Origin: Candidatus Zipacnadum vermilionense
GTDB lineage: Bacteria; Armatimonadota; Zipacnadia; Zipacnadales; Zipacnadaceae
Length of the DNA stretch: 64,000 nt
Assembly: GCA_029821755.1 (NCBI GenBank)
Contig: JALGSV010000005.1
Location: 62,001-126,000 of the forward strand
Reading direction: 5' to 3'
Both the position numbers and the translations under genes were made by a program. The notes beneath the pieces were generated by a model, which was not told the DNA's origin, did not search any database, and was given only the letters and a program-made list of their open reading frames with translations. This document shows, one piece after another, positions 1 through 64,000 of this stretch. Every line of letters starts with the position of its first letter. The first letter of the stretch is position 1.

Positions 1-1073
1 GAACGGTCCAGGCGCGGAATGAACCAGCCAGCGTTGACCTCCACGGCCAGCGGCGGCCCGCCCCAGGGGCTGGACTTGGTGATCTCCACCGCCTGCGTCA
101 CCGCCACTGCGCCTTCCAGGTCCAGCAGCGGCGGGGAGTAGGTATGCACCGTCGTGCAGCCCTCCACCCCACGCGCCTTCAGCACCGCCCCAAAGCCCGC
201 GTGGTCGCCATGTCCGTAGAACCCCGCTACCGGCTCGTTGAAGCTGATCGGCACCTGGACTCCGTCCTCCCGCGCCCACTGGGCCAGGGTCGCGCCCCAG
301 TCGGCGAGGAACCAACGCTTGAAGTTGAGCCAGTCCAGGCACCGGGCCTTCTCGCCGTCGTCGGCCGGAAAGTCCCGGGGCGGCGGCAGCTGCCATGTCT
401 CATACCGGCACCGGTACCGGTCGCACAGGGCCCCCAGGTCGCCGTCGTAGTGTTCCTCCAGCCACTTCGGCCAGAACTCCGTCAGGATGGTGGGGTCGTA
501 CAGCGAGTTGGTCAGGCCATAGGTCCAGGCCGCGGACAACTCGTTGTCGGGCTGGTACATGATGATGGGCCCGCCGCCGCGGTTGGCGTCGTACTCCACC
601 AGCAGAGCGTTGGCCGCCCGGTACCAGCCGCGTACGTACTGCCGATACAGCGGCTCCCCCTCCGCCGGGGCGGTCCGGCCGGTGACCCAGTGCCCATCGG
701 CGCGTTGGCTGCGCGTCTCGGGGTGATCGCGGAAGAGCCACTCCGGGATGCCGCCGTAGCGCAACTCGCTGTTGACGAACGGCCCCGGCCGCGCCATGAC
801 ACACAGTCCCGTCTCCGCCGCCAGGTCCAGGAACCGCCGCAGGCTACGCTCGGGGATCGTCGTCCCCTCCAGGTCCACCTGCCCTTCGACCGGCTCGTGG
901 TGGTACCAGGGCATGTAGGAGGTGACGGTATTCAGCCCACAGTCCTTCATCTGCGCAAAGCGGTCGGCCCAGACGGAAGCCGGCAGCCGGAAGTAGTGCA
1001 TCTCCCCGGCAAGCATGAAGAAAGGCTTGCCGTCTATCAACAATTCATCGCCAACAATTGTGGATCGGGTCAT
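1..1073 (-). CDS. GH35-family beta-galactosidase, C-terminus cut by window edge
   Basis: This gene begins at ATG 1073 and runs off the left edge, so about 357 N-terminal residues are visible. They form the catalytic TIM barrel of a glycoside hydrolase family 35 beta-galactosidase. Visible motifs are the early GEMHYFRLP, then WYHHEP, ARPGPFVNSE and WLF. The acid/base Glu lies in YQPDNE (about residue 178). The likely nucleophile lies in AVEVNAGWF (about 345), matching the family E-x-x-x-GWF pattern. There is no signal peptide, so the enzyme is probably cytoplasmic and acts on oligosaccharides already imported. It is followed upstream on the same strand by the DUF4838 and GH42-like genes, with only 34 bases to the first of them, which suggests an operon. 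The exact substrate is not deducible. Confidence 0.88.
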   Translation of the reverse strand, partial: MTRSTIVGDELLIDGKPFFMLAGEMHYFRLPASVWADRFAQMKDCGLNTVTSYMPWYHHEPVEGQVDLEGTTIPERSLRRFLDLAAETGLCVMARPGPFVNSELRYGGIPEWLFRDHPETRSQRADGHWVTGRTAPAEGEPLYRQYVRGWYRAANALLVEYDANRGGGPIIMYQPDNELSAAWTYGLTNSLYDPTILTEFWPKWLEEHYDGDLGALCDRYRCRYETWQLPPPRDFPADDGEKARCLDWLNFKRWFLADWGATLAQWAREDGVQVPISFNEPVAGFYGHGDHAGFGAVLKARGVEGCTTVHTYSPPLLDLEGAVAVTQAVEITKSSPWGGPPLAVEVNAGWFIPRLDR

Positions 1074-1107
1074 GTGAATCTCCTCGGGAAGTGCCAGTCA
1101 ACTGACA

Positions 1108-2811
1108 CTAGGTGTCAACGTACTTCCGCGGCGGGCCCTCGCGCCAGACCTCATTGGTGCAGGCGTAGGCGGCCCATTTCTCTAACAGGTCAACACGGCG
1201 GCAGCGCTCGGGCGTGTCGGCGGCGGCACGCGCTACGGCCAGTCTCTCCTGCGCCTGGTGCAGCAGGTCCAAGGGCAGCCACTGGAAGCCGCTGGACAAG
1301 CCCTGGCGCGTCTCCTGGCGGAAGCGGTCCTCGAGGAGGCGGTAGAACTCCAGCACCCCCTCCGCGGCCGGGCCGTAGACCCCCGTGGCCCAGGCCTGTT
1401 CCGCCCCCCGCAGGTCCGCCTTCGGGTTCCACAGCAGTTCGGTCAGCGCGTAGAGGTCAATCGCCCAGCGGTAGTCCTGCCCCATCACGTTCTGCGTGAA
1501 GCCCGCCCAGCCGTAGATCCCGCCTACTCCCAGGTCCCGGTACACCGGCAGGTCCTCCACCATCTTGATCCGGCTCGGAACCATCGGCATCAGCCAACCG
1601 TAGTACTCAAATACCGGCACGCGCCCCGGCGGCATCTTCGTGCACCACTCGCCCAGGCCCGTCAGGAAATCCCGGTTGCGCTGGTCGGTGACCGGGTACA
1701 TGTACTGCAGCGAGATGGGGCAGTACCAGCAGTGCAGGTTGCTGGCCGGGGTGACCTTCTGCGGCGGGTCGATGATCTCGAAGTAGGCGATGGTCCCCAG
1801 CAGCTTCTCCGGGAAGCGCTGCTCCAACAAACGCGCCAGCCTATTCCAGAACTTGTGGTATCCGTCGGTGCGCGACAGGCCCTGGTAAGGGGCGTTCATC
1901 GGCACGTCGTCCGGCCAGAGCCCGACGATCTTCAACTCCGGGTTGCGCTGACAGTAGTCGAGATATCGCTCGAACACGACCTCCTGCACGGCGGGAATCC
2001 CCACGTTGGTCTGCCAGCGCCCCCGCGAGCCGCATTCATGCGCGGGCAGATACCAGTCGGGATGGTTGCGCAGGTAGGTCTCCGGTCCATAGCCCCCGAA
2101 GTCGTGGTTCTCGTCCGGCGGGCAGAAGTAGTGCAGCGAGTGGTGCGTGACCTCCAGGTCAAAGCCGCGGTCGAGCAGCGCTTCCAGGATCGGCGCCTTG
2201 TGTTTCTCCCACAGGTCGTAACGGTAGAAGTCCACGTAGAACTCGTAGTGGTTGAGCCGCCGCTTGGCCATCCAGTCGATCTGCGGCAGGTGCAGCTCGG
2301 GGTCGAGGAAGGGGAACGGCGCCTCTGGTCGCGGCTCGATGGAGGTGCGGAAGACGTTGCGCAAGGCGAAACCCGCCGTCTCCCGCCGCCGGAGCGGCGT
2401 TACCTTCAACTCCTCCACGCTCGGCACCGTCTCGATCCCCGGCTCGATGAACCGACAGCCCAGGGTTCCGAGGAAGGCATAGACGGCATACAGCGCCGCC
2501 CGCGACCGGTTGCCCCACAGATACAGGCGCTTGGCGCGCGTGCTCATGGTGAAAGAATCGAGCTCGCCCGCCTCCGGAGCACAGGTGGCGCCCAGGGCCA
2601 TGAGCCGGCCGCCGGCGCCGATCAGGATCGCCGGAGCGGGTACGGTGGCTCCCTCGCGGGCCTCCTGTACCTTGAAGGCGGCGCCGGTCATCTGCTCCAA
2701 GTACCGCACTAATTCCGCCGCGGCAAACCGCACCACGCGGTCCGCGGCGGCAGGGACGACGATGGTCGCTAGGGCCTGGCCGTTGGTCGAGAGAGTGAGT
2801 GATTGGGGCAT
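1108..2811 (-). CDS. DUF4838 domain protein (alpha-glucuronidase-like)
   Basis: A 567-residue protein. I chose ATG 2811 because GGAG lies 8-9 bases upstream; the longer frame upstream reads as untranslated leader. The first 130 residues resemble the small alpha/beta domain found in front of GH20/GH67-type enzymes (VRFAAAELVRYLEQMTG, then ILIGAGG). The rest is a TIM-barrel-like DUF4838 region with many Trp and Tyr residues (NHYEFYVDFYRYDLWEK, GLWPDD, YGWAGFTQN). DUF4838 proteins accompany glycan-degradation loci but I know of no well-established substrate. No signal peptide is visible. The gene sits between the GH35 gene and a GH42-like gene on the same strand, so it is probably part of the same catabolic operon. 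Confidence 0.8.
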   Translation of the reverse strand: MPQSLTLSTNGQALATIVVPAAADRVVRFAAAELVRYLEQMTGAAFKVQEAREGATVPAPAILIGAGGRLMALGATCAPEAGELDSFTMSTRAKRLYLWGNRSRAALYAVYAFLGTLGCRFIEPGIETVPSVEELKVTPLRRRETAGFALRNVFRTSIEPRPEAPFPFLDPELHLPQIDWMAKRRLNHYEFYVDFYRYDLWEKHKAPILEALLDRGFDLEVTHHSLHYFCPPDENHDFGGYGPETYLRNHPDWYLPAHECGSRGRWQTNVGIPAVQEVVFERYLDYCQRNPELKIVGLWPDDVPMNAPYQGLSRTDGYHKFWNRLARLLEQRFPEKLLGTIAYFEIIDPPQKVTPASNLHCWYCPISLQYMYPVTDQRNRDFLTGLGEWCTKMPPGRVPVFEYYGWLMPMVPSRIKMVEDLPVYRDLGVGGIYGWAGFTQNVMGQDYRWAIDLYALTELLWNPKADLRGAEQAWATGVYGPAAEGVLEFYRLLEDRFRQETRQGLSSGFQWLPLDLLHQAQERLAVARAAADTPERCRRVDLLEKWAAYACTNEVWREGPPRKYVDT

Positions 2812-2904
2812 GAGGTCGTCCTCCGTCACACGCATTCGATCACTACCCGCGTTAGGGCAGTGAAAGATCTTCGATAGACGCCAGACTGCACTACACCGCA
2901 ACCG

Positions 2905-5178
2905 CTACACTCCCGGGTCCTCCCCGAGGTAGAACACCTTTGTCCCCGGCTCCGGAAACTCCGCCACGAACTCCGCCTGCCCCTCACTCACTATCTTCCC
3001 CGCGTACAGATCCCAGACTGTCACCGGCTCCGGCAGCCGCAGCGTCCGCGGGCCCGGCTTGGACGCATGCACCCCCAGCAGACTGCGGCCCGCGTACAGC
3101 ACATCGTTCTCCTCGCTGTACACATGGCAGCCCGCATACCGCGCGATTTCCCGCACCAACCCGGCCGGCATGAGTGGCGCCTCGCTGAACACCGAGGCCC
3201 AGTCGCCCTCGCCTCGCTCGCCTCCGCCGTTACCCCGCGCGCCCCGGCCTAGCTCCTTCACCGCCAGCCCGTGCTCGTGCCGCCCCTGCGCCAGCAGCAG
3301 CCAGCCCAGCATCGTCGCCTCCGGGTCGTCCACGACGAAGGCCGGGCCATACCGGCGCTCGCTGCCGTAGGAGCAGTCGGCGGGCAGGGGGGCGGTCAGC
3401 GGGTGCTGCCAGTTGTGCACGATGACCATATGCTCCCAGCGGATCGGTACGTGCTGCAGCCCGATCCCGGTCAACTCCCGCATCGACTCCACTCCGACGC
3501 CCGAGTCCCGCACGTACCCCGGCGCGTACTGCCAGGCCACCACGTTCCCGTCGCGCATGACCTTCTCCCGCAGCAGCGCCTGCTTCTCGTCGGTGATGTA
3601 CCATTGGTTCAGGAAGAGGTATCCCTTGTACGCCGGGAAGTTGTCGCGTTCCAGGTCGCGGAAGGCGTGAATCTTCAGCGGCACCCCGCAGTGGGACAGG
3701 CCGTAGACCCGGGGCTTGTAGATGTGCTCGAAGTCCAGGTCTGTGAAGGGCGCCTGGTACTTGAGCGAGTCCTCGTCGATCACCACGCAGAGCGCCTCCG
3801 CCGGGTCGGGGTAGTCCGGCCAATGGACGCCCGCCTGCAGGAAGCGGTTGTACTGCTCCAACTCCGCCAGGATCGGCTCGTCCAGCAGCCAGGGACTGGC
3901 CTGCTCCATCCAGTTGCAGCCGTTGCAGGTGGTGTGGAGGGCAGCGAAGTTGCGCCGCTGCAGCGCCCAGGTCTCCTCCGGCGTATCCGCGCCGCTGTAG
4001 CGGGTGCTGCCGTGCAGGTAAGTGCGGGTGTCCTCATTAATGAAGGCCAGCTTCCCGCGAATCTGCGCGCTCTCCCCCAGCGACTGGTTGAGCAGCGGCG
4101 CACCCCACTTGCGGTAGTGGTAGTCGTAGGGCGAGGCGATAAAATCGCAGGAGGGCAGGTCGAGGATGCGCGTCCAGGTGAACTGCCCGGCGCTGCGGTG
4201 AGTGTCGATCTCCGGATCGGGCATGCCCTGGAAGGGATCCCGCCGCGCATAGGCGCCCGCGGGGCCATCCGCGCCCCAGTAGTTGGGGCTCCACCCGGCC
4301 ACCTGAATGTACCCACCGTATGTCCCCACTAGCGCCCGTCCGCCGCAGGCCTCCTGCGCCGCGTTGAACATCGCCTCGAAGTGCCGGTACAGCCCCTCCC
4401 CGGCGCAATCGTAGTAGTCCAGCGTCTTGCGGCACAGCGTCGGGTCCAGCAGGTTGAGCCCGTCGGGCGAGCGCCGCTCCTCCAGCGTGGGTATGGTAGC
4501 GGTCTCGAAGGTCACGCTCGCGTCCTGCCAGGCCTCCTGCAGCGCATCGCCGTTCCCGGCGTACTTCTCCTGCAAGAAGGCCCGGAAGGCCCGCTGCATG
4601 GCCGGGGAAAAGTCCACCGGCACATTGAACAGGCAGCCCTCGGTGAAGCCCTCGCTCCCCACCCACCACACGTCATAGGCAAAGACGTGGTCTCGGTAGG
4701 GCGTGCTCTCGACGAACTCTACCGCCCGGGCGCAGGCCTCGGCCATCTCCCTCCGGAACAGCTCCGACCCCAGCGAGGCCCCGAAGCGATCCCCGTTAAT
4801 GCTCTGCTCCAGCTCGTCGGGATGCTTCTCCTTCCACCAGTCGGGCGGCTGGAAGACCAGTGTGGGCAACACCAGCGCCTCCGGGTCCATCTCGACCACC
4901 GCCGCCAGCCACCGGTCGAGGGGGAAGCCGCGCTTGCCGAAGGTGGGGTCGAAGCCTGCCGGCCCCCAGCCGTTAGCCAGGGAGTAGGTCTCGTACTGGT
5001 GAATGCCCCGCCGCGGGAAGTTGGCCATCGCTTCCACCTGCCGGCGCAAGCGCTCCTCCATCGTCTCGCCATAGAAGTTGCGGGCCCAGTAGGAGCCATA
5101 GGCCAGCGGCTGTCCGTTGTAGTGCAGGCAAGGCCGCCCTTCCAGCAGGCGTATGTCGGCGCGGGTAGGAGATGACAT
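2905..5178 (-). CDS. GH42-like beta-galactosidase-type protein, paralogue 1
   Basis: A 757-residue protein starting at ATG 5178, with GGAGG 8 bases upstream. The N-terminal half looks like a GH42-type TIM barrel (EMDPEALVLPTLVF, DPTLCRKTLDYY). The second half holds a Rossmann-like segment resembling the GH42 trimerisation domain (CVVIDEDSLKY, then GYLFLNQWYITDEKQALLREKV). The C-terminus is a small beta domain ending VFYLGEDPGV. It is clearly paralogous to the gene at 23553-25883, which has the same domain order and ends VFYFGEESPF. No signal peptide is seen. GH42 enzymes hydrolyse beta-galactosides; the divergence here means the substrate is uncertain and an accessory role is possible. Confidence 0.75.
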   Translation of the reverse strand: MSSPTRADIRLLEGRPCLHYNGQPLAYGSYWARNFYGETMEERLRRQVEAMANFPRRGIHQYETYSLANGWGPAGFDPTFGKRGFPLDRWLAAVVEMDPEALVLPTLVFQPPDWWKEKHPDELEQSINGDRFGASLGSELFRREMAEACARAVEFVESTPYRDHVFAYDVWWVGSEGFTEGCLFNVPVDFSPAMQRAFRAFLQEKYAGNGDALQEAWQDASVTFETATIPTLEERRSPDGLNLLDPTLCRKTLDYYDCAGEGLYRHFEAMFNAAQEACGGRALVGTYGGYIQVAGWSPNYWGADGPAGAYARRDPFQGMPDPEIDTHRSAGQFTWTRILDLPSCDFIASPYDYHYRKWGAPLLNQSLGESAQIRGKLAFINEDTRTYLHGSTRYSGADTPEETWALQRRNFAALHTTCNGCNWMEQASPWLLDEPILAELEQYNRFLQAGVHWPDYPDPAEALCVVIDEDSLKYQAPFTDLDFEHIYKPRVYGLSHCGVPLKIHAFRDLERDNFPAYKGYLFLNQWYITDEKQALLREKVMRDGNVVAWQYAPGYVRDSGVGVESMRELTGIGLQHVPIRWEHMVIVHNWQHPLTAPLPADCSYGSERRYGPAFVVDDPEATMLGWLLLAQGRHEHGLAVKELGRGARGNGGGERGEGDWASVFSEAPLMPAGLVREIARYAGCHVYSEENDVLYAGRSLLGVHASKPGPRTLRLPEPVTVWDLYAGKIVSEGQAEFVAEFPEPGTKVFYLGEDPGV

Positions 5179-5362
5179 TGGGTAGACCTCCAAGGTTGGC
5201 GATAGCGGCGCGGGCCGCGGGGGTCTATTCTACGGGGCAAGGAGGGAGGCCTCCCTGTCCATAAGAGGGGGATGATACGCAGACAGGGAAATCAGACATA
5301 TTGAATCCACCGGGAGCCGTCAGGATTCGTCCTTGGCGGTTTCCTCCCTTCCAGAGGCCACC

Positions 5363-5927
5363 ATGACTGCTGGAGTATACGTGCTGCTCCACCTGATCGC
5401 GCTAGCCGCGGTACTCACTTGCCCCGCCCTTGCTGCTCCTCGTCCTGCCGTCCTCGCCCTCTCCCCCGGCACCGTAGATGGCTAGGGGATCAAGACGCTT
5501 GACTACGCCCCCGAGCGGTCGCGCCAAGACTGGGAGGCCGCCGGCCTGGAGAAGGGCTCCCATGTGGGCTGGGAAGACCTCACTCTCGACTACCTCAAGT
5601 AGTTCAACGCGGTAGTCCTGTATGATGATGGCCTCCAACCCGGAGGGGCCCTCACCGGAGGTTCAGAAGAGCGTGGACATCCTCCGCCAGTATGTCGAGC
5701 AGGGCGGCGGCCTCTTCATCACCAACGGTGTCTACTGGGCCAATGAATTCCCCACGACCAACGCCCTCCTGGCCGTGACCGGGGCCCGCATGCGTGACGA
5801 GCTGGTCCGCGACGACCAGAACCTGGTGAAACTCAAGTCCGGCATCAACCTCTGCTGGACCGACGCGCTAGCCCAGTCCCCCCTCACCGAGGGCGTCTCC
5901 GGTCTCTTCTACGGCGCGGACTTCTAG
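5363..5927 (+). pseudogene. Decayed secreted protein gene with two amber codons and a frameshift
   Basis: A frame opens at ATG 5363 with a clear signal peptide (hydrophobic core ending CPALAAP). It is interrupted by TAG at 5483-5485 (context VDG-stop-GIKTLDY) and again by TAG at 5600-5602 (YLK-stop-FNAVVLYD). About 25 bases later the coding sense moves by one frame into SPEVQKSVDILRQYVEQGGG, then LFITNGVYWANEF, and ends at 5927. The last part resembles a ThuA or glutamine-amidotransferase-like fold (a 'line up and display' GGGLFITNG segment), as found in GH42 trimerisation domains. Both stops are one transition away from Trp or Gln. TAG is an ordinary stop elsewhere in the window, so this is decay rather than recoding. 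Confidence 0.6.
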
Positions 5928-6000
5928 GGACCCGGCTCCCCCACCACCAACCCCCTGTCGAGGTGAGTCCCGACTGACAGGTGGGGGTGTAGGGCGCGGC

Positions 6001-6088
6001 TTCCGCGTGGCGCGGGCTTTCTATCCCGTGCAGGACACCGCATGCCCCGCGGAGGGCGGGCTAGAAAGCCCGCCCCACGCGGACGGAA
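6001..6088. repeat. Paired palindromic REP-like element, copy 1
   Basis: Two inverted GC-rich palindromes built on GCGGGCTTTCTA/GCCCGC flank a spacer containing CCGCATG, with GCGTGG and CCACGC at the outer ends. Nearly the same 88-base arrangement recurs at 57174-57260 and, with slight changes, at 23381-23456. It fills most of the gap between the decayed gene and the AAC(3)-like gene. Confidence 0.75.
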
Positions 6089-6091
6089 TCT

Positions 6092-6529
6092 CTACATCGT
6101 GTCCAGCAACCTCCAAAACGCCCCCGCGGTCCGGCGGAAGGCCTCTACGCCCGGCTCCGGCGAGCGCAGGGCCAGGACTCCCTTGTAACCGCGGCAGCGC
6201 AGGATGGAGATGATTTCCTTCACTTCGCCGTTGCCCCGTCCCGGAAGGGCCGGGGTGCCGTCGGCTAGCGCGTCGTCGGCGTAGACGTAGGCGGTTCGCC
6301 GCCGCAAGTCACCGCGGTAGAAGATCTGCAGGAAGGGATGCTCTCCCGCCCCGGCAAAGCGCGCGGGACTGAAGGCCAACGGCGGGTCTGCGGTGTCTCC
6401 TGCATACAGCCCCCGGTAGAAGCCGGCGGTCTCCTCCGTATTCTGGATGTATACCGTTAGCCCGCTAGCCGCCAGCTCGGAGGCAGCCTCGTACTCCTCG
6501 CGGTCGCCTACCGGCAGAATCAGCGGCAA
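6092..6529 (-). CDS. Sugar isomerase-like TIM-barrel C-terminal part, separated by frameshift
   Basis: This frame continues the AAC(3)-like gene upstream after a one-base shift at the run of six C (6549-6554; six G on the coding strand). Removing one G joins GDGVTGG to GLAERLGLPLILPVGD and restores one frame. The visible part has the strand-helix rhythm of a sugar-phosphate isomerase/AP-endonuclease-2-type barrel: LTVYIQNTEET, then GRGNGEVKEIISIL and GYKGVLALRSPEPG near the end. The start of this barrel (AAVTAEIAEDPAEIWAAL, GISALEI) lies in the upstream frame, so the two frames encode one fusion protein. A separate translation from ATG 6529 would lack the first barrel strands. Confidence 0.6.
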   Translation of the reverse strand: MPLILPVGDREEYEAASELAASGLTVYIQNTEETAGFYRGLYAGDTADPPLAFSPARFAGAGEHPFLQIFYRGDLRRRTAYVYADDALADGTPALPGRGNGEVKEIISILRCRGYKGVLALRSPEPGVEAFRRTAGAFWRLLDTM

Positions 6530-7553
6530 CCCCAGCCGTTCGGCCAGGCCCCCCGGTCACCCCATCGCCAAAGGTCCCCCGCAGCGCCACGATCCGGAAG
6601 CCCTCTGGTAGCGCATGCCCCCAGCGGTTGTACTCCTCGCCAGTGATCTCCAGCGCCGAGATACCTTCCGTCCGCAGCGCCGCCCAGATCTCCGCCGGGT
6701 CCTCGGCGATCTCGGCAGTGACGGCCGCCAGGGTGAAATCCTCCTGCGCCAGGCGCGCCGCTTTGGCACTCCCCGCCTGGCTGGCGCTAACGGCCCCCAG
6801 CGCCAGAAAATCCCTGTCGCTCAGCGGCGAGAGCCCCAGTATCTTCCGCTGAGTCACGCAGTCGGCGCAGGCGGGGTTGTCACAGAGCATCGCCGCGCCG
6901 TCCATCAGCTGACACACCGCCCGCCCGATGCACCCTACTTGCATGACTCCCCACTCGCTAAAGAGCACGTCCATCGCCAGGAAGTTGCGGTGCGGCCCGG
7001 CCATGGCCGCGATGTGCAGCGCCACGACCTCCCCGTTGTCGGCCACGTAGCTGCTCTCGATATTCTGCAGATATGCCGCCCCGGCCAGGGCCTCGGCCGT
7101 GTGCAGCGTCGTATTGCGATCCTGGTCCACGCCTATGAAGAGGACCTTCCCACCGCTGGTAGCCAGGCGGTGGTAGGGCGTGCCCTCCCCGTAAGCAGTC
7201 GGCGCTTGCTCATGGTCCGCGATCAGCTCGGCAGCCCCCTGGCCAATTGCCGCCACCGAGTGGGAGGGGTGCAGACTGCGCACCGCCTCGGCGCGCCGCC
7301 AGAACTTGTCGGGAATCTGCCCCAGGCTGGTCGGCGTGCGGCGCCTATCGAAAGGCTGCCGACCACCGAAGGTCGGCACAACCACTAGCCCTGCCGACCC
7401 CACCGCCTCCAGCAGCGCGTCGATCACGGTCTCCGCCCCACCTTCCACGCGCCCCAGGGCAGAGAGCGAAGAATGCACCAGCACACGGTCGCCGACTGCC
7501 AGCCCCAGGGCCTGCAGTCCGGCGACGATATCGGCTCGAGTAAGGTCAGGCAT
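6465..7553 (-). CDS. AAC(3)-family N-acetyltransferase-like protein, N-terminal part of a frameshifted fusion
   Basis: The first 260 or so residues match the aminoglycoside 3-N-acetyltransferase (AAC(3)/YokD) fold: VGDRVLVHSSLSALG, VVVPTF, HPSHSVAAIG, then HTAEALAG. Family members acetylate amino groups using acetyl-CoA, but many homologues sit in sugar loci and are not resistance enzymes. A cluster of cysteines (CDNPACADC, residues about 225-235) is unusual. From about residue 268 the sequence changes to the first strands of a TIM barrel. That barrel continues out of frame in 6092-6529, so the residues after about 333 in this frame are frameshift junk. The G homopolymer suggests either a recent mutation or an assembly error. 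Confidence 0.75.
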   Translation of the reverse strand: MPDLTRADIVAGLQALGLAVGDRVLVHSSLSALGRVEGGAETVIDALLEAVGSAGLVVVPTFGGRQPFDRRRTPTSLGQIPDKFWRRAEAVRSLHPSHSVAAIGQGAAELIADHEQAPTAYGEGTPYHRLATSGGKVLFIGVDQDRNTTLHTAEALAGAAYLQNIESSYVADNGEVVALHIAAMAGPHRNFLAMDVLFSEWGVMQVGCIGRAVCQLMDGAAMLCDNPACADCVTQRKILGLSPLSDRDFLALGAVSASQAGSAKAARLAQEDFTLAAVTAEIAEDPAEIWAALRTEGISALEITGEEYNRWGHALPEGFRIVALRGTFGDGVTGGPGRTAGVAADSAGRRPRGVRGCLRAGG

Positions 7554-7707
7554 GGCTTCCCCCGTAAGACGCAGCGCGCTGCGCTCGATACGCAGCGAGG
7601 GGCAATTCGCTTATGGGTCCCAGATTCCCTGCGCTACGCGCCCTGGGAGGATTCGGGTCGTCCCACCGGGAAGTGAAGTAGCCACCGCTGACCCAAGGAG
7701 TACAACT

Positions 7708-9165
7708 GTGCGCATTCTCTATCTCGATCTCGACACCCTGCGCCCCGATCACCTGGGCTGTTACGGCTACCACCGCAACACCTCGCCCAATCTGGACGCC
7801 CTCGCCCAGCAGGGCACGGTCTTCACCAACTGCTACTGCTCGGACGCCCCCTGCCTACCCTCGCGGGCGGCGCTGATGACCGGCCAGTTCGGCCTCCATA
7901 CCGGCGTCGTCGGCCACGGCGCCACTGCCGCGGACATGCGTCTGGAGGGCTACTCCCGCGACTTCCACGGCCGCCTCGCCCGCGAGAACCTCCCCGCCAT
8001 GCTGCGCCAGGCCGGCCTGTACACCGCCTCCATCAGCCCCTTCGCCGAGCGCCATGGCGCCTGGTGGTTCAACGCCGGCTTCAACGAGATGCACAACACC
8101 GGTAAGGGGGGGATGGAATCGGCCGAGGAGATCACTCCCACCGTCCTGCGCTGGATAGCGGCCAACGCCGGCCGGGAGGACTGGTTCCTGCATGTCAACT
8201 ACTGGGACCCGCACACCCCCTACCGGGCGCCTGAGGAATTCGGCGATCCCTTCGCCGACGACCCGCTGCCGGAGTGGCTGACCCCGGAGATCATCGCCTA
8301 CCACCGCACTCTGGCCAGCCCCCATGGCGCCCAAGAAATCAGCATGTACTCCAACGAGGAGTCGCCCCAGTATCCGCGGCATCCCGGCGAGGTCCGGGAC
8401 CTGCGCGACATGCGCCGGCTCATCGACGGCTACGACTGCGGCCTCCGCTACATGGACGAGCACATCGGGCGGCTGCTGGCGGCGCTGGACGAGCAGGGCG
8501 TGCTGGAGGACCTGGTGATCATCGTGAGCGCCGATCACGGCGAGAACCTGGGTGAGCTGGGCATCTACGCCGAGCATGCCACCCCCGACTACGCCACCGC
8601 ACGCCTGCCGCTACTCGTCCGCTGGCCCGGCCTGCCCGGCGGGCGCACCGACACTGGCCTGCACTACAACCTCGACCTGGCGCCCACCCTGGCGGAGATG
8701 CTCGGCCGGGAGGCGAAGCCCTCCTGGGACGGCCGGAGTTGGGCACCGGCGCTCCAGCGGGGGGAGGACTGCGGCCGGGAATACCTGGTGCTCAGCCAGT
8801 GCGCTCACACCTGCATGAGGGGCGTGCGCATGGGCCCGTGGATGTACTTGCGCACCTACCACGACGGCTACCGGCTGTTCCCCCAGGAGATGCTCTACGA
8901 CATCGAGCAGGACCCGCATGAGCAGCATGACCTGGCCCCCGCCCAGCCCGAGGTCTGCCGCGAGGCGGTCTGGCGACTCAACGAGTGGCACGATGCGATG
9001 ATGCAGTCCATGCCCTACGCCACGGACCCGCTCTGGACGGTCATGCGCGAGGGTGGACCCTTGCACACCCGGGGCCACCTGGCGGCCTACGTCGAGCGCC
9101 TGCGCGCCACCGACCGCGCCGACAAGGCCGAGGCCCTCCTCCAGCGGCACCCGACGGAACTCTAG
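7708..9165 (+). CDS. Type I sulfatase (formylglycine-dependent)
   Basis: A 485-residue protein. I chose GTG 7708 because AAGGAG lies 7 bases upstream and the product begins directly with the sulfatase core (RILYLDLDTLRPDHLGCYG). The signature C49-L-P-S-R53 followed by AALMTG marks the Cys that is converted to formylglycine. Metal-binding aspartates appear at DLDTLRPD and in SADHGENLGELG. No signal peptide is visible, so it probably acts inside the cell. It hydrolyses sulfate esters, presumably on a sulfated glycan fragment; the exact sugar is unknown. The next gene, 24 bases downstream, encodes the maturase that would make the formylglycine. Confidence 0.92.
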   Translation: MRILYLDLDTLRPDHLGCYGYHRNTSPNLDALAQQGTVFTNCYCSDAPCLPSRAALMTGQFGLHTGVVGHGATAADMRLEGYSRDFHGRLARENLPAMLRQAGLYTASISPFAERHGAWWFNAGFNEMHNTGKGGMESAEEITPTVLRWIAANAGREDWFLHVNYWDPHTPYRAPEEFGDPFADDPLPEWLTPEIIAYHRTLASPHGAQEISMYSNEESPQYPRHPGEVRDLRDMRRLIDGYDCGLRYMDEHIGRLLAALDEQGVLEDLVIIVSADHGENLGELGIYAEHATPDYATARLPLLVRWPGLPGGRTDTGLHYNLDLAPTLAEMLGREAKPSWDGRSWAPALQRGEDCGREYLVLSQCAHTCMRGVRMGPWMYLRTYHDGYRLFPQEMLYDIEQDPHEQHDLAPAQPEVCREAVWRLNEWHDAMMQSMPYATDPLWTVMREGGPLHTRGHLAAYVERLRATDRADKAEALLQRHPTEL

Positions 9166-9189
9166 CCCGCGCCACGCGAGTCTAACGCC

Positions 9190-10410
9190 ATGCTATCTTT
9201 CTCCCTCCTCATCAAACCCGCTTCCGCCGACTGCAACCTGCGCTGCGCGTACTGTTTCTACGCCGCCAAGACCGCCCTGTATCCCGGCCCGCGCCGCATG
9301 TCGCCGGAGGTACTCGACCGCCTCGTCTCCTCCTACATGGCCACCGACCAGCCGCAGTACGTCTTCGGCTGGCAGGGCGGGGAGCCGGCGCTGATGGGGG
9401 TGGAGTTCTTCCGCGAGATAACCCGGCTGCAAAGGCGCCACGGCCGCCGCGGCTCGGTGGTGACCAATGGCTTCCAGACCAACGGCACGTTGGTGGACGA
9501 CGACCTCGCCGCCCACCTCGCTGAGTACCGCTTCCTGGTCGGGGTGAGCCTGGACGGGCCCGAGGAGCTGCACGACCACTACCGCCGCGACCCCCAGGGC
9601 GGCGGCTCGCACGCCGCGGTGCTGGCGTGCCTCGTCCGCTTACGCCGTCACCGCGTTGAGTTCAACGTCCTCACCCTGGTAACCAGCGCCAACGTCGGCC
9701 GCCCAGCGGAGCTGTACCACTACCTGACCGACCAGGGCCTCCACTACCAGCAGTACATCCCCTGTGTGGAGTTCGACGAGCAGGGCCAGCCTCTGCCCTG
9801 GACCATCACCCCGGAGCAATGGGGCGACTTCCTCTGCGGCGTGTTCGACGAGTGGAAATCCAGCGACATCTCTGTGCGCCTGTTCGATGCCCTGCTCTGC
9901 GAACTGCAAGGTCAGCCAGCCCCGTTGTGCCACATGGGTACCGACTGTCGGCAATACTTCGTGGTGGAGCACAACGGCGACGTCTACCCCTGCGACTTCT
10001 TCGTCACCCCGGAGACGCGGCTGGGGAATATCATGGAGGACTCCTGGGAGGCGCTGCAAGCGTCAGCGGCGTACCGGGAGTTCGGGGCGTGCAAGGCGCA
10101 GTGGAATGAGCGGTGCGCGAGTTGCGAGTACGTACGCTGGTGCGCGGGGGATTGCCTCAAACACCGCTACCGCACCGGCACCGACCCGCGGGCCCTGAGT
10201 TGGCTTTGCGAGGGCTGGCGGCAGTTCTACCAGCACGCCCTGCCGGAGCTGCGCAAGCTGGCGCAGACCGGGGCGGCCCTGAGTTCGATCCTGCCCGTCC
10301 CCGAACCCCCTCTGCAGTCTCCGCCACCCGATCCCACAACGCCGGTCGCGCGCAACGCTCCTTGCCCCTGCGGCAGCGGGAAGAAGTACAAGCGATGCTG
10401 CGGGCGCTAG
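9190..10410 (+). CDS. Anaerobic sulfatase-maturating enzyme (radical SAM/SPASM) with SEC-C tail
   Basis: A 406-residue radical SAM enzyme that oxidises the active-site Cys or Ser of sulfatases to formylglycine. The AdoMet-binding cluster is C15-x3-C19-x2-C22. GWQGGEP follows, and a SPASM region with two further iron-sulfur clusters occupies about 255-325 (CRQYF, VYPCDFF, CKAQWNERCASCEY, CAGDC). The last 20 residues are a zinc-binding SEC-C motif (CPCGSGKKYKRCC), a common tail on this family. It lies 24 bases behind the sulfatase gene and is probably co-transcribed. Its presence implies that maturation works without oxygen. Confidence 0.92.
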   Translation: MLSFSLLIKPASADCNLRCAYCFYAAKTALYPGPRRMSPEVLDRLVSSYMATDQPQYVFGWQGGEPALMGVEFFREITRLQRRHGRRGSVVTNGFQTNGTLVDDDLAAHLAEYRFLVGVSLDGPEELHDHYRRDPQGGGSHAAVLACLVRLRRHRVEFNVLTLVTSANVGRPAELYHYLTDQGLHYQQYIPCVEFDEQGQPLPWTITPEQWGDFLCGVFDEWKSSDISVRLFDALLCELQGQPAPLCHMGTDCRQYFVVEHNGDVYPCDFFVTPETRLGNIMEDSWEALQASAAYREFGACKAQWNERCASCEYVRWCAGDCLKHRYRTGTDPRALSWLCEGWRQFYQHALPELRKLAQTGAALSSILPVPEPPLQSPPPDPTTPVARNAPCPCGSGKKYKRCCGR

Positions 10411-10446
10411 CGAGGGCGCGGCACTGGTCCGCCCCCTACAAAAGAA

Positions 10447-10473
10447 ACGGGAGAGGCCCAGTGCCTCTCCCGT
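10447..10473 (-). terminator. Intrinsic terminator between convergent genes
   Basis: A perfect 11-bp stem (ACGGGAGAGGC paired with GCCTCTCCCGT) with a 5-base loop. On the minus strand it is followed by TTCTTTTGT, a U-rich tail fitting termination of the prepilin gene. On the plus strand the tail is CTGTTGT, so it may also stop the sulfatase/maturase transcript. Confidence 0.75.
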
Positions 10474-10503
10474 CTGTTGTGCGTGAGTTGACGCGCCGCG
10501 CTT

Positions 10504-11205
10504 CTACCTGGGGTCGACGCCCGACCAGAAGCGGGTCATGAGCGGCGCGTAGGTGGCGAAGCTGGCGCAGGGGTTGAAGAGCATCTCCGGAGCGCCGTTG
10601 CCCTGGTTCTTGACATGCCCATCCACGTAGGCAAAGTTGGCTTGTTCATTGTGCCGGAAGACCCAGTGCGCGTGTTGGCCGGCGTAACCATACTGGATGT
10701 AGGTCGGCTCACTGACGAGCTGAGTGCTATCGGCCAGAATCCACATCTCCGCGGCGGCCTGTATCGCGGTGTCCCCTATCGGATACCCCGCACACAGCAC
10801 TCCCCCGCCCCCCGCATTCCAGTTGTACCCGTAGCTGGTGTAGTAGTTGGTGATGTAGGTGGTATCTTCGTTGCCGACGGTGTCACTCGGGTCGCCGTTC
10901 TCGCCGACCATGTCCGAGGGACATACGAAGATCTGGCCGTTCTTGATATACGGGTAGATCTGGTGCTTCCAGTACAGGCCGTTGTTGACGTCCCAGGCGA
11001 AGGCGAAGGGGAACCGCTGGTCGTAGTCTGACATGTACATGTTCATGCCCAGAGCCAGTTGCTTGACGTTGTTCAAGCAGCTATTCTGGTGGGCTTTGGC
11101 GCGGGCGCGAGCGAAGACGGGGAACAGGACAGCTGCCAGGATGGCGATGATGGCGATCACCACCAGCAGCTCAATCAGCGTGAAACCTTTGTGTTCGCGT
11201 GGCAT
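10504..11205 (-). CDS. DUF1559-type prepilin (type II secretion/type IV pilus-like)
   Basis: A 233-residue pseudopilin. The N-terminus has the prepilin peptidase site (KG before FTLIELLVVIAIIAIL) and then FPVFARARAKAHQNSC, LNNVKQLALGMNMYMSDYDQRFP. The C-terminal FAYVDGH belongs to the H-X9-DG-type ending of this family. Processed by a prepilin peptidase, it would be anchored in the inner membrane and may assemble into a short pseudopilus. No secretion machinery genes are nearby; such orphan prepilins are typical of Armatimonadota and Planctomycetota. GGGAGG precedes ATG 11205, and a good promoter lies about 80 bases upstream. Confidence 0.9.
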   Translation of the reverse strand: MPREHKGFTLIELLVVIAIIAILAAVLFPVFARARAKAHQNSCLNNVKQLALGMNMYMSDYDQRFPFAFAWDVNNGLYWKHQIYPYIKNGQIFVCPSDMVGENGDPSDTVGNEDTTYITNYYTSYGYNWNAGGGGVLCAGYPIGDTAIQAAAEMWILADSTQLVSEPTYIQYGYAGQHAHWVFRHNEQANFAYVDGHVKNQGNGAPEMLFNPCASFATYAPLMTRFWSGVDPR

Positions 11206-11283
11206 GGAGTGCCACCTCCCTCACGAAGTTTAGGCTGCCATCCGCGTCGGCGGCGGGCGGATGGGGGGGGGATTATCACTATA

Positions 11284-11312
11284 CGTATACTTGGTCGGGG
11301 GAAGATTGTCAA
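11284..11312 (-). promoter_or_regulatory. Sigma70-like promoter of the prepilin gene
   Basis: On the minus strand a perfect TTGACA (11312-11307) is followed after 17 bases by TATACG (11289-11284). The expected start of transcription would leave a leader of roughly 70 bases before ATG 11205. The stretch from here to the end of the next gene at 11480 shows nothing else I recognise. Confidence 0.6.
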
Positions 11313-11479
11313 GGAGAATGGCGGGCATGACCCCTGTTTGCGGCCCCAGAAGGGACCGCGAAGAGCGGCGCACGAAGTGCGCGGCAAATTCGGCCCGCTC
11401 CTGGAATCAGTCCCAACCCAGCTTGGCCACAAACTGAGGCTGCGCCCGGCTCTCCGGCACCCCGGCGGCGAGTGTCCGG

Positions 11480-12820
11480 TTAGCCCGGCAGGGGCACGAA
11501 CCTGATGGCTTCCAGGCGCAGCACCCGCCGCCGCGGGTCCTTGTCCCGACACCATATCCGCAAGCGGTGATCGCCGGACGCCAGAGCGACCTCCCCCGCC
11601 TGCACCCACTCCTGCGGCCAGATGTACTTCTCCCCATTCGCGTCGAAGACCTCCGGGAGGAGAGTCTCGTCAAACTGCGCCTGCAGCTTTCCGCTGGAAG
11701 GGTCCGGGGCTATCCGCATCTCCAGCCGGAACCGGCCGGTCCAGGGCACCGGCAGATCTATCTCCACAGGCTGTGTCGGATCGTTGCAGGTCAGTCCCAG
11801 GTAGCCCCGGTCGGTTGCACGTCCCGCGGCGGTGTCGCGCAGCACCGGCCCCCCCGCCCAGGGCCCCCGCCAGACCAGCCACTCGGCTTCGTAGGTGTGG
11901 TCGATCCCGAAGGCCACTCCGTCCACGCCCAGGGCGTAGCCGCCAGCCCGGTCCTGCTTCCCGGCGCAGCGCACGGTCAGGCTCATCTGCGCTCCCGGCG
12001 CGGCCGGGAACACTAGCGTCTTGGTCGCCAGTCCTCCTGCGGGAGCGTAGGTGTCTACCGGCGGCGAGAAGGTCCCGCCTCCGGCGCTCACCTCCGCGAT
12101 TCCCCGATCCGACCCGCCCACCAGGACCACGGCCAAATGCGTCGTTCCGGCCGGCGCCTCCGGCAGGGGCAGGGAGAGAGTATCCCCCGGTCCCTGCGCC
12201 GGGAAGACCATCTCCCCAAAGCCGCTCAGCGAACGCCAGCCCAGCGCGGGCCTGAGCCGTTCTCCCGCGGCTCCCGGGATCAGCCACTCGGCTTCGGTCA
12301 GCCAACTACGCTCCCGGCCCGGGATCAGCCACAGACTCTCCAACACCATCGGGAAGGGGACGGACTCCAGGTCACGCGAGAACCTCAGTGTGTGCCTACC
12401 CGGCTTGAGTCGCACCTCTCCCCAGATACGATTGTAGGGGATCAACGAGGAGTAGCCGAAGTAGATCGGGAGCCGCAGCGGGGTGTCATTTACCCGGAGC
12501 CGGTATGCACCCCGGAAGGCCGGCGACTGCAGCTGGACTGCCCGCACCTGGTAATAGTCGTCATCGCGTACGCCGATCGCGACCGCCATTTCCTCGGCGG
12601 CGCTCACCGGGGCGAAGGACAGGAGCGGCTTGGCCTTGCCGTCGGGGAAGAGCGTCGCCGGCGGTGTGAATAGGTGCAGGTCCCCTCCGCTGACTACGGC
12701 GACCTCCGCCAGCTCCTCAGCGGTAAAGGCGCCGCCGACACGACAGCCCAGCGCCAGCGCAGCCACCGCCAACAGGCCGGCCAGCGGCAGGACTCGCCCT
12801 CGCCTCGGTGCTCGCTTCAT
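11480..12820 (-). CDS. Secreted beta-sandwich protein of unknown function (malectin/CBM-like)
   Basis: A 446-residue protein with a signal peptide whose core LAGLLAVAALALGC ends in a Cys, possibly a lipoprotein site, though the residues before it are not a textbook lipobox. The rest is rich in short beta strands (YRLRVNDTPLRLP, GRHTLRFSRDL, FRLEMRIAPDP, ASGDHRLRIWC), suggesting two or three carbohydrate-binding-type beta-sandwich domains. It starts at ATG 12820, overlapping the stop of the preceding deacylase gene by four bases (ATGA), so the two are translationally coupled. It is the last gene of the six-gene minus-strand operon starting at 23332. A role in holding or sensing a glycan is inferred from context only. 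Confidence 0.65.
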   Translation of the reverse strand: MKRAPRRGRVLPLAGLLAVAALALGCRVGGAFTAEELAEVAVVSGGDLHLFTPPATLFPDGKAKPLLSFAPVSAAEEMAVAIGVRDDDYYQVRAVQLQSPAFRGAYRLRVNDTPLRLPIYFGYSSLIPYNRIWGEVRLKPGRHTLRFSRDLESVPFPMVLESLWLIPGRERSWLTEAEWLIPGAAGERLRPALGWRSLSGFGEMVFPAQGPGDTLSLPLPEAPAGTTHLAVVLVGGSDRGIAEVSAGGGTFSPPVDTYAPAGGLATKTLVFPAAPGAQMSLTVRCAGKQDRAGGYALGVDGVAFGIDHTYEAEWLVWRGPWAGGPVLRDTAAGRATDRGYLGLTCNDPTQPVEIDLPVPWTGRFRLEMRIAPDPSSGKLQAQFDETLLPEVFDANGEKYIWPQEWVQAGEVALASGDHRLRIWCRDKDPRRRVLRLEAIRFVPLPG

Positions 12821-13821
12821 CTCAGAGCCGCCTCCCCAGGACCCGGTCCGGCTGGGGGGGCCAGGACCGCCTCCAGCTTGCGCAGCGTGACTACCACGTC
12901 GCCCGGCTCCACCAGGTTCGTGTTGCGCCGGTCCCAAGGGGCGAGGTTGGTGTACAGCAGGCCGCTCCAGGGAGCGCGAATCTCCTCCCGCGGCTCCAGC
13001 GTAATCCAATCATGTACCCTTCCCAGCAGTTGCCCCTCCTCCACCGCAATTCCCCGCGCCGTCAGGGGCACCCACATCCCCTCGCTGGTCACTGCCACGC
13101 TCTCATCCACCGGCCCCGCCGCGCACAGGAAGCGCTCCGCCGGGTAGTCCATCGGCCCCTCCAACATCCCCAACCAGCGCATCAGGTTCAGCGCCCCAGT
13201 CACCCCCAGGGCCGCCGACTCCGGCTTGATCCGGTCCTGCGGGATCATTTCGATGGCACAGAAGGGTATGCCCCGCCTCTCACAAGGGGCCTGCAGCATC
13301 GGCATGGAGTCGTCCAGGTCGTACTCCATGATATACGGCGTCCCGAAGGCCCGGATGCACTCCTGCCGCCCACGGTAGGTCCAGGCCATCGGCAGGCCCA
13401 TGTCCCCCCAGCAGTGGAAGTCGATTGCGGCGTCGGCCAGCATGATCAGGTTCTCATAGAGCAACGCCGTCATGCGATATGGCAGGAAGGGCCCTCGCGC
13501 GTCGCCGGGCCAGACGCGGTTCATGTTGTGCCCCTCGGTGGGATAGCCGTGCAGACGCGCCTGGAACGCTATCGGGTTGGCAACCGGCACCACGATCAGC
13601 GTCCCCCGCAGCCCCTCCGGCGTGACCTTCTCCAGGATCTCCCGGCACGCCGCCCAGCCGTTGATCTCCGTCCCGTGCTGGCAGGCCTGAATGTACAGCG
13701 TCGGCCCGTCCTCCGCGCCCGCCACCACATGGTACGGAATCTGCACGCGCACACACTTCAGATACTCGTCCAACTCCAGCAACCCAAAATGGCGCCGGCC
13801 ACGGGCCCAGGCTTGGGTCAT
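12817..13821 (-). CDS. Succinylglutamate desuccinylase/aspartoacylase-family zinc deacylase
   Basis: A 334-residue protein. I chose ATG 13821 because GGAGGAGG lies a few bases upstream. The M14-like zinc site is visible as H-x-x-E in QHGTEINGW, with the third ligand in DFHCWGD. GYPTEGHNMNRVWPGD is typical of the family's Asn-Arg substrate-binding segment. Members cleave acyl groups from amino acids or amino sugars. Its place inside an operon of large secreted putative lyases suggests it removes an acyl group from a product of glycan breakdown, but this is inference. The C-terminal 110 residues look like the biotinyl-lipoyl-like beta domain often found at the end of this family. Confidence 0.8.
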   Translation of the reverse strand: MTQAWARGRRHFGLLELDEYLKCVRVQIPYHVVAGAEDGPTLYIQACQHGTEINGWAACREILEKVTPEGLRGTLIVVPVANPIAFQARLHGYPTEGHNMNRVWPGDARGPFLPYRMTALLYENLIMLADAAIDFHCWGDMGLPMAWTYRGRQECIRAFGTPYIMEYDLDDSMPMLQAPCERRGIPFCAIEMIPQDRIKPESAALGVTGALNLMRWLGMLEGPMDYPAERFLCAAGPVDESVAVTSEGMWVPLTARGIAVEEGQLLGRVHDWITLEPREEIRAPWSGLLYTNLAPWDRRNTNLVEPGDVVVTLRKLEAVLAPPAGPGPGEAALR

Positions 13822-13917
13822 GTTCGTCCTCCTCCCAGCATCCGCAGGCGGATATGGCGGCTCAGGCACCGCAGCCTTCGCCCCTCCGAGGCTCCGCCGC
13901 GACCTCTTCTGCTCGCC

Positions 13918-16900
13918 CTAGAACGCCCCCTCTATCCTCCCGTCCTTGGCCGCCACACCCAGGGCCTCCCCGTTCAGCTTCACATACGTCGCCCCCTCGG
14001 CCAGGACGTACTTCCCCGGTTGCTTGCCGGTGTCGACGTACAGGTACAACTGCTCCGCGTCGGTCTCCACCGCCCCAGCCGTGACAGTCATGCCGCTATC
14101 GTTGAGCAGCACCCACTCCGCGCGGTCGTCCTGCGTGTTGAGGTGCAGTGCGGTTACCTCCAGCGTATCCGCCAGCACCTCAATCTTACTCACTATCTCA
14201 CTCGGTTTGGGGACCGGCACATGCGGCAAGAGCAGCGTGGTGAAGTGCAGTTTGTCGCCCCGCTGAGCCATACCCTTCCAGACGTAGCGCAACCGTACCG
14301 GCAGCGGCCGGTAGGGCTGCTCGTCGAAGCGGTTGACGATCTCTAGGTAATACTCCGGATGCGACGGGTGGAAGACGATCAGGTCCTGCGCCGGATTCTT
14401 CCAGCGCTGGAAGCCGCGGCCTAAGCCCAGCCCAGTGGTGAACACGCTGTCCACGTACGTGTTGGCCCAACTGTCCCCGATCTCGGGGCCGACCTGCTGC
14501 GTCTGCCAGCAGGGACCGAGGCGCACCATCCACGGTGCCTGAAACTCCACCAAATCCTTCATCAGCAGGAACCGCCCCCGCGCGAAGAGGAACTGTCGCC
14601 CACTGTCCAGCGGCCAGCCCTGGTAGTTGTCCATCCGCAGCCGCGCGAAGCTGGCCTGCTGGCGGTCGTAGAACTGCGGCAGGCTGATCTGCATCTTCGT
14701 GTCGCCGGCGGCCAGGCCCTCCAGGTCCTCCGCAAACAGTACGTTGTGCAGATCCGGCGTCTCGTCGAAGTACCCCTGGTTCTGCGTTAGCACCGCCTCG
14801 TAGTCCATCAGTGCCGCCACGTTGCCCGGCTCCGGCGGGTCGTTGTGCCCGGCGGCGGGGCACAGGTCGATCATCGCCCACAGCGTGTCCGGCCGCTCAT
14901 CGGTGGCGAAGATGATCTTGTCAGGAATCTCCTTCGGCCCATTGGTCATCCCGTACACATCCCAGCCGAAGTCCAGCTTCGTCTCCTTCAGCGGCAGCAG
15001 CTCCTTGCGCATCAGTACCCGCGACCCGCCCCCCAGAGGCGCCTCCTTCACGTTGTCGTCCGCCACCATGTGCGCCAGGGCTATCCCGAAGATCATGGCG
15101 TCGGTCTCCAGGTGGTAGTCGCGCACGTCCACGGTGTGGTTGACAATGTAGTCGAAGATGCGATGCGCGCCGGTGCGGAAGCGTCCGTCGCCCGTCTTGG
15201 CGGCAACGAACTCGAAGAAGAAGACGTATAGCCCGATCTGGGTGCACCAGCCGTTGGTGTCGCCGTAGTGCGGATAGGCGCCGCAGGGAGCAGTTGTATA
15301 CAGCAGGCGCTCCCAGAACTTTTTGGCCTCGAGGTCCTCGAACAGGTCGTCCCGTCCCAGCAGGTAGGCGGGGATGAAGACCTCATTGAGAAACAGCGCG
15401 CGGTAGCTGGTGTCGTTGTAGATGGTATCGCGGTTCTCCCACCAATCGTCCCACGTCAGGTCGTAGTACTGTTGAAAGGTGGTCTTCTCCTCGTCGGTCA
15501 GTGCGTCGGGATAGAAGTGCAGCGCGTAGTAGCGCGCCACAGCCGGCCCCAGCGCCGAGTGCCCCGATCCTCGCCGCCAGGGCGCCGCTTTCCAGTCGTA
15601 AGCTCCGTAGCACGCGAACCGCGAGCTCTTCACCAAGTAGGTCTTCACCCGCGGCTCCCTCTCCGGCGTGATAAGCCCCGACTCCCGCATGAACTTGACC
15701 ATCAGGTAGTGGTAGCCCGAGTGGAAGTCGAACTCCTCGTCCTGACTCTCCGCCCAGGTCATGGACGACTCCAACGCCGCCTTGGCGAAGTCGGCATAGA
15801 AGGGATCACGCGTCACGGAGTACAGATAGGCCGCCAGCCACCCGTAGTTGTGGGCATAGCGCCACGGCTTGTCCACGCCGGGCCGGTTGGCAGCCAGGGT
15901 CAAGCGCGCGTGCTGCTGGACGAAGCTGAGATAGGCGTCCTTGGTGACGTTCTTGGTGGTGGGCGGAAGCTGCCGCCAATGGAAGCGCGTCGGGTCTTCC
16001 ACCGCCACCACCTTCGGGAACACCAGCGGCAGCGGGCCCCGACGCAGTTCCACCGGCGCCGTCGCGTCCCCGTTGTGCTCCACCCCACCCACGTTGGTGA
16101 GGAGATGGACGGTATAGCTCCCCTCCGGCAGGGCGGAGGTGTCGATTTCAGTGGCCGCAGTCAGGCGCTGCCCCAGCGCCACCGGCGCCGCGGCCGGCAC
16201 CGAGGCCACCGTCTGGCCCGCGGCATCCTTCAGCCGCGCCCCGGCAAAGACCACGTCCTTGCGCAGCGCCTCCACGGTCGCCTTGACTCCCACTCGCTCC
16301 CCGCCCGGCTGGCCCACCGCCATGACCTCCCCTCCCCAGCCGTCCTTGATCAAACGCAGGTCGCCCCACTGGCTGGAGTCGCTGCCGTCGCCCCGGCCCA
16401 TGGCCCAGACGATCTGCGCGAAGACGTCCGCCGGCGCCGCCCCGGGATCCACGTCCACCTGCAGCAGGCAGATCTTGAGCCGATCCCCAGCCCGCGGCTC
16501 TGTGTACCCCAACCCCGCCCACTCCAGCGCTGCCTCTACCTCATATCCTCCCGGCACCGCCCGGGCCACGTACCGCGAGTTGCCCGGCACCGGCCGCGCC
16601 GTTGCCCCCTCCTCGTAGTAGCTCAGCCCCAGCAGTGCAGCGTGGTCGATGGGATCCCGACGGTACTCCGGCCCATAGCGCCCGGACAACTCCAGGCCGG
16701 GGTGAGCGTGCAGGTACAAATTCAGCCCATCATGTCCCCACGGCGCACCCCACGGCTTGCCCCCCACCTGGGACAACGAGTCATCCCGCGCCCGCAGGGC
16801 CACGTAGAGGTAGTCGGCGTCCCAGGCGAAAGCCACCTCCCCTGAGCAGTCCTTGTCGCCACTGAGCGGGGCCGGGCTGCAGTAGGTCCGGTCGGAGAGG

Positions 16901-17100
16901 TGCGCCTGGTCCAGCTTGACCACGAACCGCGCCGCCGGCCAATCGCCCAGATTCCCGTCGATCACGGGAGCCGGGGCCGGCGGCTCGCAATGGAGCGTCG
17001 CTGCCGGCGCAGCGGACCGCACCGTCCACTGCGCCAAGCCGGGGAGGGCGAAACTGAGGAGAGACAGGGAGATCAGCAGGCGAGCCATGGGGCTGGGCAT
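13918..17100 (-). CDS. Large secreted putative polysaccharide lyase with N-terminal CBM9-like domain
   Basis: A 1060-residue protein, start ATG 17100 with AAGGAG upstream. It has a signal peptide (ending PGLAQW), then a CBM9/DOMON-like sugar-binding domain (PVIDGNLGDWPAA through WGDLRLI, about 45-250). A linker beta domain follows, then a helical (alpha/alpha toroid-like) domain (about 370-720: VTKDAYLSF, GYHYLMVKFM, GSGHSALGPAVARYYALHFYP). The C-terminus is a beta-sandwich (FLLMKDLVEFQAPWMVRLGPCWQTQ, then GDSWANTY). The last part is shared with four other proteins in this window, and the layout resembles heparinase II/III-type lyases. Lyase activity is inferred; catalytic residues cannot be assigned. 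It is the longest member and the only one with a fused CBM9-like domain. Confidence 0.7.
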   Translation of the reverse strand: MPSPMARLLISLSLLSFALPGLAQWTVRSAAPAATLHCEPPAPAPVIDGNLGDWPAARFVVKLDQAHLSDRTYCSPAPLSGDKDCSGEVAFAWDADYLYVALRARDDSLSQVGGKPWGAPWGHDGLNLYLHAHPGLELSGRYGPEYRRDPIDHAALLGLSYYEEGATARPVPGNSRYVARAVPGGYEVEAALEWAGLGYTEPRAGDRLKICLLQVDVDPGAAPADVFAQIVWAMGRGDGSDSSQWGDLRLIKDGWGGEVMAVGQPGGERVGVKATVEALRKDVVFAGARLKDAAGQTVASVPAAAPVALGQRLTAATEIDTSALPEGSYTVHLLTNVGGVEHNGDATAPVELRRGPLPLVFPKVVAVEDPTRFHWRQLPPTTKNVTKDAYLSFVQQHARLTLAANRPGVDKPWRYAHNYGWLAAYLYSVTRDPFYADFAKAALESSMTWAESQDEEFDFHSGYHYLMVKFMRESGLITPEREPRVKTYLVKSSRFACYGAYDWKAAPWRRGSGHSALGPAVARYYALHFYPDALTDEEKTTFQQYYDLTWDDWWENRDTIYNDTSYRALFLNEVFIPAYLLGRDDLFEDLEAKKFWERLLYTTAPCGAYPHYGDTNGWCTQIGLYVFFFEFVAAKTGDGRFRTGAHRIFDYIVNHTVDVRDYHLETDAMIFGIALAHMVADDNVKEAPLGGGSRVLMRKELLPLKETKLDFGWDVYGMTNGPKEIPDKIIFATDERPDTLWAMIDLCPAAGHNDPPEPGNVAALMDYEAVLTQNQGYFDETPDLHNVLFAEDLEGLAAGDTKMQISLPQFYDRQQASFARLRMDNYQGWPLDSGRQFLFARGRFLLMKDLVEFQAPWMVRLGPCWQTQQVGPEIGDSWANTYVDSVFTTGLGLGRGFQRWKNPAQDLIVFHPSHPEYYLEIVNRFDEQPYRPLPVRLRYVWKGMAQRGDKLHFTTLLLPHVPVPKPSEIVSKIEVLADTLEVTALHLNTQDDRAEWVLLNDSGMTVTAGAVETDAEQLYLYVDTGKQPGKYVLAEGATYVKLNGEALGVAAKDGRIEGAF

Positions 17101-17189
17101 GAGGGAAGGCTCCTTCCAGTTGTAGGGGAGGATGCTGCGCAGTCACGGGCGGAAATTCCGCCCCGATCTCGGGACGGCTTTCGCCTCGG

Positions 17190-19394
17190 TTACCCCGCCG
17201 GCACCCGGTTCTCCTGCGCCGCCGGGGCTTGCTTGGCTATCTCCGTCCCGGCAAACATAATGCTCTTGCCGCCGTACATGGCCACCGCGCTGACCTTGCC
17301 CGCGACGTGACGAATGCAGGCCACCTGCGCGTCCGTAGTGAGGCCCCCGGCGGTGAGCGCGGCGCCCGTACCGTTCAGCACCACCAGGTTCTTGGTGCCG
17401 TCCGCGTCCGGGAACTCCAAGACCGTGCGGAGCGGGTCATTGACCAGCACCCGCACCCCTTGCGCCAGCGGCGCCGCCGGCCCCGGTCCGTGGGGGATGA
17501 AGACGCTGACGCTCGCCACCGGCTGATTGGCCTTGAGGTCCTCCCGCAGCGTGTACTGGACGCGGATGGGGAGGGGGATGGTGGTATCGGTCTCCCGCTC
17601 GTCCACTAGCTCCAGCTTACCCTCCGGGTCAGGGAGGAAGTAGATTAGCAGGTCCCGCGGGCTGTTGCGGAAGCGCGTCAGAACCGGCGCATTGACGCCC
17701 AGGCCCCGCAGCGGGACCCACTCGCCCAGGTAGGTGTTGATCCAGTTGGTCCCGTAGTCCGGCCCCACGTTGCGCACCCGCCACAGGGGGCTCCAGCGCA
17801 TACGCAGGTCCGTGGCCATCGTCACCGTATCCTTAACCACTACTCCGGCGTTCTTGATGAAGACGATCTCCCGCAGCAGCGTGGCCGGGTAGCCCTGGTA
17901 GTTCGCGACGACCTCCCGCCCATACCCCGCCGCGCCCAGGTCCACCACGTTGGCCTCCTGGAGCAGGTTGTTGTTGTTCTTGGTGTAGTAGGGCGTGTTG
18001 TCGTAGGGGAAACCCTCGTAGTCCGCCAGGAGCGGGATGTTATGGTGCTCCGGGTTACGCTCCATGTATCCCAGCGACATCAACAGCACCGACTGGTGAT
18101 CGGCCAGCGCGATCACATGGGGTCGCCGGGCATGGCTGTGCCCCGCGTCTCCTACCGCATCCACCATCAGCGACAGTCCGTCCGGGTCGCTCCCGCTGTA
18201 GAAGATCAGCTTGTCGGTGGCCATCTCCGGCTGCAGGTCAAAGGACTGCCGCGTGGCTCTACTCTCCGCCTCGGGACGCTGCACCCCTTTGTGGCGCATG
18301 GTCATCAGGATATCGAACTCCCGCGGCTTCTCGACGACGGCGTCGTCCGCGACCTCATAGGCGTTCAGCATCGACCAGCCGGCCTCCTCGCCGGTGTACG
18401 ACCAGGAGGTGAGCTTCTCGATACGATTGGCGCCATAGTCATACAAGCGGTGCGCCGCCCACTTGTAGCGCCCGTCCTGCCAGTGGGTCGCCGCGGCCTC
18501 GAAGATCCAGATCCAGTGCCCCCAACTGACGTTGAACCCGGTGGAGTCGGAGTAGTGCGGGAAGACCCCCATGGGGAAGACCTGGTACAGGTATCGCTCC
18601 CACACCTTCTTGATGCCGGGATCGGCCCAGAACTCCTGCTCGTTGCCGCGCATCTGAATCCACTCCAGCAGATACTGGAACCACAGCGCGGTGTAATGGT
18701 CGGTCGATTCATCCTGGTCGCGGAACTGCCACCAGTAGTCCCACACCTGCTCCTTGTACTCGCGCCACTTGTCGGCCTCGTTCACGTCGGGCACCATCTT
18801 GAGCAGGGCCTCGCCGGTGATCGCCCGGTGGAAGGAGCGGTTAAAGGCGCCGTACTCCTCCGTCCCGCTGCCAAAACTCGGGCAAGCGCCCCGACAGATG
18901 GCGCGCGCCCACTGGCGGTGCTGGTCGGTGTAGGCCGGGCTCTGGCCCAGCCACTGCTCAATGAAGTACAGCTCTACCACGTTGAGCCAGCTAGGCGCGG
19001 TGTTGCGAATGTCGGTCTGCGGCTCCACCAGCAGTCGGTGCGCATGCTCCAGGAACCCCGCCGACATCTGCGCATATTGCTCCTCGCCCGTCTGCTTGAA
19101 CTCGCGCGCCAGCCAACTGGCGTTGTCGATGTTGAAGCTCATGTTCGGGTAGGGCTGGGGCTGCTGGAGGTAGTGCGCGGCCTTGGCTTTGGCGTCGTCG
19201 AGGAACACCTGGGCGGTCTGCAGGTACATGTCCTTCGTAACCGGCACGCTACTGGGAATGGTGATCTCCGCGGGCCACGGCTCCGCCTTGGCGATCTCCG
19301 CCCGCGGGTCGGCCGCATATTCGGCCATCGCCGGCCGCGGCAGCAGCGCCGCCGCCACCAGCAGAATGAGGGCCAGAGTAGTTAGCTTCTTCAT
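17190..19394 (-). CDS. Secreted putative polysaccharide lyase, heparinase-like family member 2
   Basis: A 734-residue protein starting at ATG 19394 (GGAGAG upstream), with a standard signal peptide ending PAMAEY. The helical N-terminal domain carries VPVTKDMYLQTAQVFLDDAKAKA, FNRSFHRAITGEALLKMVPD and GRYKWAAHRLYDYGANRI. The C-terminal beta-sandwich carries YQGYPATLLREIVFIKN, then PLWRVRNVGPDYGTNWINTYLGEW, the family hallmark also found in the genes at 13918, 39828, 42134 and 44428. It follows the CenC-like gene by 23 bases and precedes the larger member by 89 bases in one operon. The substrate is unknown; sulfated or uronic-acid-containing glycans are plausible from context. Confidence 0.68.
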   Translation of the reverse strand: MKKLTTLALILLVAAALLPRPAMAEYAADPRAEIAKAEPWPAEITIPSSVPVTKDMYLQTAQVFLDDAKAKAAHYLQQPQPYPNMSFNIDNASWLAREFKQTGEEQYAQMSAGFLEHAHRLLVEPQTDIRNTAPSWLNVVELYFIEQWLGQSPAYTDQHRQWARAICRGACPSFGSGTEEYGAFNRSFHRAITGEALLKMVPDVNEADKWREYKEQVWDYWWQFRDQDESTDHYTALWFQYLLEWIQMRGNEQEFWADPGIKKVWERYLYQVFPMGVFPHYSDSTGFNVSWGHWIWIFEAAATHWQDGRYKWAAHRLYDYGANRIEKLTSWSYTGEEAGWSMLNAYEVADDAVVEKPREFDILMTMRHKGVQRPEAESRATRQSFDLQPEMATDKLIFYSGSDPDGLSLMVDAVGDAGHSHARRPHVIALADHQSVLLMSLGYMERNPEHHNIPLLADYEGFPYDNTPYYTKNNNNLLQEANVVDLGAAGYGREVVANYQGYPATLLREIVFIKNAGVVVKDTVTMATDLRMRWSPLWRVRNVGPDYGTNWINTYLGEWVPLRGLGVNAPVLTRFRNSPRDLLIYFLPDPEGKLELVDERETDTTIPLPIRVQYTLREDLKANQPVASVSVFIPHGPGPAAPLAQGVRVLVNDPLRTVLEFPDADGTKNLVVLNGTGAALTAGGLTTDAQVACIRHVAGKVSAVAMYGGKSIMFAGTEIAKQAPAAQENRVPAG

Positions 19395-19417
19395 GGTTTG
19401 CTCTCCGTTCGCCGGTC

Positions 19418-20476
19418 CTAGTCCATCAGCGCCTTCAGGTCCTCCGGCGTGTACTCCTTCTCTTGCACAATGGTAATCGTGTCCACCGACGTCGTGACTG
19501 CGCCGCTCCAGGCCACCCGCGGGTCCACGAACTGCGCGTCCGGCGGCAGCACGAACCGCACGGAGAAGTCCTGATACACGCCCGCCTGGCGAAAGTCGGC
19601 CGTGCTGATCGTGCCCGCGTTCAGTTTTCCCATGCTCGCGGTATTCAGGTCCCACGAGAGCAAGGTCTGGGGCTCGGCCGGAAGCTCCCCCGCCTTCAGC
19701 CGGAAGATAGCACGGTACTGCCCGGGCACGAGCGTGCGCAGGTATAGTCCCCCGGCCAGGTAACCGGAGTTCGTCATGAACTCGGGGTTGGCGATCACCG
19801 CGAACCCCGTGGGCGTGTCGTCATCAGCCACCCGCCGGTAGACGTTGCGGTTAAACGTGCCCTCGGACACCCGGTAGACCCAGGTATTGAGAGCCTCGCC
19901 CGCCCCCCCCGGCCACGGCCGCAGCTGCACCCGGTCGAACCAGGCGCTGGAGGGCCTCCCCTTCTCGTCGCAGGACATCCTGTAGCTGAGGGCCATGAAG
20001 GCCGCTTCCGCCGGGGCGTGGTACAGCTTGCACATGAAGCGCCAGTCCGGCACGGCGCCGTAGGCCAGTCCCGCGCCTCCCGGCCCGGGCACCGGCTTCT
20101 TCTCGCCATTCAACCAGGTCAGCGTGAACTGCAGGTTGACCCCGGCAAAGAGATTCGTGTCGCTGAAGCCCTCCGAGCGGAAGTAGAAGGTGAGCAGGTA
20201 GTCCTTCCCGCCTTCCACCGGCGTCAGAGGACTGGCCAGACTCGCCGTCGAAGGGCCGCCGGGCAGGTCAAGCTGCGCGGACCTGGCCCCATGTTTGGCC
20301 TGAGCCGGGTCCTCGGTGATCTTGGCCCCCAGGCCCTGCGCGTCAGTGACTGACAGCGTCCACCCGGCCAGGCCCTCCTCGAAGCTGCCGTTGGGCAGAA
20401 CGCTCTCGGCGAACTGGGCGTAAGCGCCAGCCGTTAGCACTAGCGCAAAACTCGCGATTAGTAGATACCGATTCAT
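19418..20476 (-). CDS. Secreted CBM (CenC-like) protein
   Basis: A 352-residue secreted protein, start ATG 20476 behind TGGAGG. After the signal peptide (ending AGAYAQ) comes a CenC-type carbohydrate-binding module: VLPNGSFEEGLAGW, then SAQLDLPGG and YLLTFYFRSEGFSD. A second beta-rich domain follows from about residue 200 (LYLRTLVPGQYRAIFRLKAGEL, FSVRFVLPPDAQF). No catalytic motif is visible. It lies between the LamG-containing protein and the lyase-like protein, 23 bases from each, so the three probably act on the same extracellular glycan. Confidence 0.7.
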   Translation of the reverse strand: MNRYLLIASFALVLTAGAYAQFAESVLPNGSFEEGLAGWTLSVTDAQGLGAKITEDPAQAKHGARSAQLDLPGGPSTASLASPLTPVEGGKDYLLTFYFRSEGFSDTNLFAGVNLQFTLTWLNGEKKPVPGPGGAGLAYGAVPDWRFMCKLYHAPAEAAFMALSYRMSCDEKGRPSSAWFDRVQLRPWPGGAGEALNTWVYRVSEGTFNRNVYRRVADDDTPTGFAVIANPEFMTNSGYLAGGLYLRTLVPGQYRAIFRLKAGELPAEPQTLLSWDLNTASMGKLNAGTISTADFRQAGVYQDFSVRFVLPPDAQFVDPRVAWSGAVTTSVDTITIVQEKEYTPEDLKALMD

Positions 20477-20497
20477 TCAGGTGACCTCCAGACTGTA

Positions 20498-23332
20498 CTA
20501 TGGCGCCGTCTCCGGCCAACCCTTCTCATATCGCTGCTTGGCTTCCTCCGCCGTCAGGGCCTTAGTATACAGCCGCAGCGGCCCCAGGTCGCCGACAAAC
20601 CCCAGCCCCGCCTGGTTCATCCCAGCCATCCACCGGCCGAAGTAGAGCTGCCACCGGTTCATCCAGAACCCCGGCCCCTGGGGATCGTACTCCGTCTCCG
20701 TCGCCTTCTCCCCGTTCAGATAGAGCACGACCTTGCCCTCCCCGTGGGTCAGCACCACGTGCGTCCACTGGGCATAGGAGACCGAATGCTCCAACCGGAT
20801 CTTCTCGCCGCAGAAGATATCGCCTTGGTAGGACAGTCGGCACTCGCCCTCCTTGTCGAGAAGCTGGTCCAGAAGGCAGACGGGGTTAAACCGGGAGTGG
20901 AATATGGTCATTCGGCCGGGGTCATTGGCCGGCTTCTCCGGCCGCATCCACCACTCGTAGGTGAACTGCTTCAACGGGAAGATCGGCTTGTACCCTTCGT
21001 AGGGCACCCCCCACTTGTCCATGACGTCTTGCGTGATCTCCGGAGGCGCATCCAGCCCCATCAGCACCGGCTTGAAGATCAGTTGCGCGGCCTCTTGCCC
21101 GGTGAAATGCAGATACCCCCGCCCCTTTTCCTGCCGCCACTCCGGACCCGCCACCGCGGGGTCGGCGCCCTTCAGTTGCAGCGCGTGCCCGTTGCGACTC
21201 TCATCGTACACAGCTTTAGCCGGCCGTTCGGCCATCGTGAGGTCAATGAAAATCTCCTTGCTCGGCTCCAGACCCGGCGGCACCGCGAAGGCGGTGGTCT
21301 GCGGATTCGCGTCCTCGTTCAGAGCGGACAGGGCCACCCCGTCCAGCCAAGCCTGCCCCGGCCCGTCTAGCTCAAAGCTCAGGCTGCTGCAATCCCGGAC
21401 ACTCGGGGCGGTGGTTATGAAGGAGAACGGCGTCCATTCCTTGTCGCCCAGGCCGCCCAGGTAGAAGGTATCCTCCGGCTGCGGCTGGTAGGCGTACTTC
21501 ACCTGCAACTGCAGGCCCCGCCCGCGCGCGCCCTTGGTCTTGAACCATCCGCGCACCCACCAGCGCTTGGCGTGTTGCTCGATCGCATATTGGTACAGGT
21601 ATACACCGGCCGCGCCCGGCCCCTCGATCCGCAGCGCTGGTCGCCCCTGCCGCCCGCCGGCTTGATCCAGCACTCCCACCCCATTCCACACCATAGTGGC
21701 CGCCGGATCCTGCCACGTCGTCGTCTTTAGCGGCCCCCCGCGCGGGTCGAAGACGAGCAGTTGCGCCTTGTCGGCCTCCAGCCCCTCCCGCAACTGCGAC
21801 GCCTCAAACCTTTGCCGGGCCTCCGCCGGCAGCAGGGCCGTGTACGCCAGAGTGTAGCTCAGTTCGTCCCCCGTTTCCAGCTTCATGGCGGGATACGCGC
21901 CCGCCCAGTGATGAAAATCGTATCCCCACGTACACAAGCCAACGCCCGCCGCCCACTTGTCCGGACGCGGCCAGGCATACTCCACCTCGAAGGCCGGCGA
22001 GGCCGCCGCATCCGGGTAAAGGAAATCAGTCGCCAAGCCCCAGAGCAGCGAAGGGTTGTTGTGGTCGGTCAGGTAGTCCACCATCGGCATGCGCCGCCAT
22101 TCCCCCTCCTCGCCCTGGAAGACCCACCAGCGGTGCCCCGTCGGGCTCCACCGGTTCTCCACCTCCGGTCCGGGGAGGCGGTTGTTGTAGGTCAGCGGGT
22201 CCGTCACCTGGTAGTTGAACAGCTCAAACGGCTCTGCATTGGTGAAGGTCTGCTTCACGCGGTACTCATAGCGGTACACGCCCTTCTTCTCGTCGTACCG
22301 TACCGTCAGTGCCTGCGCGGCAGTCGCTCCGGGCGCTCCCGTCATCTGGAAATGGCAGCCGAGAGTCTCCCCGCCGCCGTCGACCTGGATCGCGGCCGGC
22401 AGCGTGCCCACCAGGTGGGGCCACTTGTAGTTCAAAGCCGGTCCCACTTGCGAGTAGTAGGCGGGCCGCCCTCCCGGCTGGAGCTTCACCATGTCGTGGA
22501 AGAACTCACCACCGGGCGACTGCTTGAAGAAGAAGCTGATCGGCTCGCGCCCGTCGAAAAGAACCACGTTGCCCGGCGGGGACTCCGCCCAGGCCGGATC
22601 GTCATAGCGCACGCCCTCCGCCGTCTCCAGCGAGAAGTCCGGCCTATGCGGGGGCATGGTCCGCGTCTCGGCCGACGCCGGCGAGACCGAGAAACTGCCG
22701 AACCGCACCGTACTCTGGTACACTGCGAGCCCTACTTGCCCGCTCAGGTGCGGCAAGGTCGCGTCCCAGTAATCGAGCACCGACTGCTCGTCCACCCACG
22801 CCTCAAAGTGCGCCCCGCGGGCCGTGATCTTCAGCGTGTGCGCCTGGCCCGCCTCCAGGACCACGGGGATCAACTGCAGGAATCCCCCGGCCGAGTCCCA
22901 CAAGGCCAGCTCCCCTCTCGAGGCCGAGAACTGCACCCGGTAGAAGTTCAACGGGTCCTGGTAGCGCAGCACCACCCCCACGTCCCACCCGGGCAGGTTC
23001 TCTCCCCAGTGGAAGCCCCAGCGGTAGCACCCGCCCGGCAGTTGGCGCGAGGCCCCGCTGCTCTTGTCCACCGTGAATGCGAGCTTGACGATCTGCGCCG
23101 GGCCTTGGTCGTCCGGCAGCAGTTGCGTGCTCCACAGCGGCGCTGTGCCCTCGGCTACCACGCTCTCGCCCTCCTCGGCCCAGGTGCCGTAGGGCGGGGG
23201 GAACTGGTCGTTGACATCCCAGGTAATCCCCGCCGCCCACTGGGCCAGGGGAACCTCAGACCACGGCGCCGCCGCCACCGGCAGCGCGGCAAGCAGACTC
23301 AATATCGTTAAGGAGAGCAATCGGGTCCTCAT
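20498..23332 (-). CDS. Large secreted LamG/ConA-like protein
   Basis: A 944-residue protein starting at ATG 23332 with GGAGGAA upstream and a signal peptide (LAALPVAAAPW). About residues 30-230 resemble a DUF1080-like concanavalin-type domain (VVLRYQDPLNFYRVQFS, then LKITARGAHFEAWVD). The middle part (about 230-560) is beta-rich and not recognised. The last 200 residues form a LamG/pentraxin-like laminarinase-type binding domain (FTYEWWMRPEKP, WTHVVLTHGEGKVVLYLNGEKATE, GDLGPLRLYTKALTAEEA). This is the first gene of the six-gene operon, so it is probably the most highly expressed part of a surface glycan-binding or -cutting set. No catalytic residue could be assigned. Confidence 0.7.
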   Translation of the reverse strand: MRTRLLSLTILSLLAALPVAAAPWSEVPLAQWAAGITWDVNDQFPPPYGTWAEEGESVVAEGTAPLWSTQLLPDDQGPAQIVKLAFTVDKSSGASRQLPGGCYRWGFHWGENLPGWDVGVVLRYQDPLNFYRVQFSASRGELALWDSAGGFLQLIPVVLEAGQAHTLKITARGAHFEAWVDEQSVLDYWDATLPHLSGQVGLAVYQSTVRFGSFSVSPASAETRTMPPHRPDFSLETAEGVRYDDPAWAESPPGNVVLFDGREPISFFFKQSPGGEFFHDMVKLQPGGRPAYYSQVGPALNYKWPHLVGTLPAAIQVDGGGETLGCHFQMTGAPGATAAQALTVRYDEKKGVYRYEYRVKQTFTNAEPFELFNYQVTDPLTYNNRLPGPEVENRWSPTGHRWWVFQGEEGEWRRMPMVDYLTDHNNPSLLWGLATDFLYPDAAASPAFEVEYAWPRPDKWAAGVGLCTWGYDFHHWAGAYPAMKLETGDELSYTLAYTALLPAEARQRFEASQLREGLEADKAQLLVFDPRGGPLKTTTWQDPAATMVWNGVGVLDQAGGRQGRPALRIEGPGAAGVYLYQYAIEQHAKRWWVRGWFKTKGARGRGLQLQVKYAYQPQPEDTFYLGGLGDKEWTPFSFITTAPSVRDCSSLSFELDGPGQAWLDGVALSALNEDANPQTTAFAVPPGLEPSKEIFIDLTMAERPAKAVYDESRNGHALQLKGADPAVAGPEWRQEKGRGYLHFTGQEAAQLIFKPVLMGLDAPPEITQDVMDKWGVPYEGYKPIFPLKQFTYEWWMRPEKPANDPGRMTIFHSRFNPVCLLDQLLDKEGECRLSYQGDIFCGEKIRLEHSVSYAQWTHVVLTHGEGKVVLYLNGEKATETEYDPQGPGFWMNRWQLYFGRWMAGMNQAGLGFVGDLGPLRLYTKALTAEEAKQRYEKGWPETAP

Positions 23333-23380
23333 GTCTTCCTCCGTGTTCGGTCGTCGTGCGCGCCGGAACGGTCCCCTCCC

Positions 23381-23547
23381 GCGTGGGGCGGGCTTCCAGC
23401 CCGCCATCCCATGAACATGCGGCTGCCGTGGCGGGCTGGAAGCCCGCCCCACGCGGAAAAGGCCTTCTTGAGCCCAACCCTCTAGCCTGCCCTTCCCCAG
23501 GGCCTGGAGCGCCGAGCGCGGGCTGGAAAGCCCGCGCCACACGGACG
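23381..23547. repeat. Three palindromic REP-like units, copy 2
   Basis: Palindromes at 23381-23405, 23428-23456 and 23516-23547 share the GGCGGGCTGGAAGCCCGCC or GCGCGGGCTGGAAAGCCCGCGC core with CACGCGG ends. The first two form a head-to-head pair with a spacer containing CATGCGG, the reverse of the spacer at 6001-6088. They lie between the GH42-like paralogue 2 gene and the operon promoter region of the LamG gene. Confidence 0.75.
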
Positions 23548-23552
23548 GGTCC

Positions 23553-25883
23553 TCAGAACGGCGACTCCTCCCCGAAGTAGAACACCCGCGTCTCCGGGGC
23601 GGTGATTTCCATCTGAATCTCCGTCATCGCCTCCCCCAGCTTCTCGCGGCTCAAGGCATCCCACACGGGCCGCGGCGAGGGCAGCTTCAGCGTGCGCGGG
23701 CCGCCCTTGACGCTGTGCAGCGCCGCGAAGGAGTCGCTGGCCAGCACCACGTCGTCTTCCTCGCACCACACGTGGCACCCGCCCTCCCGGGCCAGTTCCC
23801 GCAGCAGCGCCGGCGGGAAGGGCATGGCCAGGCTCCAGGCTACCTGATGCGTCCCCGCATCCCGCAGGAACACGCCAGTCCGGTTCAGGCTCCAGAAGGC
23901 GGTGGACATGCCCAGATGCACGCCGCCCGCCTCCTCCACCGCATTCTTCGCCGGGATGAAGATCGGCCCGTAGTGCTGGCTGTCGCCGTAGACCATCGCC
24001 GCCGGCAGCGCCCGCGCCACTCGGTGATTGCCCTGCACGATCACCCGCCGCGGCGCGTGCACATTGTGCATTTCCATCTCCACACCCAGCAGCCGCGTCA
24101 CCCAGTCCGGCGAGAGCGTCTCGCCGTCGGTGATTCCCGTCGCCGGGCCGAAGATGGCCATGCGTCCGTCGCGCAGGACCTTGCTCTGCAGCAGCGCCAG
24201 CCGCTCCTCATCCAGCTTGAACAGGTTGGGGAACAGGTAGGCCCGGTACTCGGGCATGTTGTCCTTTTCCAGGTCCGACAGCAGGTAGATGCGGTACGGT
24301 ATGCCGCAGTGGGCCAGCCCCATCACCCGCTGCCAGAGCACCGACAGATTCTCAAAGCCGCTCGTGCCATTCTCATACTCCGGCCCCGAATCGTCAATGA
24401 TCATGGCCAGCGCATGCTCGGTCTCCACGTGCGCCATGCGCGGGGCGGCGTCCAGTAGTGGCGTCGCCACGCGAATGCCGTGCTCATGTACCAGCGGGTG
24501 GTGGAAGTACTGCCCGCCCGCGATCATCCAGTAGTCGAAGTGCCCCCGGCTGATGGACCAGCAGGCATTGCGCAGCATCCCCGCCCGCACCTCGGCCAGG
24601 TCGCGGAAGGCCCCCTGGGTGTGGTCCTCTCCCGGCGCGAAGGTCCGGCAGTCGTTCTCGCACAGGAGCGCCCCGCCCCGCAGGTGCAGCGAGTCGGCGA
24701 TGCCCTCCGACTCAAAACCATACCCCACGTTACGCGCCGTGTAGTCGGCCGGCGTGCAGAGCATGTCCAGCCCCGGCTCGTCCAGCAGCTCCCCTACGTC
24801 CACACTGCCCGTCCCGGTGAACATGTCCACGAAGTCCCACCCCGGCCCGTAGCCGCCGAAGGACATGTTGTGCTGCCAGCCGAACATCGGCTGCTTGGCG
24901 ATGTCCATGCCGAAGATCACCCGTCGGCGCGGCGCCAGCGTCTCGCGAGCGGTCCGGATGAGCGCCTGGTTCCAGCGCAGGAACAACTGGCGCTGCAGGT
25001 CCCAGTAGTCGCGGAAGCGGCGCAGTTGGTCGCCGTCCGGCCAGTGCTGCACCCGTGCCTGCCCTCCCTGGAAGTCGGTATGCTGCTGGCCCTCGGCGAT
25101 GAAGTCCATCGCCGTGATCTCCTCCCGCCACTCCGGGTCGGTCGGCACCTGCACCGTGTCGAAGCTGATGGCGGGGTCGTTCCAGGCCGCTTGCAGCGCT
25201 GCCTCGTCTCCGTACTTCTCCACCACGAACTCGCGATACGCCGCCTGCATGACCGGCGCCACGTCGAACATCACCCCACCCACGTTCAGGTTGGTGATGC
25301 CTTCGCCCCGCGGGTAGTACATGTACCCCCACAACCGCTCCGCCCAGTCGCGGTCCTCGCAATAGTCCAGCACCTTGCCCAGAAAGACGCAGGTATCTTT
25401 CAGCGCCTTCTCGGAGGCCATGGAGGGCTGGGGGCTCTGGAACAGCCGCCGGTGCCCGTCGAAGGTGGTCTGCACTTCGCCGGGGTTGGCGGTGAACCAC
25501 GCGCCCGGAATCTCATCCCCATAGCGCACGAAGAAGACCGCTTCGGGGTCCATCTCCAGCAGCGCCGCCGCCTGCCGGTCGACACACCAGATGTCGTCGT
25601 CAGGCGAGACCTCCGGGTAGACCCCGTCGCCCTTCCAGAAGCGCGAGGTGGTATAGTCGTGGTCCACCCAATGGACAATCGACAGGCTGTAGTTATGCAC
25701 GCCAGAATCACGGAACTCCTGGCAGCGCTCCAGCCACAAGTCAGGTATCGCGTGCTTGACCGGATCAATGTGGATGATGGGGTCGGAGTACATGGCCTGC
25801 GACAGCGGCTGGCCGCCGAACATGATAACCGGTCGACCGTTGTGGAACTCGATATAGGCCTCGGGATGCGCGGATGCGGACAT
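23553..25883 (-). CDS. GH42-like beta-galactosidase-type protein, paralogue 2
   Basis: A 776-residue protein starting at ATG 25883 (ACGGAGGAA upstream). It has the same plan as the protein at 2905-5178. The TIM-barrel half carries LEMDPEAVFFVRYGDE and RLWGYMYYPRGEG. The Rossmann-like middle carries AMIIDDSGPEYEN, then YLFPNLFKLDEERLALLQSKVLRDG. The C-terminal beta domain carries LREGGCHVWCEEDD-type sequence, RTLKLPSP and VFYFGEESPF at the end. No signal peptide. The two copies share order and key phrases but are clearly diverged, so they probably act on different linkages. It is transcribed divergently from the GH95-like gene. Confidence 0.75.
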   Translation of the reverse strand: MSASAHPEAYIEFHNGRPVIMFGGQPLSQAMYSDPIIHIDPVKHAIPDLWLERCQEFRDSGVHNYSLSIVHWVDHDYTTSRFWKGDGVYPEVSPDDDIWCVDRQAAALLEMDPEAVFFVRYGDEIPGAWFTANPGEVQTTFDGHRRLFQSPQPSMASEKALKDTCVFLGKVLDYCEDRDWAERLWGYMYYPRGEGITNLNVGGVMFDVAPVMQAAYREFVVEKYGDEAALQAAWNDPAISFDTVQVPTDPEWREEITAMDFIAEGQQHTDFQGGQARVQHWPDGDQLRRFRDYWDLQRQLFLRWNQALIRTARETLAPRRRVIFGMDIAKQPMFGWQHNMSFGGYGPGWDFVDMFTGTGSVDVGELLDEPGLDMLCTPADYTARNVGYGFESEGIADSLHLRGGALLCENDCRTFAPGEDHTQGAFRDLAEVRAGMLRNACWSISRGHFDYWMIAGGQYFHHPLVHEHGIRVATPLLDAAPRMAHVETEHALAMIIDDSGPEYENGTSGFENLSVLWQRVMGLAHCGIPYRIYLLSDLEKDNMPEYRAYLFPNLFKLDEERLALLQSKVLRDGRMAIFGPATGITDGETLSPDWVTRLLGVEMEMHNVHAPRRVIVQGNHRVARALPAAMVYGDSQHYGPIFIPAKNAVEEAGGVHLGMSTAFWSLNRTGVFLRDAGTHQVAWSLAMPFPPALLRELAREGGCHVWCEEDDVVLASDSFAALHSVKGGPRTLKLPSPRPVWDALSREKLGEAMTEIQMEITAPETRVFYFGEESPF

Positions 25884-26072
25884 AGGGGCAGTTCCTCCGT
25901 GGTAGGTTAGGGATGGCGAGGGGAATGATTTCGACAGCAGGCCGGGGAATCCTCCCCTTCGCGTGGGGCGAAGCGCATTCGGATGCACCCGGCTTCCCGC
26001 CCGCCCTCCCCAGCAGGCCTCTCGCTCCTGCGCGTCGAATCTCCCCACATCCCGCCGCCGGAGGCCCTCACG

Positions 26073-29000
26073 ATGCGCCTTGACATCCCTTCCTTCGTTG
26101 CCAAGCACGACCTGCTGATCACCACCCCCACCTTCCCCTGGACCACCGGCCTCCCGGTGGGCAACGGTCTGTTCGGCGGCCTGGTCTACCAGCCGGAGGG
26201 GCGCTTCGAGTGGTCCCTCAACCGCCTGGAGGTCTCCCAGGCCATGACCTACGGCGTGGAGGCGACCCCGCTGGATACCTCGCTGCCCCTCGACGCCGAG
26301 GGCCGCCCTATCGACCACGCCCGCGTCATGGAGTTCATCGAGCGGGGCGACTGGGAGGGCCTGGACGCGCTGTTCGGCAATCCCTTCGTTTACGGGGACC
26401 GCGAGGCCGAGTCGCCCGCCCCCTTCCCCGCCGGCTTCGCCCCGGTCGCGGCCTGGCTGCGCCTGATTCCGCGCCTGAGCAAGCGCGAGATCGACCGCCT
26501 ATCGCTGGAGGCAGGACCCGACGAGGGCTTCCAGGCCCGCCTCGACCTCACGGCGGGCCAGGTTCTGCAGCGCCTCCCCACCCCCACCGGGCCCGCCCTG
26601 CTGACCAGCTACGTCTGCGAGGACCCCGCGGTCTACGTGGTCCGCGCCGAAGGCCCCGGCCTGGAGATGTTGGTCAAGTCGCTGGAACTGGCCCGTCCCG
26701 CCCTCCCCGTCGCCCTCCCGGACCCACAAGTGACCGTCGAGGCCCTCCCCCGGGGCGTGCGTTACTCCGTCGAGGTCACCCTCCCCCAGAACAACTTCCG
26801 CTGGGCGGTAGCCGCCCAGATCAACGGCGGCGAGTGGGAGGTCAGTGCCGCCGACGGCGTCGCCCAAGCCCGCCCGACGCTCCTGCAGGGAGGTTTCACT
26901 TTCCTCGCCTCCCTCGTCACCAGCCTCGACTCCGACGACCCCCTCGCCGCCGCCCAGGAGGTCGTGGAGACCGCCTCCCGCGAGCAGATTACCGACCTGG
27001 GCGAGCGGCACCGCCGCTGGTGGCATGACTTCTGGAGCCGCAGCGCTATCGAGACGGAGGACGCCTTTCTCGACGGCCTCTGGTACACCAACCTCTACGC
27101 CCTGGCCTCCAGCAACGGCCGCGATAGCCGCTTCCCCACCCAGGCCGCCGGCATTTCCGGCCTCTGGCAGGCCACCGACCAACTCCGCTGGGGCAACAAC
27201 TGGGTGCTGGACGTCAACATTCAGGAGGCCTACTCGCCCTGCTACGCCACCAACCACGTGGACCTCGCCCGCCCCTTTGAGCTGGGGATCGAGGCCCAGG
27301 TGCCGGCGGCCCGCTCCCTGGCCCGGCGCTTCTTCGGCCTGGAGGGTCTGGCCTTCGGTGCCTCGGGCTACTACGGCCCCTACTACCACTGCTCCGGCCC
27401 CTGGTACTGCCTCTATCTGTGGATGCGCTACGACTACCAGCCCGACGAGGCCTACCTGCGCGAAATCTATCCGGTGCTGGGCGAGACCTGCCGCTTCTAC
27501 GAACAGTACCTGCGCGAGGAGAACGGCAGGCTCGTGATGTGGCCCAGCAACGAGCCGGAGAACCAGTCGCGCCGCATGGGCCCGGACTCCGGGTGGGTGA
27601 TGACCACCCGCAACCCGGCCATCGACCTGCCGCTGTTGCGCCACCTCCTCCGCACCACCGCCCAGGCCGCCGACCTGCTGGCCACCGACTCCGACCGCGC
27701 CGTCTGCTGGCGGGAGATGGCGGAGAAGATCGCCGACTTCACCCTTGTTGACTCCCCCTTGGGCACGGTCATCGCCGACTCCGAGTCGGAACTGCCCCCT
27801 GACGAAGTGGAGTTGCGCCACGCCAGCCGCCTCATGGCCGTCTGGCCCGTCGGGGAGGTCGGCCTGGACAGCGACCCTGACTGGCAGCAGATCTGGCGCC
27901 AGACGGTGCACGACACTGCCGCCCGCGCCGAGATCGTTCCCCATACCCTCGGCTGGATCGCCGCCGCCGCCGCCCGCCTGGGTCAGGGCGACTTCGCGGC
28001 GCGGCACCTTTACGAGAAGGGCCTGGAGCCGATGCTCATGCCCAACGGCATGTTCAGCGAGGAAACTCCCCGGGGCTTGCAGGAGCTGAACATAGACGTC
28101 CCGCCCCTCCCCAACCAGCCGCTCCTGGAGGGTGGCAGCAGCACGGTCGCTGCGCTCTGCGAAATGCTGGTGCAGGGCCACGGAGACCGGGTGCGCCTTT
28201 TCCCCGCCCTGCCCAGCGACACCCGCCAGGCCCGCTTCGCCCAACTGCGCACTAGCGGGGGGTTTCTGGTGAGCGCGGCCCTGGAGGAGGGAGAGGTGGC
28301 CTGGGGGCTAATCGAGCCGACGGCGTCCGGTCCGTGTACAGTGGTGAATCCCTGGGGTGAGAAGGAGATGGTGGTGGCGCAGGCGGGTGTCGAGGTGGTG
28401 CGGGGGAAGGGAGAGGTGACCTTCGCAGCGGAGGCCGGAGCGGCCTATCTCCTGCGTCGCGCCGGGGACGTGCCCGCCGTGCCCGAAACGATGTCCGCCT
28501 CCTCCGCCGCCCCCACCGTGCGCCACACCCACGTCCGCGAGGGCATGCACGTCTGGCTAGGCTGGGACGCCGAGGCGGAGTTCTGGAGCTCCGTCGAGTC
28601 CTTCCTGGGCCGCTACTGGAACGGCAACCAGCGCCAGTCGCGTCATATCCCCTACCGCTTCCAATTCGGTCGGGTCCAGCGCGAGCGCACCCTGGAGCTG
28701 TTCGACCTGCTCCCCGCCCGCCACCGCGTCCACAACATGGTCAACTCCAGCTTCCGTATCCTGGCGCCGCAGACGACCTACCACCCCAACCGCGAGTATG
28801 GCTGGGTGGAGCAACCCGATCTGGAGGTGGTCGCCGGTGACGGCCCCGACGCCTTGCGGCGCGAGGGCCTGGCCTCCGCCACCCCGGCCACGCTGCGCCT
28901 GGACCTGCCCGCGGGCGTCTACGCGCTGATGTTCGTGCTGGGAAGCTCAGAAGAAGAGACGTGGCCGCAAGCAACGGTGGCGGGACAGACCTGGCAAAGC

Positions 29001-29141
29001 GCCGAGCCCCTGCTGCCCGGCCGCTGGGCGACCCCGGTGCTGGCGGTGAGCCTACAGGAGGCAGGGAGCGTGGCGGTGGCTTTCGAGGGGACGGAAGGCA
29101 AGCGGTGGGCCTGCAGCGGGCTGTTTGTGAGGAAGATGTAA
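26073..29141 (+). CDS. GH95-like alpha-L-fucosidase/galactosidase family protein with C-terminal CBM-like domain
   Basis: A 1022-residue protein starting at ATG 26073, with GGAGG 8 bases upstream. The N-terminus has the GH95 opening (PWTTGLPVGNGLFGGLVYQPEGRF). The (alpha/alpha)6 core follows (WQATDQLRWGNNWVLDVNIQEAY; YLREIYPVLGETCRFYEQYL; MWPSNEPENQSRR). Near residue 700 is LEGGSSTVAALCEMLVQGHGDRVRLFPALP, the usual GH95 end. Residues from about 820 form an added beta-sandwich (REYGWVEQPDLEV, ATLRLDLPAGVYALMFVLG) like those in rhamnogalacturonan-acting enzymes. No signal peptide. GH95 enzymes remove alpha-L-fucose or alpha-L-galactose; the substrate here is unproven. Confidence 0.82.
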   Translation: MRLDIPSFVAKHDLLITTPTFPWTTGLPVGNGLFGGLVYQPEGRFEWSLNRLEVSQAMTYGVEATPLDTSLPLDAEGRPIDHARVMEFIERGDWEGLDALFGNPFVYGDREAESPAPFPAGFAPVAAWLRLIPRLSKREIDRLSLEAGPDEGFQARLDLTAGQVLQRLPTPTGPALLTSYVCEDPAVYVVRAEGPGLEMLVKSLELARPALPVALPDPQVTVEALPRGVRYSVEVTLPQNNFRWAVAAQINGGEWEVSAADGVAQARPTLLQGGFTFLASLVTSLDSDDPLAAAQEVVETASREQITDLGERHRRWWHDFWSRSAIETEDAFLDGLWYTNLYALASSNGRDSRFPTQAAGISGLWQATDQLRWGNNWVLDVNIQEAYSPCYATNHVDLARPFELGIEAQVPAARSLARRFFGLEGLAFGASGYYGPYYHCSGPWYCLYLWMRYDYQPDEAYLREIYPVLGETCRFYEQYLREENGRLVMWPSNEPENQSRRMGPDSGWVMTTRNPAIDLPLLRHLLRTTAQAADLLATDSDRAVCWREMAEKIADFTLVDSPLGTVIADSESELPPDEVELRHASRLMAVWPVGEVGLDSDPDWQQIWRQTVHDTAARAEIVPHTLGWIAAAAARLGQGDFAARHLYEKGLEPMLMPNGMFSEETPRGLQELNIDVPPLPNQPLLEGGSSTVAALCEMLVQGHGDRVRLFPALPSDTRQARFAQLRTSGGFLVSAALEEGEVAWGLIEPTASGPCTVVNPWGEKEMVVAQAGVEVVRGKGEVTFAAEAGAAYLLRRAGDVPAVPETMSASSAAPTVRHTHVREGMHVWLGWDAEAEFWSSVESFLGRYWNGNQRQSRHIPYRFQFGRVQRERTLELFDLLPARHRVHNMVNSSFRILAPQTTYHPNREYGWVEQPDLEVVAGDGPDALRREGLASATPATLRLDLPAGVYALMFVLGSSEEETWPQATVAGQTWQSAEPLLPGRWATPVLAVSLQEAGSVAVAFEGTEGKRWACSGLFVRKM

Positions 29142-29162
29142 GGTCTGAGAAGGGGAGAGCCG

Positions 29163-30038
29163 ATGCGTCTTGACGCACACACCCACACTTACCGGGACAC
29201 GCTGGAGAAGTGGCCGGCCAACCTCGCGATCACCGGGGTCACCCATTATGTGGCCATCCTGCGCGAGGCTGACCTGGTACTGATCCCGAGGCTCGACGAG
29301 GCCGGCGCCCACGGCATACCCTTTCACTGGCTGGACCTGAGCAAAGACGACCCCTTCGTTGACGGGGTGGAGGTGGCAGGCTACAAGCTACATCTGCGCC
29401 AGACCGCGCCGCGCGGCAACCGGCCAGTATATGCCACGAAGGAGGATCTGGGGCCCATCTGCGAACGGGCGGCGCGGGAGCACCGTCCGCTGCTCTTCCA
29501 TACCGACGGCGACGATCCCAATCCGTCCTCGGTCCCGATGCTGGCGCAGCTCTGCCGCGACTTTCCCGAGACGACGATCATCGCCGCGCACATGGGGGTC
29601 TACACCCAGGAGCGGTTCCTCACCCAGTACCAGGCGGACGTGTTCGCACCAATGCTTGAGCATCTCTGGCGGATGTACTTGCGGCTGGTACTCAACACGC
29701 CCAATCTGTACGGCGACCTCACCAAGTTCGGCATGGACTACCCCTGGCGGGCACCGCACCACCTGGCGCGGTTCGAGGCGTTTCGCAAGGTAGTGGCCGA
29801 GCTTCCCGCCCCCGAGCGCGCCGCCCTCGTCGACAAGCTCTTCCTCGGGACCGACTTCCCCCACTTCTGCAAGCCCGACGAGGAGGAGAGCGCCTGTCTG
29901 CCGGACCCCACGGTCGTGCCCGCGAGTCACTACGGCTTTCAGGCGGAGTGTATGGCGTATGCCTTTGGTGAAGTGTTCGACGAAGACCGGATGGCGCAGA
30001 ACTTCTTCCGGTTACTGCCGGAGCGGTTCCAGTGCTGA
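29163..30038 (+). CDS. Amidohydrolase-family TIM-barrel hydrolase
   Basis: A 291-residue amidohydrolase-2-like protein. The metal-binding DAHTHT is at the N-terminus, a Lys region at VAGYKLHLRQ, and further His/Asp ligands at LLFHTDGDD, IIAAHMG and LGTDFPHF. The order H-x-H, H, H, D matches the superfamily. It begins 21 bases after the GH95-like gene with AGGGGAG before ATG 29163, so the two are co-transcribed. It probably acts on a sugar acid or lactone formed in the pathway, but the substrate cannot be read from sequence. Confidence 0.8.
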   Translation: MRLDAHTHTYRDTLEKWPANLAITGVTHYVAILREADLVLIPRLDEAGAHGIPFHWLDLSKDDPFVDGVEVAGYKLHLRQTAPRGNRPVYATKEDLGPICERAAREHRPLLFHTDGDDPNPSSVPMLAQLCRDFPETTIIAAHMGVYTQERFLTQYQADVFAPMLEHLWRMYLRLVLNTPNLYGDLTKFGMDYPWRAPHHLARFEAFRKVVAELPAPERAALVDKLFLGTDFPHFCKPDEEESACLPDPTVVPASHYGFQAECMAYAFGEVFDEDRMAQNFFRLLPERFQC

Positions 30039-30065
30039 GGCCGGCCGGCGCCGATGGCCGTCTCC

Positions 30066-30098
30066 CGCACCGGCGAGACACCGGTGCTACCGGGAGGA
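30066..30098. repeat. Short dispersed 'TGETPVP'-type repeat
   Basis: The stretch CACCGGCGAGACACCGGTGCTACC is a palindrome that would read TGETPVL/P if translated. A close copy lies inside the GH38 gene near 61915-61945. Comparable elements are abundant in Planctomycetota-like genomes. Here it lies between convergent genes. Confidence 0.55.
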
Positions 30099-30108
30099 AA
30101 CCCGCAAC

Positions 30109-30846
30109 CTACAAGTAGAAGATCCTCCCCCGATTCTCCTCCAGCAGCTTCTGGTTATGCTCATCCCCTCCGGGCAGGTTCGCGGAGATGAAAACCGGCG
30201 GCGTGAGGCCCTGCTCAGCGAGGTTCCGGATCACCTGCGCCGCCAGCGCGTTGACCGCCGCGCAGCCCAGCACCGTCGACAGCGGCCCCGTCTTCTGCTC
30301 CAGGCCGGGAATCTCCACCGCGCAGTCGCCCAGCGGCACACAGTTGTCGATCACCAGGTCGCACAGCTCATGCAGGTGCTTGCCGCTGGGATGGCGGCTG
30401 GGAACGCCCTCGGCGTAGGCCAACGAGGTGATGGCAATGGTCTGCACCTCCCGCTCCCGCGCCGCCAGGGCCATGTCGATGCTCACCGCATTGCGCCCGG
30501 AGGTGGACGCGATCAGCAGCACATCCCCGGATTGCGCCGGGCTGTTCTCCAGCAGCACCCGCCCCAGATCCGGCAGGCGCTCCAGTTGCGAGGTCAGCGT
30601 CACCGGCCGCACCGACAGGTTCATCCCCTGCGGGTAAATGGGGTTGATCAGCATCAGCCCCCCGGTACGGTACACCAACTCCTCGGTAAGCATGAACGAG
30701 TGGCTCGCCCCAAACGAAAACACCCGCCCGCCAGCTGCGATGACCTTCGTTACCGCAGCCGCCGCGCGGTCAATCGCCTCGGTCTGCGTTTTCGCTAACT
30801 GCCGCAGGCCCTCTGCCGCGGCGTCCAAGTAGGTTGTGGATGACAT
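30109..30846 (-). CDS. SIS-domain protein, UPF0309-like, copy 1
   Basis: A 245-residue sugar isomerase (SIS) domain protein. FSFGASHSFMLTEELVYRTGGLM forms the phosphate-binding loop region, and LIASTSGRNAVSIDMALAAREREVQTIAITSL the second strand-loop of the SIS fold. The Ser/Thr-rich loop fits phosphosugar binding. The proteins named UPF0309 have this length and these phrases. ATG 30846 follows CGAGGAGG. A second, clearly related SIS gene (30927-31667) and a BadF-type kinase (31753-32799) precede it. Together they suggest handling of a phosphorylated amino sugar or its lactyl ether, in the manner of MurQ or AgaS, but the reaction is not established. Confidence 0.82.
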   Translation of the reverse strand: MSSTTYLDAAAEGLRQLAKTQTEAIDRAAAAVTKVIAAGGRVFSFGASHSFMLTEELVYRTGGLMLINPIYPQGMNLSVRPVTLTSQLERLPDLGRVLLENSPAQSGDVLLIASTSGRNAVSIDMALAAREREVQTIAITSLAYAEGVPSRHPSGKHLHELCDLVIDNCVPLGDCAVEIPGLEQKTGPLSTVLGCAAVNALAAQVIRNLAEQGLTPPVFISANLPGGDEHNQKLLEENRGRIFYL

Positions 30847-30926
30847 AGTTCCTCCTCGGGACGGGCGCGGGCCGGATACTTTGCGCGCCTGCGGCGCCCG
30901 CGTATTCGGCCCCTCCGGGTGGCCGT

Positions 30927-31667
30927 TCAGCGTCCCGTCCGGTTGTATTCCTTCAACGCTTCCTCGTTATACTGTGGCCCGCCCGGACGGTTGTGGCTCA
31001 TATAGACGTGGGCCGGCGTGCCGGCGGCCTGCATCCGCTCCATCGCCTCGCCACAGATCATCCAGCTCAGCAGCGTCTGCGACAGGCCGGAAATCGGCAG
31101 AACCTTGTGCGGATAGTAGTCCACCTCCACACAGGCATCCCCCAGGGGCGCGGCGTTGTCCACCACGATTTCAGCCACCTCGCACAGTTTCTTCCCCGAC
31201 GGATGCAGGGACTCTACCCCAGCGGTGTACTCCAGAGAGGTCAGGGCGATCACGGTCACGCCCAGCTCCCGACAGGCCAGCGCCAGCTCGATCGGCACCC
31301 GATTGCGCCCGCTGACCGACGCCGTCAACAACACATCTCCCGCGCGTATCTCGCTGGTCTGCACCGCCAGCCGCACCCGCTCCAGGTCCGCCGTCACCGG
31401 CTCCGGCCGGGGCCGATCGCGGAGGCAGTCCGCCACCGGGGCCCTCACGTGACACGAGAACGAGAAAATCCGCGCCGCCATCAGCCCCCCCGCGCGGCTG
31501 GACAGCTCCAGCTCTCCCCCATGCCCGATCCCATACAGCCAAAACGCGCCGCCGTGGGTCAGGGCGTGGGCGATGGCCTCACCCGCCCGCGCGATGTTCT
31601 CAGCCTGCGTCGCTTCCAGACGGTCAATCAGCTCTCGCGCCGCCTCGGCATATAGATGTGCCAGCAT
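30927..31667 (-). CDS. SIS-domain protein, UPF0309-like, copy 2
   Basis: A 246-residue protein with the same fold and motifs as the next gene (FWLYGIGHGGELELSSRAGG; TASVSGRNRVPIELALACRELGVTVIALTSLEY; SLHPSGKKL). ATG 31667 follows AGGAGG. The residue after the first loop (GHGGELE in place of ASHSFML) differs from copy 1, so the two may bind different sugar phosphates or form a heteromer. 80 bases separate it from copy 1. Confidence 0.82.
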   Translation of the reverse strand: MLAHLYAEAARELIDRLEATQAENIARAGEAIAHALTHGGAFWLYGIGHGGELELSSRAGGLMAARIFSFSCHVRAPVADCLRDRPRPEPVTADLERVRLAVQTSEIRAGDVLLTASVSGRNRVPIELALACRELGVTVIALTSLEYTAGVESLHPSGKKLCEVAEIVVDNAAPLGDACVEVDYYPHKVLPISGLSQTLLSWMICGEAMERMQAAGTPAHVYMSHNRPGGPQYNEEALKEYNRTGR

Positions 31668-31701
31668 TATGGCCTCCTAGTGGTTGGCCGTCGTATGCAC
31701 G

Positions 31702-31746
31702 CTCCCCTCTCCCTCTGCCGGGGGGGGAGAAGGGGCACGGGGGTGA
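31702..31746. repeat. GC-rich inverted repeat of the CCCTCTCC/GGAGAGGGG type
   Basis: CCCCTCTCCCTCTGCCGGGGGGGGAGAAGGGG followed by GGGGGTGAG forms an imperfect hairpin. Similar elements lie at 37148-37190, 50216-50260, 58026-58064 and 60180-60225. It occupies the gap between the kinase gene and SIS copy 2. Confidence 0.6.
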
Positions 31747-31752
31747 GTCTCC

Positions 31753-32799
31753 TTACGTCCCCACGGACCACTTGCCCTCCAGCGACACCGGCATTCCCGT
31801 CTCCACTCCCGTCGCGATCGCTTCCCTCGGCGCCCCCACCGGGTCCAGCCGCGCCAGGTGCTCCTCTTGCGTTCGTTCCAGGTTAGCCAGCACCTCCGGC
31901 GTCCACTCTACCTCCATCTTCCGCAGCGCCAGCAGCGCCGCCCCCAACACCATGTTCAGCCGCGGCCGCACCAATCGCGCTCGCGGGGCGATCTCCGCCA
32001 TCCGCTCGCACATCCGCTCCCACCACAACCGCGACCGCACCGCCACACTCCCCGCCGCCACCAGCGGGAACTCCTGCTCAGTCAGGTCCAGCTCGTGCAC
32101 CAAGTCCCGCACTAGCCCGAATAGCGCATCGGCCTCCGCCCGCAGGATCTCCGCCGCAACGCGGTCACCTGCTTCCGCCTGCTCGTTCACGATCCGCGCC
32201 AGCGAGGCGATCTGCCGTCGGTCCAGGCCCTCCCGGTAGACCAGGTGGAAGATCCGGTGGAGGTCACGCATGCCCAGTGCCGGCGGTATCACCTGCGCCA
32301 GGGAGGTCTCTCGCGAGGCCGCCCAGTGTGAAGAGAAAGCCGCCCGCAACCCCGCCAACCCGATCTCGTACCCGCTGCCGTAGTCACCCAACACCGGCCC
32401 CAGCGCCCCAAAGTGCCGCCGCGTACCGTCGGCCAGGCGCCCATTGACAAACGATCCGGTGCCCGACAGCACCACCACACCCCACTCCTCGCCCGCCGCA
32501 GCCAGCGCCATGCGCGGCTCGGGAACGCAGTGGATATCGCGAATCTCCCCTGCCTCGGCGAGGCGCGCTTCCCATCTCTGCCGCCGCCGGCTGGGGCTGC
32601 TCACCCACAGCTCGGCCCCGCGCAATTCACCCAGGGCCCCGTCGAAGGCCTCTATGTAAGAGCGGTAGATGGCCTCCGGCGTGCCATAGTAATGCTGCAC
32701 CTGCCCGCCGCGGCCCCAGCCCACGATGCGGCCTTCGCGATCTACCAGTACCGTGTCACACTTAGACCCGCCACCGTCAATGCCAATTGCGTACTGCAT
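31753..32799 (-). CDS. BadF/BcrA-type ATPase family, N-acetylglucosamine kinase-like
   Basis: A 348-residue ASKHA-fold kinase. The phosphate 1 motif is IGIDGGGSKCDTVLVD at the N-terminus; phosphate 2 is VVLSGTGSFVNG; ALGPVLGDYGSGYEIG resembles the GlcNAc kinase/BadF family. Length fits GlcNAc kinases (about 340). ATG 32799 was chosen because GGAG lies about 9 bases upstream; a further ATG eight codons earlier is less well placed. It precedes the two SIS genes on the same strand. The most economical reading is that it phosphorylates an amino sugar that the SIS proteins then isomerise or cleave. Confidence 0.8.
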   Translation of the reverse strand: MQYAIGIDGGGSKCDTVLVDREGRIVGWGRGGQVQHYYGTPEAIYRSYIEAFDGALGELRGAELWVSSPSRRRQRWEARLAEAGEIRDIHCVPEPRMALAAAGEEWGVVVLSGTGSFVNGRLADGTRRHFGALGPVLGDYGSGYEIGLAGLRAAFSSHWAASRETSLAQVIPPALGMRDLHRIFHLVYREGLDRRQIASLARIVNEQAEAGDRVAAEILRAEADALFGLVRDLVHELDLTEQEFPLVAAGSVAVRSRLWWERMCERMAEIAPRARLVRPRLNMVLGAALLALRKMEVEWTPEVLANLERTQEEHLARLDPVGAPREAIATGVETGMPVSLEGKWSVGT

Positions 32800-32847
32800 G
32801 GGGATGTCTCCGGAAGAGGTCAATAGAGGTTGTGTCGGTCGTCCGCG

Positions 32848-33738
32848 TCAGTGAAGCACGTGCAAGGGCCGCTCATGGCCACTGTTCGCTAGTACTTGCG
32901 CGAAGTTGACCAAGGGGAGGCCCTTTTCCTCCACAGCTCGCAAAACCCGCTCCGCACAGAGCGCCCCGGCCTCCTGGTCCCAGTGGTAACCCCACTGGTA
33001 GCGCGCGGTCAGGGCAGGGTCGGCGAACCCGGGGTGGCACATCAGCTCGTTCACCCCAGGACACAGGCGGTCCAGAATCGCCAGCAGGCCGGGCTCGTCG
33101 AGGGCCCCCGACTGGCCCAGGCCCCAGAACCAGTCGGCATGTAGCAGCCCCGCCCGGCGTACCCGCCGCCCTCCCCACCAGGCCAGGCTCCCCAGGACGC
33201 TCATCTGCACTCGCCGCCCCCCTCCCGTGACTCCACTCGGCGCCCCCTGGTCGTGAGGTACCCGCACCACGCCAATCCCCGCCTCCCGTGCCGCCGCCAG
33301 CACCAGCGTCAGGACCCCCGGTAGCAGATGCAGATGCTGGTGGCTGTCCAGGTGCGTGGGCTGCATCCCTGCCTCCCGGACTCGGTCAAGCTGCGCCGCT
33401 ATCTCCGCCCCTACCTCCCGCGGGCCAAAGCGCCGCCCCAGCCAGCCGGCGACGAACTCCCGGTACGACCCCGGCAGCCGCCCCTGCGCATCCACCAGTC
33501 GGCCCAGTCTGTCCCGTGGCGCCACCGCTTGTTCGTCCACCAGCGACAGGTGCACCCCTACCCCAAGGCCCGGGTTGCGCGCCGCGACCTCCACGGCCTG
33601 CGCGAAGGCGGGTCCATTGGGCATGAGGCTGGCGCTTCGGAGGAGGCCCTGGTGGAAGCAGTGCTCAATCCCACGGTTGACGCCCTCGCTCAGGCCGAGG
33701 TCATCCGCGTTGACCACCAGGAAGGGGGAATCCGTCAC
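32848..33738 (-). CDS. ChbG/HpnK (YdjC)-family carbohydrate deacetylase
   Basis: A 296-residue member of the YdjC family. The metal site is visible as VVNADDLGLSEGVNRGI near the N-terminus, THLDSHQHLHLLPG in the middle, and ELMCHPGF near the end. It starts with GTG 33738, six bases behind the GT2 stop. Members deacetylate N-acetylated sugars (chitooligosaccharides for ChbG) or act on hopanoid-type lipids (HpnK). Its place in an operon with a polyprenyl-phosphate-sugar transferase and an ArnT-like enzyme favours a lipid-linked or envelope sugar here. Confidence 0.85.
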   Translation of the reverse strand: MTDSPFLVVNADDLGLSEGVNRGIEHCFHQGLLRSASLMPNGPAFAQAVEVAARNPGLGVGVHLSLVDEQAVAPRDRLGRLVDAQGRLPGSYREFVAGWLGRRFGPREVGAEIAAQLDRVREAGMQPTHLDSHQHLHLLPGVLTLVLAAAREAGIGVVRVPHDQGAPSGVTGGGRRVQMSVLGSLAWWGGRRVRRAGLLHADWFWGLGQSGALDEPGLLAILDRLCPGVNELMCHPGFADPALTARYQWGYHWDQEAGALCAERVLRAVEEKGLPLVNFAQVLANSGHERPLHVLH

Positions 33739-33744
33739 CCGCGC

Positions 33745-34473
33745 TCACTCCACATCGCACGCGGCAGCCACCGCGGTGGCGCGACGCCCCGGACGGCGCA
33801 GGCGGTACTTGACCATCTCCCACAGCATGCGGGGCACTACCTTGAAGCCCCCGAGGGTGGACACGCCCGCCACCCGAGGGCAGTAGTCCAGCCCCATCTC
33901 CGCGAACCGGGCCCCGGTGCGCCGCAGCTCCAGGATCAGCTCAGCGTCAATGAAAGACCCCTCCGCCCGCAGCGACATCCGCTCCAGGTAGGACCGCTTG
34001 AACAGCTTGAAGGCAAAGTTGACGTCGCGCACCTGCAGTCGGAAGGCGGTGCGGACCATCCAGTTGTAGATGCGCGAGTTGGCCTCTCGACGCCACGACT
34101 CGGGGCGCGACCGCCGCCAGCCCAGTACCGCGTCCGCCTGCTCGGTGAGGGGCAGTGCTCCCAGAGCGTCGTCCATGCGAATGGGCAAGTCGCTGTCGGT
34201 GTAGAAAACCCATTCCTTGCTCGCGGCAGCGAACCCGGTCTGCAGCGCTCCCCCCAGGCCCCGATTGGCGACATGGTGCAGCCCCCGCAGTTCCGGAATC
34301 TCCTCGGCCAGCCGGTCCGCCAGGGCCCCCGTCCCGTCCACGCTGGCGTCGTCCACCACGACGACCTCCACCTCGGGCGCCATAAGCCTTCCCACCCGCA
34401 CGGCCTCCCGCACGGCTGTGCCCAGGTTGTCCTTCTCGTTATAGGCCGGCAAAACTATGCTCAGGCTCTGCAT
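33745..34473 (-). CDS. GT2-family glycosyltransferase (dolichol/undecaprenyl-phosphate type)
   Basis: A 242-residue glycosyltransferase with no transmembrane segment. SIVLPAYNEKDNLGTAV opens the GT-A fold, VVVDDASVDGT and YTDSDLPIRMDDA contain the nucleotide-sugar and DxD metal site. It resembles enzymes that move a sugar from an activated donor to a polyprenyl phosphate. ATG 34473 overlaps the upstream stop by one base (TAATG), so translation is coupled to the ArnT-like gene. The product would be the donor for that enzyme. Confidence 0.86.
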   Translation of the reverse strand: MQSLSIVLPAYNEKDNLGTAVREAVRVGRLMAPEVEVVVVDDASVDGTGALADRLAEEIPELRGLHHVANRGLGGALQTGFAAASKEWVFYTDSDLPIRMDDALGALPLTEQADAVLGWRRSRPESWRREANSRIYNWMVRTAFRLQVRDVNFAFKLFKRSYLERMSLRAEGSFIDAELILELRRTGARFAEMGLDYCPRVAGVSTLGGFKVVPRMLWEMVKYRLRRPGRRATAVAAACDVE

Positions 34474-36098
34474 TATGACCCTCTGCCTGACCGCGCCCCG
34501 GCGCCGTTAGTCACTAGCTTCCAGCGGCCCTCCCGGGCCCAGACGGTACTCCCCGAAACCTGAATCTTCTCCGCATCCCGGTCCTGAAAGATCACGAACA
34601 CCGGTGCCGATCCCTCCAGCAACCGCCGGACCTCCTGCGGGTCGTCCACAAATCCCACCCGGCCCCCTCCGTAGTAGCTCAGGCTCTCCCGGTTGAATCT
34701 ATACGACACGATTTGCGCTGAGGAATCGGGGGGAAGGCGATCCAACAGCGGCTTGAGGCTCACCCACGGGGAGGCCAAAGGCATGATAACAAACACCAGC
34801 CATAACGTAAACACAACCATGGCGCCAGGAACCAACCACAGCGACCGACTCGCCTGGCTCAGCGGCCGCCGCAGCCCCCCGACCAGCGCCCCCGCTGGCC
34901 CCAACAACAGGATCAAGCCCAGGACAGTTCCCGCCACCTGCACCCCTGGGAACTTGGTTCGGCCCACCAGGAACAGCGCCACCACTATGACGCCAGCCAT
35001 CCCCATCCCCACCCCCAAACCCCAACTCAGCCCCCGCCGTAGGGACGTATCTCCCTCCTCCAGCCGCCCCCACCAGGCCCCCACCAGCACCGCCGCTGCC
35101 GGGAACAGCGGGAAGATATACGTCACCAACAGCGTCTTGGAGAGCGAGAAGAAGACCAGGACCACTATTCCCCAGGTCAGAACCAGCCGGGCCCCCTCCG
35201 TCGCCCGCCCCATCTTCGCCACGGATTGCGGCAAGAACACGCTCCAGGGGAGGAAGTACAGCGCCAGCACGGGGACGTTCAGGAAGTAGGAGTGCCAGCC
35301 GGCCGTCTGCTCGGCGTGCTCGGCCTCCAGGAAGCGCGTCACGTTGTTGGCGACCAGGAATCCCTCGACGAACTGCTCGCCGTGCAGCAGGTACATCGCC
35401 GCGTACCACGGAGCCGCGACCACCAGACAGGTCGCCAGGGCCCCCACCGCATCCAGGCTGAGCAGCCGGTCCAGTCGGCGAGTCAGGGCCAGGTGTACCA
35501 CCAGCGTCAGCCCCACCAGCACCATCGCCACCGGTCCCTTGGCGAGTGTAGCCAGTCCCACCATCGCCCCGGTCAGCAGCGCCCACCCCACTCGCGAGCG
35601 CGTTTGGTCCGCCGCCAGCCAGCGCCGCACCCCGTACAGCGCCGCCAGTAGCATCGCCGCCAGCGTCATGTCGGTGACGGCGGCATGAGCCAGCACGATC
35701 TGCTGCAGACACGTCGCCATCACCACCGCCGCGAGCAACCCCGTACGCCGCCCAAAATCGAAAGCCGCCAGGGCATACACCAGTAGCACCAGCGCCACGG
35801 CCATGAGCGCCGAAGGCAACCGACTGGCCACCTCCCCCGCCCCCAGCAGCACGGTCGTCGCCGCGGTCAGCCAGTAGAACAGGGGGGGTTTATCGAACCA
35901 CAGCTGACCCTCCCGGTGCGGGGTGAGCCAATCGCCGTGCGCCATCTCCTGAGCGACTTGCCCATACACCGGCTCATCGGCATCCGTCAGCGGGAACCGC
36001 CCCAGCCCTGCGAAGTACAGCAGGTACAGCGCCACCAGCGCCAGCAAGACCGTCCCTACCCACCGCAGCCTTTGCGAAGACAAATGCGAGCTATTCAT
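34473..36098 (-). CDS. ArnT/PMT-like membrane glycosyltransferase
   Basis: A 541-residue integral membrane protein of the GT-C type. The first luminal loop has FPLTDADEPVYGQVAQEM, the Asp-Glu pair being the usual catalytic region, and FDKPPLFYW follows, a hallmark of ArnT-like transferases. About ten or more hydrophobic segments follow. The protein would transfer a sugar from a polyprenyl phosphate to lipid A or another envelope acceptor. ATG 36098 was taken as start; no strong ribosome site is visible. TATACT at 36156-36151 (minus strand) could be a -10 box, without a recognisable -35. It leads the three-gene operon with GT2 and ChbG/HpnK. Confidence 0.82.
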   Translation of the reverse strand: MNSSHLSSQRLRWVGTVLLALVALYLLYFAGLGRFPLTDADEPVYGQVAQEMAHGDWLTPHREGQLWFDKPPLFYWLTAATTVLLGAGEVASRLPSALMAVALVLLVYALAAFDFGRRTGLLAAVVMATCLQQIVLAHAAVTDMTLAAMLLAALYGVRRWLAADQTRSRVGWALLTGAMVGLATLAKGPVAMVLVGLTLVVHLALTRRLDRLLSLDAVGALATCLVVAAPWYAAMYLLHGEQFVEGFLVANNVTRFLEAEHAEQTAGWHSYFLNVPVLALYFLPWSVFLPQSVAKMGRATEGARLVLTWGIVVLVFFSLSKTLLVTYIFPLFPAAAVLVGAWWGRLEEGDTSLRRGLSWGLGVGMGMAGVIVVALFLVGRTKFPGVQVAGTVLGLILLLGPAGALVGGLRRPLSQASRSLWLVPGAMVVFTLWLVFVIMPLASPWVSLKPLLDRLPPDSSAQIVSYRFNRESLSYYGGGRVGFVDDPQEVRRLLEGSAPVFVIFQDRDAEKIQVSGSTVWAREGRWKLVTNGAGARSGRGS

Positions 36099-36383
36099 GG
36101 AGTAGAGCCGATACGGGACTTCCGAGGCGCGCCTTACACCCCATACCCCTAGTATACTGCACCCACCGGGGTCGCCGCCAGTGCTTGCCGCAAGCGGAGG
36201 GGGCGTACCGGGCAGCCATCTCGGAACCGCAGGCAGGCAAGACACCCGACAGGCCGTGCCTACAGACGTTCCAGCAGCCCGAGAGTTCCCTTCCCCTCCC
36301 GACCCGGGAATCGCCAGGCCCCTCCTGCAGTCTTAAGAAGTGGAGACGTTTGCTTTCGGATCTACCATGGGAAAGGAAAACCG

Positions 36384-36803
36384 ATGAACCGATTCACCAT
36401 AAGTATACTTGTTGTTATGTCTCTGCTCCTACTCGGAGTGTCTCTCCTGGCCGGTTGCTCCAAGGCCCCCGCGCCCGGCGTGCCCTCCGCTATGATGATG
36501 CCCGCGGCCGCCCCCGGCGCGCCTGCTGATGCAGCCGCCGCGAGCGATACCGTCACCTGTCCGGTACTCGGCACCAAGGGCGATAAGTCCAAGATGATCC
36601 CCTACGAGTACCAGGACAAGACCTACTACTTCTGCTGTCAGCCCTGTGTCGACAAGTTCAAGCAGGACCCGGAAAAGTACCTCAAGGAGGGCACCCAGGC
36701 GGCTATCAGCGCTGCCTGCCCGGTGAGCGGCAGAGCCAAGCCCGCCGACGCCATCTGCCCGCTGCACGATACCAGCAAGTCGGCCGCGCTTGAGGCCATC
36801 TAG
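36384..36803 (+). CDS. YHS-domain lipoprotein
   Basis: A 139-residue lipoprotein: signal peptide with lipobox LLAGC (Cys at about 25), an Ala/Pro-rich linker, then a YHS-like domain with CPVLGT, YEYQDKTYYFCCQPCVDKFKQDPEKYL and a second short Cys-containing stretch (CPVSGRAKPADAICPLHD). YHS domains bind metals such as copper in secreted or membrane proteins, and the paired Cys-Pro phrases suggest metal binding here. GGAAAGGAAAA precedes ATG 36384. It is not obviously in an operon; both neighbours are on the other strand or decayed. Confidence 0.8.
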   Translation: MNRFTISILVVMSLLLLGVSLLAGCSKAPAPGVPSAMMMPAAAPGAPADAAAASDTVTCPVLGTKGDKSKMIPYEYQDKTYYFCCQPCVDKFKQDPEKYLKEGTQAAISAACPVSGRAKPADAICPLHDTSKSAALEAI

Positions 36804-36950
36804 CCTTTCGCACTGGCCCCAACCACGCCCGCCGACAAAGCGGCCGGCTAGTCCGGCCAGTCTGGTGAACCCTTCTCGGGGCCGGTGTGCGAGTCCAGCG
36901 CTCAACCACCGGCCCCGGATGGTGTTGGGGGAGGGAGGATCGCGGAGAGC

Positions 36951-37125
36951 AAGACCAAGTGAGTATACGAGGGGTCCGCGGCCGAGGACGGCTTCCGCCT
37001 CCTGGCGGATCGCCGGTGGCCGCGGGGGCTGACCAAGTGGGAAGCGCCCCTGGACGTGGGGCTGCCCGAAGTGAGGTCCACCAACAAGCTGCGCAAATGG
37101 TACGGCCCCGCCCCAGCTCGGCTGG
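36951..37125 (+). pseudogene. Decayed DUF488 (YeaO-like) gene
   Basis: Reading from 36951 gives KTK, a TGA at 36960-36962, then VYEGSAAEDGFRLLADRRW, PRGLTKWEAPLDVGLPEV and NKLRKWYG. This matches the well-conserved DUF488 start (KRVYxPPSPxDGYRxLVDRLWPRGLSK, with KWFG further on). The stop stands where the family has Arg (CGA to TGA), and after KWYG the frame is lost. No start codon or C-terminal half remains. It is a short remnant of an intracellular protein of unknown function. Confidence 0.6.
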
Positions 37126-37147
37126 GAGGACCGCGACCGGGGCCTCC

Positions 37148-37190
37148 CTACTCCCCCTCTCCCGTGAGGGAACGGGGGCCGGAGGGTTAG
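37148..37190. repeat. GC-rich inverted repeat of the CCCTCTCC type
   Basis: CTCCCCCTCTCCCGTGAGGGAACGGGGGCCGGAGGGTTAG is an imperfect hairpin of the same family as 31702-31746. It touches the stop of the flavoprotein gene and may serve as its transcription end. Confidence 0.5.
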
Positions 37191-38170
37191 GCCGCCTCCC
37201 CTCTATCCCACCTCATCGTCGGCCTCCTCCGCAGGTATCGCTCCGCGCTGAGCGCCGCCATGCACCCTTCCGCGCAGGCCACCACCATCTGCCGCACCTG
37301 CTTCTTGCGGACATCACCCGCCGCATACACGCCGGTCACGCTGGTCTGCCCCAACTCGTCCGTGACGAGGTACCCTCCCTCCTCCATCTCCAGCGCCTCG
37401 CCCAGAAAGCCCGTGGCCGGCGCCGAGCCCCGCAGGTACAGGAAGATTCCCGACGCTTCCAGCACCCGCTCCTTCCCGCCGGGCGCGAGGAACCGCGCGC
37501 CGGTCGCACACTCCTCGCCCACAATCTCCTGCAGCCGTAGGCCCGTCTCCACTCGCAGATTGGGCCGCCCGGCCAGTGCCTCCTGCAGATCCCCCGGGAG
37601 GTCCAGCCGCCTCGCCGGTGCCGCCAGCGTCACTTGCCGAGCGATCCCGGTCAGGGCCAGGGCTTCCTCCGCCGCCTGCTCGTCCTCGCCGACCACCAGC
37701 ACGTCCTGCCCCTTGTACAGCGGCCCGTCGCAGGCCACGCAGCGGCAGATGCCTCGCCCCTCGAATCTCTCCTCCCCCGCCACCTTCTCCCCCTGTCCCA
37801 TGGCTCCGGTGGCGATGATCACCGCCGGGGCGGTATACAGCTCTCGCCCTGCCGCTACCGCGAAGGCCTCGGGGTTGCTGAAGTCGGCCATGCTGGCCGC
37901 CTCCTGCTCATGCCGAGCGCCGGCTTGCCGGGCCTGCTCGCGGATCTTCGCCAGGATCTCCCGGCCCGGCAAAGACTCTCCCTGGCCGGGGAAGTTCTCC
38001 ACGATCGGCGCCCGTGCCATCATCCCCGTCAACTCCCCGGGGCTGACCACTAGCGTGTCCAGCCCGGCGCGCGCCGCATACAGGGCCGCGGTAAAGCCTG
38101 CCGGCCCTCCCCCGATCACGATGACCTCGCAGGCTGACTCCGCCACGTGGCAAGCTCCATTCCTACCCAT
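37187..38170 (-). CDS. Thioredoxin-reductase-like FAD/NAD(P) flavoprotein
   Basis: A 327-residue flavoprotein of the low-molecular-weight thioredoxin reductase family. The FAD motif is VIVIGGGPAGFTAALYAARAG, the redox pair is C-V-A-C in CRCVACDGPL, and the final FAD motif is GVYAAGDVRKK. The NADPH site, normally GGGDSA, reads VVGEDEQAAEEAL, which is degenerate. It may use another electron donor or be specialised. An extra Cys two before the CxxC is also unusual. ATG 38170 is 80 bases behind the CBM9-like gene, on the same strand. No thioredoxin gene is near, so the partner is unknown. Confidence 0.8.
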   Translation of the reverse strand: MGRNGACHVAESACEVIVIGGGPAGFTAALYAARAGLDTLVVSPGELTGMMARAPIVENFPGQGESLPGREILAKIREQARQAGARHEQEAASMADFSNPEAFAVAAGRELYTAPAVIIATGAMGQGEKVAGEERFEGRGICRCVACDGPLYKGQDVLVVGEDEQAAEEALALTGIARQVTLAAPARRLDLPGDLQEALAGRPNLRVETGLRLQEIVGEECATGARFLAPGGKERVLEASGIFLYLRGSAPATGFLGEALEMEEGGYLVTDELGQTSVTGVYAAGDVRKKQVRQMVVACAEGCMAALSAERYLRRRPTMRWDRGEAA

Positions 38171-38250
38171 CACGAGCGTGGAGGGGCCGGATGAGCACAG
38201 CGAATCCGGCCCGCCGGCTGTCGCAGCGTAAACCCCGCAAGCACCTCCCC

Positions 38251-39771
38251 CTACTCCCACACCATCCTCAGGTCATACCGCCCCGGTGGCAACTCCGGCA
38301 GCGGCAACTGCCCCCACAGCCGGTAGCGTCCGGCTCCCGGCAGCGCCCGGTTCAGGTCGAAACTCGCCACCGCCGCCCCGCCGCCCAGCGGCACCACCTC
38401 GATGGCCTCCAGCGTCACCGGGCCCTGCGCGTCGATAGTGCCTACGTACCGAATTGGCGCCCCTGGAGCCAGCGTCTCCCGCTCCGGGATGACCTCCCCC
38501 GCCGCCGCGCCGGCTCCCATCAGCCGCGCCTCCCCGGTGCCCGCCGTTGAGCCCGGCCCGAAATTCCAGCCGTACTGATCAAAGACCTTGCCGCCCGGCT
38601 TGCCCGGATCCACGTCTACCAGGATCAGCCCCAGCGGGAAACGGTCACCCACCATCGCCGGCTTCCAGCCCATCGAGGCAAACGACAGCGCTGCCTCGAT
38701 AGCGTAACCGTCCTGGGTATCGGTCACCGCATAGCTGCAGTCCGCCCCCAGCGGTCGCCCCGGGGCGCCCGGCGAGTAGTAGCTCAGCCCGTACATCACC
38801 GTCAGCGGCGCCGGACCTTCTGAGCGCCCACCTAAGGTCAGCCAACCGGGGGGAACGATGCTCACCACCAGGCTGTCGCAGCCGAAGGGCGTACCCCACG
38901 CGTCGTTCTCTGCGTGCGGCGTCTTCAGGTCGTCGCGGACGACCGCCGCCAGATATAGATTCTTGTCGTCCCAGGACATCGCTACCTGCGCTGACAGGTC
39001 CGCGTCACTTTCCGGCCCCGGCGCCGCCCACCCCCGCTCCGGGACAATCGAGCCGTCGATCACAAATGCCTTGTCCATCTGCCAATCGCCCAGGTTGCCG
39101 TCGATCTTGGGCGCCTTGGCCGCACCGGGCACGAAAGCGGTCCATTCCGTCCCCCGCTGCTGCTTGAGATCAAACAACGCCCAGGCCGGCCCCGTGTCGA
39201 CTTCTGTCCCCGCGGTCACAACCACTGCCGCCAGCACCTTGCGCTCCAGCTCCTCGGGCTTGAGCCCCTCCGCTGCGCGCGGCTCCAGGCGCAGGTCGGC
39301 CAGGGACATCAGCCGCCCTCCTCCCCCCGCCGGCTCGAAGGTCAGGTCCACGGCCGGTGCTGACAGGTGCGCGATCCCCCAGACCAGCTCTCGCATGCGG
39401 TAAGGTGGATCCGGCGGCGTGCTGTACCAGCCCTGGTAGGCATTGGGGAACTTGTCGGCCCCGGCGGTCATGATGAACCGCCCCAGCCGCCCTTGAGCCC
39501 ACGGCCCCCACAGGATGCTGCTTCGCACCACGTAGTATCCATCCGCGGGCACCGGTACGCGCACAGTAAGCTGCCCGCCTAGCGCCGCCCAGGTGAAAAG
39601 CTCATCCGGAGCGTCGGTGATATTCGCCGGGGGCTTGGTGGGATAACATTCCCCACTGGTAGGCCGGGCCAAACTCAGCAGGTCTGACGCGCTCAATTCG
39701 GTCACCGGCTCTGCGGCCAGGACCATCGTCGCCAGCGCCAGGGTGGCAATAACCAGGGCTGTGATTCTCAT
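38251..39771 (-). CDS. Secreted CBM9/DOMON-like sugar-binding protein
   Basis: A 506-residue secreted protein starting at ATG 39771 (GAGGAGAAG upstream), signal peptide ending TMVLAAEP. An N-terminal beta domain (LTVRVPVPADGYYVVRSS) precedes a CBM9-like module beginning APKIDGNLGDWQMD and continuing QVAMSWDDKNLYLAAVVRDDL to GYAIEAALSFASMGW. This module has the same phrases as the one fused to the 1060-residue lyase-like protein (VIDGNLGDWPAA). A short C-terminal beta domain follows. It is downstream of the three tandem lyase-like genes on the same strand, so it may supply the glycan-binding function that their proteins lack. Confidence 0.75.
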   Translation of the reverse strand: MRITALVIATLALATMVLAAEPVTELSASDLLSLARPTSGECYPTKPPANITDAPDELFTWAALGGQLTVRVPVPADGYYVVRSSILWGPWAQGRLGRFIMTAGADKFPNAYQGWYSTPPDPPYRMRELVWGIAHLSAPAVDLTFEPAGGGGRLMSLADLRLEPRAAEGLKPEELERKVLAAVVVTAGTEVDTGPAWALFDLKQQRGTEWTAFVPGAAKAPKIDGNLGDWQMDKAFVIDGSIVPERGWAAPGPESDADLSAQVAMSWDDKNLYLAAVVRDDLKTPHAENDAWGTPFGCDSLVVSIVPPGWLTLGGRSEGPAPLTVMYGLSYYSPGAPGRPLGADCSYAVTDTQDGYAIEAALSFASMGWKPAMVGDRFPLGLILVDVDPGKPGGKVFDQYGWNFGPGSTAGTGEARLMGAGAAAGEVIPERETLAPGAPIRYVGTIDAQGPVTLEAIEVVPLGGGAAVASFDLNRALPGAGRYRLWGQLPLPELPPGRYDLRMVWE

Positions 39772-39827
39772 CGATCTTCTCCTCGGTAAAGAATCCCGCG
39801 ATTGGTACATCACAGGTGAGGCGGCCC

Positions 39828-42119
39828 CTACTTCTCGTAGTTCTTCCTCTCGGGCTGCCGGAACAGGTCCTGCCCATCGACCACCGCAAAGGTCGCTCCT
39901 ACCGCACTGATCGCCCGTACCTGCCCCGCGCTCACATCCGCGTATAGATACCGGGCATCGGTGCTCAGGCCGCCTGCGGTCACCGTCTGGCCGCTCGGGT
40001 TGCTGACCACCCATTCGACCCGATCCGGGTCGAAGGTGAAGTTCAGGACAGTGGCCTCGGGCGTATCGAGCATTACATGGATGCCGTCGGCTCCGGCGGT
40101 ACCCAGCAGATCGGCCGGGCGAACCGACCCTGGCGCGTTCGACAGGGCTTGCTGCCTGCTGGCGGCGTGCGGGTAGTAGACCTGGGTGAATAGCAACTTT
40201 TGCCCGGCTTGGATCGCCCCCCGCCAGACGTAGCGCAACTGCGCCGGCACGTCTCCGGCCCGCGGATCGACTGCCGTCCGGTCCACTATCTGCAGCTTGC
40301 AGTTCGGCTGCGGCGCGAAGTACACCAGCAGGTCCTGCGGTGGCGTGTGCAGGCCCACTTGCGCCGCCCGCGGCGAGCTGAAGAATGTATTGGCCCAGGT
40401 GTCGCCCAGTTGCGGCCCCACGTTCTGCGTATTCCACACCGGCCCTACCTGCGCTAAGAATCCCTCCTCAAACTGCGGGATATCCCGCACCACCAGGAAG
40501 CGGTTCTTGATGAACATGAATTCCCGCGTCGCCTGCAGCGGGAAGCCCTGGTAGTCGCCCACCTGTACCGTGGCGAAGGTCGCCGCTCGCATATCCTCGA
40601 ACTCCGGCACTTCCACGGTCTGGTAGTACGCGTCGCTCAGCGTCGGCTCGGTATTGAAGCGTAGCGGCGCCGTCCCGCCCACATCCTCCACTGCTAGCCG
40701 GTTTTCGTCGGAGGAGCCCTTGGCCGAGAAGGTCTGCGTCAACGGCGCGCCCCAACGGGTCATGCCCACGATCCCCGGCACATTCAAGGGGTCATGCCGG
40801 GGGAAAAGGTCGATCAGCGCGAAGAAATCCCCCGGATTCCAGCCGCTGCGCAACACCATCTTCGCCGGCATCACCTTATCGGTCACAATTAGCGAGCAAC
40901 AGATATTGGCCTTGTCGGGGCGGGGGTCGAGGTCCTGTAAGTACTGGGTCGCCGCTTCCTTGTTCCGCAGTCGCAGAGTCTCCTTGCGGTACAGGATGCG
41001 GCTGCCCCCCTCGGGCGGGACCGGCTGAACGGTGTCGTCAGCCAACAGGTAGGCGATCGCCATCTGCTCGGTGGTCTCCGGCCCCGCCAGGACATGGTGG
41101 GTCATGTACCGATCCTGCTGGTAGAGCAGGTAGTTCATCAGCTTGTGCGCTACGTAGCGATAGCGCCCGTCGCCAGTCCGCGCGGCGAGCAGCTCCAGCA
41201 TCCAGATGCGCTGCCCAGGGATGCTGTTCCAGCCGCCGTGCGCCCCGTACGGGCAGATCGCCCCGTCCGGCGTTACCTCCCACATGAGGCGCTCCCACGT
41301 CTTACGCATCTCCGGATCGCTGAAGACCTCCTCGCGGTGGAGAATCTCCGCCCCCAGCATGATCGGGAAGGTGGTGCCGTAGTAATAGCCGGTGTCGTTG
41401 GCCGGGTTGTCGCGATAGGTCCAGAAGTCGCCCCATACCTTCTCGCTGTATGCCTTCCACTCGGCCGCTTCGGGCGCGTCAGGATACCAAGTGGCAGCGA
41501 TGGCCTTCATCATGCCCTCGCCCTGCGCCCGGTGCATCGGCCCCCGCCAGTAGTCCTCGGCCGTCCCCCATACGTGGATGGTCCGGTTCATGAACAAGAT
41601 CATGTCCTTGAACCACTGGTCCTTCTGGGGGTCCAGCAGCCCGCCCTGGGACAGGTGGCGCGCATACAGGCCGATCATGGTCGGCTCGTGCATGTAGTTG
41701 CTGTGCCAACCGGTCTTCTTGACCTCCTCGCGCATCCACTGGTCATATGCCTTGAGCATGGTAATACAGGCCTGCCCCCACTTGGGGTCTCCCGTCTGCA
41801 CGTACTTGGCCAACACGGGCATGAGGTGCCGCGGGCCATAGACCCCGTGGTTAGGGCTATCCGCGTAGCTCAGGTGGCCTGAGTCGTCGATCCACTTCAT
41901 GTAGGTGTCCCGGGTCACCGGCTGCTCTTGCCAGGGCAGATGGTAGGCGTCCGGGGTGGGCTGGTTGTACCGGTCCAGGTCCTGCATGTAGTAGGTGGGC
42001 GGCGCCACCCGCTCCACCGCCGGACCGGACGCGTCCTCCGGCACCACCTGGAAATCGGCGGCCCGGGCCGCCGCCACCGTCAGCAGCAGTAGGAGACAGA
42101 CCGGTAGTCCTCTGCGCAT
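39828..42119 (-). CDS. Secreted putative polysaccharide lyase, tandem copy C
   Basis: A 763-residue protein starting at ATG 42119 (TGGAGGA upstream) with a signal peptide ending AARAADF. The helical domain has VTRDTYMKWIDDSGHLSY, YGPRHLMPVLAKYVQTGDPKWG and GRYRYVAHKLMNYLLYQ. The C-terminal sandwich has PLRFNTEPTLSDAYYQ, YQGFPLQATREFMFIKNRFL, GDTWANTFF and LLVYFAPQPNCKLQIVDR. Tandem copies B (42134) and A (44428) have nearly the same phrases in the same places. The layout fits the heparinase II/III-like superfamily, but I cannot name the catalytic residues. His in YGPRH and Tyr/Asn in the WANTF segment are candidates. Confidence 0.72.
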   Translation of the reverse strand: MRRGLPVCLLLLLTVAAARAADFQVVPEDASGPAVERVAPPTYYMQDLDRYNQPTPDAYHLPWQEQPVTRDTYMKWIDDSGHLSYADSPNHGVYGPRHLMPVLAKYVQTGDPKWGQACITMLKAYDQWMREEVKKTGWHSNYMHEPTMIGLYARHLSQGGLLDPQKDQWFKDMILFMNRTIHVWGTAEDYWRGPMHRAQGEGMMKAIAATWYPDAPEAAEWKAYSEKVWGDFWTYRDNPANDTGYYYGTTFPIMLGAEILHREEVFSDPEMRKTWERLMWEVTPDGAICPYGAHGGWNSIPGQRIWMLELLAARTGDGRYRYVAHKLMNYLLYQQDRYMTHHVLAGPETTEQMAIAYLLADDTVQPVPPEGGSRILYRKETLRLRNKEAATQYLQDLDPRPDKANICCSLIVTDKVMPAKMVLRSGWNPGDFFALIDLFPRHDPLNVPGIVGMTRWGAPLTQTFSAKGSSDENRLAVEDVGGTAPLRFNTEPTLSDAYYQTVEVPEFEDMRAATFATVQVGDYQGFPLQATREFMFIKNRFLVVRDIPQFEEGFLAQVGPVWNTQNVGPQLGDTWANTFFSSPRAAQVGLHTPPQDLLVYFAPQPNCKLQIVDRTAVDPRAGDVPAQLRYVWRGAIQAGQKLLFTQVYYPHAASRQQALSNAPGSVRPADLLGTAGADGIHVMLDTPEATVLNFTFDPDRVEWVVSNPSGQTVTAGGLSTDARYLYADVSAGQVRAISAVGATFAVVDGQDLFRQPERKNYEK

Positions 42120-42133
42120 GGAGTCCTCCATCC

Positions 42134-44425
42134 TCACTTCTCGTGGTTGCCCCGCTCCGCCTGGCGGAACACGTCCTTACCCTCCAGGCTCAAGAAACTT
42201 GCGCCCACCGCATTCACCGTCTGCACCGCGCCCTGCACCACGGCCACGTAAGCAAAGCGCGCGTCCGTCGCCAGCCCGCCCTGCTCCACCTTCTCGCCGC
42301 CGGGATTGGCGACCACCCACTCCGTCCAGTCCAGCCCCGAGTCGATTCTCCCCACCGTCACCTCTGGCGTATCCACCAGGAAGTTGATGCCCGCCGGGGT
42401 TGGTTCCGGGACGGCCGGCTGGGCTCCGCCTCCGTTGCGCTCGCTGGTCGGGTAGTGCGGAACATACGCCTCGGTGAACAGCAGCTTCTGCCCGGCCTGC
42501 GTCGCTCCGCGCCAGGTGTACCGCAACTGTCCCGGCACGCTCCTCATATTCGGGTCAGTCGTGCTCCGGTCCACCACCTGCAGCTTGCAGTCCGGCCGCG
42601 GCGAGAAGTACACCCACAGGTCATAGGACGGATTCTTCAGCGGCTGCGGCCAGTACCACGCCCAGGGCCGGTTGTAGAAGGTATTGGCCCAGTGCGTCCC
42701 CACCTGCGGCCCGATGTTCTGCGTGTTGAACACCGAGGCCACCTCCGCCAGGAACCCCTTCTCAAACTCCAGCAGGTCCCGCGTCACCAGGAAGCGGTTC
42801 TTCAGGAACAGGAAGTCGCGGGTGTACTTGACCGGGAAGCCGTTGTAGTTGCTCACTGTGACCGTGGCGAAGGTCGCCCCCTTCAGGTCCGCAAAGACCG
42901 GCACCTCCACCTCCTGATAGTAGGAGTCAGCCAGCCCCGGGTCGGTGTTGAAGCGCAGCGGCGCCGACCCCGACAAATCATTGATGAGCACCCGGTTCTC
43001 CCCCGAGTTTAGCCGGGCCGCCGTCTCGCTGGCCATCGCCAGGCACGACCCCCACCGCGTCATCCCCACGATCCCCGCCGGGTTGAGCGGATCGTGCCGC
43101 GGGAACAGATCCACCAACGCGAAGAAGTCGCCCGGATTCCACCCGCTGCGCAGCACCAGCTTGTTGGGCAGCACCCGCTCCGTAAGCAGCAGGCCACAGT
43201 CCACATTCGCCTTCATCGGATCGGGGTCCAGGTTGGGCAGATGCCGCGCCCCCGCCGCCTTGTTCCGCACTCGCAGCGTCTCGTGGCGGTACAACACCTG
43301 TGACCCACTCTCCGGCGCCATCGGCTTGACACCCTCGTCGCAGAACAGGTACGCCAGCGCGATCTTCTCCGTCCCCCCCGGCCCTAGCAGCATGTAATGC
43401 TTGAGGTACTCCGACTCCTGGTACAGCAGGTAATTCATCAACTTCTGCGCGCCGAACTTGTACCGCCCGTCCTGGGTGTGGGCGGCGAGCAACTCCATGA
43501 TGACCAGTCGGTCGGCCGCATTGGCGTTCCAGCCCCCGTTGCAGCCGTAAGGGATCACCGCACCGTCCGGCGAAATCTCCTGCAACAGCCGGTCCCACAT
43601 CGGCTTTACACCCGGGTCGGTCCATACCGCCTCGTCGCCTTCCAGTTCTGCTCGCAGCGCGATGGCCATCAGGCAGAGGAAGCTGTAGTTCAGGTCGTTC
43701 TGCGCGTAGTCCCGGTACTTCCACCAGTCGTCCTTCACCGTCGCGGCATACTGCTGCCACTCCGCCGCCTCGGGGATGTCCGGGTACCATAGCGCCGTCA
43801 GCCCCTTGCTGGCCCCCTCCGACTGCGCCCGGTGCACCGCGCTGCGCCAGAAGGTCTGCGGCGTATTCCACACGTGCAGGCTGCGCGCATGGAACAACAG
43901 CAGATCCCGGAACCACGTGTCCCGTTGCTCGTCCAGGATCCCGCCCTGGGTCAGGTAGCGCCGGTACACTCCCAGCAGCATCGGGTCCGGGTTGAAGTAC
44001 GAGTGCCACCCGTCCTGCTTGACCTCCTCCTGCAGGACCCGGTAGTAGTCCTGCAGCCCCACCAGGCACGCCTCCCCCCATTTGGGGTCGCCGGTGTCCA
44101 CGTACTTGGCCAGCAGAGGAAGCAGATGCCGGGGCGCGAAATGCCCATGCTGGGGATGGTCCACGTACTGCAGGTGGCCCGAGTCCTCGATCCACTGCGT
44201 GTAGGTCTGCTTGGTCACCGGTGTCTGCGGGATGGGGTAATGCCGGGCGTCCGGCACCGGCACCCCAAAGTCCCCCACGTCCTTCATGTAGAACACCGGC
44301 GGCCCCACTCGCTCGATGGCAGGCGCTTGCTCCCCACCAGCCGCCACGGAGAAGTCAACCGCCCCGGCCGCCCCGGCGGCCAGCGCGATCAGGAGGCACA
44401 GTACGGCGGTCAGCGGTCTCCGCAT
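42134..44425 (-). CDS. Secreted putative polysaccharide lyase, tandem copy B
   Basis: A 763-residue protein with signal peptide (ALAAGAAGAVDF). It keeps FAPRHLLPLLAKYVDTGDPKWG, GRYKFGAQKLMNYLLYQ, PLRFNTDPGLADSYYQEVEVP, FLFLKNRFLVTRDLLEFEKGF and GTHWANTFYNRP. A Trp/Tyr-rich stretch after this (PWAWYWPQPLKNPSYD) is an insertion not seen in copies A and C, and may alter glycan binding. It starts at ATG 44425, two bases after the stop of copy A, and ends 14 bases before copy C, so all three are one transcription unit. Confidence 0.72.
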   Translation of the reverse strand: MRRPLTAVLCLLIALAAGAAGAVDFSVAAGGEQAPAIERVGPPVFYMKDVGDFGVPVPDARHYPIPQTPVTKQTYTQWIEDSGHLQYVDHPQHGHFAPRHLLPLLAKYVDTGDPKWGEACLVGLQDYYRVLQEEVKQDGWHSYFNPDPMLLGVYRRYLTQGGILDEQRDTWFRDLLLFHARSLHVWNTPQTFWRSAVHRAQSEGASKGLTALWYPDIPEAAEWQQYAATVKDDWWKYRDYAQNDLNYSFLCLMAIALRAELEGDEAVWTDPGVKPMWDRLLQEISPDGAVIPYGCNGGWNANAADRLVIMELLAAHTQDGRYKFGAQKLMNYLLYQESEYLKHYMLLGPGGTEKIALAYLFCDEGVKPMAPESGSQVLYRHETLRVRNKAAGARHLPNLDPDPMKANVDCGLLLTERVLPNKLVLRSGWNPGDFFALVDLFPRHDPLNPAGIVGMTRWGSCLAMASETAARLNSGENRVLINDLSGSAPLRFNTDPGLADSYYQEVEVPVFADLKGATFATVTVSNYNGFPVKYTRDFLFLKNRFLVTRDLLEFEKGFLAEVASVFNTQNIGPQVGTHWANTFYNRPWAWYWPQPLKNPSYDLWVYFSPRPDCKLQVVDRSTTDPNMRSVPGQLRYTWRGATQAGQKLLFTEAYVPHYPTSERNGGGAQPAVPEPTPAGINFLVDTPEVTVGRIDSGLDWTEWVVANPGGEKVEQGGLATDARFAYVAVVQGAVQTVNAVGASFLSLEGKDVFRQAERGNHEK

Positions 44426-44427
44426 TG

Positions 44428-46737
44428 CTAGCCTACCTCCGTATTCCCCCGCTGCGGCGTACGGAACAGGTCCTCACCCTCCAGGGCCGCGAAGGTCGCC
44501 TGCACGCTGCTCACCCGCTGCACCTGCCCCTTCAAGATATCCACGTACAGGTACCGTGCGTCGGTAGTCAGACCGCCCTCGCTCACCTGTCCCCCGCCCG
44601 GATTGCTCACCAGCCACTCCACCCGATCCGGATCGAGGTTAAACCGCAGCACCGTCAGCTCCAGGGTGTCCTTCAGCGCCTGAATGCCGTCCGCCCCGGC
44701 GCTGCCCACCATGTCCTGCGGACGCGCCGCCCCCGGCGCGTTGGAGTGGATGAGCTGCATGCTCGCCTTGTGCGGGTAGAGCACCTGTGTGAACAGTAGC
44801 TTCTGCCCCGGCTGGGTCACGCCGCGCCAGTTGTAGCGCAGTTGCACCGGCACATCCGCCGCCCGCACATCAATTGCCGTGCGGTCCAGCACCTGGAGCC
44901 GGCAGTCCGGCTGCGGCGCGAACCACACCAGCAGGTCCACCGGCGGGTTGTTCAGGCTGAAGTTGGAGCCCGGCGGGGCGTCGAAGAAGGTATTGGCCCA
45001 GTTGTCGCCCAGTTGCGGCCCCACGTTCTGCGTGTTGTAGATGGGCGCCACCTGCGCCAGGAACCCCTCCTCAAACAGCGGCATGTCCCGCGTCACCAGG
45101 AACCGGTTCTTCAGGAAGAGGAACTCCCGCGTGTACGTCACCGGGAACCCCTGGTAGTTGGTCACCTTAACCGTCGCGAAAGTGGCCCCGGCCGAATCCG
45201 CGAACTCCGGCACCTCCACCTCCTGGTAGAACTTGTCCCGCAGGTCCGGATCGGTGTTGAACCGCAGCGGCGCCGCGCCCGACAGGTCGTCTATCGCCAG
45301 CCGGTTCTCATCCGACGACCCCTTGGCGTTGATCGGCATCCCCAGGCACGCCCCCCACCGCGTCATCCCCAGAATCCCCGGCGGGTTGAGCGGGTCATGC
45401 CGCGGGTACAGATCCACCTCCGCGAAGAAGTCTCCGGGGTTCCAGCCGCTGCGCAGGACGAGCTTCCACGGCTTGGTCCCCGGCGTGTTGATCATCAGAC
45501 AGTCAACGTTGTTGTGCAGTGGGTCCGGATCCAGTGGCGCCTGCCCGAACTTCGCGAAGTACTTGGCCGCCGCGTCCTTGCTCGCAACGCGCAGCATCTC
45601 CCGGTGGTACAGCACCTGCGACCCCGCCGCCGGCTGCACCGGCTCGATCGTGTCGTCCGCGAGCAGGTACACCACCGCGATCTTCTCCGTACTGTACGGC
45701 CCCATCAGCATGTGGTTCTGCTTGATCATGGGTTGCTGGTAGCGCATGTAGTTGAAGATGCGGCTCGCCGCGAAGCGGTACCGCCCGTCCCCGGTGTACT
45801 TGGCGGCCAGCTCCAGGGCCAACAGGCGCGAGGCTCCGGCTTGATTCCACCCGTCGTGCGCCCCGTAGGGGATGTTCGCCCCATCCGGCGACACCTCGTA
45901 CATGAACCGGTCCCAGATCTTGCGCATCTCCGGATCGGTGAAGAACTCCGTGTTCCCGGTCAGCTCCGCCCCCAGCAGCAAGGGCGGCATCACGCACAGC
46001 ATGTAGTAGTTGGAGTCATTGACCGGGTTGTCCCGGAAGCGCCAGAAGTCGTCGTAGACCTCGTCGGCGTACTTACTCCACGCCGCCGCCTCGGGGATAT
46101 CCGGGTACCACAGCACCGCCAGCTGCTTGGCTATCCCCTCCCCCTGCGCGCGATGCATCGGCCCTCGCCAGAAGTTCTGCTCCCCGCCCCACACCCGCAT
46201 ATTGCGGTTGTGGTACAGCACCAGGTCCTTGAACCAGGTGTCCTTCTCCGGATCCAGCAACCCGCCTGCTATCAGATGCCGCCGGTACAGGCCGATGTAC
46301 CCCGGCTCGTCGGTGAACTGCATAACGTAACCGTTGGCCGCTACGTCCTCCTTGAGAGCCTCATGGTAGACCTTGAGCATGTTGAGGCACGCCTGCCCGG
46401 CCGCGCGATCGTTGTCGTGCACGAACTTAGCCAACACCGGCGTGAAGTGGCGGGGCCCATAGCGACCGTGATTGTGAGGGCTGAGCGCGTAGTCGAAATG
46501 CTCCGAGTCCACCAGCCACTGGTAGTAGTCCTCTCGCGTCACCGGCGGCTGGGGGATCGGGTTGGCCTCCGGATCCGGCGCTGTATAGCGTCGCACGTCC
46601 TGGTGGTAGTACACGGGCGGCCCGAGCTTCTCCGGCGTCACCTCCGCCGGCGCGTTGGACACCGAGAAATCCCCGGCCAACCCCGGGACCGCCAGCATCG
46701 CCAGCATCGCGCAGAAGGCTACAGACTTGTTGAGCAT
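44428..46737 (-). CDS. Secreted putative polysaccharide lyase, tandem copy A
   Basis: A 769-residue protein starting at ATG 46737 (GGAGG upstream), signal peptide ending PGLAGDF. It shares YGPRHFTPVLAKFVHD, GRYRFAASRIFNYMRYQ, PLRFNTDPDLRDKFYQEVEVP, FLFLKNRFLVTRDMPLFEEGFLAQ and GDNWANTFF with the other copies. At residue about 500 it and copies B and C read RHDPLNPxGIxGMTRWG, a phrase specific to these three and absent from the 13918 and 17190 members. It is the first gene of the operon and is divergent from the radical SAM unit, whose first gene starts 140 bases away. Confidence 0.72.
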   Translation of the reverse strand: MLNKSVAFCAMLAMLAVPGLAGDFSVSNAPAEVTPEKLGPPVYYHQDVRRYTAPDPEANPIPQPPVTREDYYQWLVDSEHFDYALSPHNHGRYGPRHFTPVLAKFVHDNDRAAGQACLNMLKVYHEALKEDVAANGYVMQFTDEPGYIGLYRRHLIAGGLLDPEKDTWFKDLVLYHNRNMRVWGGEQNFWRGPMHRAQGEGIAKQLAVLWYPDIPEAAAWSKYADEVYDDFWRFRDNPVNDSNYYMLCVMPPLLLGAELTGNTEFFTDPEMRKIWDRFMYEVSPDGANIPYGAHDGWNQAGASRLLALELAAKYTGDGRYRFAASRIFNYMRYQQPMIKQNHMLMGPYSTEKIAVVYLLADDTIEPVQPAAGSQVLYHREMLRVASKDAAAKYFAKFGQAPLDPDPLHNNVDCLMINTPGTKPWKLVLRSGWNPGDFFAEVDLYPRHDPLNPPGILGMTRWGACLGMPINAKGSSDENRLAIDDLSGAAPLRFNTDPDLRDKFYQEVEVPEFADSAGATFATVKVTNYQGFPVTYTREFLFLKNRFLVTRDMPLFEEGFLAQVAPIYNTQNVGPQLGDNWANTFFDAPPGSNFSLNNPPVDLLVWFAPQPDCRLQVLDRTAIDVRAADVPVQLRYNWRGVTQPGQKLLFTQVLYPHKASMQLIHSNAPGAARPQDMVGSAGADGIQALKDTLELTVLRFNLDPDRVEWLVSNPGGGQVSEGGLTTDARYLYVDILKGQVQRVSSVQATFAALEGEDLFRTPQRGNTEVG

Positions 46738-46877
46738 AATGAACCTCCAGTAGTCGGGCTCCACCCGAACAGACTTCATTTCCCTCCTCCGGCCCGCCTA
46801 ACCTCCCCTACCCCCGGACGCCCCTCCCTGACCTTCCCCTTGCAGGATTCTCTCGCCTCCACCGCGAAACATGTCTC

Positions 46878-47219
46878 ATGACCATCGTGGCCTACCTTTT
46901 ATCGGCTCTCGTCGGCCTGGGCGGACTCATCTTCCTGCTCGGCTCCGTCCAGGGCCACACCGGCCCCCGCCTCCTCATCGGCCTGGTCCTGCTCGGCGCC
47001 GCCGCGGTTCTTTTCTACCTGGGTCGGATGAAAGCGCCGCAACCTACCCTCATCCAGAAGATCGATCTCACCGGCGATGTCTCCGCCCAAGACCTCAAGT
47101 GCAAGTCCTGCAGCGGCAAACTCGACTCCAAGAGCGTCAGCGTCCAGGCCGGCGCCGTCTTCATCAAGTGCCCCTACTGCGGCGCCCAATACCAGTTGGA
47201 GGAAGAACCCAAGTGGTAA
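46878..47219 (+). CDS. Small membrane protein with zinc-ribbon-like domain
   Basis: A 113-residue protein. Two hydrophobic segments (about 3-24 and 33-48) are followed by a cytoplasm-type tail with C-x2-C (CKSC) and C-x2-C (CPYC) pairs about 22 residues apart, typical of a small zinc ribbon. Its function is not known. The TAA stop at 47217-47219 overlaps the GTG start of the radical SAM gene, so the two are coupled. It may form part of the maturation unit described for the next gene. Confidence 0.7.
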   Translation: MTIVAYLLSALVGLGGLIFLLGSVQGHTGPRLLIGLVLLGAAAVLFYLGRMKAPQPTLIQKIDLTGDVSAQDLKCKSCSGKLDSKSVSVQAGAVFIKCPYCGAQYQLEEEPKW

Positions 47220-48628
47220 AGACCGCCGGGCGGCTGTGGCAGCGCGCCGCCGGCTGGGTGCGGGAGGACTTCCGCTCCGCCGGCGCGCACCTGTCTGCCC
47301 TGCGCACCCCGGCCCCCGCTCCCGGGCTGTACTCCTACCGCTGCGAGACCCCCGCGGGCAAGGTTCGCCTCCATCTACGCCTGCACCCGGACCGCACCGG
47401 CCTGCTCTTCATCAACGCGGTCCAGGCCTTCCACCTGCCTCCCACTGCCGCCGAGATGGCCAAGCACGCCCTGGACGATCTCCCCCGGCCCACTGCTCTC
47501 GCTCGGCTTCAGGCCACCTACCCGCAGGTCCCCGCCAGCGACCTCGCCGCTGACTACGACCGCCTCGCCGCCGCCCTGGCCCGACTCCGGGAGCCTTGCG
47601 ACGAGTGCCCCGCCGGTGTTCTTGGCTTGCCGCAACCGCCGCCCTTCTCTGTCCGCGCCACCGCCCCCTACAAGGCCGATCTCGCCCTCACTTACGCCTG
47701 CAACAACGCCTGCGGACATTGCTACAATGAGTCCGGGCGGACACTGACTCCCGATCTACCCTCCTCCGCCTGGCGCCGTGTACTGGACCAACTGCTGACC
47801 ATCGGCGTCCCCTATGTCATCTTCACCGGTGGCGAACCCACCCTCCGAGACGACCTCCCTGACCTGGTGGCGTATGCCGAGTCGCTGGGGATGATCGCCG
47901 GCCTCAACACCAACGGCCGCCGCCTGTCGGACCCCGCCCTCTGCCGCGCCCTGGCCGAGGCCGGTCTGGACCACGTCCAGATCACGCTCAACTCCGCGCG
48001 CCCCGAGGTGCATGACCGCCTCTCTGGCGCTCCCGCCTGGGCCGAGACCGTCGCGGGAATCCGCCAGTCCCTCGCCGCCGGCCTGCACGTCCTGACCAAC
48101 ACCACCCTCCTGCGCGAGAACGTCGCTGAGGCCACGCACCTGCCGGACTTCCTGCACGGCCTAGGCGTCCGCACCTTCGCCATGAACGGGCTGATCCATT
48201 CCGGCTGTGGCGCGCACTATCCCGGTGCCCTCCCGCCCGGCGAGTTGCGCCCGGTATTGGAGCAGGTCCGCGTCCGCGCCAGTGACCTGGGGATGCGCTT
48301 CCTATGGTACACGCCCACCGAGTATTGCGCCCTGGACCCGGTGGACCTGGGGCTAGGGGTCAAGTCGTGCAACGCCGCCGAGTACTCCGTCTGCGTGGAA
48401 CCCAATGGCGATGTTCTCCCCTGCCAGTCCTACTACCAACCCGCCGGCAACCTGCTGACCGACCCGTGGGAGACCATCTGGGAAAGCGACCTTTTCCGCC
48501 GCCTACGGCACCGGCGCGAGCAACCGGAGGCCGCCGGACTATCGTCCGCGTGCTGGGACTGCGAGAAGCTGACCGTCTGCGGAGGCGGGTGCATGTTGGA
48601 ATTGCCGTCGGGGAGAGAGGCCGAATGA
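47213..48628 (+). CDS. Radical SAM/SPASM protein with PqqD-like N-terminal domain
   Basis: A 471-residue protein starting at GTG 47213, with GGAGGAAG upstream inside the previous gene. Residues 38-125 (LYSYRCETPAGKVRLHLRLH, LLFINAVQAFHL) look like a PqqD-type peptide-binding region. The AdoMet cluster is C163-x3-C167-x2-C170, followed by FTGGEP (204-209). A C-terminal SPASM domain has Cys at 386, 394, 404, 447, 450, 456 and 460. This is the layout of peptide-modifying radical SAM enzymes. The closest plausible substrate in the operon is the Cys-Ala tail of the protein at 50174. Modification chemistry (thioether, epimerisation or other) cannot be decided from sequence. Confidence 0.85.
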   Translation: MVKTAGRLWQRAAGWVREDFRSAGAHLSALRTPAPAPGLYSYRCETPAGKVRLHLRLHPDRTGLLFINAVQAFHLPPTAAEMAKHALDDLPRPTALARLQATYPQVPASDLAADYDRLAAALARLREPCDECPAGVLGLPQPPPFSVRATAPYKADLALTYACNNACGHCYNESGRTLTPDLPSSAWRRVLDQLLTIGVPYVIFTGGEPTLRDDLPDLVAYAESLGMIAGLNTNGRRLSDPALCRALAEAGLDHVQITLNSARPEVHDRLSGAPAWAETVAGIRQSLAAGLHVLTNTTLLRENVAEATHLPDFLHGLGVRTFAMNGLIHSGCGAHYPGALPPGELRPVLEQVRVRASDLGMRFLWYTPTEYCALDPVDLGLGVKSCNAAEYSVCVEPNGDVLPCQSYYQPAGNLLTDPWETIWESDLFRRLRHRREQPEAAGLSSACWDCEKLTVCGGGCMLELPSGREAE

Positions 48629-48822
48629 GCGGCGTCCGCGCCGGGAATCCGTCCCGCCGCCCGGCGGAGACGGGCCGGATTCGCCTGACCCAGCTTCGCT
48701 GGACAGTTCAACACGGCCCCTCCTGGTATCGCGCCCGACGTCACCATCAAATAGAGGTCGCAGCCGACCCGACAGAGGTGAACTCACCGTGCCCCAGCAA
48801 CCCCTACTCGACCGCATCATGA
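48625..48822 (+). CDS. Possible small coupled ORF, 65 residues
   Basis: An ATG at 48625 overlaps the stop of the radical SAM gene (ATGA) and opens a 65-codon frame that reads into the start of the next gene. It has many Arg and His residues and one Cys, and no recognised motif. It could be a translated small protein or just an open stretch; the gap of 160 bases between the two paralogues otherwise shows nothing I recognise. Low support. Confidence 0.2.
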   Translation: MSGVRAGNPSRRPAETGRIRLTQLRWTVQHGPSWYRARRHHQIEVAADPTEVNSPCPSNPYSTAS

Positions 48823-50174
48823 CCGCCATCGGCGCCCGGCCCCGTCGGGGACGCGATCTGGAGCCCGGCATTTACTCCTATGAGCGCCTGGAGGGAGACT
48901 GGCCCACCCGTTTCCATCTGCGCGTGGACCCTGACGAGGGCGGTCTGCTGCTGGCCAACGCCGCCGAGACCGCCTACCTCTCCTCTGTCGGCACCCGCAT
49001 GGCCCGCGACGTGCTGGAGGGACTCAGCGACGAAGACATCTACGGCGATATCCGCGCCGTCTTCCGCCGGGCCAGTCTGGCGGAGATGCGGGCCGACCTG
49101 GCGCAAATCCGCTCCCTGATCGCCGATCTATCCTCTCCCGGCGACAACTACCCTGTCACCGACCTTACCGACGATCAGGTCGCCAACTGGAGCCGTCGCC
49201 TCGCCGCCCCCTTCCGCGCCGACGTGGTCCAGGGCGACCCTCGGACGGGCCGCGAGATTCTCCAGCGCCTCTGGGAGGTGGGCATCCCTCATGTCACCTT
49301 CCTCGTCCGCCCCGAGGCTCCCGCCGACGATCTGCCGGCGTTGATTGAGGCTGCCGAGGACCTCGGCATGATCGCCGGTTTGCGTGCCACCGCCTCCTGG
49401 CTCTCGTCTGATCTGATCCAACGCGCCGCCCTGGCCGGTTTGGACCATCTAGACCTGCTCTACCTCTCGACCGATTTAGCCGCCCACGACGAGCTCTGCG
49501 GGCCGGGCGACCATGCACGGGTGCTGGCGGCCTTCGAGCAGTGCCACCACCTGGAGTTGTGCCCGGTGGCCCAGGTCCCGCTCTACGCCCACAACACCGA
49601 CGGCAACCTGGAGGCAGTCTTCTCCGCCCTCCCGGAGGCCGGCGTGACCAACCTCAGCTTCTTCGCCCTGGCCTGCCCGGATGACGACGCCGCTGCCCAG
49701 GCGGCCGGCGCGCTTCCGGCTCGCGCCTTGCCCCAGGTAGCGCTCAGCATCGCCGAGGCCGCCGAGAGCACCTCCGCCCGCTACCTCTGGTCTCCCCCGG
49801 TGCGCTTCGACAGCCGCCAGCCCTTGGCCGCGCAGCTCCTCGCCGGCCCCCGCACCGCCGGCGACGTGTCCGTACGCGTGGAGGCCGACGGCCGCGTCCT
49901 CCCCGCCCGCGGCGGCCCCACCTCCGTGGGCAACGTGGTGACCGACGCCTGGGAGGAGATCTGGGGCAACGAGTGCTTCCGCCGCTACCGCGAGCGCCTG
50001 CAGGCTCCCACCCGCTGCGCCGACTGTCCCGACCTGACTATCTGCGTCGCTGACTGCCCTAAGAACCCAGAAGGCTGGAGCGACGACACGGGGGAAGTTG
50101 GAGGTCGAAAGTCGGAAGTCGAAAGTGAACGACCGGGAAATGCACCCGATTGCGACTCGGGGGGTGAGGAGTGA
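48789..50174 (+). CDS. Degenerate radical SAM/SPASM paralogue lacking the AdoMet cysteines
   Basis: A 461-residue protein starting at GTG 48789 (AGAGGTG upstream). It aligns over its whole length with the previous radical SAM protein: IYSYERLEGDWPTRFHLRVD, LLLANAAETAYL, then EDLGMIAGL and AAHDELCG. But the segment that holds C-x3-C-x2-C in the paralogue is absent, and GGEP is replaced by RPEAP. The SPASM part keeps only CADCPDLTICVADC, and its first PC-type motif reads LPARGG. It therefore cannot bind the radical SAM cluster and probably acts as a structural or binding partner of the active enzyme. Its stop overlaps the start of the membrane protein by one base. Confidence 0.8.
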   Translation: MPQQPLLDRIMTAIGARPRRGRDLEPGIYSYERLEGDWPTRFHLRVDPDEGGLLLANAAETAYLSSVGTRMARDVLEGLSDEDIYGDIRAVFRRASLAEMRADLAQIRSLIADLSSPGDNYPVTDLTDDQVANWSRRLAAPFRADVVQGDPRTGREILQRLWEVGIPHVTFLVRPEAPADDLPALIEAAEDLGMIAGLRATASWLSSDLIQRAALAGLDHLDLLYLSTDLAAHDELCGPGDHARVLAAFEQCHHLELCPVAQVPLYAHNTDGNLEAVFSALPEAGVTNLSFFALACPDDDAAAQAAGALPARALPQVALSIAEAAESTSARYLWSPPVRFDSRQPLAAQLLAGPRTAGDVSVRVEADGRVLPARGGPTSVGNVVTDAWEEIWGNECFRRYRERLQAPTRCADCPDLTICVADCPKNPEGWSDDTGEVGGRKSEVESERPGNAPDCDSGGEE

Positions 50175-52048
50175 TGAAACGCTATCTTCTGTGTAGCCCG
50201 CGAGCGGTCATCTCTACTCCCCCCTCTCCTGCGAGGAGAGGGGGGCAGGGGGGTGAGGCGGCTCGTATGCTCTGCCTCGCCGTGCTCCTGCTTGTCGGGG
50301 CGACGACCGCCCACGCTGACTACCTCTTCTCCGTCCCCAAGATGGAGATGCGCATCGTACCCCAGCCCGACGCCTCGGTGATTATCTCGTACACCGTGGT
50401 CTTCCAGAACGACCCCGGCGGCGAGCCCATCGCCATCGTGGACATCGGCCTACCCCATGCCGGGTACAGCATCGCCAACATGAAGGCCTCGCTGGAGGGC
50501 AAGCCGCCCACCGACATCCGCAAGTCCACCGAGGTGCCCATCGGCGTCGAGGTCCACCTCTCCAACCCGATCCCGCCGGGGAAGAAGGGCGAGTTCACCT
50601 TCACCTGCACCATGCCCGACCTGGTCTACCAGGATTCCACCAACAAGGACAACGCTTCCCTGCGCATCACCCCGACCTGGTGGGGCGCCGCCTACGTTCG
50701 CGACACCACCGACCTGTGGGTTATCGTGGAACTGCCCCTCAGCGTCACGCCCGAGCAGGTCCTGTACCAGCTCAACCAGCCTTTCAAGAACAAGGGCGTC
50801 GCCAAGTCCAACACCTTCGTCGCCTGGCAGTTCAAGGATACGGCCGTGACGGGCGAGCACATGGTCGGCCTCTCTTTCCCCAAGGGCGACTGGCGCGTGA
50901 TTAGGAGTACCCCCTGGGGCCTGGCCTGGAAGTGGTGGAAGGAGTCCACCGGCGTCCGCATCATCTGGGGCCTCTTCATGCTCGTGCTGGTGGGCATCTT
51001 CTATTTCCGCCTCACCCGCGGCACCGGCTGTCTCCTCTATGTGATTCTGCTGGTTATCCTCTCGATCATCTGGGCTATGTTCCCCGAGCTGGAGGCCCTG
51101 GCGCTACCGGTGCTGGTGACCATCTGGGTCCTGGTCGGCCGTTCCCAGGCTTCCCGTAAGCGGGCTTACCTACCCGCTATTGCCTCTACTCCCGGCGCCG
51201 GCATCAAGCGCGGCCTGACCGTCCCCGAGGCCGCGGTCCTCCTGGAGGTCCCCCTCGGCCGCGTGTTAACCCTGGTGATCTTCGGGATGCTTAAGAAGGG
51301 CTTGCTGGAGCAAGTCCAGGCCGAGCCCCTGGTGGTTAAGCCCGGTTCGGGCTACGAGGGCGACCGCAAGTCCCGCCGTGAGGCCGCCAAGGCCAAGGGC
51401 TCGGTCATCCGCGGCTATGAGCAGGAGTTCATTGAGGCGCTCGCCGCCGCCCCCGGTAAGCCTGTGGAGGAGGTGGCCTTCAAGAAGCCCATGAGGGACC
51501 TCATCAACGGCACCGTCGCCCGCCTGGGTGGTTTCGATCTGGACCAGACCCGCGAGTACTACAAGTCGATCATGTCCAAGGCCTGGGCCGACGCCAAGCA
51601 GATCGGCGACCTGAAGATGCGCACCGACTTCGTGGACGACAACTTGCTCTGGATGATGATGGCCCCGGACTACGGCGATCAGTTCGGCTACTGGCACCAC
51701 CACGGCTACCACTACTCCCCCCGCTGGACCGGCTCTGCCGGGGCCGGTGTTCCTACGCCCGGACCCGTCGCGGTAGGTGGACGTACCTCCCTAAGCGACG
51801 TGGGCGCCTCCTTCGCCGGCTGGGCCGAGAACCTCAGCGGCAAGGTTGCCGGCAGCGTGGACCCGGTGAGCCTGGGCATCGTGGGCAAGCCCGGCCTGGA
51901 CCTCTCCGGCATGGACAAGGTCACCGGCGAGATCCTGGAGTCCATCTCCTCCAGTTCCGGGGGCGGCGGGGGCGGCGGGGGCGGCGGCTGCGCCTGCGCG
52001 TGTGCCGGCTGCGCCTGTGCTTGCGCCTGCGCCGGCGGGGGGAGGTAG
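50174..52048 (+). CDS. Three-helix membrane protein with poly-Gly and Cys-Ala repeat tail
   Basis: Starting at ATG 50174 (which overlaps the preceding TGA) the product is 624 residues. An alternative start at ATG 50267 gives 593 residues and a cleaner signal peptide (MLCLAVLLLVGATTAHA). An extracytoplasmic beta domain is followed by three hydrophobic segments at about 265-330 (LFMLVLVGIFYF, LLYVILLVILSIIWAMF, LPVLVTIWVLVG) and a cytoplasmic helical region. Then come a His-rich stretch (YWHHHGYHY) and a tail of SSSS, ten Gly, and alternating Cys-Ala units with seven Cys, ending GGGR. The topology is DUF2207-like. With an N-out start and three spans the tail would lie in the cytoplasm, where the radical SAM enzyme is. 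Confidence 0.75.
   Translation: MKRYLLCSPRAVISTPPSPARRGGQGGEAARMLCLAVLLLVGATTAHADYLFSVPKMEMRIVPQPDASVIISYTVVFQNDPGGEPIAIVDIGLPHAGYSIANMKASLEGKPPTDIRKSTEVPIGVEVHLSNPIPPGKKGEFTFTCTMPDLVYQDSTNKDNASLRITPTWWGAAYVRDTTDLWVIVELPLSVTPEQVLYQLNQPFKNKGVAKSNTFVAWQFKDTAVTGEHMVGLSFPKGDWRVIRSTPWGLAWKWWKESTGVRIIWGLFMLVLVGIFYFRLTRGTGCLLYVILLVILSIIWAMFPELEALALPVLVTIWVLVGRSQASRKRAYLPAIASTPGAGIKRGLTVPEAAVLLEVPLGRVLTLVIFGMLKKGLLEQVQAEPLVVKPGSGYEGDRKSRREAAKAKGSVIRGYEQEFIEALAAAPGKPVEEVAFKKPMRDLINGTVARLGGFDLDQTREYYKSIMSKAWADAKQIGDLKMRTDFVDDNLLWMMMAPDYGDQFGYWHHHGYHYSPRWTGSAGAGVPTPGPVAVGGRTSLSDVGASFAGWAENLSGKVAGSVDPVSLGIVGKPGLDLSGMDKVTGEILESISSSSGGGGGGGGGGCACACAGCACACACAGGGR
50216..50260. repeat. CCCTCTCC-type inverted repeat inside the N-terminus of the membrane protein gene
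   Basis: CCCCCCTCTCCTGCGAGGAGAGGGGGGCAGGGGGGTGAGG is an inverted repeat of the family seen at 31702 and 37148. It lies in frame between the ATG at 50174 and the hydrophobic core of the signal peptide, encoding PPSPARRGGQGGEA. This suggests it was inserted in the 5' end of the gene. Confidence 0.6.
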
Positions 52049-52086
52049 CCTCACGGGGGGCCGTCCATACCGTGGCGCACGATTCC

Positions 52087-52791
52087 ATGCCCTCAACCCC
52101 GGCCCCTCCCAACCTCCCCGCCTCTGGCCTTGCCGCGGCCCTCTCCTCCTGGCTGGCAGGCCCTCGCGGGCGCGCCCTCCGACGCGCCCGGATCGGTCTC
52201 CGCCACCACGTGCTGGAGGTTGGCTACGGCCACGGCACCGTTACCGGCGAACTCCGCCGACGGGCGGCCGGACCGGTCGTCACCCTCGACCCCCTCCCTG
52301 GCGCTGCCCAGGTTGCCGGCCGAGCCGAGCAGCTTCCCTTTGGTGACTCGTCCTTCGACCTCGTCTTCTTCCAGAACGTCCTGCTCTGGGTCCCTGATCT
52401 CGGCGCCGCCGTGCAGGAAGCCGCTCGCGTGCTGGCCCCCGGCGGCTGCCTGGTGGCCCTGGAGCCGGACTACGGTGGCATGATGGAGCTCCCGCCGTTG
52501 GGGCTCGGCGACCTCTGGCGCCAGGGGCTCACCCGCGCCGGGGCGGACCCCTGTGTCGGCCGCCGCCTCCCCGCCGCCGGCGAGGCCGCTGGCCTGCACG
52601 TCTGGGTGGAACTGGCCCATCTCCCCCAGCCCGCGGACCTCGACGCCCTCCGCCTCTTGGAGGGTCTCCCCTTGAGCGCCGAGGAGCGTGGCCAGGTCGC
52701 TCCGGCCCGCCTCGCTTTGGAGAACAAACAGACCCCCTGGGCAGTCTTTGTGCATGTGCCCTATTTCATCTTGGTAGCCGAGAAGCGGTAA
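52087..52791 (+). CDS. Class I SAM-dependent methyltransferase
   Basis: A 234-residue methyltransferase-11-type protein. Motif I is VLEVGYGHGTVTGEL, the acidic motif is VVTLDPLPG, and LPFGDSSFDLVFFQNVLLWVPD with RVLAPGGCLVALEPDY gives motifs II and III. ATG 52087 lies 38 bases after the membrane protein; no strong ribosome site is seen. Whether it acts on the tail protein or belongs to something else cannot be decided; the target is unknown. Confidence 0.8.
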   Translation: MPSTPAPPNLPASGLAAALSSWLAGPRGRALRRARIGLRHHVLEVGYGHGTVTGELRRRAAGPVVTLDPLPGAAQVAGRAEQLPFGDSSFDLVFFQNVLLWVPDLGAAVQEAARVLAPGGCLVALEPDYGGMMELPPLGLGDLWRQGLTRAGADPCVGRRLPAAGEAAGLHVWVELAHLPQPADLDALRLLEGLPLSAEERGQVAPARLALENKQTPWAVFVHVPYFILVAEKR

Positions 52792-52842
52792 CTGGCAGCA
52801 ACCAGCGAATCACGATCCACCATCTCCCCGAGGAGCCAACCG

Positions 52843-54567
52843 ATGAGCCTCGCCCTCTTCTCCCCGCAACTGGGGATGGAAACCTTCAACCTTGAGCCCT
52901 ATGCCGCGCGCCTGCAGGCGCGCCTCGCTGCCTGGGAAGTGGCTCGCGTCGGTCGCCGAATCTGGCAGAAGGACCCCACCGTATGGGTCCCCGACCCCGA
53001 GCAGGCCGCCCAGACCCGCGAGCTGTCCGACCGCTTGGGCTGGCTGACTTCCCCCGAGGAGATGGCCGCTCAGGTCCCCGCTCTGGCGGAGTTCGCCGGC
53101 CAGGTCGTCGCCGCGGGTTGCCGCGACGTGGTTCTCCTGGGCATGGGCGGCAGCAGCCTCGCCCCGGAGCTGTACAGCGCGACCTTCGGCGCCGCGCCCG
53201 GCCATCCCCGCCTGACGGTATTGGACAGCACCGACCCCGCCGCCGTCGCCGCCATCGCCGCCGCGATTGATCCTGCTCGCACGCTCTTCGTAGTCTCCAG
53301 CAAGTCCGGCGGCACGCTGGAAACTCTGTCCTTCTACGAATTCTTCTGGAACCTGGGCAACGCGGGGGGCAACTTCGTCGCCATTACCGACCCCGGCACC
53401 TCGCTCGAGAGCCTCGCGGCTCGCCAGGGATTCCGCCGCGTATTCCCCGGCCCGCCCGAGGTCGGTGGCCGCTACTCCGCGCTCACTTACTTCGGCCTGG
53501 TTGCCGCCGCCCTCCTCGGCGTCCCCCTGGAGGACCTACTGGCCCGCGCCCAACAGATGGCGCAAGCCTGTGGCCCCCAGGCGGCCGCGGCCGACAATCC
53601 CGGTCTCGCCTTGGGCGCAATTCTTGGGGAGCTGGCCCGAGCGGGACGCGATAAGGTCACCTTCTTCCTCTCCCCCGGCCTGCGCGCCTACGGCCTGTGG
53701 GTGGAGCAACTTATCGCCGAAAGCACCGGCAAGCAGGACACCGGCCTCGTCCCCGTCCCGGAGGATGACCCCGGCCCGCCCGACTCCTACGGCTCCGACC
53801 GCCTCCTGGTTTACCTGCGCCTGCAGGGCGACGACAACGCCGCTCTCGACGCCGCCTGGGAGGCCCTCATACACGCCGACCAGCCCGGGGTACGCGTCAG
53901 CCTCCCAGACCCACTGGACCTAGGCGCTGAGTTCTTCCGCTGGGAGATGGCCACCGCCGCCGCCAGCGCTGTCCTGGGGGTCAACCCCTTCGACCAGCCC
54001 AATGTCGCCGCCGCCAAGCGCAAAGCCGCCGAGTTGGTCCAGCAGTACGAGGCAACCGGAAGTCTCCCCGCCCCCGAACCGCTCCTGACCGAGAGCGACC
54101 TACAGCTCTTCGGCGGCCCCGACAGCCTTGCCGACACCATTCTCGATCAGCTCCGCGACTTCCTCGCCCCGGCCCGTCCGGGGGATTACGTGGCCCTGCA
54201 GGCCTACCTTCCTCCTACCGCCGCCAGCGAGGACCAACTGCGCGTGATGCAGCAGGTCCTGCGCGACAACCTGCGCCTGGCCGTCACCCGTGGTTGGGGC
54301 CCGCGCTTCCTGCACTCCACCGGCCAACTCCACAAGGGCGACGCCGGGAATGGTCTGTTCCTGCAGATCACGCACGACCCCGCCCCGGACCTGCCGGTTC
54401 CCGGCCACCCTTACAGCTTCGGCGTCATCATCGCCGCGCAGGCCCAGGGCGACTTCCAGGCTCTGCAGGAGCGGGGCCGCCGCGTACTGCGCCTGCACCT
54501 CACCGGTCCGGTCGAAGCGGGTCTGGAGAAGATAGCGCACCTGCTCGAGCAAGCCGCCGGACACTGA
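52843..54567 (+). CDS. pgi: Glucose-6-phosphate isomerase
   Basis: A 574-residue phosphoglucose isomerase that interconverts glucose 6-phosphate and fructose 6-phosphate. SIS-fold motifs are visible as DVVLLGMGGSSLAPELYS, then FVVSSKSGGTLETLSFYEFFW and, near the end, GPRFLHSTGQLHKG. The sequence type is that of the PGI half of bifunctional transaldolase/PGI proteins, here without the transaldolase part. GAGGAG precedes ATG 52843. It leads a four-gene run with gnd, zwf and pgl, so carbon can be routed from fructose 6-phosphate into the oxidative pentose-phosphate pathway. Confidence 0.9.
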   Translation: MSLALFSPQLGMETFNLEPYAARLQARLAAWEVARVGRRIWQKDPTVWVPDPEQAAQTRELSDRLGWLTSPEEMAAQVPALAEFAGQVVAAGCRDVVLLGMGGSSLAPELYSATFGAAPGHPRLTVLDSTDPAAVAAIAAAIDPARTLFVVSSKSGGTLETLSFYEFFWNLGNAGGNFVAITDPGTSLESLAARQGFRRVFPGPPEVGGRYSALTYFGLVAAALLGVPLEDLLARAQQMAQACGPQAAAADNPGLALGAILGELARAGRDKVTFFLSPGLRAYGLWVEQLIAESTGKQDTGLVPVPEDDPGPPDSYGSDRLLVYLRLQGDDNAALDAAWEALIHADQPGVRVSLPDPLDLGAEFFRWEMATAAASAVLGVNPFDQPNVAAAKRKAAELVQQYEATGSLPAPEPLLTESDLQLFGGPDSLADTILDQLRDFLAPARPGDYVALQAYLPPTAASEDQLRVMQQVLRDNLRLAVTRGWGPRFLHSTGQLHKGDAGNGLFLQITHDPAPDLPVPGHPYSFGVIIAAQAQGDFQALQERGRRVLRLHLTGPVEAGLEKIAHLLEQAAGH

Positions 54568-54585
54568 CAGGGAGGACACCACCTC

Positions 54586-55563
54586 ATGCAAATCGCCATG
54601 GTCGGCTTAGGCCGCATGGGTCTCAACATGGCCCGCCGCCTGCTGCGCGGTGGTCACCAGGTCGTCGCCCATAATCGCACCTATGCCCGGACCCAGGAGT
54701 TCATGGCTGAGGGCGCCGCCGGCGTTCAGTCCCTGGAGGAGCTGGTCGCTGCCCTCACCCCGCCGCGCACCCTCTGGCTGATGCTCCCGGAGGGCAAGCC
54801 CACCGAGGACAACGTGCAGGCTCTGGGCGATTTGCTCGCGCCGGGCGACCTGCTGGTGGACGGCGGTAACACCTTTTTCCGCGACGACCTCCGCCGCGCC
54901 GGGGCCCTGGCCGAGCAGGGGATCCACTACTGCGACGCCGGCGTCTCTGGGGGCATGTGGGGCCTGGAGGAGGGCTACTGCCTCATGGTGGGTGGCGCCG
55001 AGGAGGACTTCGAGCGCCTGCACCCGGTCCTGGCGACCCTCGCCCCCCCGGAGGGCTTCCTGCACTGCGGCCCAGTGGGCGCCGGCCATTACGTGAAGAT
55101 GGTCCACAACGGTATCGAGTATGGGATGATGGAGGCGTACGGCGAGGGGATGGAGCTCCTGCGGGCCTCCCCCTACGGCGAGACCCTCGACCTGCGCGCC
55201 GTGGCCCACCTGTGGCAGCGCGGCAGCGTGGTCCGTTCCTGGCTGCTGGGATTACTGGAGGATGCCCTGGCCAAAGACCCCGACCTGGACTCGATTTCCG
55301 GCTACGTCGAGGACTCCGGCGAGGGCCGCTGGGCGGTGCAGCAAGCAGTCGAACTGGGCGTCGCGGCCGACGCTCTCGCCCATGCCGTTTTCAAGCGTTT
55401 CCTCTCCCGCGAGACGGACGCCTTCTCCAACCGCGTACTCGCTGCCTTGCGCAACGAGTTCGGCGGCCACGCGGTAGTCCCGGCCGGCGAAGCGGAACGC
55501 TCCGCCCACGCCGGAGCCGGTGAGACTAAACCCGCCACCCCCGCCCCCGGCGCGCGGGGCTAG
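54586..55563 (+). CDS. gnd: 6-phosphogluconate dehydrogenase, decarboxylating
   Basis: A 325-residue enzyme of the short, NAD-type 6-phosphogluconate dehydrogenase group (usual length about 300). The Rossmann motif is MVGLGRMGLNMARRLL; GGNTFFRDDL and GVSGGMWGLEEGYCLMVGG hold the substrate site, with HNGIEYGMMEAYGEG the catalytic Lys/His area (KMVHNGIEYG). It oxidises 6-phosphogluconate to ribulose 5-phosphate and CO2. The last 25 residues are a low-complexity extension rich in Gly, Ala and Pro next to a REP-like element at 55567, and may be added by it. GGGAGG precedes ATG 54586. Confidence 0.9.
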   Translation: MQIAMVGLGRMGLNMARRLLRGGHQVVAHNRTYARTQEFMAEGAAGVQSLEELVAALTPPRTLWLMLPEGKPTEDNVQALGDLLAPGDLLVDGGNTFFRDDLRRAGALAEQGIHYCDAGVSGGMWGLEEGYCLMVGGAEEDFERLHPVLATLAPPEGFLHCGPVGAGHYVKMVHNGIEYGMMEAYGEGMELLRASPYGETLDLRAVAHLWQRGSVVRSWLLGLLEDALAKDPDLDSISGYVEDSGEGRWAVQQAVELGVAADALAHAVFKRFLSRETDAFSNRVLAALRNEFGGHAVVPAGEAERSAHAGAGETKPATPAPGARG

Positions 55564-55566
55564 CCC

Positions 55567-55596
55567 CCCCGTGGCGCGGGCACTCCAACCCGCGCT
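55567..55596. repeat. Partial REP-like palindrome
   Basis: CCCGTGGCGCGGGCACTCCAACCCGCGC is a single degenerate arm of the GCGGGCT/AGCCCGC family. It lies between gnd and zwf. Confidence 0.5.
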
Positions 55597-55626
55597 CCCT
55601 ACACCGGCAGAAGGGACGAAACCGCT

Positions 55627-57141
55627 ATGGCCAACCCAACCCCTCCCCCCCTCCGCGGCGAGTTTTGCGTCGAGACCGTCCCCCAGTCGTGCGGCCTCGT
55701 CATTTTCGGCGCCTCCGGGGACCTGGTGCACCGCAAGTTACTGCCCTCTCTGTTTAGCCTCTGCGAGAAAGGCCTGCTCCAGCGCACCTTCTACGTGCTC
55801 GGCTACGCCCGCACAGAGATGTCCGACGACGACTTCCGCGCCACCGTCCGCGCCGACCTCACCCAGCGTTTCCCTGCGGCCGACCCGGCCCACGTAGACA
55901 GCTTCGTTGCCTGCTGCCACTACCACGTCGGCGGGTACGACCAGCCCGCCGACTTCGCGGCCCTCGCCCGGCGCCTGCAGCAACTGGACGCTCAGTACTC
56001 CCTCTCCGGCCGTCATCTGTTCTATCTGGCCGTCCCGCCCACTCTCTTCGGCGCCATCGCCAACCTGCTCCGCCAAGCCGGTCTGACCGCCGAGACCGGC
56101 GACACCTGGGCTCGCCTGCTGGTGGAGAAGCCCTTCGGTCGTGACCTGGCCAGCGCCATGGCCCTCGACCGCGAACTCCGCCAGGCCCTGGCCGAGTCCC
56201 AGATCTACCGCATTGACCATTACCTCGCCAAGGAGACCGTCCAGAACATCCTGGTCCTGCGTTTCGGCAACGCCGTATTCGAGCCCCTCTGGAACCGTCG
56301 CTTCATTGACCACGTGCAGATAACCGTGGCCGAGTCCCTCGGCGTGGAGGAGCGCGGCGGGTACTTCGACCACGCCGGCCTGCTCCGCGACATGGTCCAG
56401 AACCACCTCTTGCAGCTACTCGCCATGGTCGCCATGGAGCCACCCGTCTCTTTCGAGGCCGACCGCGTCCGCGACGAGCGCGTGCGGCTGCTGCGCGCCG
56501 TACGTCCCCTCCCGCCGGCGGAGGTGGTCCGCGGCCAGTACACCGCCGGCACGATCGCCGGCCACCCGGTCCGCGCCTACCGGGAGGAGGACAAGATCGC
56601 GCCCGACTCCCGCCGCGAAACCTTCGTCGCCGCCCGCCTGTGGGTGGACAACTGGCGCTGGCAGGGGGTGCCCTTCTACCTCCGCGTCGGCAAGCGCCTC
56701 CCGCGCCGGGTCAGCGAGATCGGCATCGTCTTCCGCCCGGTGCCGCATTCCATCTTCGCCCCGCTCAGCCAGGAGGACCTCCACCCCAACGTCCTGCGCC
56801 TGAACGTGCAGCCCGACGAGGGCGTAGCGCTGACCATACAGGCCAAGCACCCCGGCCCCCGCCTGTGCCTAAGCCGCCTGACCATGGACTTCACCTATCA
56901 GGAGGTCTTCGGCCAGGAGCCCCCGGAGGCCTACGAGCGCCTGCTGCTCGACTGCATGTTGGGCGACCAGACCCTCTTCGTCCGCCACGACGACATGGAG
57001 ATAGCCTGGAGCCTGTTCACCCCGATCGTGGAAGCCTGGGAAGCAGAAGGAGAGCCGGAGGAATACGCCGCCGGCACTTGGGGCCCTGCGGGGGCGGACA
57101 AGCTAATCGAGGAGGACGGACGGGAATGGCTCCCGCTGTAG
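55627..57141 (+). CDS. zwf: Glucose-6-phosphate 1-dehydrogenase
   Basis: A 504-residue enzyme that oxidises glucose 6-phosphate to 6-phosphogluconolactone. The nucleotide motif is [30 protein letters not shown] holds the conserved Lys region, and [21 protein letters not shown] is the substrate signature with the catalytic His of IDHYLAKE. Length is typical. AAGGGA precedes ATG 55627. With gnd and pgl it completes the oxidative branch and would supply NADPH or NADH and ribulose 5-phosphate. Confidence 0.95.
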
Positions 57142-57173
57142 AGTGCGGCTTGGGGTTGTGTCCAAGGAGGCTC

Positions 57174-57260
57174 TTCCGCGTGGCGCGGGCTTTCTAGCCC
57201 GCGCAGGAAACCGCATGTTCTTCAGAGGGCGGGCTAGAAAGCCCGCCCCACGCGGAGGAA
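57174..57260. repeat. Paired palindromic REP-like element, copy 3
   Basis: Two inverted palindromes (GCGTGGCGCGGGCTTTCTAG and its pair GGGCGGGCTAGAAAGCCCGC) flank a spacer with CCGCATG. The order, size and spacer match 6001-6088 closely. It fills the gap between zwf and pgl. Confidence 0.75.
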
Positions 57261-57308
57261 GAGAGCGACTTCCTGCACACAGATCGCGTGCCGCGCCTGG
57301 CCGCCACT

Positions 57309-58004
57309 ATGAACCTGCAACACTACCCCGACCTCCCCACTCTCTCCCTGGCCGCGGCCGAGGCCGTCGCCGCTGCCTGCCAAAGCGCCACCGCCGCGCG
57401 CGGCTGCTTCCTGTTCGTCCTCTCCGGCGGTAACACGCCTCGCCCCCTCTACCAGGTCCTGGCCTCCCCGCCCTACCGCGATTCCCTCCCCTGGCCTCTC
57501 GTCCACTTTTTCTGGAGCGACGAGCGCTGCGTCCCGCCCGACCACCTCGACAGCAACTACCGCCTCGCCCAGGAAGCGCTGCTCTGTCACTTGCCGCTGA
57601 CCGAGGCCCAAGTCCACCGTCTTCCCGGCGAACTGGACCCCGTTGCCGGTGCGACGGCGGCCGAGCGCGAACTGCGCACCTTCTTTTCCGACCGGGAGCT
57701 ACGCGAGGGTTCCCCAGTTTTCGACCTGATCCTCCTCGGCGTCGGCCCGGACGGCCACACCGCTTCCCTCTACCCCCACCGCCCCGCCCTCCAGGAGCAC
57801 CGCCGCTGGGTAGTCGCCGAGGCCGCCCCCGGTCACCCGCCTCTCGTCCCTCGCCTCACCTACACCCTCCCCGTCCTCAACGCCGCCCGCGAGGTGCTCT
57901 TCCTGGTGGCGGGGGAGAACAAGCGAGAGGTGGTGGAGCATCCCGAGAGCTACCCGGCGGGGAGGGTGCAGGGGGAGCGGGTCAGGTGGATGGTAACGCC
58001 GTAG
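57309..58004 (+). CDS. pgl: 6-phosphogluconolactonase
   Basis: A 231-residue lactonase of the NagB-like fold that opens 6-phosphogluconolactone to 6-phosphogluconate. FVLSGGNTPRPLYQVL is the phosphate-binding loop, HFFWSDERCVPPDHLDSNYRLA the metal-free catalytic region, and LGVGPDGHTASLYPH the conserved His motif. ATG 57309 was chosen; a GTG seven codons upstream is possible, and no clear ribosome site is seen for either. It is the last gene of the pentose-phosphate run. Confidence 0.9.
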   Translation: MNLQHYPDLPTLSLAAAEAVAAACQSATAARGCFLFVLSGGNTPRPLYQVLASPPYRDSLPWPLVHFFWSDERCVPPDHLDSNYRLAQEALLCHLPLTEAQVHRLPGELDPVAGATAAERELRTFFSDRELREGSPVFDLILLGVGPDGHTASLYPHRPALQEHRRWVVAEAAPGHPPLVPRLTYTLPVLNAAREVLFLVAGENKREVVEHPESYPAGRVQGERVRWMVTP

Positions 58005-58025
58005 CCGCCCCAGCCGCTTCGTCCC

Positions 58026-58064
58026 TGCCCCCTTTCCTGCAAGGAGAGGGGCCAGGGGGTAAGG
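58026..58064. repeat. CCCTTTCC-type inverted repeat
   Basis: GCCCCCTTTCCTGCAAGGAGAGGGGCCAGGGGGTAAGG is another copy of the hairpin family at 31702. It lies between the convergent pgl and nitrilase-family genes and could act as a shared transcription end. Confidence 0.5.
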
Positions 58065-58079
58065 CTCCGCCGTTCAGCT

Positions 58080-58997
58080 CTACCCCCGCCACACCCTCTC
58101 CCGCCACATCTCCCAGTCCGGCGTGTGGGCCAGGTCTATCTCCGCCACGCCCAGTTCTTCCTCCGTCACCGACAACTGCACCAGCGGCTCCCCCCAGGGG
58201 CTCCACACGCAACTGGTGCCGTAGGTGTTCTCCCCGCAGGCGTTACAGCACACCACCCACATACAGTTGGTGGTGGCGTAGGCCCCCGACTGCACCAGCC
58301 GGTGACTGTGCCCCAGCACCGAGTCCCCGGTCGCGCAGTTGCACCACACGAGCACCTCCGCCCCCTCCAGCCGCATCTGCCGTACGCTCTCCGGAAACTC
58401 CCCGTCGAAACACACCGACACGCCGATGGTCCCGTAGCGCGTGGCGAAGACCGCGCTGCGCTTCTCGGGCCCCTCTGCGGCAAACAGATCGCCCTCATAC
58501 GGCCCGGCCGACAGCGGGTTCTTCCGCCGCGTCCCCAGCCATCTCCCGTCGGCGTCCACTACCCCCGCCGCGTTGTACAGGTCCTCTCCCTCCCGCTCCG
58601 CAAACCCCAGAACCAGCGCCATCTGCGCTCCCGCCGCTGCTTCCTGCAGCGCCGCCAGATACTGACTTTCGCCCGGCACATCGGCCAGCGCCCGATTAGC
58701 CGCTACCGCCTCCCGCTCCGTTCCCTCCGCCTGCGTGAAGTACCCGGGCAGGCACATCTCCGGAAAGGCCAGCAGTTGCACCCCCTCCCCTGCCGCGGCT
58801 TCGACCGCCTCCAGCATCCGCGCCAGGTTCTCTCCCTTCCCCGTCTCCCCGCCGCAACGGTTGCGCATCTGGTACACCCCCGCCACCATCCCTCGCGCCC
58901 CGGGCTGACTCAGGGACTCCCTGATCCGCTCCTTCACCTTCGCGCTGCGGGCGAACAGCAGGTCTTGCTGCGGAAAAAGCTCTCGCGATACTTTCAC
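58080..58997 (-). CDS. Nitrilase-superfamily carbon-nitrogen hydrolase
   Basis: A 305-residue CN hydrolase. I chose GTG 58997 because AAGGAG lies 8 bases upstream. The catalytic triad is visible: Glu in LAFPEMCLPGYF (about 80), Lys in RRKNPLSAGPYEGD (about 159), and Cys in GVSVCFDGEFPE (about 196). Members hydrolyse amides such as N-carbamoyl compounds or aliphatic amides. The substrate is not recognisable. A stretch of about 360 bases upstream, to 59360, holds no gene I can support. Confidence 0.85.
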   Translation of the reverse strand: MKVSRELFPQQDLLFARSAKVKERIRESLSQPGARGMVAGVYQMRNRCGGETGKGENLARMLEAVEAAAGEGVQLLAFPEMCLPGYFTQAEGTEREAVAANRALADVPGESQYLAALQEAAAGAQMALVLGFAEREGEDLYNAAGVVDADGRWLGTRRKNPLSAGPYEGDLFAAEGPEKRSAVFATRYGTIGVSVCFDGEFPESVRQMRLEGAEVLVWCNCATGDSVLGHSHRLVQSGAYATTNCMWVVCCNACGENTYGTSCVWSPWGEPLVQLSVTEEELGVAEIDLAHTPDWEMWRERVWRG

Positions 58998-59360
58998 TGT
59001 ACGTGCTCCTTGGGGATCATCTCCGTCCGGCGCCCCGCGCCGCGGCATAGCGCCGCTTGGTGCCCTGGGCGGGCCTGCTCCACCCGCAAGCAGCCCGGAA
59101 CCAGGGCACGTCATGCGGGAAGGGCGATTGCCCGGAGGGGAGGTTGCGGAGTGCGATGTCGCCCGCCACGGCCACGCGCAGGCGAGTCGTCGAGGCCAGA
59201 GGGGGAAGGTCCGTAGGCGCGGACAGGGAGACTTCGCCGGAAGCCCCGGGCGCACCCCGAGATACCCGACGGCAGCCCGGACAGGCAGACGCCGCCAATC
59301 ACCAGCATGGCGACGTCCCCCTGGGGTACGGAGCTCGTTTCCCTGTTCGTCGCCCTTGAG

Positions 59361-59981
59361 CTAGCGCATGGTGTACTGCAGCCCGGCGGTCAGACCGCCG
59401 TCCACCGATCCCGCCGTCAGCAACATCTGCTTGGCGATGGGCCAGCGGACCCCGGCGTTAACGTCCTCGCCGTCGTACTCTACCAGGGCGCTGATGCCAT
59501 TGCCCAACATCAACTCCGCTCCGCAGAAGAAGCCGTCGACTAGCGAGCGGTGCTCACCGAAGCCGGCTACCACGTTCACCGGCGTGCTACCGACGTTGAA
59601 GCCCTTCTGCGCCACGCCGTAGAGCGTGAAATTGATCTCGTCGCTAATGTCGTAGACGCCTGCCGCTACGGCCGGCCGACTGCCCTGCTCCTCCCACAGC
59701 TGCCACTTGGCGCTAATGATGGTTTCGGCGCCCCCGGGGCTAGGGTCGACCCAGGCCGGTGAGAGTTCGAGATCGGGGATCACCCCCACCGTCACGGCCA
59801 CTGTGTTGGCGACGTCGTGGGCGAGGTAGGCGGAGCTCAGCAGACCGGGCGGCGCCACGACTCGCGCATCCGGAACGCGGAACAGCCCGCTGGGACCGTA
59901 GATCGTGTTGTCGGCCAACGCCGGCAGGGCGAGGCCTACAGCCAGGGCGAGCAGCAGTGTGAGACCGAGCTTGTGGTTCAT
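59361..59981 (-). CDS. YjbH-like outer membrane beta-barrel protein
   Basis: A 206-residue secreted protein. The signal peptide ends ALADN, followed by TIYGPSGLFRVPDARVV, the opening of YjbH-type proteins tied to exopolysaccharide export. The rest has alternating hydrophobic residues of short strands ending LTAGLQYTMR, with an aromatic residue near the C-terminus as in outer membrane barrels. AAGGAGG precedes ATG 59981. Its role here is unknown; it stands alone between a nitrilase gene and the GH38 gene. Confidence 0.7.
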   Translation of the reverse strand: MNHKLGLTLLLALAVGLALPALADNTIYGPSGLFRVPDARVVAPPGLLSSAYLAHDVANTVAVTVGVIPDLELSPAWVDPSPGGAETIISAKWQLWEEQGSRPAVAAGVYDISDEINFTLYGVAQKGFNVGSTPVNVVAGFGEHRSLVDGFFCGAELMLGNGISALVEYDGEDVNAGVRWPIAKQMLLTAGSVDGGLTAGLQYTMR

Positions 59982-60179
59982 CGGGTACTGCCTCCTTTGG
60001 GTGTGGCCGGCGCTCGCGGCTTGGGCATTCCTGGTACCGCAAACAGAGGGAGGGCCATGCGCTGGCACCAGCCTTCCCCCGGCGCTAACCCCCCGCACGA
60101 TACGACATTCGTGCCTCCTGGTCAAGCGCTTTTGCCCTTGCGCACCCCGTCCCCCCGACCGGCCCGCCGAGGCTTGAGG

Positions 60180-60225
60180 CCCCCCTCCCCAGCCCGAGGC
60201 CAGCGAGGGCGCGGGGAGAGGGGAG
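60180..60225. repeat. GC-rich inverted repeat, CCCTCCCC/GGGGAGAGGGG type
   Basis: CCCCCCTCCCCAGCCCGAGGCCAGCGAGGGCGCGGGGAGAGGGGAGG forms an imperfect hairpin of the same general type as 31702. It lies upstream of the GH38 gene. Confidence 0.45.
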
Positions 60226-60325
60226 GACGCGTCCGCGCGTGCCGGGTGAGACCTCCCCGCCCAGGCAGGACCCTCTGCCTCCCGCGCCGAATCTATCCCC
60301 CATTCACCCTTCCTGGAGGCCTTCC

Positions 60326-63049
60326 ATGCCTGACAACTCACCCCAGACCCGCGTAGTCGTTTGGTACTGCAACCACTTCGATCTCATCTGGCGCCGCGGC
60401 TGGAAGCGCGCTTACGAATATCTGGGCGGCCTCTGGCGCCCCTATGCTGATGTCGAGGAGGCCTGCCTGGACCGCTGCCTGGGTCTCGCCGAGAACCACG
60501 GTACCGCCTTCCTGGTTGAGCAAGCCCTCTCCCTGCGCGAGTATCTGAGCCGCCACCCCGAGGCCGCCCTCACCCTCCGTCGTCTCGCCCAGCAGGGCCG
60601 CTTCGAGCTGCTCGGCGCCGGCGAGGCCATCATAGACACCAATATGTGCCATGTGGAGACCATGGCCCGCAACTTCGCCTCTGGCCTAGACTGGGGCGAG
60701 GCGCTCACCGGCCTCCCCGCCCGCGGCGGCAACTGCTCTGACGCCTTCGGCACCAGCGCCCAGCTCCCGCAGGTCCTGCGTGGCTGCGGACTGCGCACGG
60801 TAGAAAGCCTTTCCTACAGCTACCCCGACGCCCCCTACTGGCGCGGCCTGGACGGCTCCACCGTCTTCGTCGCCCCGGGGATGCCCGGCCGCGGCTTCTT
60901 CTACGACCACTGCTACCACGAGCCCTGCCGCACCTGCCACGGCACCCGCAAGGTGGGGGATGAGTGCTGCTCGGACTGTGAGGGCACCGGCTTCGACCTC
61001 CCCCAGAACTGGTACCCACCCCGCGAGCCGGTGGACACCGACGCCCCCTGGGCCACCTACGCCCTCACCAGCGAAGAGATGCTCCCGGACCCGGAGATGA
61101 TCGCCGAGATCGCGGGCTACAATGCCTCCCAGACCCGCTACCGCTACGAATGGGGTACCCCCAACCGCTACTGGCAGGAACTCTTCGCCGAGGCCGAGGC
61201 CCGGGCCGACAACCCGCCTCCCGACCAGATCAGCTCTCGCGTCGAGAACAACCCCACGCAGACCGGGACGCTGGTGAGCCGCAGCCGAATCAAACGCGCC
61301 GCCCGGGCGGCCGAGGGAGCTTTCTTCACCGCCGAGGCTCTAGTCGGTCTGGCCGAGATGCGTACCGGCGCCCGCATCGCTGTGGAGAACCTGGAGGAGG
61401 CCTGGCTCCTCCTGCCGCTCCTTTTCTTCCACGATGCCATAACCGGCACCCACAACGACGTAGCCTGCCAAGAGTTACTGGACTACGCGGCCGAGGTCGA
61501 GACGGTCAGCGCGCAGGCGGTCTCGCGCGTGGCCGAAGCCGCCGGCGTCTGCGCCGAAGCGCCCGCGCCCCCGGACAGCTTCACCGTCGCGGTCGGCCAG
61601 GCCCACGGCTGGGAGGGTGACCATCTGGTGACCGTCGACCTGCCTGGCACGACGGGCGTTAAGCGAATCCCCGATTCGCAGCCCGTCGCTCCCCCCGCCT
61701 ATCGCGTCACCGACTCCTCCGGTGCCGACATGCCCGTCTACGCCGATCCTTCCTACGAGGAACCGCCTGTCGAGCACCTCTGCCCTGTCGGCCCCGACCG
61801 CCGGGACAGCCGCACGCCGCGCCTCTCTTTCCTCGCCCAAGGCGTCCCCGCGGGCGGGTGGAAGTCCTTCACCGTGGAACCAAGCGGAGCGACGGGCGTC
61901 TCGTCCGTCGCGCCCGACACCGGCGAGACGCCGGTGCCACCGGCAGCGGGCAATGACCGCTTCCGCCTCTCCTGGGACGACCACGGCGTCACCCTCCTGG
62001 AGGACGCCCGCCTCGGCCAGGTGATCGGCCGCGCGGGCAGTCTCCGCCTCGGCGAGATCGTGCTCGAGCAGGACATCGGCGACGCCTGGGGCACCCGCGA
62101 CCTGGAGCACCGCGCCCGCCGTCCCCTGGCCCGCGACACCCGCCTACTCGGCGCCCGCCGCCGGGACGGCGTCCAGGAGGTCTTCTTCGCCGGTCGCATG
62201 TCCAATCGCACCTTTGGCCGCGAGGAGGTCCCCCGCGTCTTTGGCCTGTGGTGGTACGAGGTCTGGCGCCTCTACGACGGCCTGCCCCGCGTGGACGTGG
62301 ACCTGGAGGTTTTCTGGCGCGGCCTCGACCATCGCCTGCGCCTGGTCTTCCCTACCGACGCTCGCGACGACACTGGCTGGTATAGCATTCCCGGCGGCGT
62401 CCTGGAGCGCCCGCGCTACGAGATGACCGAGACCTGTCTCTGGTCGCCCAACGGCGACTGGCCCGCTGTCTACTTCGTCTCCACCCAACCTGAGGGCGAC
62501 CGCCCCGGTCTGGCCGTCATCAACACCGGGACCCCCTCCGCCCGCCTCGAGGACGGCGCCATCATGTACTCCCTCCTACGCGGCGTCGGTGACCCCTTCT
62601 GCCTGGGCCGCTACGCGCAGGACTACTCCATGCCCACGGCGGAGCTGCTGGATGGCGGCTACCACCGCTACCACTTCGCCCTGATGAGCGTCCCCCACGA
62701 TCCCGTCTGCGACGGCGTCATGGCCGAGGCTCTCCGCATGAACCTCCCCGCCGTCGCCGAGGTCGTGCAGGAGCCCTTCTCCGCCGAGGGGATCGCCGTT
62801 GAACCCCCGTGCGTCGCTCTCAGTGCGGTCAAGCGCACCTTCGACAACAGCGGCTGGGCCGTCCGCCTGGTCAACTACGCCGCCGAGTCCGTCCGCGCAA
62901 GGTTGACGCTGCCCCGTGAGGGCCTAACCGCCAAGCGCACGAACCTGCTAGAGCGAGAGGGCGTCTCGGTGGAGGTGCTGGGGAGGAACCTGGAGCTGGA
63001 GATGCGGGCGCACGAGATCACGACCCTGGTGGTGAGAACCCAACCATGA
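60326..63049 (+). CDS. GH38-family alpha-mannosidase with zinc-finger insert
   Basis: A 907-residue protein starting at ATG 60326 with GGAGG upstream. The zinc site is NHFDLIW (His 17, Asp 19). The nucleophile region is CSDAFGTSAQLPQVL (Asp about 139), matching the family W/N-x-D-x-FGxSxxL pattern. DAITGTHNDVACQELLDY is the conserved middle-domain His region. Between about 196 and 220 sits C-x4-C-x2-C-x-G and CC-x2-C-EGTG, a DnaJ-like zinc finger not seen in standard GH38. The C-terminal beta domain contains an in-frame TGETPVPP repeat. No signal peptide. GH38 enzymes cut alpha-mannosides; the substrate is unknown. Confidence 0.88.
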   Translation: MPDNSPQTRVVVWYCNHFDLIWRRGWKRAYEYLGGLWRPYADVEEACLDRCLGLAENHGTAFLVEQALSLREYLSRHPEAALTLRRLAQQGRFELLGAGEAIIDTNMCHVETMARNFASGLDWGEALTGLPARGGNCSDAFGTSAQLPQVLRGCGLRTVESLSYSYPDAPYWRGLDGSTVFVAPGMPGRGFFYDHCYHEPCRTCHGTRKVGDECCSDCEGTGFDLPQNWYPPREPVDTDAPWATYALTSEEMLPDPEMIAEIAGYNASQTRYRYEWGTPNRYWQELFAEAEARADNPPPDQISSRVENNPTQTGTLVSRSRIKRAARAAEGAFFTAEALVGLAEMRTGARIAVENLEEAWLLLPLLFFHDAITGTHNDVACQELLDYAAEVETVSAQAVSRVAEAAGVCAEAPAPPDSFTVAVGQAHGWEGDHLVTVDLPGTTGVKRIPDSQPVAPPAYRVTDSSGADMPVYADPSYEEPPVEHLCPVGPDRRDSRTPRLSFLAQGVPAGGWKSFTVEPSGATGVSSVAPDTGETPVPPAAGNDRFRLSWDDHGVTLLEDARLGQVIGRAGSLRLGEIVLEQDIGDAWGTRDLEHRARRPLARDTRLLGARRRDGVQEVFFAGRMSNRTFGREEVPRVFGLWWYEVWRLYDGLPRVDVDLEVFWRGLDHRLRLVFPTDARDDTGWYSIPGGVLERPRYEMTETCLWSPNGDWPAVYFVSTQPEGDRPGLAVINTGTPSARLEDGAIMYSLLRGVGDPFCLGRYAQDYSMPTAELLDGGYHRYHFALMSVPHDPVCDGVMAEALRMNLPAVAEVVQEPFSAEGIAVEPPCVALSAVKRTFDNSGWAVRLVNYAAESVRARLTLPREGLTAKRTNLLEREGVSVEVLGRNLELEMRAHEITTLVVRTQP
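61884..61948. repeat. 'GVSSV/TGETPVP' repeat inserted in frame in the GH38 gene
   Basis: The sequence encodes TGVSSVAPDTGETPVPPA within the GH38 protein. The core CACCGGCGAGACGCCGGTGCC is a palindrome close to the one at 30066-30098. Such an element in frame looks like a captured dispersed repeat. Confidence 0.6.
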
Positions 63050-63534
63050 CCTGTTCAATTTGTGGACGCCGTGTTACCCGCCGCACCGCCCTGATCGTCG
63101 ACGAGGGGCCTATCTGTCGCCGCTGCCTCCACCGGGGCGCGACGGCTATCCCCATGTACCCTATCGGCTATGTTCGCGAGCGCCTGCCCGAAGAGGCCCC
63201 GCACGGCTCGCGCCAGGAGAGCGTGGCGCGGATCGAGCTGCTCCCCACCATGGCCCGCTTCATGGAGGGCGTCGCCGAGGAGCCCCGCCTGACCGTGGTC
63301 TGGGCCCTCGACCGCTCGCCCGGCGTCGCCACCGTCTTCAGCCGTGGCCTAGATGGCAAGCAGGCCGGCATCTTCTCCTCGCGCTCCCCCCACCGCATCA
63401 ACCCGATAGCCGTCACCGACGTGGACTTGGTCCGCGTAGAGGGCACCAACCTCTACGTCCGCGGCCTCGACGCCTACGAGGGCACGCCGATCCTGGACCT
63501 AAAGCTGGACCTAAAGGTCGCTCCGAGACGCTAG
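63046..63534 (+). CDS. TrmO/TsaA-like methyltransferase with N-terminal zinc ribbon
   Basis: A 162-residue protein. The first 30 residues form a short zinc ribbon with C-x2-C (CSIC) and C-x2-C (CRRC). Then comes the TrmO/UPF0066 core: PIGYVRERL, IELLPTMARFMEGV, the signature SRSPHRINPIAVTDVDLV, and GLDAYEGTPILDLKLDLKV at the end. TrmO methylates N6-threonylcarbamoyl-adenosine of some tRNAs using SAM; the usual consensus is RSPHRPNPIG, here RINPIA. The ATG overlaps the GH38 stop by four bases (ATGA), so its translation is coupled. Related UPF0066 proteins may have other roles, so tRNA methylation is likely but not certain. Confidence 0.72.
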   Translation: MTCSICGRRVTRRTALIVDEGPICRRCLHRGATAIPMYPIGYVRERLPEEAPHGSRQESVARIELLPTMARFMEGVAEEPRLTVVWALDRSPGVATVFSRGLDGKQAGIFSSRSPHRINPIAVTDVDLVRVEGTNLYVRGLDAYEGTPILDLKLDLKVAPRR

Positions 63535-63798
63535 AGCAAAGACTGCGAAGAGCCTGGGCAATGCTCGTGGGGCGACGGCAAGCCCTCCTACGTCCTGCCC
63601 GCCTTCGCCCGCTTCCCGCTGGTCAAGGATACGAAGTACAAGCCGGCTGTAACGCTGGAGAAGAAGCAGATGACCGTCTCCGTCGCGGGGCAGACCTTTG
63701 GCTGCCACGAGGAGTCCCTACTCGACGCCTTCTACGCCGGAATAACGGGCGACGAGGGCCTCAACCGCTTCTACGACTCCACCATCAGGCGGCCCTAG
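63535..63798 (+). pseudogene. Gene fragment without a start, same frame as TrmO-like gene
   Basis: Directly after the TAG of the TrmO-like gene, in the same frame, an open stretch of 87 codons reads SKDCEEPGQCSWGDGKPSYV, then LVKDTKYKPAVTLEKKQMTV and YAGITGDEGLNRFYDSTIRRP before TAG. Its charged, Lys/Glu/Asp-rich composition looks coding. No start codon is present in frame before Met in QMTV. It may be the 3' end of a gene cut by rearrangement. I do not recognise the family. Confidence 0.4.
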
Positions 63799-63873
63799 CG
63801 GAAGTCTTCCATACTTGCGCGAAGAATTTATTGCCGGTCCGGCAATGCTCCCCATCCCCCTAGGAGAATTTCC

Positions 63874-64000
63874 ATGCAATCGCCCTTCTTGCTTCTGTTG
63901 CTCCTGGCACTGATCGCCTGCTGCCCCGCCTATGCTTACGGGGACCAACGCGACAACTCGGTGCTGCTGAACGGTGACTGGGAGGCCGCCATCGGCGACG
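63874..64000 (+). CDS. Secreted GH2-like protein, C-terminus cut by window edge
   Basis: The first 42 residues are visible: signal peptide (LLLLLLALIACCPAYAYG) then DNSVLLNGDWEAAIGD, the usual start of the GH2 sugar-binding domain (a 'Leu-Asn-Gly-x-Trp' phrase). AGGAGA lies about 8 bases before ATG 63874. GH2 enzymes cut beta-galactosides, beta-mannosides or beta-glucuronides. Catalytic residues lie outside the window. Confidence 0.55.
   Translation, partial: MQSPFLLLLLLALIACCPAYAYGDQRDNSVLLNGDWEAAIGD

Follow-up and report, generated by a model that had tools for sequence, protein, structure and literature searches.

What does a radical SAM enzyme do beside a large membrane protein whose C-terminus is built of alternating Cys and Ala? 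The window (the whole stretch of 64,000 nucleotides of DNA analysed here), which belongs to the Armatimonadota (order of Ca. Zipacnadia), contains a cassette of five genes that includes such a protein. The genes encode, in order, a zinc-ribbon protein, a radical SAM/SPASM enzyme, a dead paralogue of this enzyme, the DUF2207-like tail protein and a methyltransferase (Table 1). A preliminary description of the locus had placed the first four on the plus strand, at positions that the open reading frames confirm, and had missed the methyltransferase gene. It had also reported overlaps between these genes: two pairs do overlap, by 7 bases where the radical SAM gene starts with GTG at 47213 within the zinc-ribbon gene and by 1 base where the ATG of the tail-protein gene at 50174 meets the stop codon of the paralogue gene, but the run is not continuous, a 160-base gap separating the enzyme gene from the paralogue gene. 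These two genes abut or overlap without the gap in several homologous loci. The cassette probably makes a post-translationally modified membrane protein, with the radical SAM enzyme acting on its tail.

Table 1. Genes and sequence elements of the cassette, in window coordinates
Feature	Position	Strand	Basis or remark
Small membrane protein, N-terminal hydrophobic region, C-terminal zinc ribbon, ends EEEPKW	46878..47219	+	ORF
Radical SAM/SPASM enzyme with N-terminal RRE/PqqD-like domain, putative tail maturase	47213..48628	+	
RRE/PqqD-like domain, residues 37-124 of enzyme P0001	47324..47587	+	AF2 and profile match
CxxxCxxC radical SAM cluster motif (CNNACGHC)	47699..47722	+	C162, C166, C169 invariant in 43 sequences
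SPASM auxiliary cluster region	48368..48592	+	PF13186; C385 to C403, CxxCx5CxxxC (C446-C459)
Catalytically dead enzyme paralogue (pseudo-SAM), SPASM remnant	48789..50174	+	Pfam SPASM 1.5e-6
DUF2207-like membrane protein, 624 residues, Cys-Ala-tailed	50174..52048	+	AF2, profile-profile, hydropathy
DLSG.DKV segment in disordered linker, candidate RRE recognition sequence	51899..51952	+	
Cys-Ala tail CACACAGCACACACAGGGR, 7 Cys	51989..52045	+	
Class I SAM-dependent methyltransferase, fifth gene	52087..52791	+	Pfam Methyltransf_11 3.8e-16

The C-terminus of the tail protein reads, as had been claimed, SSSS, ten Gly and then CACACAGCACACACAGGGR. Its conserved core corresponds to the last 17 residues, CACAGCACACACAGGGR (51995-52045), which are identical in 45 of the 47 complete copies from two phyla and are encoded by 44 distinct DNA versions differing on average at 10.2 of the 17 codons. 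Since the codons vary while the peptide is fixed, selection acts on the peptide. Hardly any variation is seen in the Ala spacers, the single Gly or the GGGR end. The tail-encoding pattern was found in 37 of the 291 genomes of the phylum, once in each except for one genome with two, and the reversed control pattern had zero matches in the same 291 genomes. When the codon pattern is relaxed to CACACA, one more match appears in the genome of the window, on contig 33; it was rejected as a second tail gene, no long open frame reading Cys-Ala as a tail at this place.

The pairing of tail and enzyme is well supported. Of the 291 genomes, 40 encode the tail protein, and 36 of these 40 also encode the enzyme orthologue, which is absent from all the others (naive Fisher p 6e-42, a value that ignores shared ancestry), and the orthologue is present in 10 of the 10 Planctomycetota tail genomes tested. 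The preliminary description would have been refuted by widespread tails devoid of a radical SAM partner; none of this is seen, the four tail genomes where the enzyme is missing (G005, G264, G274 and G289) being fragmented MAGs in which the contigs end at the locus or close to it. In G007 and several Planctomycetota MAGs, enzyme and tail gene lie on separate contigs. The search that it had proposed, for similar tails and radical SAM neighbours, finds the enzyme gene in the neighbourhood of the tail gene, on the same strand, in 28 of 30 loci with enough flank; in the corresponding loci the paralogue (36/40), the zinc ribbon upstream (25/29) and the methyltransferase downstream (35/39) are likewise same-strand neighbours. 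Comparison of open reading frames of 60 residues or more across 49 loci revealed no conserved gene in the window region beyond the five.

The Cys-Ala system that had been described holds, but sister systems with another tail had been missed. A sister enzyme clade occurs together with DUF2207 proteins bearing a Cys tail of CHSAC repeats. This pattern was found in 13 of the 291 genomes, 12 of which have sister enzymes (30-42% identical to the window enzyme), so that all 12 genomes with such enzymes carry the pattern. The CHSAC tails are borne by DUF2207-like proteins whose genes adjoin the enzyme gene wherever the flank is intact. The tree groups the CHSAC enzymes in a single clade (support 100/100) separate from the CACA enzymes; with its own tail and a matching occurrence, this sister clade indicates that the enzyme clade tracks the tail type. 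Text searches of the literature found neither the CACA nor the CHSAC tail, returned unrelated papers only for CACACA, and found nothing for DUF2207 or TPM together with radical SAM.

The enzyme matches the Pfam models Radical_SAM (1.2e-24) and SPASM (PF13186, 1.1e-9, above the cut-off). Across 43 homologues ten Cys are invariant, seven of them in addition to those of the CxxxCxxC motif and including C385, C403, C446, C449, C455 and C459 of the SPASM region. The AF2 model (pLDDT 92.7) has SkfB, SuiB and CteB as best PDB matches; SkfB comes first among the nearest solved structures by sequence and by fold, and all of these are peptide-modifying enzymes. The PqqD-like region that had been read from the sequence is borne out by three observations: a confident structure model with an RRE-like fold (four strands in 37-74, helices 76-86, 91-101 and 107-124), a profile match of residues 42-122 to the RRE protein TfuB1 (E 4.8e-4), and a Pfam match of the sister enzyme L138 to PF05402 PqqD (2.7e-8). 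The window enzyme alone has no Pfam PqqD match. It nevertheless possesses the N-terminal RRE domain of RRE-type maturases, and its best NCBIfam scores for curated maturase families, about 118 bits or less, are all below the cut-offs of these models.

The paralogue, 30% identical to the enzyme, has no Radical_SAM match in the Pfam search, and the CxxxCxxC motif is absent from all its homologues (n=38), which form one clade in the tree (support 100/100). It is dispensable for the core function because it is absent from three divergent loci (L079, L080 and L130). In the zinc-ribbon protein, C75, C78, C98 and C101 are invariant in a 21-member alignment, and an EPD.GG motif is invariant among methyltransferase homologues.

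AF2 and hydropathy predict for the tail protein a signal peptide, a beta domain, three transmembrane helices, a helical domain, a disordered linker and the tail. Residues 570-624 are modelled with low confidence and a single short helix; within the linker, L577, G579 and D581 of the DLSG.DKV segment are near-invariant in a 38-member alignment. DUF2207 proteins (PF09972) similarly comprise an N-terminal beta domain, one or more transmembrane segments, a C-terminal domain and a low-complexity end, and their typical Gly-rich tails are not known to carry Cys. The window protein falls short of the PF09972 model, one of 38 family members reaching E 0.0092, and its homology to DUF2207 is shown via the CHSAC relatives: alignment of the two families by hhalign gives a probability of 99.4 (E 4.7e-22, 387 columns), and the relative L144 passes PF09972 with 32.5 bits against a cut-off of 24.4. 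Most matches in fold searches with the membrane protein were to domains of M1 aminopeptidases and oligosaccharyltransferases, at a query-normalised TM of about 0.2, and tell nothing about function.

These elements can be assembled into a putative pathway. In the membrane, the DUF2207-like protein would expose its beta domain to the outside, and the C-terminal domain, the linker and the tail would face the cytosol. The RRE-like domain of the enzyme would bind the conserved segment of the disordered linker, the dead paralogue perhaps serving as a docking partner, and the radical SAM and SPASM clusters would then modify the tail. On genomic grounds, the tail is very likely the substrate. The likeliest chemistry would be the formation of thioethers between Cys sulphurs and carbons of neighbouring residues, as with SkfB, CteB and QhpD; from the genomes, a Cys-based cross-link as the product is a tentative assignment, somewhat more doubtful than not. 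A further modification would probably come from the methyltransferase, and the zinc-ribbon protein may have an auxiliary role at the membrane.

An unlikely but substantial alternative keeps the tail as substrate and assumes a reaction other than thioether formation, for example epimerisation of Ala, C-C cross-linking, or oxidation or desulphurisation of Cys; the methyltransferase would then methylate Cys or the Arg at the C-terminus. Ala is as invariant as Cys, which a Cys-only reaction with distant acceptors would not need; the relatives by structure or sequence include the epimerase YydG and SuiB, which forms a C-C bond, and the methyltransferase belongs to the cassette. However, the relative nearest by both sequence and fold, SkfB, forms thioethers, and CACA and CHSAC tails are both rich in Cys while their spacers differ, so that what the two types have in common is the Cys and, in front of most of these, an Ala.

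It is distinctly improbable that the tail is an unmodified metallothionein-like element binding metal or Fe-S, with the enzyme making or inserting something else. In favour of this reading, soft metals could be bound by six or seven Cys spaced as C-x-C, the cassette includes a zinc-ribbon protein, CHSAC tails also contain His, and metal binding alone could explain the fixed peptide. A simple metal-binding tail would nonetheless have variable spacers, in contrast to the near-invariant Ala, Gly and GGGR observed, and would leave aside the strict pairing, in two systems, with RRE-bearing enzymes of the peptide-modifying type. Very improbable is a tail that only anchors or recruits an enzyme acting on another small peptide or on another part of the membrane protein: the search across loci is complete only for frames of at least 60 residues, and the window has its 160-base gap, but several homologous loci do not, and no further conserved frame of at least 60 residues, such as a small Cys-bearing precursor peptide, was found across the 49 loci. 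A low-complexity artefact or neutral repeat expansion, suggested by the GC-rich, repetitive sequence, is refuted by a peptide fixed in two phyla under different codons and by the matchless reversed pattern.

Modification of the tail, the preferred reading, has its closest analogues in the RRE-bearing sactisynthases, in QhpD/QhpC and in MNIO/TIGR04222. Like the window enzyme, the maturases SkfB, CteB, SuiB and AlbA combine an RRE-like N-domain, a radical SAM barrel and a C-terminal auxiliary cluster domain, the RRE being present in CteB, SkfB and AlbA (PMC8172795). Sactisynthases and their relatives also act on Cys-rich substrates; these are small leader-bearing precursor peptides, whereas in the cassette the C-terminus of a membrane protein is the candidate substrate, the candidate recognition segment lies in an internal linker and the thioether is conjectural. 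The radical SAM enzyme QhpD shares an operon with its substrate QhpC and makes Cys thioethers within this protein subunit (PMC7876137), which parallels a cassette encoding an enzyme with its candidate substrate. QhpC differs as a small, periplasm-bound subunit with a cleaved leader and Asp/Glu acceptors, residues lacking in the window tail. In the MNIO/TIGR04222 systems, Gly-rich, Cys-bearing C-terminal tails of membrane proteins adjoin a candidate Cys-modifying enzyme; among the diverse TIGR04222 proteins a quarter have no Cys, the enzyme is missing from a third of the genomes, and the predicted location of the tails is the periplasm (PMC12452194), unlike the window tail, predicted to be cytosolic. 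MNIO enzymes are unrelated to radical SAM enzymes, none of the five conserved cassette genes matches an MNIO model, and the window protein has no NCBIfam match to TIGR04222 at E up to 1. TIGR04117, a family of small peptides with Cys-Xaa-Xaa-Xaa repeats targeted by radical SAM enzymes, shares with the CHSAC tails a Cys at every fourth residue, in contrast to the period of two in the CACA tail; a CHSAC protein reaches 13.8 bits, below the cut-off of 50, and the window protein has no match. The components thus fall short of the models for TIGR04222, DUF2207, TIGR04117 and the curated maturase families and were not filed under any of them. Assignment to a defence system was also rejected, PADLOC showing only generic radical SAM likeness to viperin models and a weak methyltransferase match.

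The physiological role is likeliest that of a metal- or redox-active tail. More broadly, and with the balance only slightly towards doubt, we suggest that the CACA and CHSAC tails and their sister enzymes belong to one class of radical SAM systems, comprising these two tail types or more, which would cross-link or otherwise remodel the Cys-rich cytosolic C-terminus of DUF2207-type integral membrane proteins. The product formed from alternating Cys-Ala would be unlike any known one, and may serve as a metal or redox site tethered to the membrane. RRE-bearing radical SAM enzymes have so far been studied mainly as makers of small peptides, and here one is associated with the C-terminus of a large membrane protein. 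Should this tail be modified, the substrate range of such enzymes would be wider, new Cys chemistry could be explored on a compact substrate, and DUF2207 proteins would gain a functional lead. The parallel with MNIO/TIGR04222, where the enzyme is unrelated, suggests that decorated Cys-rich tails of membrane proteins may be a recurring theme.

The Cys-Ala C-terminus (CACA tail) of the membrane protein encoded in the window is genuine, and selection on it is strong. Relatives of this protein were found in 40 of the 291 genomes of the phylum and, in a scan of the whole collection that detects close relatives only, also in Planctomycetota. CACAGCACACACAGGGR is the exact ending of 45 of the 47 complete copies; the remaining two end in CACACASCACACAGGGR. 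These 45 identical tails are encoded by 44 distinct DNA sequences with a mean difference of 10.2 out of 17 codons; outside the tail, the proteins share just 32-55% identity with the window's copy. Run as a DNA pattern within the two phyla surveyed, whose genomes are nearly all MAGs, the tail matched 37/291 genomes of the window's own phylum, nearly always once, and the reversed control matched none of the 291. A looser pattern matched 2 of 392 sampled Planctomycetota genomes, and the tail is therefore rare there. Two matches occur in G257 alone (G257:C369 and G257:C1038); since one lies at a contig edge, this genome may carry the tail twice or be a mix of strains.

The four genes named in the preliminary description were all recovered in the window with the same coordinates, and a methyltransferase gene forms the fifth member of the unit. 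These five are the only conserved genes of the region among the 49 homologous stretches compared.

Genes of the cassette, all on the plus strand of the window
Gene	Position	Remarks
Zinc-ribbon membrane protein	46878-47219	113 residues
Radical SAM/SPASM enzyme	47213-48628	GTG start at 47213; ends at stop
Enzyme paralogue without radical SAM motif	48789-50174	
Tail membrane protein	50174-52048	624 residues; C-terminus SSSS, ten Gly and CACACAGCACACACAGGGR
Class I methyltransferase	52087-52791	

Conservation of the cassette does not extend to two look-alike minus-strand genes with signal peptides (42134-46779; 763 and 783 residues) immediately upstream. Outside the cassette, at 9232-10158, the window has another radical SAM/SPASM-like stretch, which shares 25% identity with the enzyme. 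Short in-frame repeat-like inserts, seemingly absent in most homologues, were noticed at the N-terminus of the tail protein (ctcccccctctcctgcgaggagagggggg in PPSPARRGGQGGEAAR, 50201-50270) and at the C-terminus of the paralogue (ggtcgaaagtcggaagtcgaaagt in GGRKSEVESERP, 50098-50140).

Enzyme and tail occur together: enzyme orthologues (at least 46% identity) are found in 36/291 genomes, all among the 40 carrying the tail protein, and 28 of the 30 loci with enough flanking sequence have the enzyme gene as a neighbour on the same strand. By the same count, the paralogue is a neighbour in 36/40 loci, the zinc-ribbon gene in 25/29 and the methyltransferase in 35/39. The four remaining tail genomes (G005, G264, G274 and G289) are fragmented MAGs with contigs broken at or near the locus, in which a second search for the enzyme found none. 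All ten Planctomycetota tail genomes tested encode the enzyme, some on a different contig. A naive Fisher test of co-occurrence, which disregards shared ancestry, gives p = 6e-42. Three divergent loci lack the paralogue: L079 and L080 (zinc ribbon, tail protein, enzyme, methyltransferase) and L130 (enzyme, tail protein, methyltransferase). The core of the unit is enzyme and tail protein, the methyltransferase being nearly always present. In L058 (G281), an insertion of ~2.4 kb (5384-7757) separates enzyme and paralogue in an otherwise compact cassette.

The enzyme resembles those that modify peptides. Its closest solved proteins by sequence profile are SkfB (8e-37), PqqE and others including SuiB, with CteB lower; the top fold matches of its confident AlphaFold model (pLDDT 92.7) are SkfB, SuiB and CteB. 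Its N-terminal part (residues 42-122) matches the RRE (peptide-recognition) protein TfuB1; SkfB and CteB bind peptides through an RRE domain at the N-terminus (PMC8172795). Across 43 sequences covering both tail types, the three radical SAM Cys and seven others never vary. In the paralogue, CxxxCxxC has been lost from 38/38 copies checked, though most retain the CxxCx5CxxxC part, which suggests a role in binding, not catalysis.

The tail protein is predicted to comprise a signal peptide, a beta domain, three transmembrane helices (about 259-281, 286-302 and 304-331), a folded helical domain (350-509 in the model) and a disordered end. Positive residues after the first and third helices would put the C-terminus on the cytosolic side of the membrane, where the modelled tail could be accessible to an Fe-S enzyme. 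A DLSG.DKV segment, conserved in the disordered end just upstream of the Gly run, is a candidate binding target of the RRE domain.

Modification of the tail by the enzyme is probable. Its product is a more tentative matter: the reasoned guess is that a series of Cys thioethers forms, by analogy with SkfB and CteB, the nearest relatives, and with QhpD, a precedent for thioethers within a protein subunit (PMC7876137). The Ala residues of the tail are fixed to the same degree as Cys, which speaks against simple thioether formation; the reaction possibly affects Ala. That the tail instead serves, unmodified, as a metal-binding element is improbable.

A second, sister system exists besides the CACA type. 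A more distant enzyme homologue (30-42% identity) occurs in 12 genomes and, where the flank is intact, adjoins the gene for a membrane protein with Cys-His-Ser-Ala repeats at its C-terminus (CHSAC tail). The corresponding DNA pattern matches 13/291 genomes, namely these 12 and G276. In the enzyme tree, CHSAC enzymes form one clade (100/100), paralogues another (100/100) and CACA enzymes the remainder; together with the pattern's occurrence, this means that in two cohorts the enzyme lineage follows the type of tail. Profile comparison marks the CACA tail protein as DUF2207-like (probability 99.4, E 4.7e-22), although it did not reach the cut-off of the Pfam DUF2207 model directly; one CHSAC-tail protein passes that cut-off and one sister enzyme that of PqqD. 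DUF2207-like proteins with CHSAC-repeat tails adjoin the sister enzyme in L138, L140-L142, L144, L145, L148 and L149. As further partners, some sister loci encode a coiled-coil protein of ~400 residues (L138, L139, L145, L147), two an FMN-reductase-like protein (L138, L139) and others a membrane protein of ~350 residues (L140, L142, L144, L149).

Neither tail sequence was found in the open-licence papers searched, nor was any discussion of DUF2207 together with radical SAM enzymes. Among published systems the MNIO/TIGR04222 pairing comes closest, in which membrane proteins with Cys-bearing Gly-rich tails adjoin an unrelated family of Cys-modifying enzymes (PMC12452194); the window's tail protein did not match TIGR04222. 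With this as its nearest parallel, the cassette is filed under RRE-guided radical SAM maturation which, as read from its genes, would be aimed at the tail of a membrane protein.
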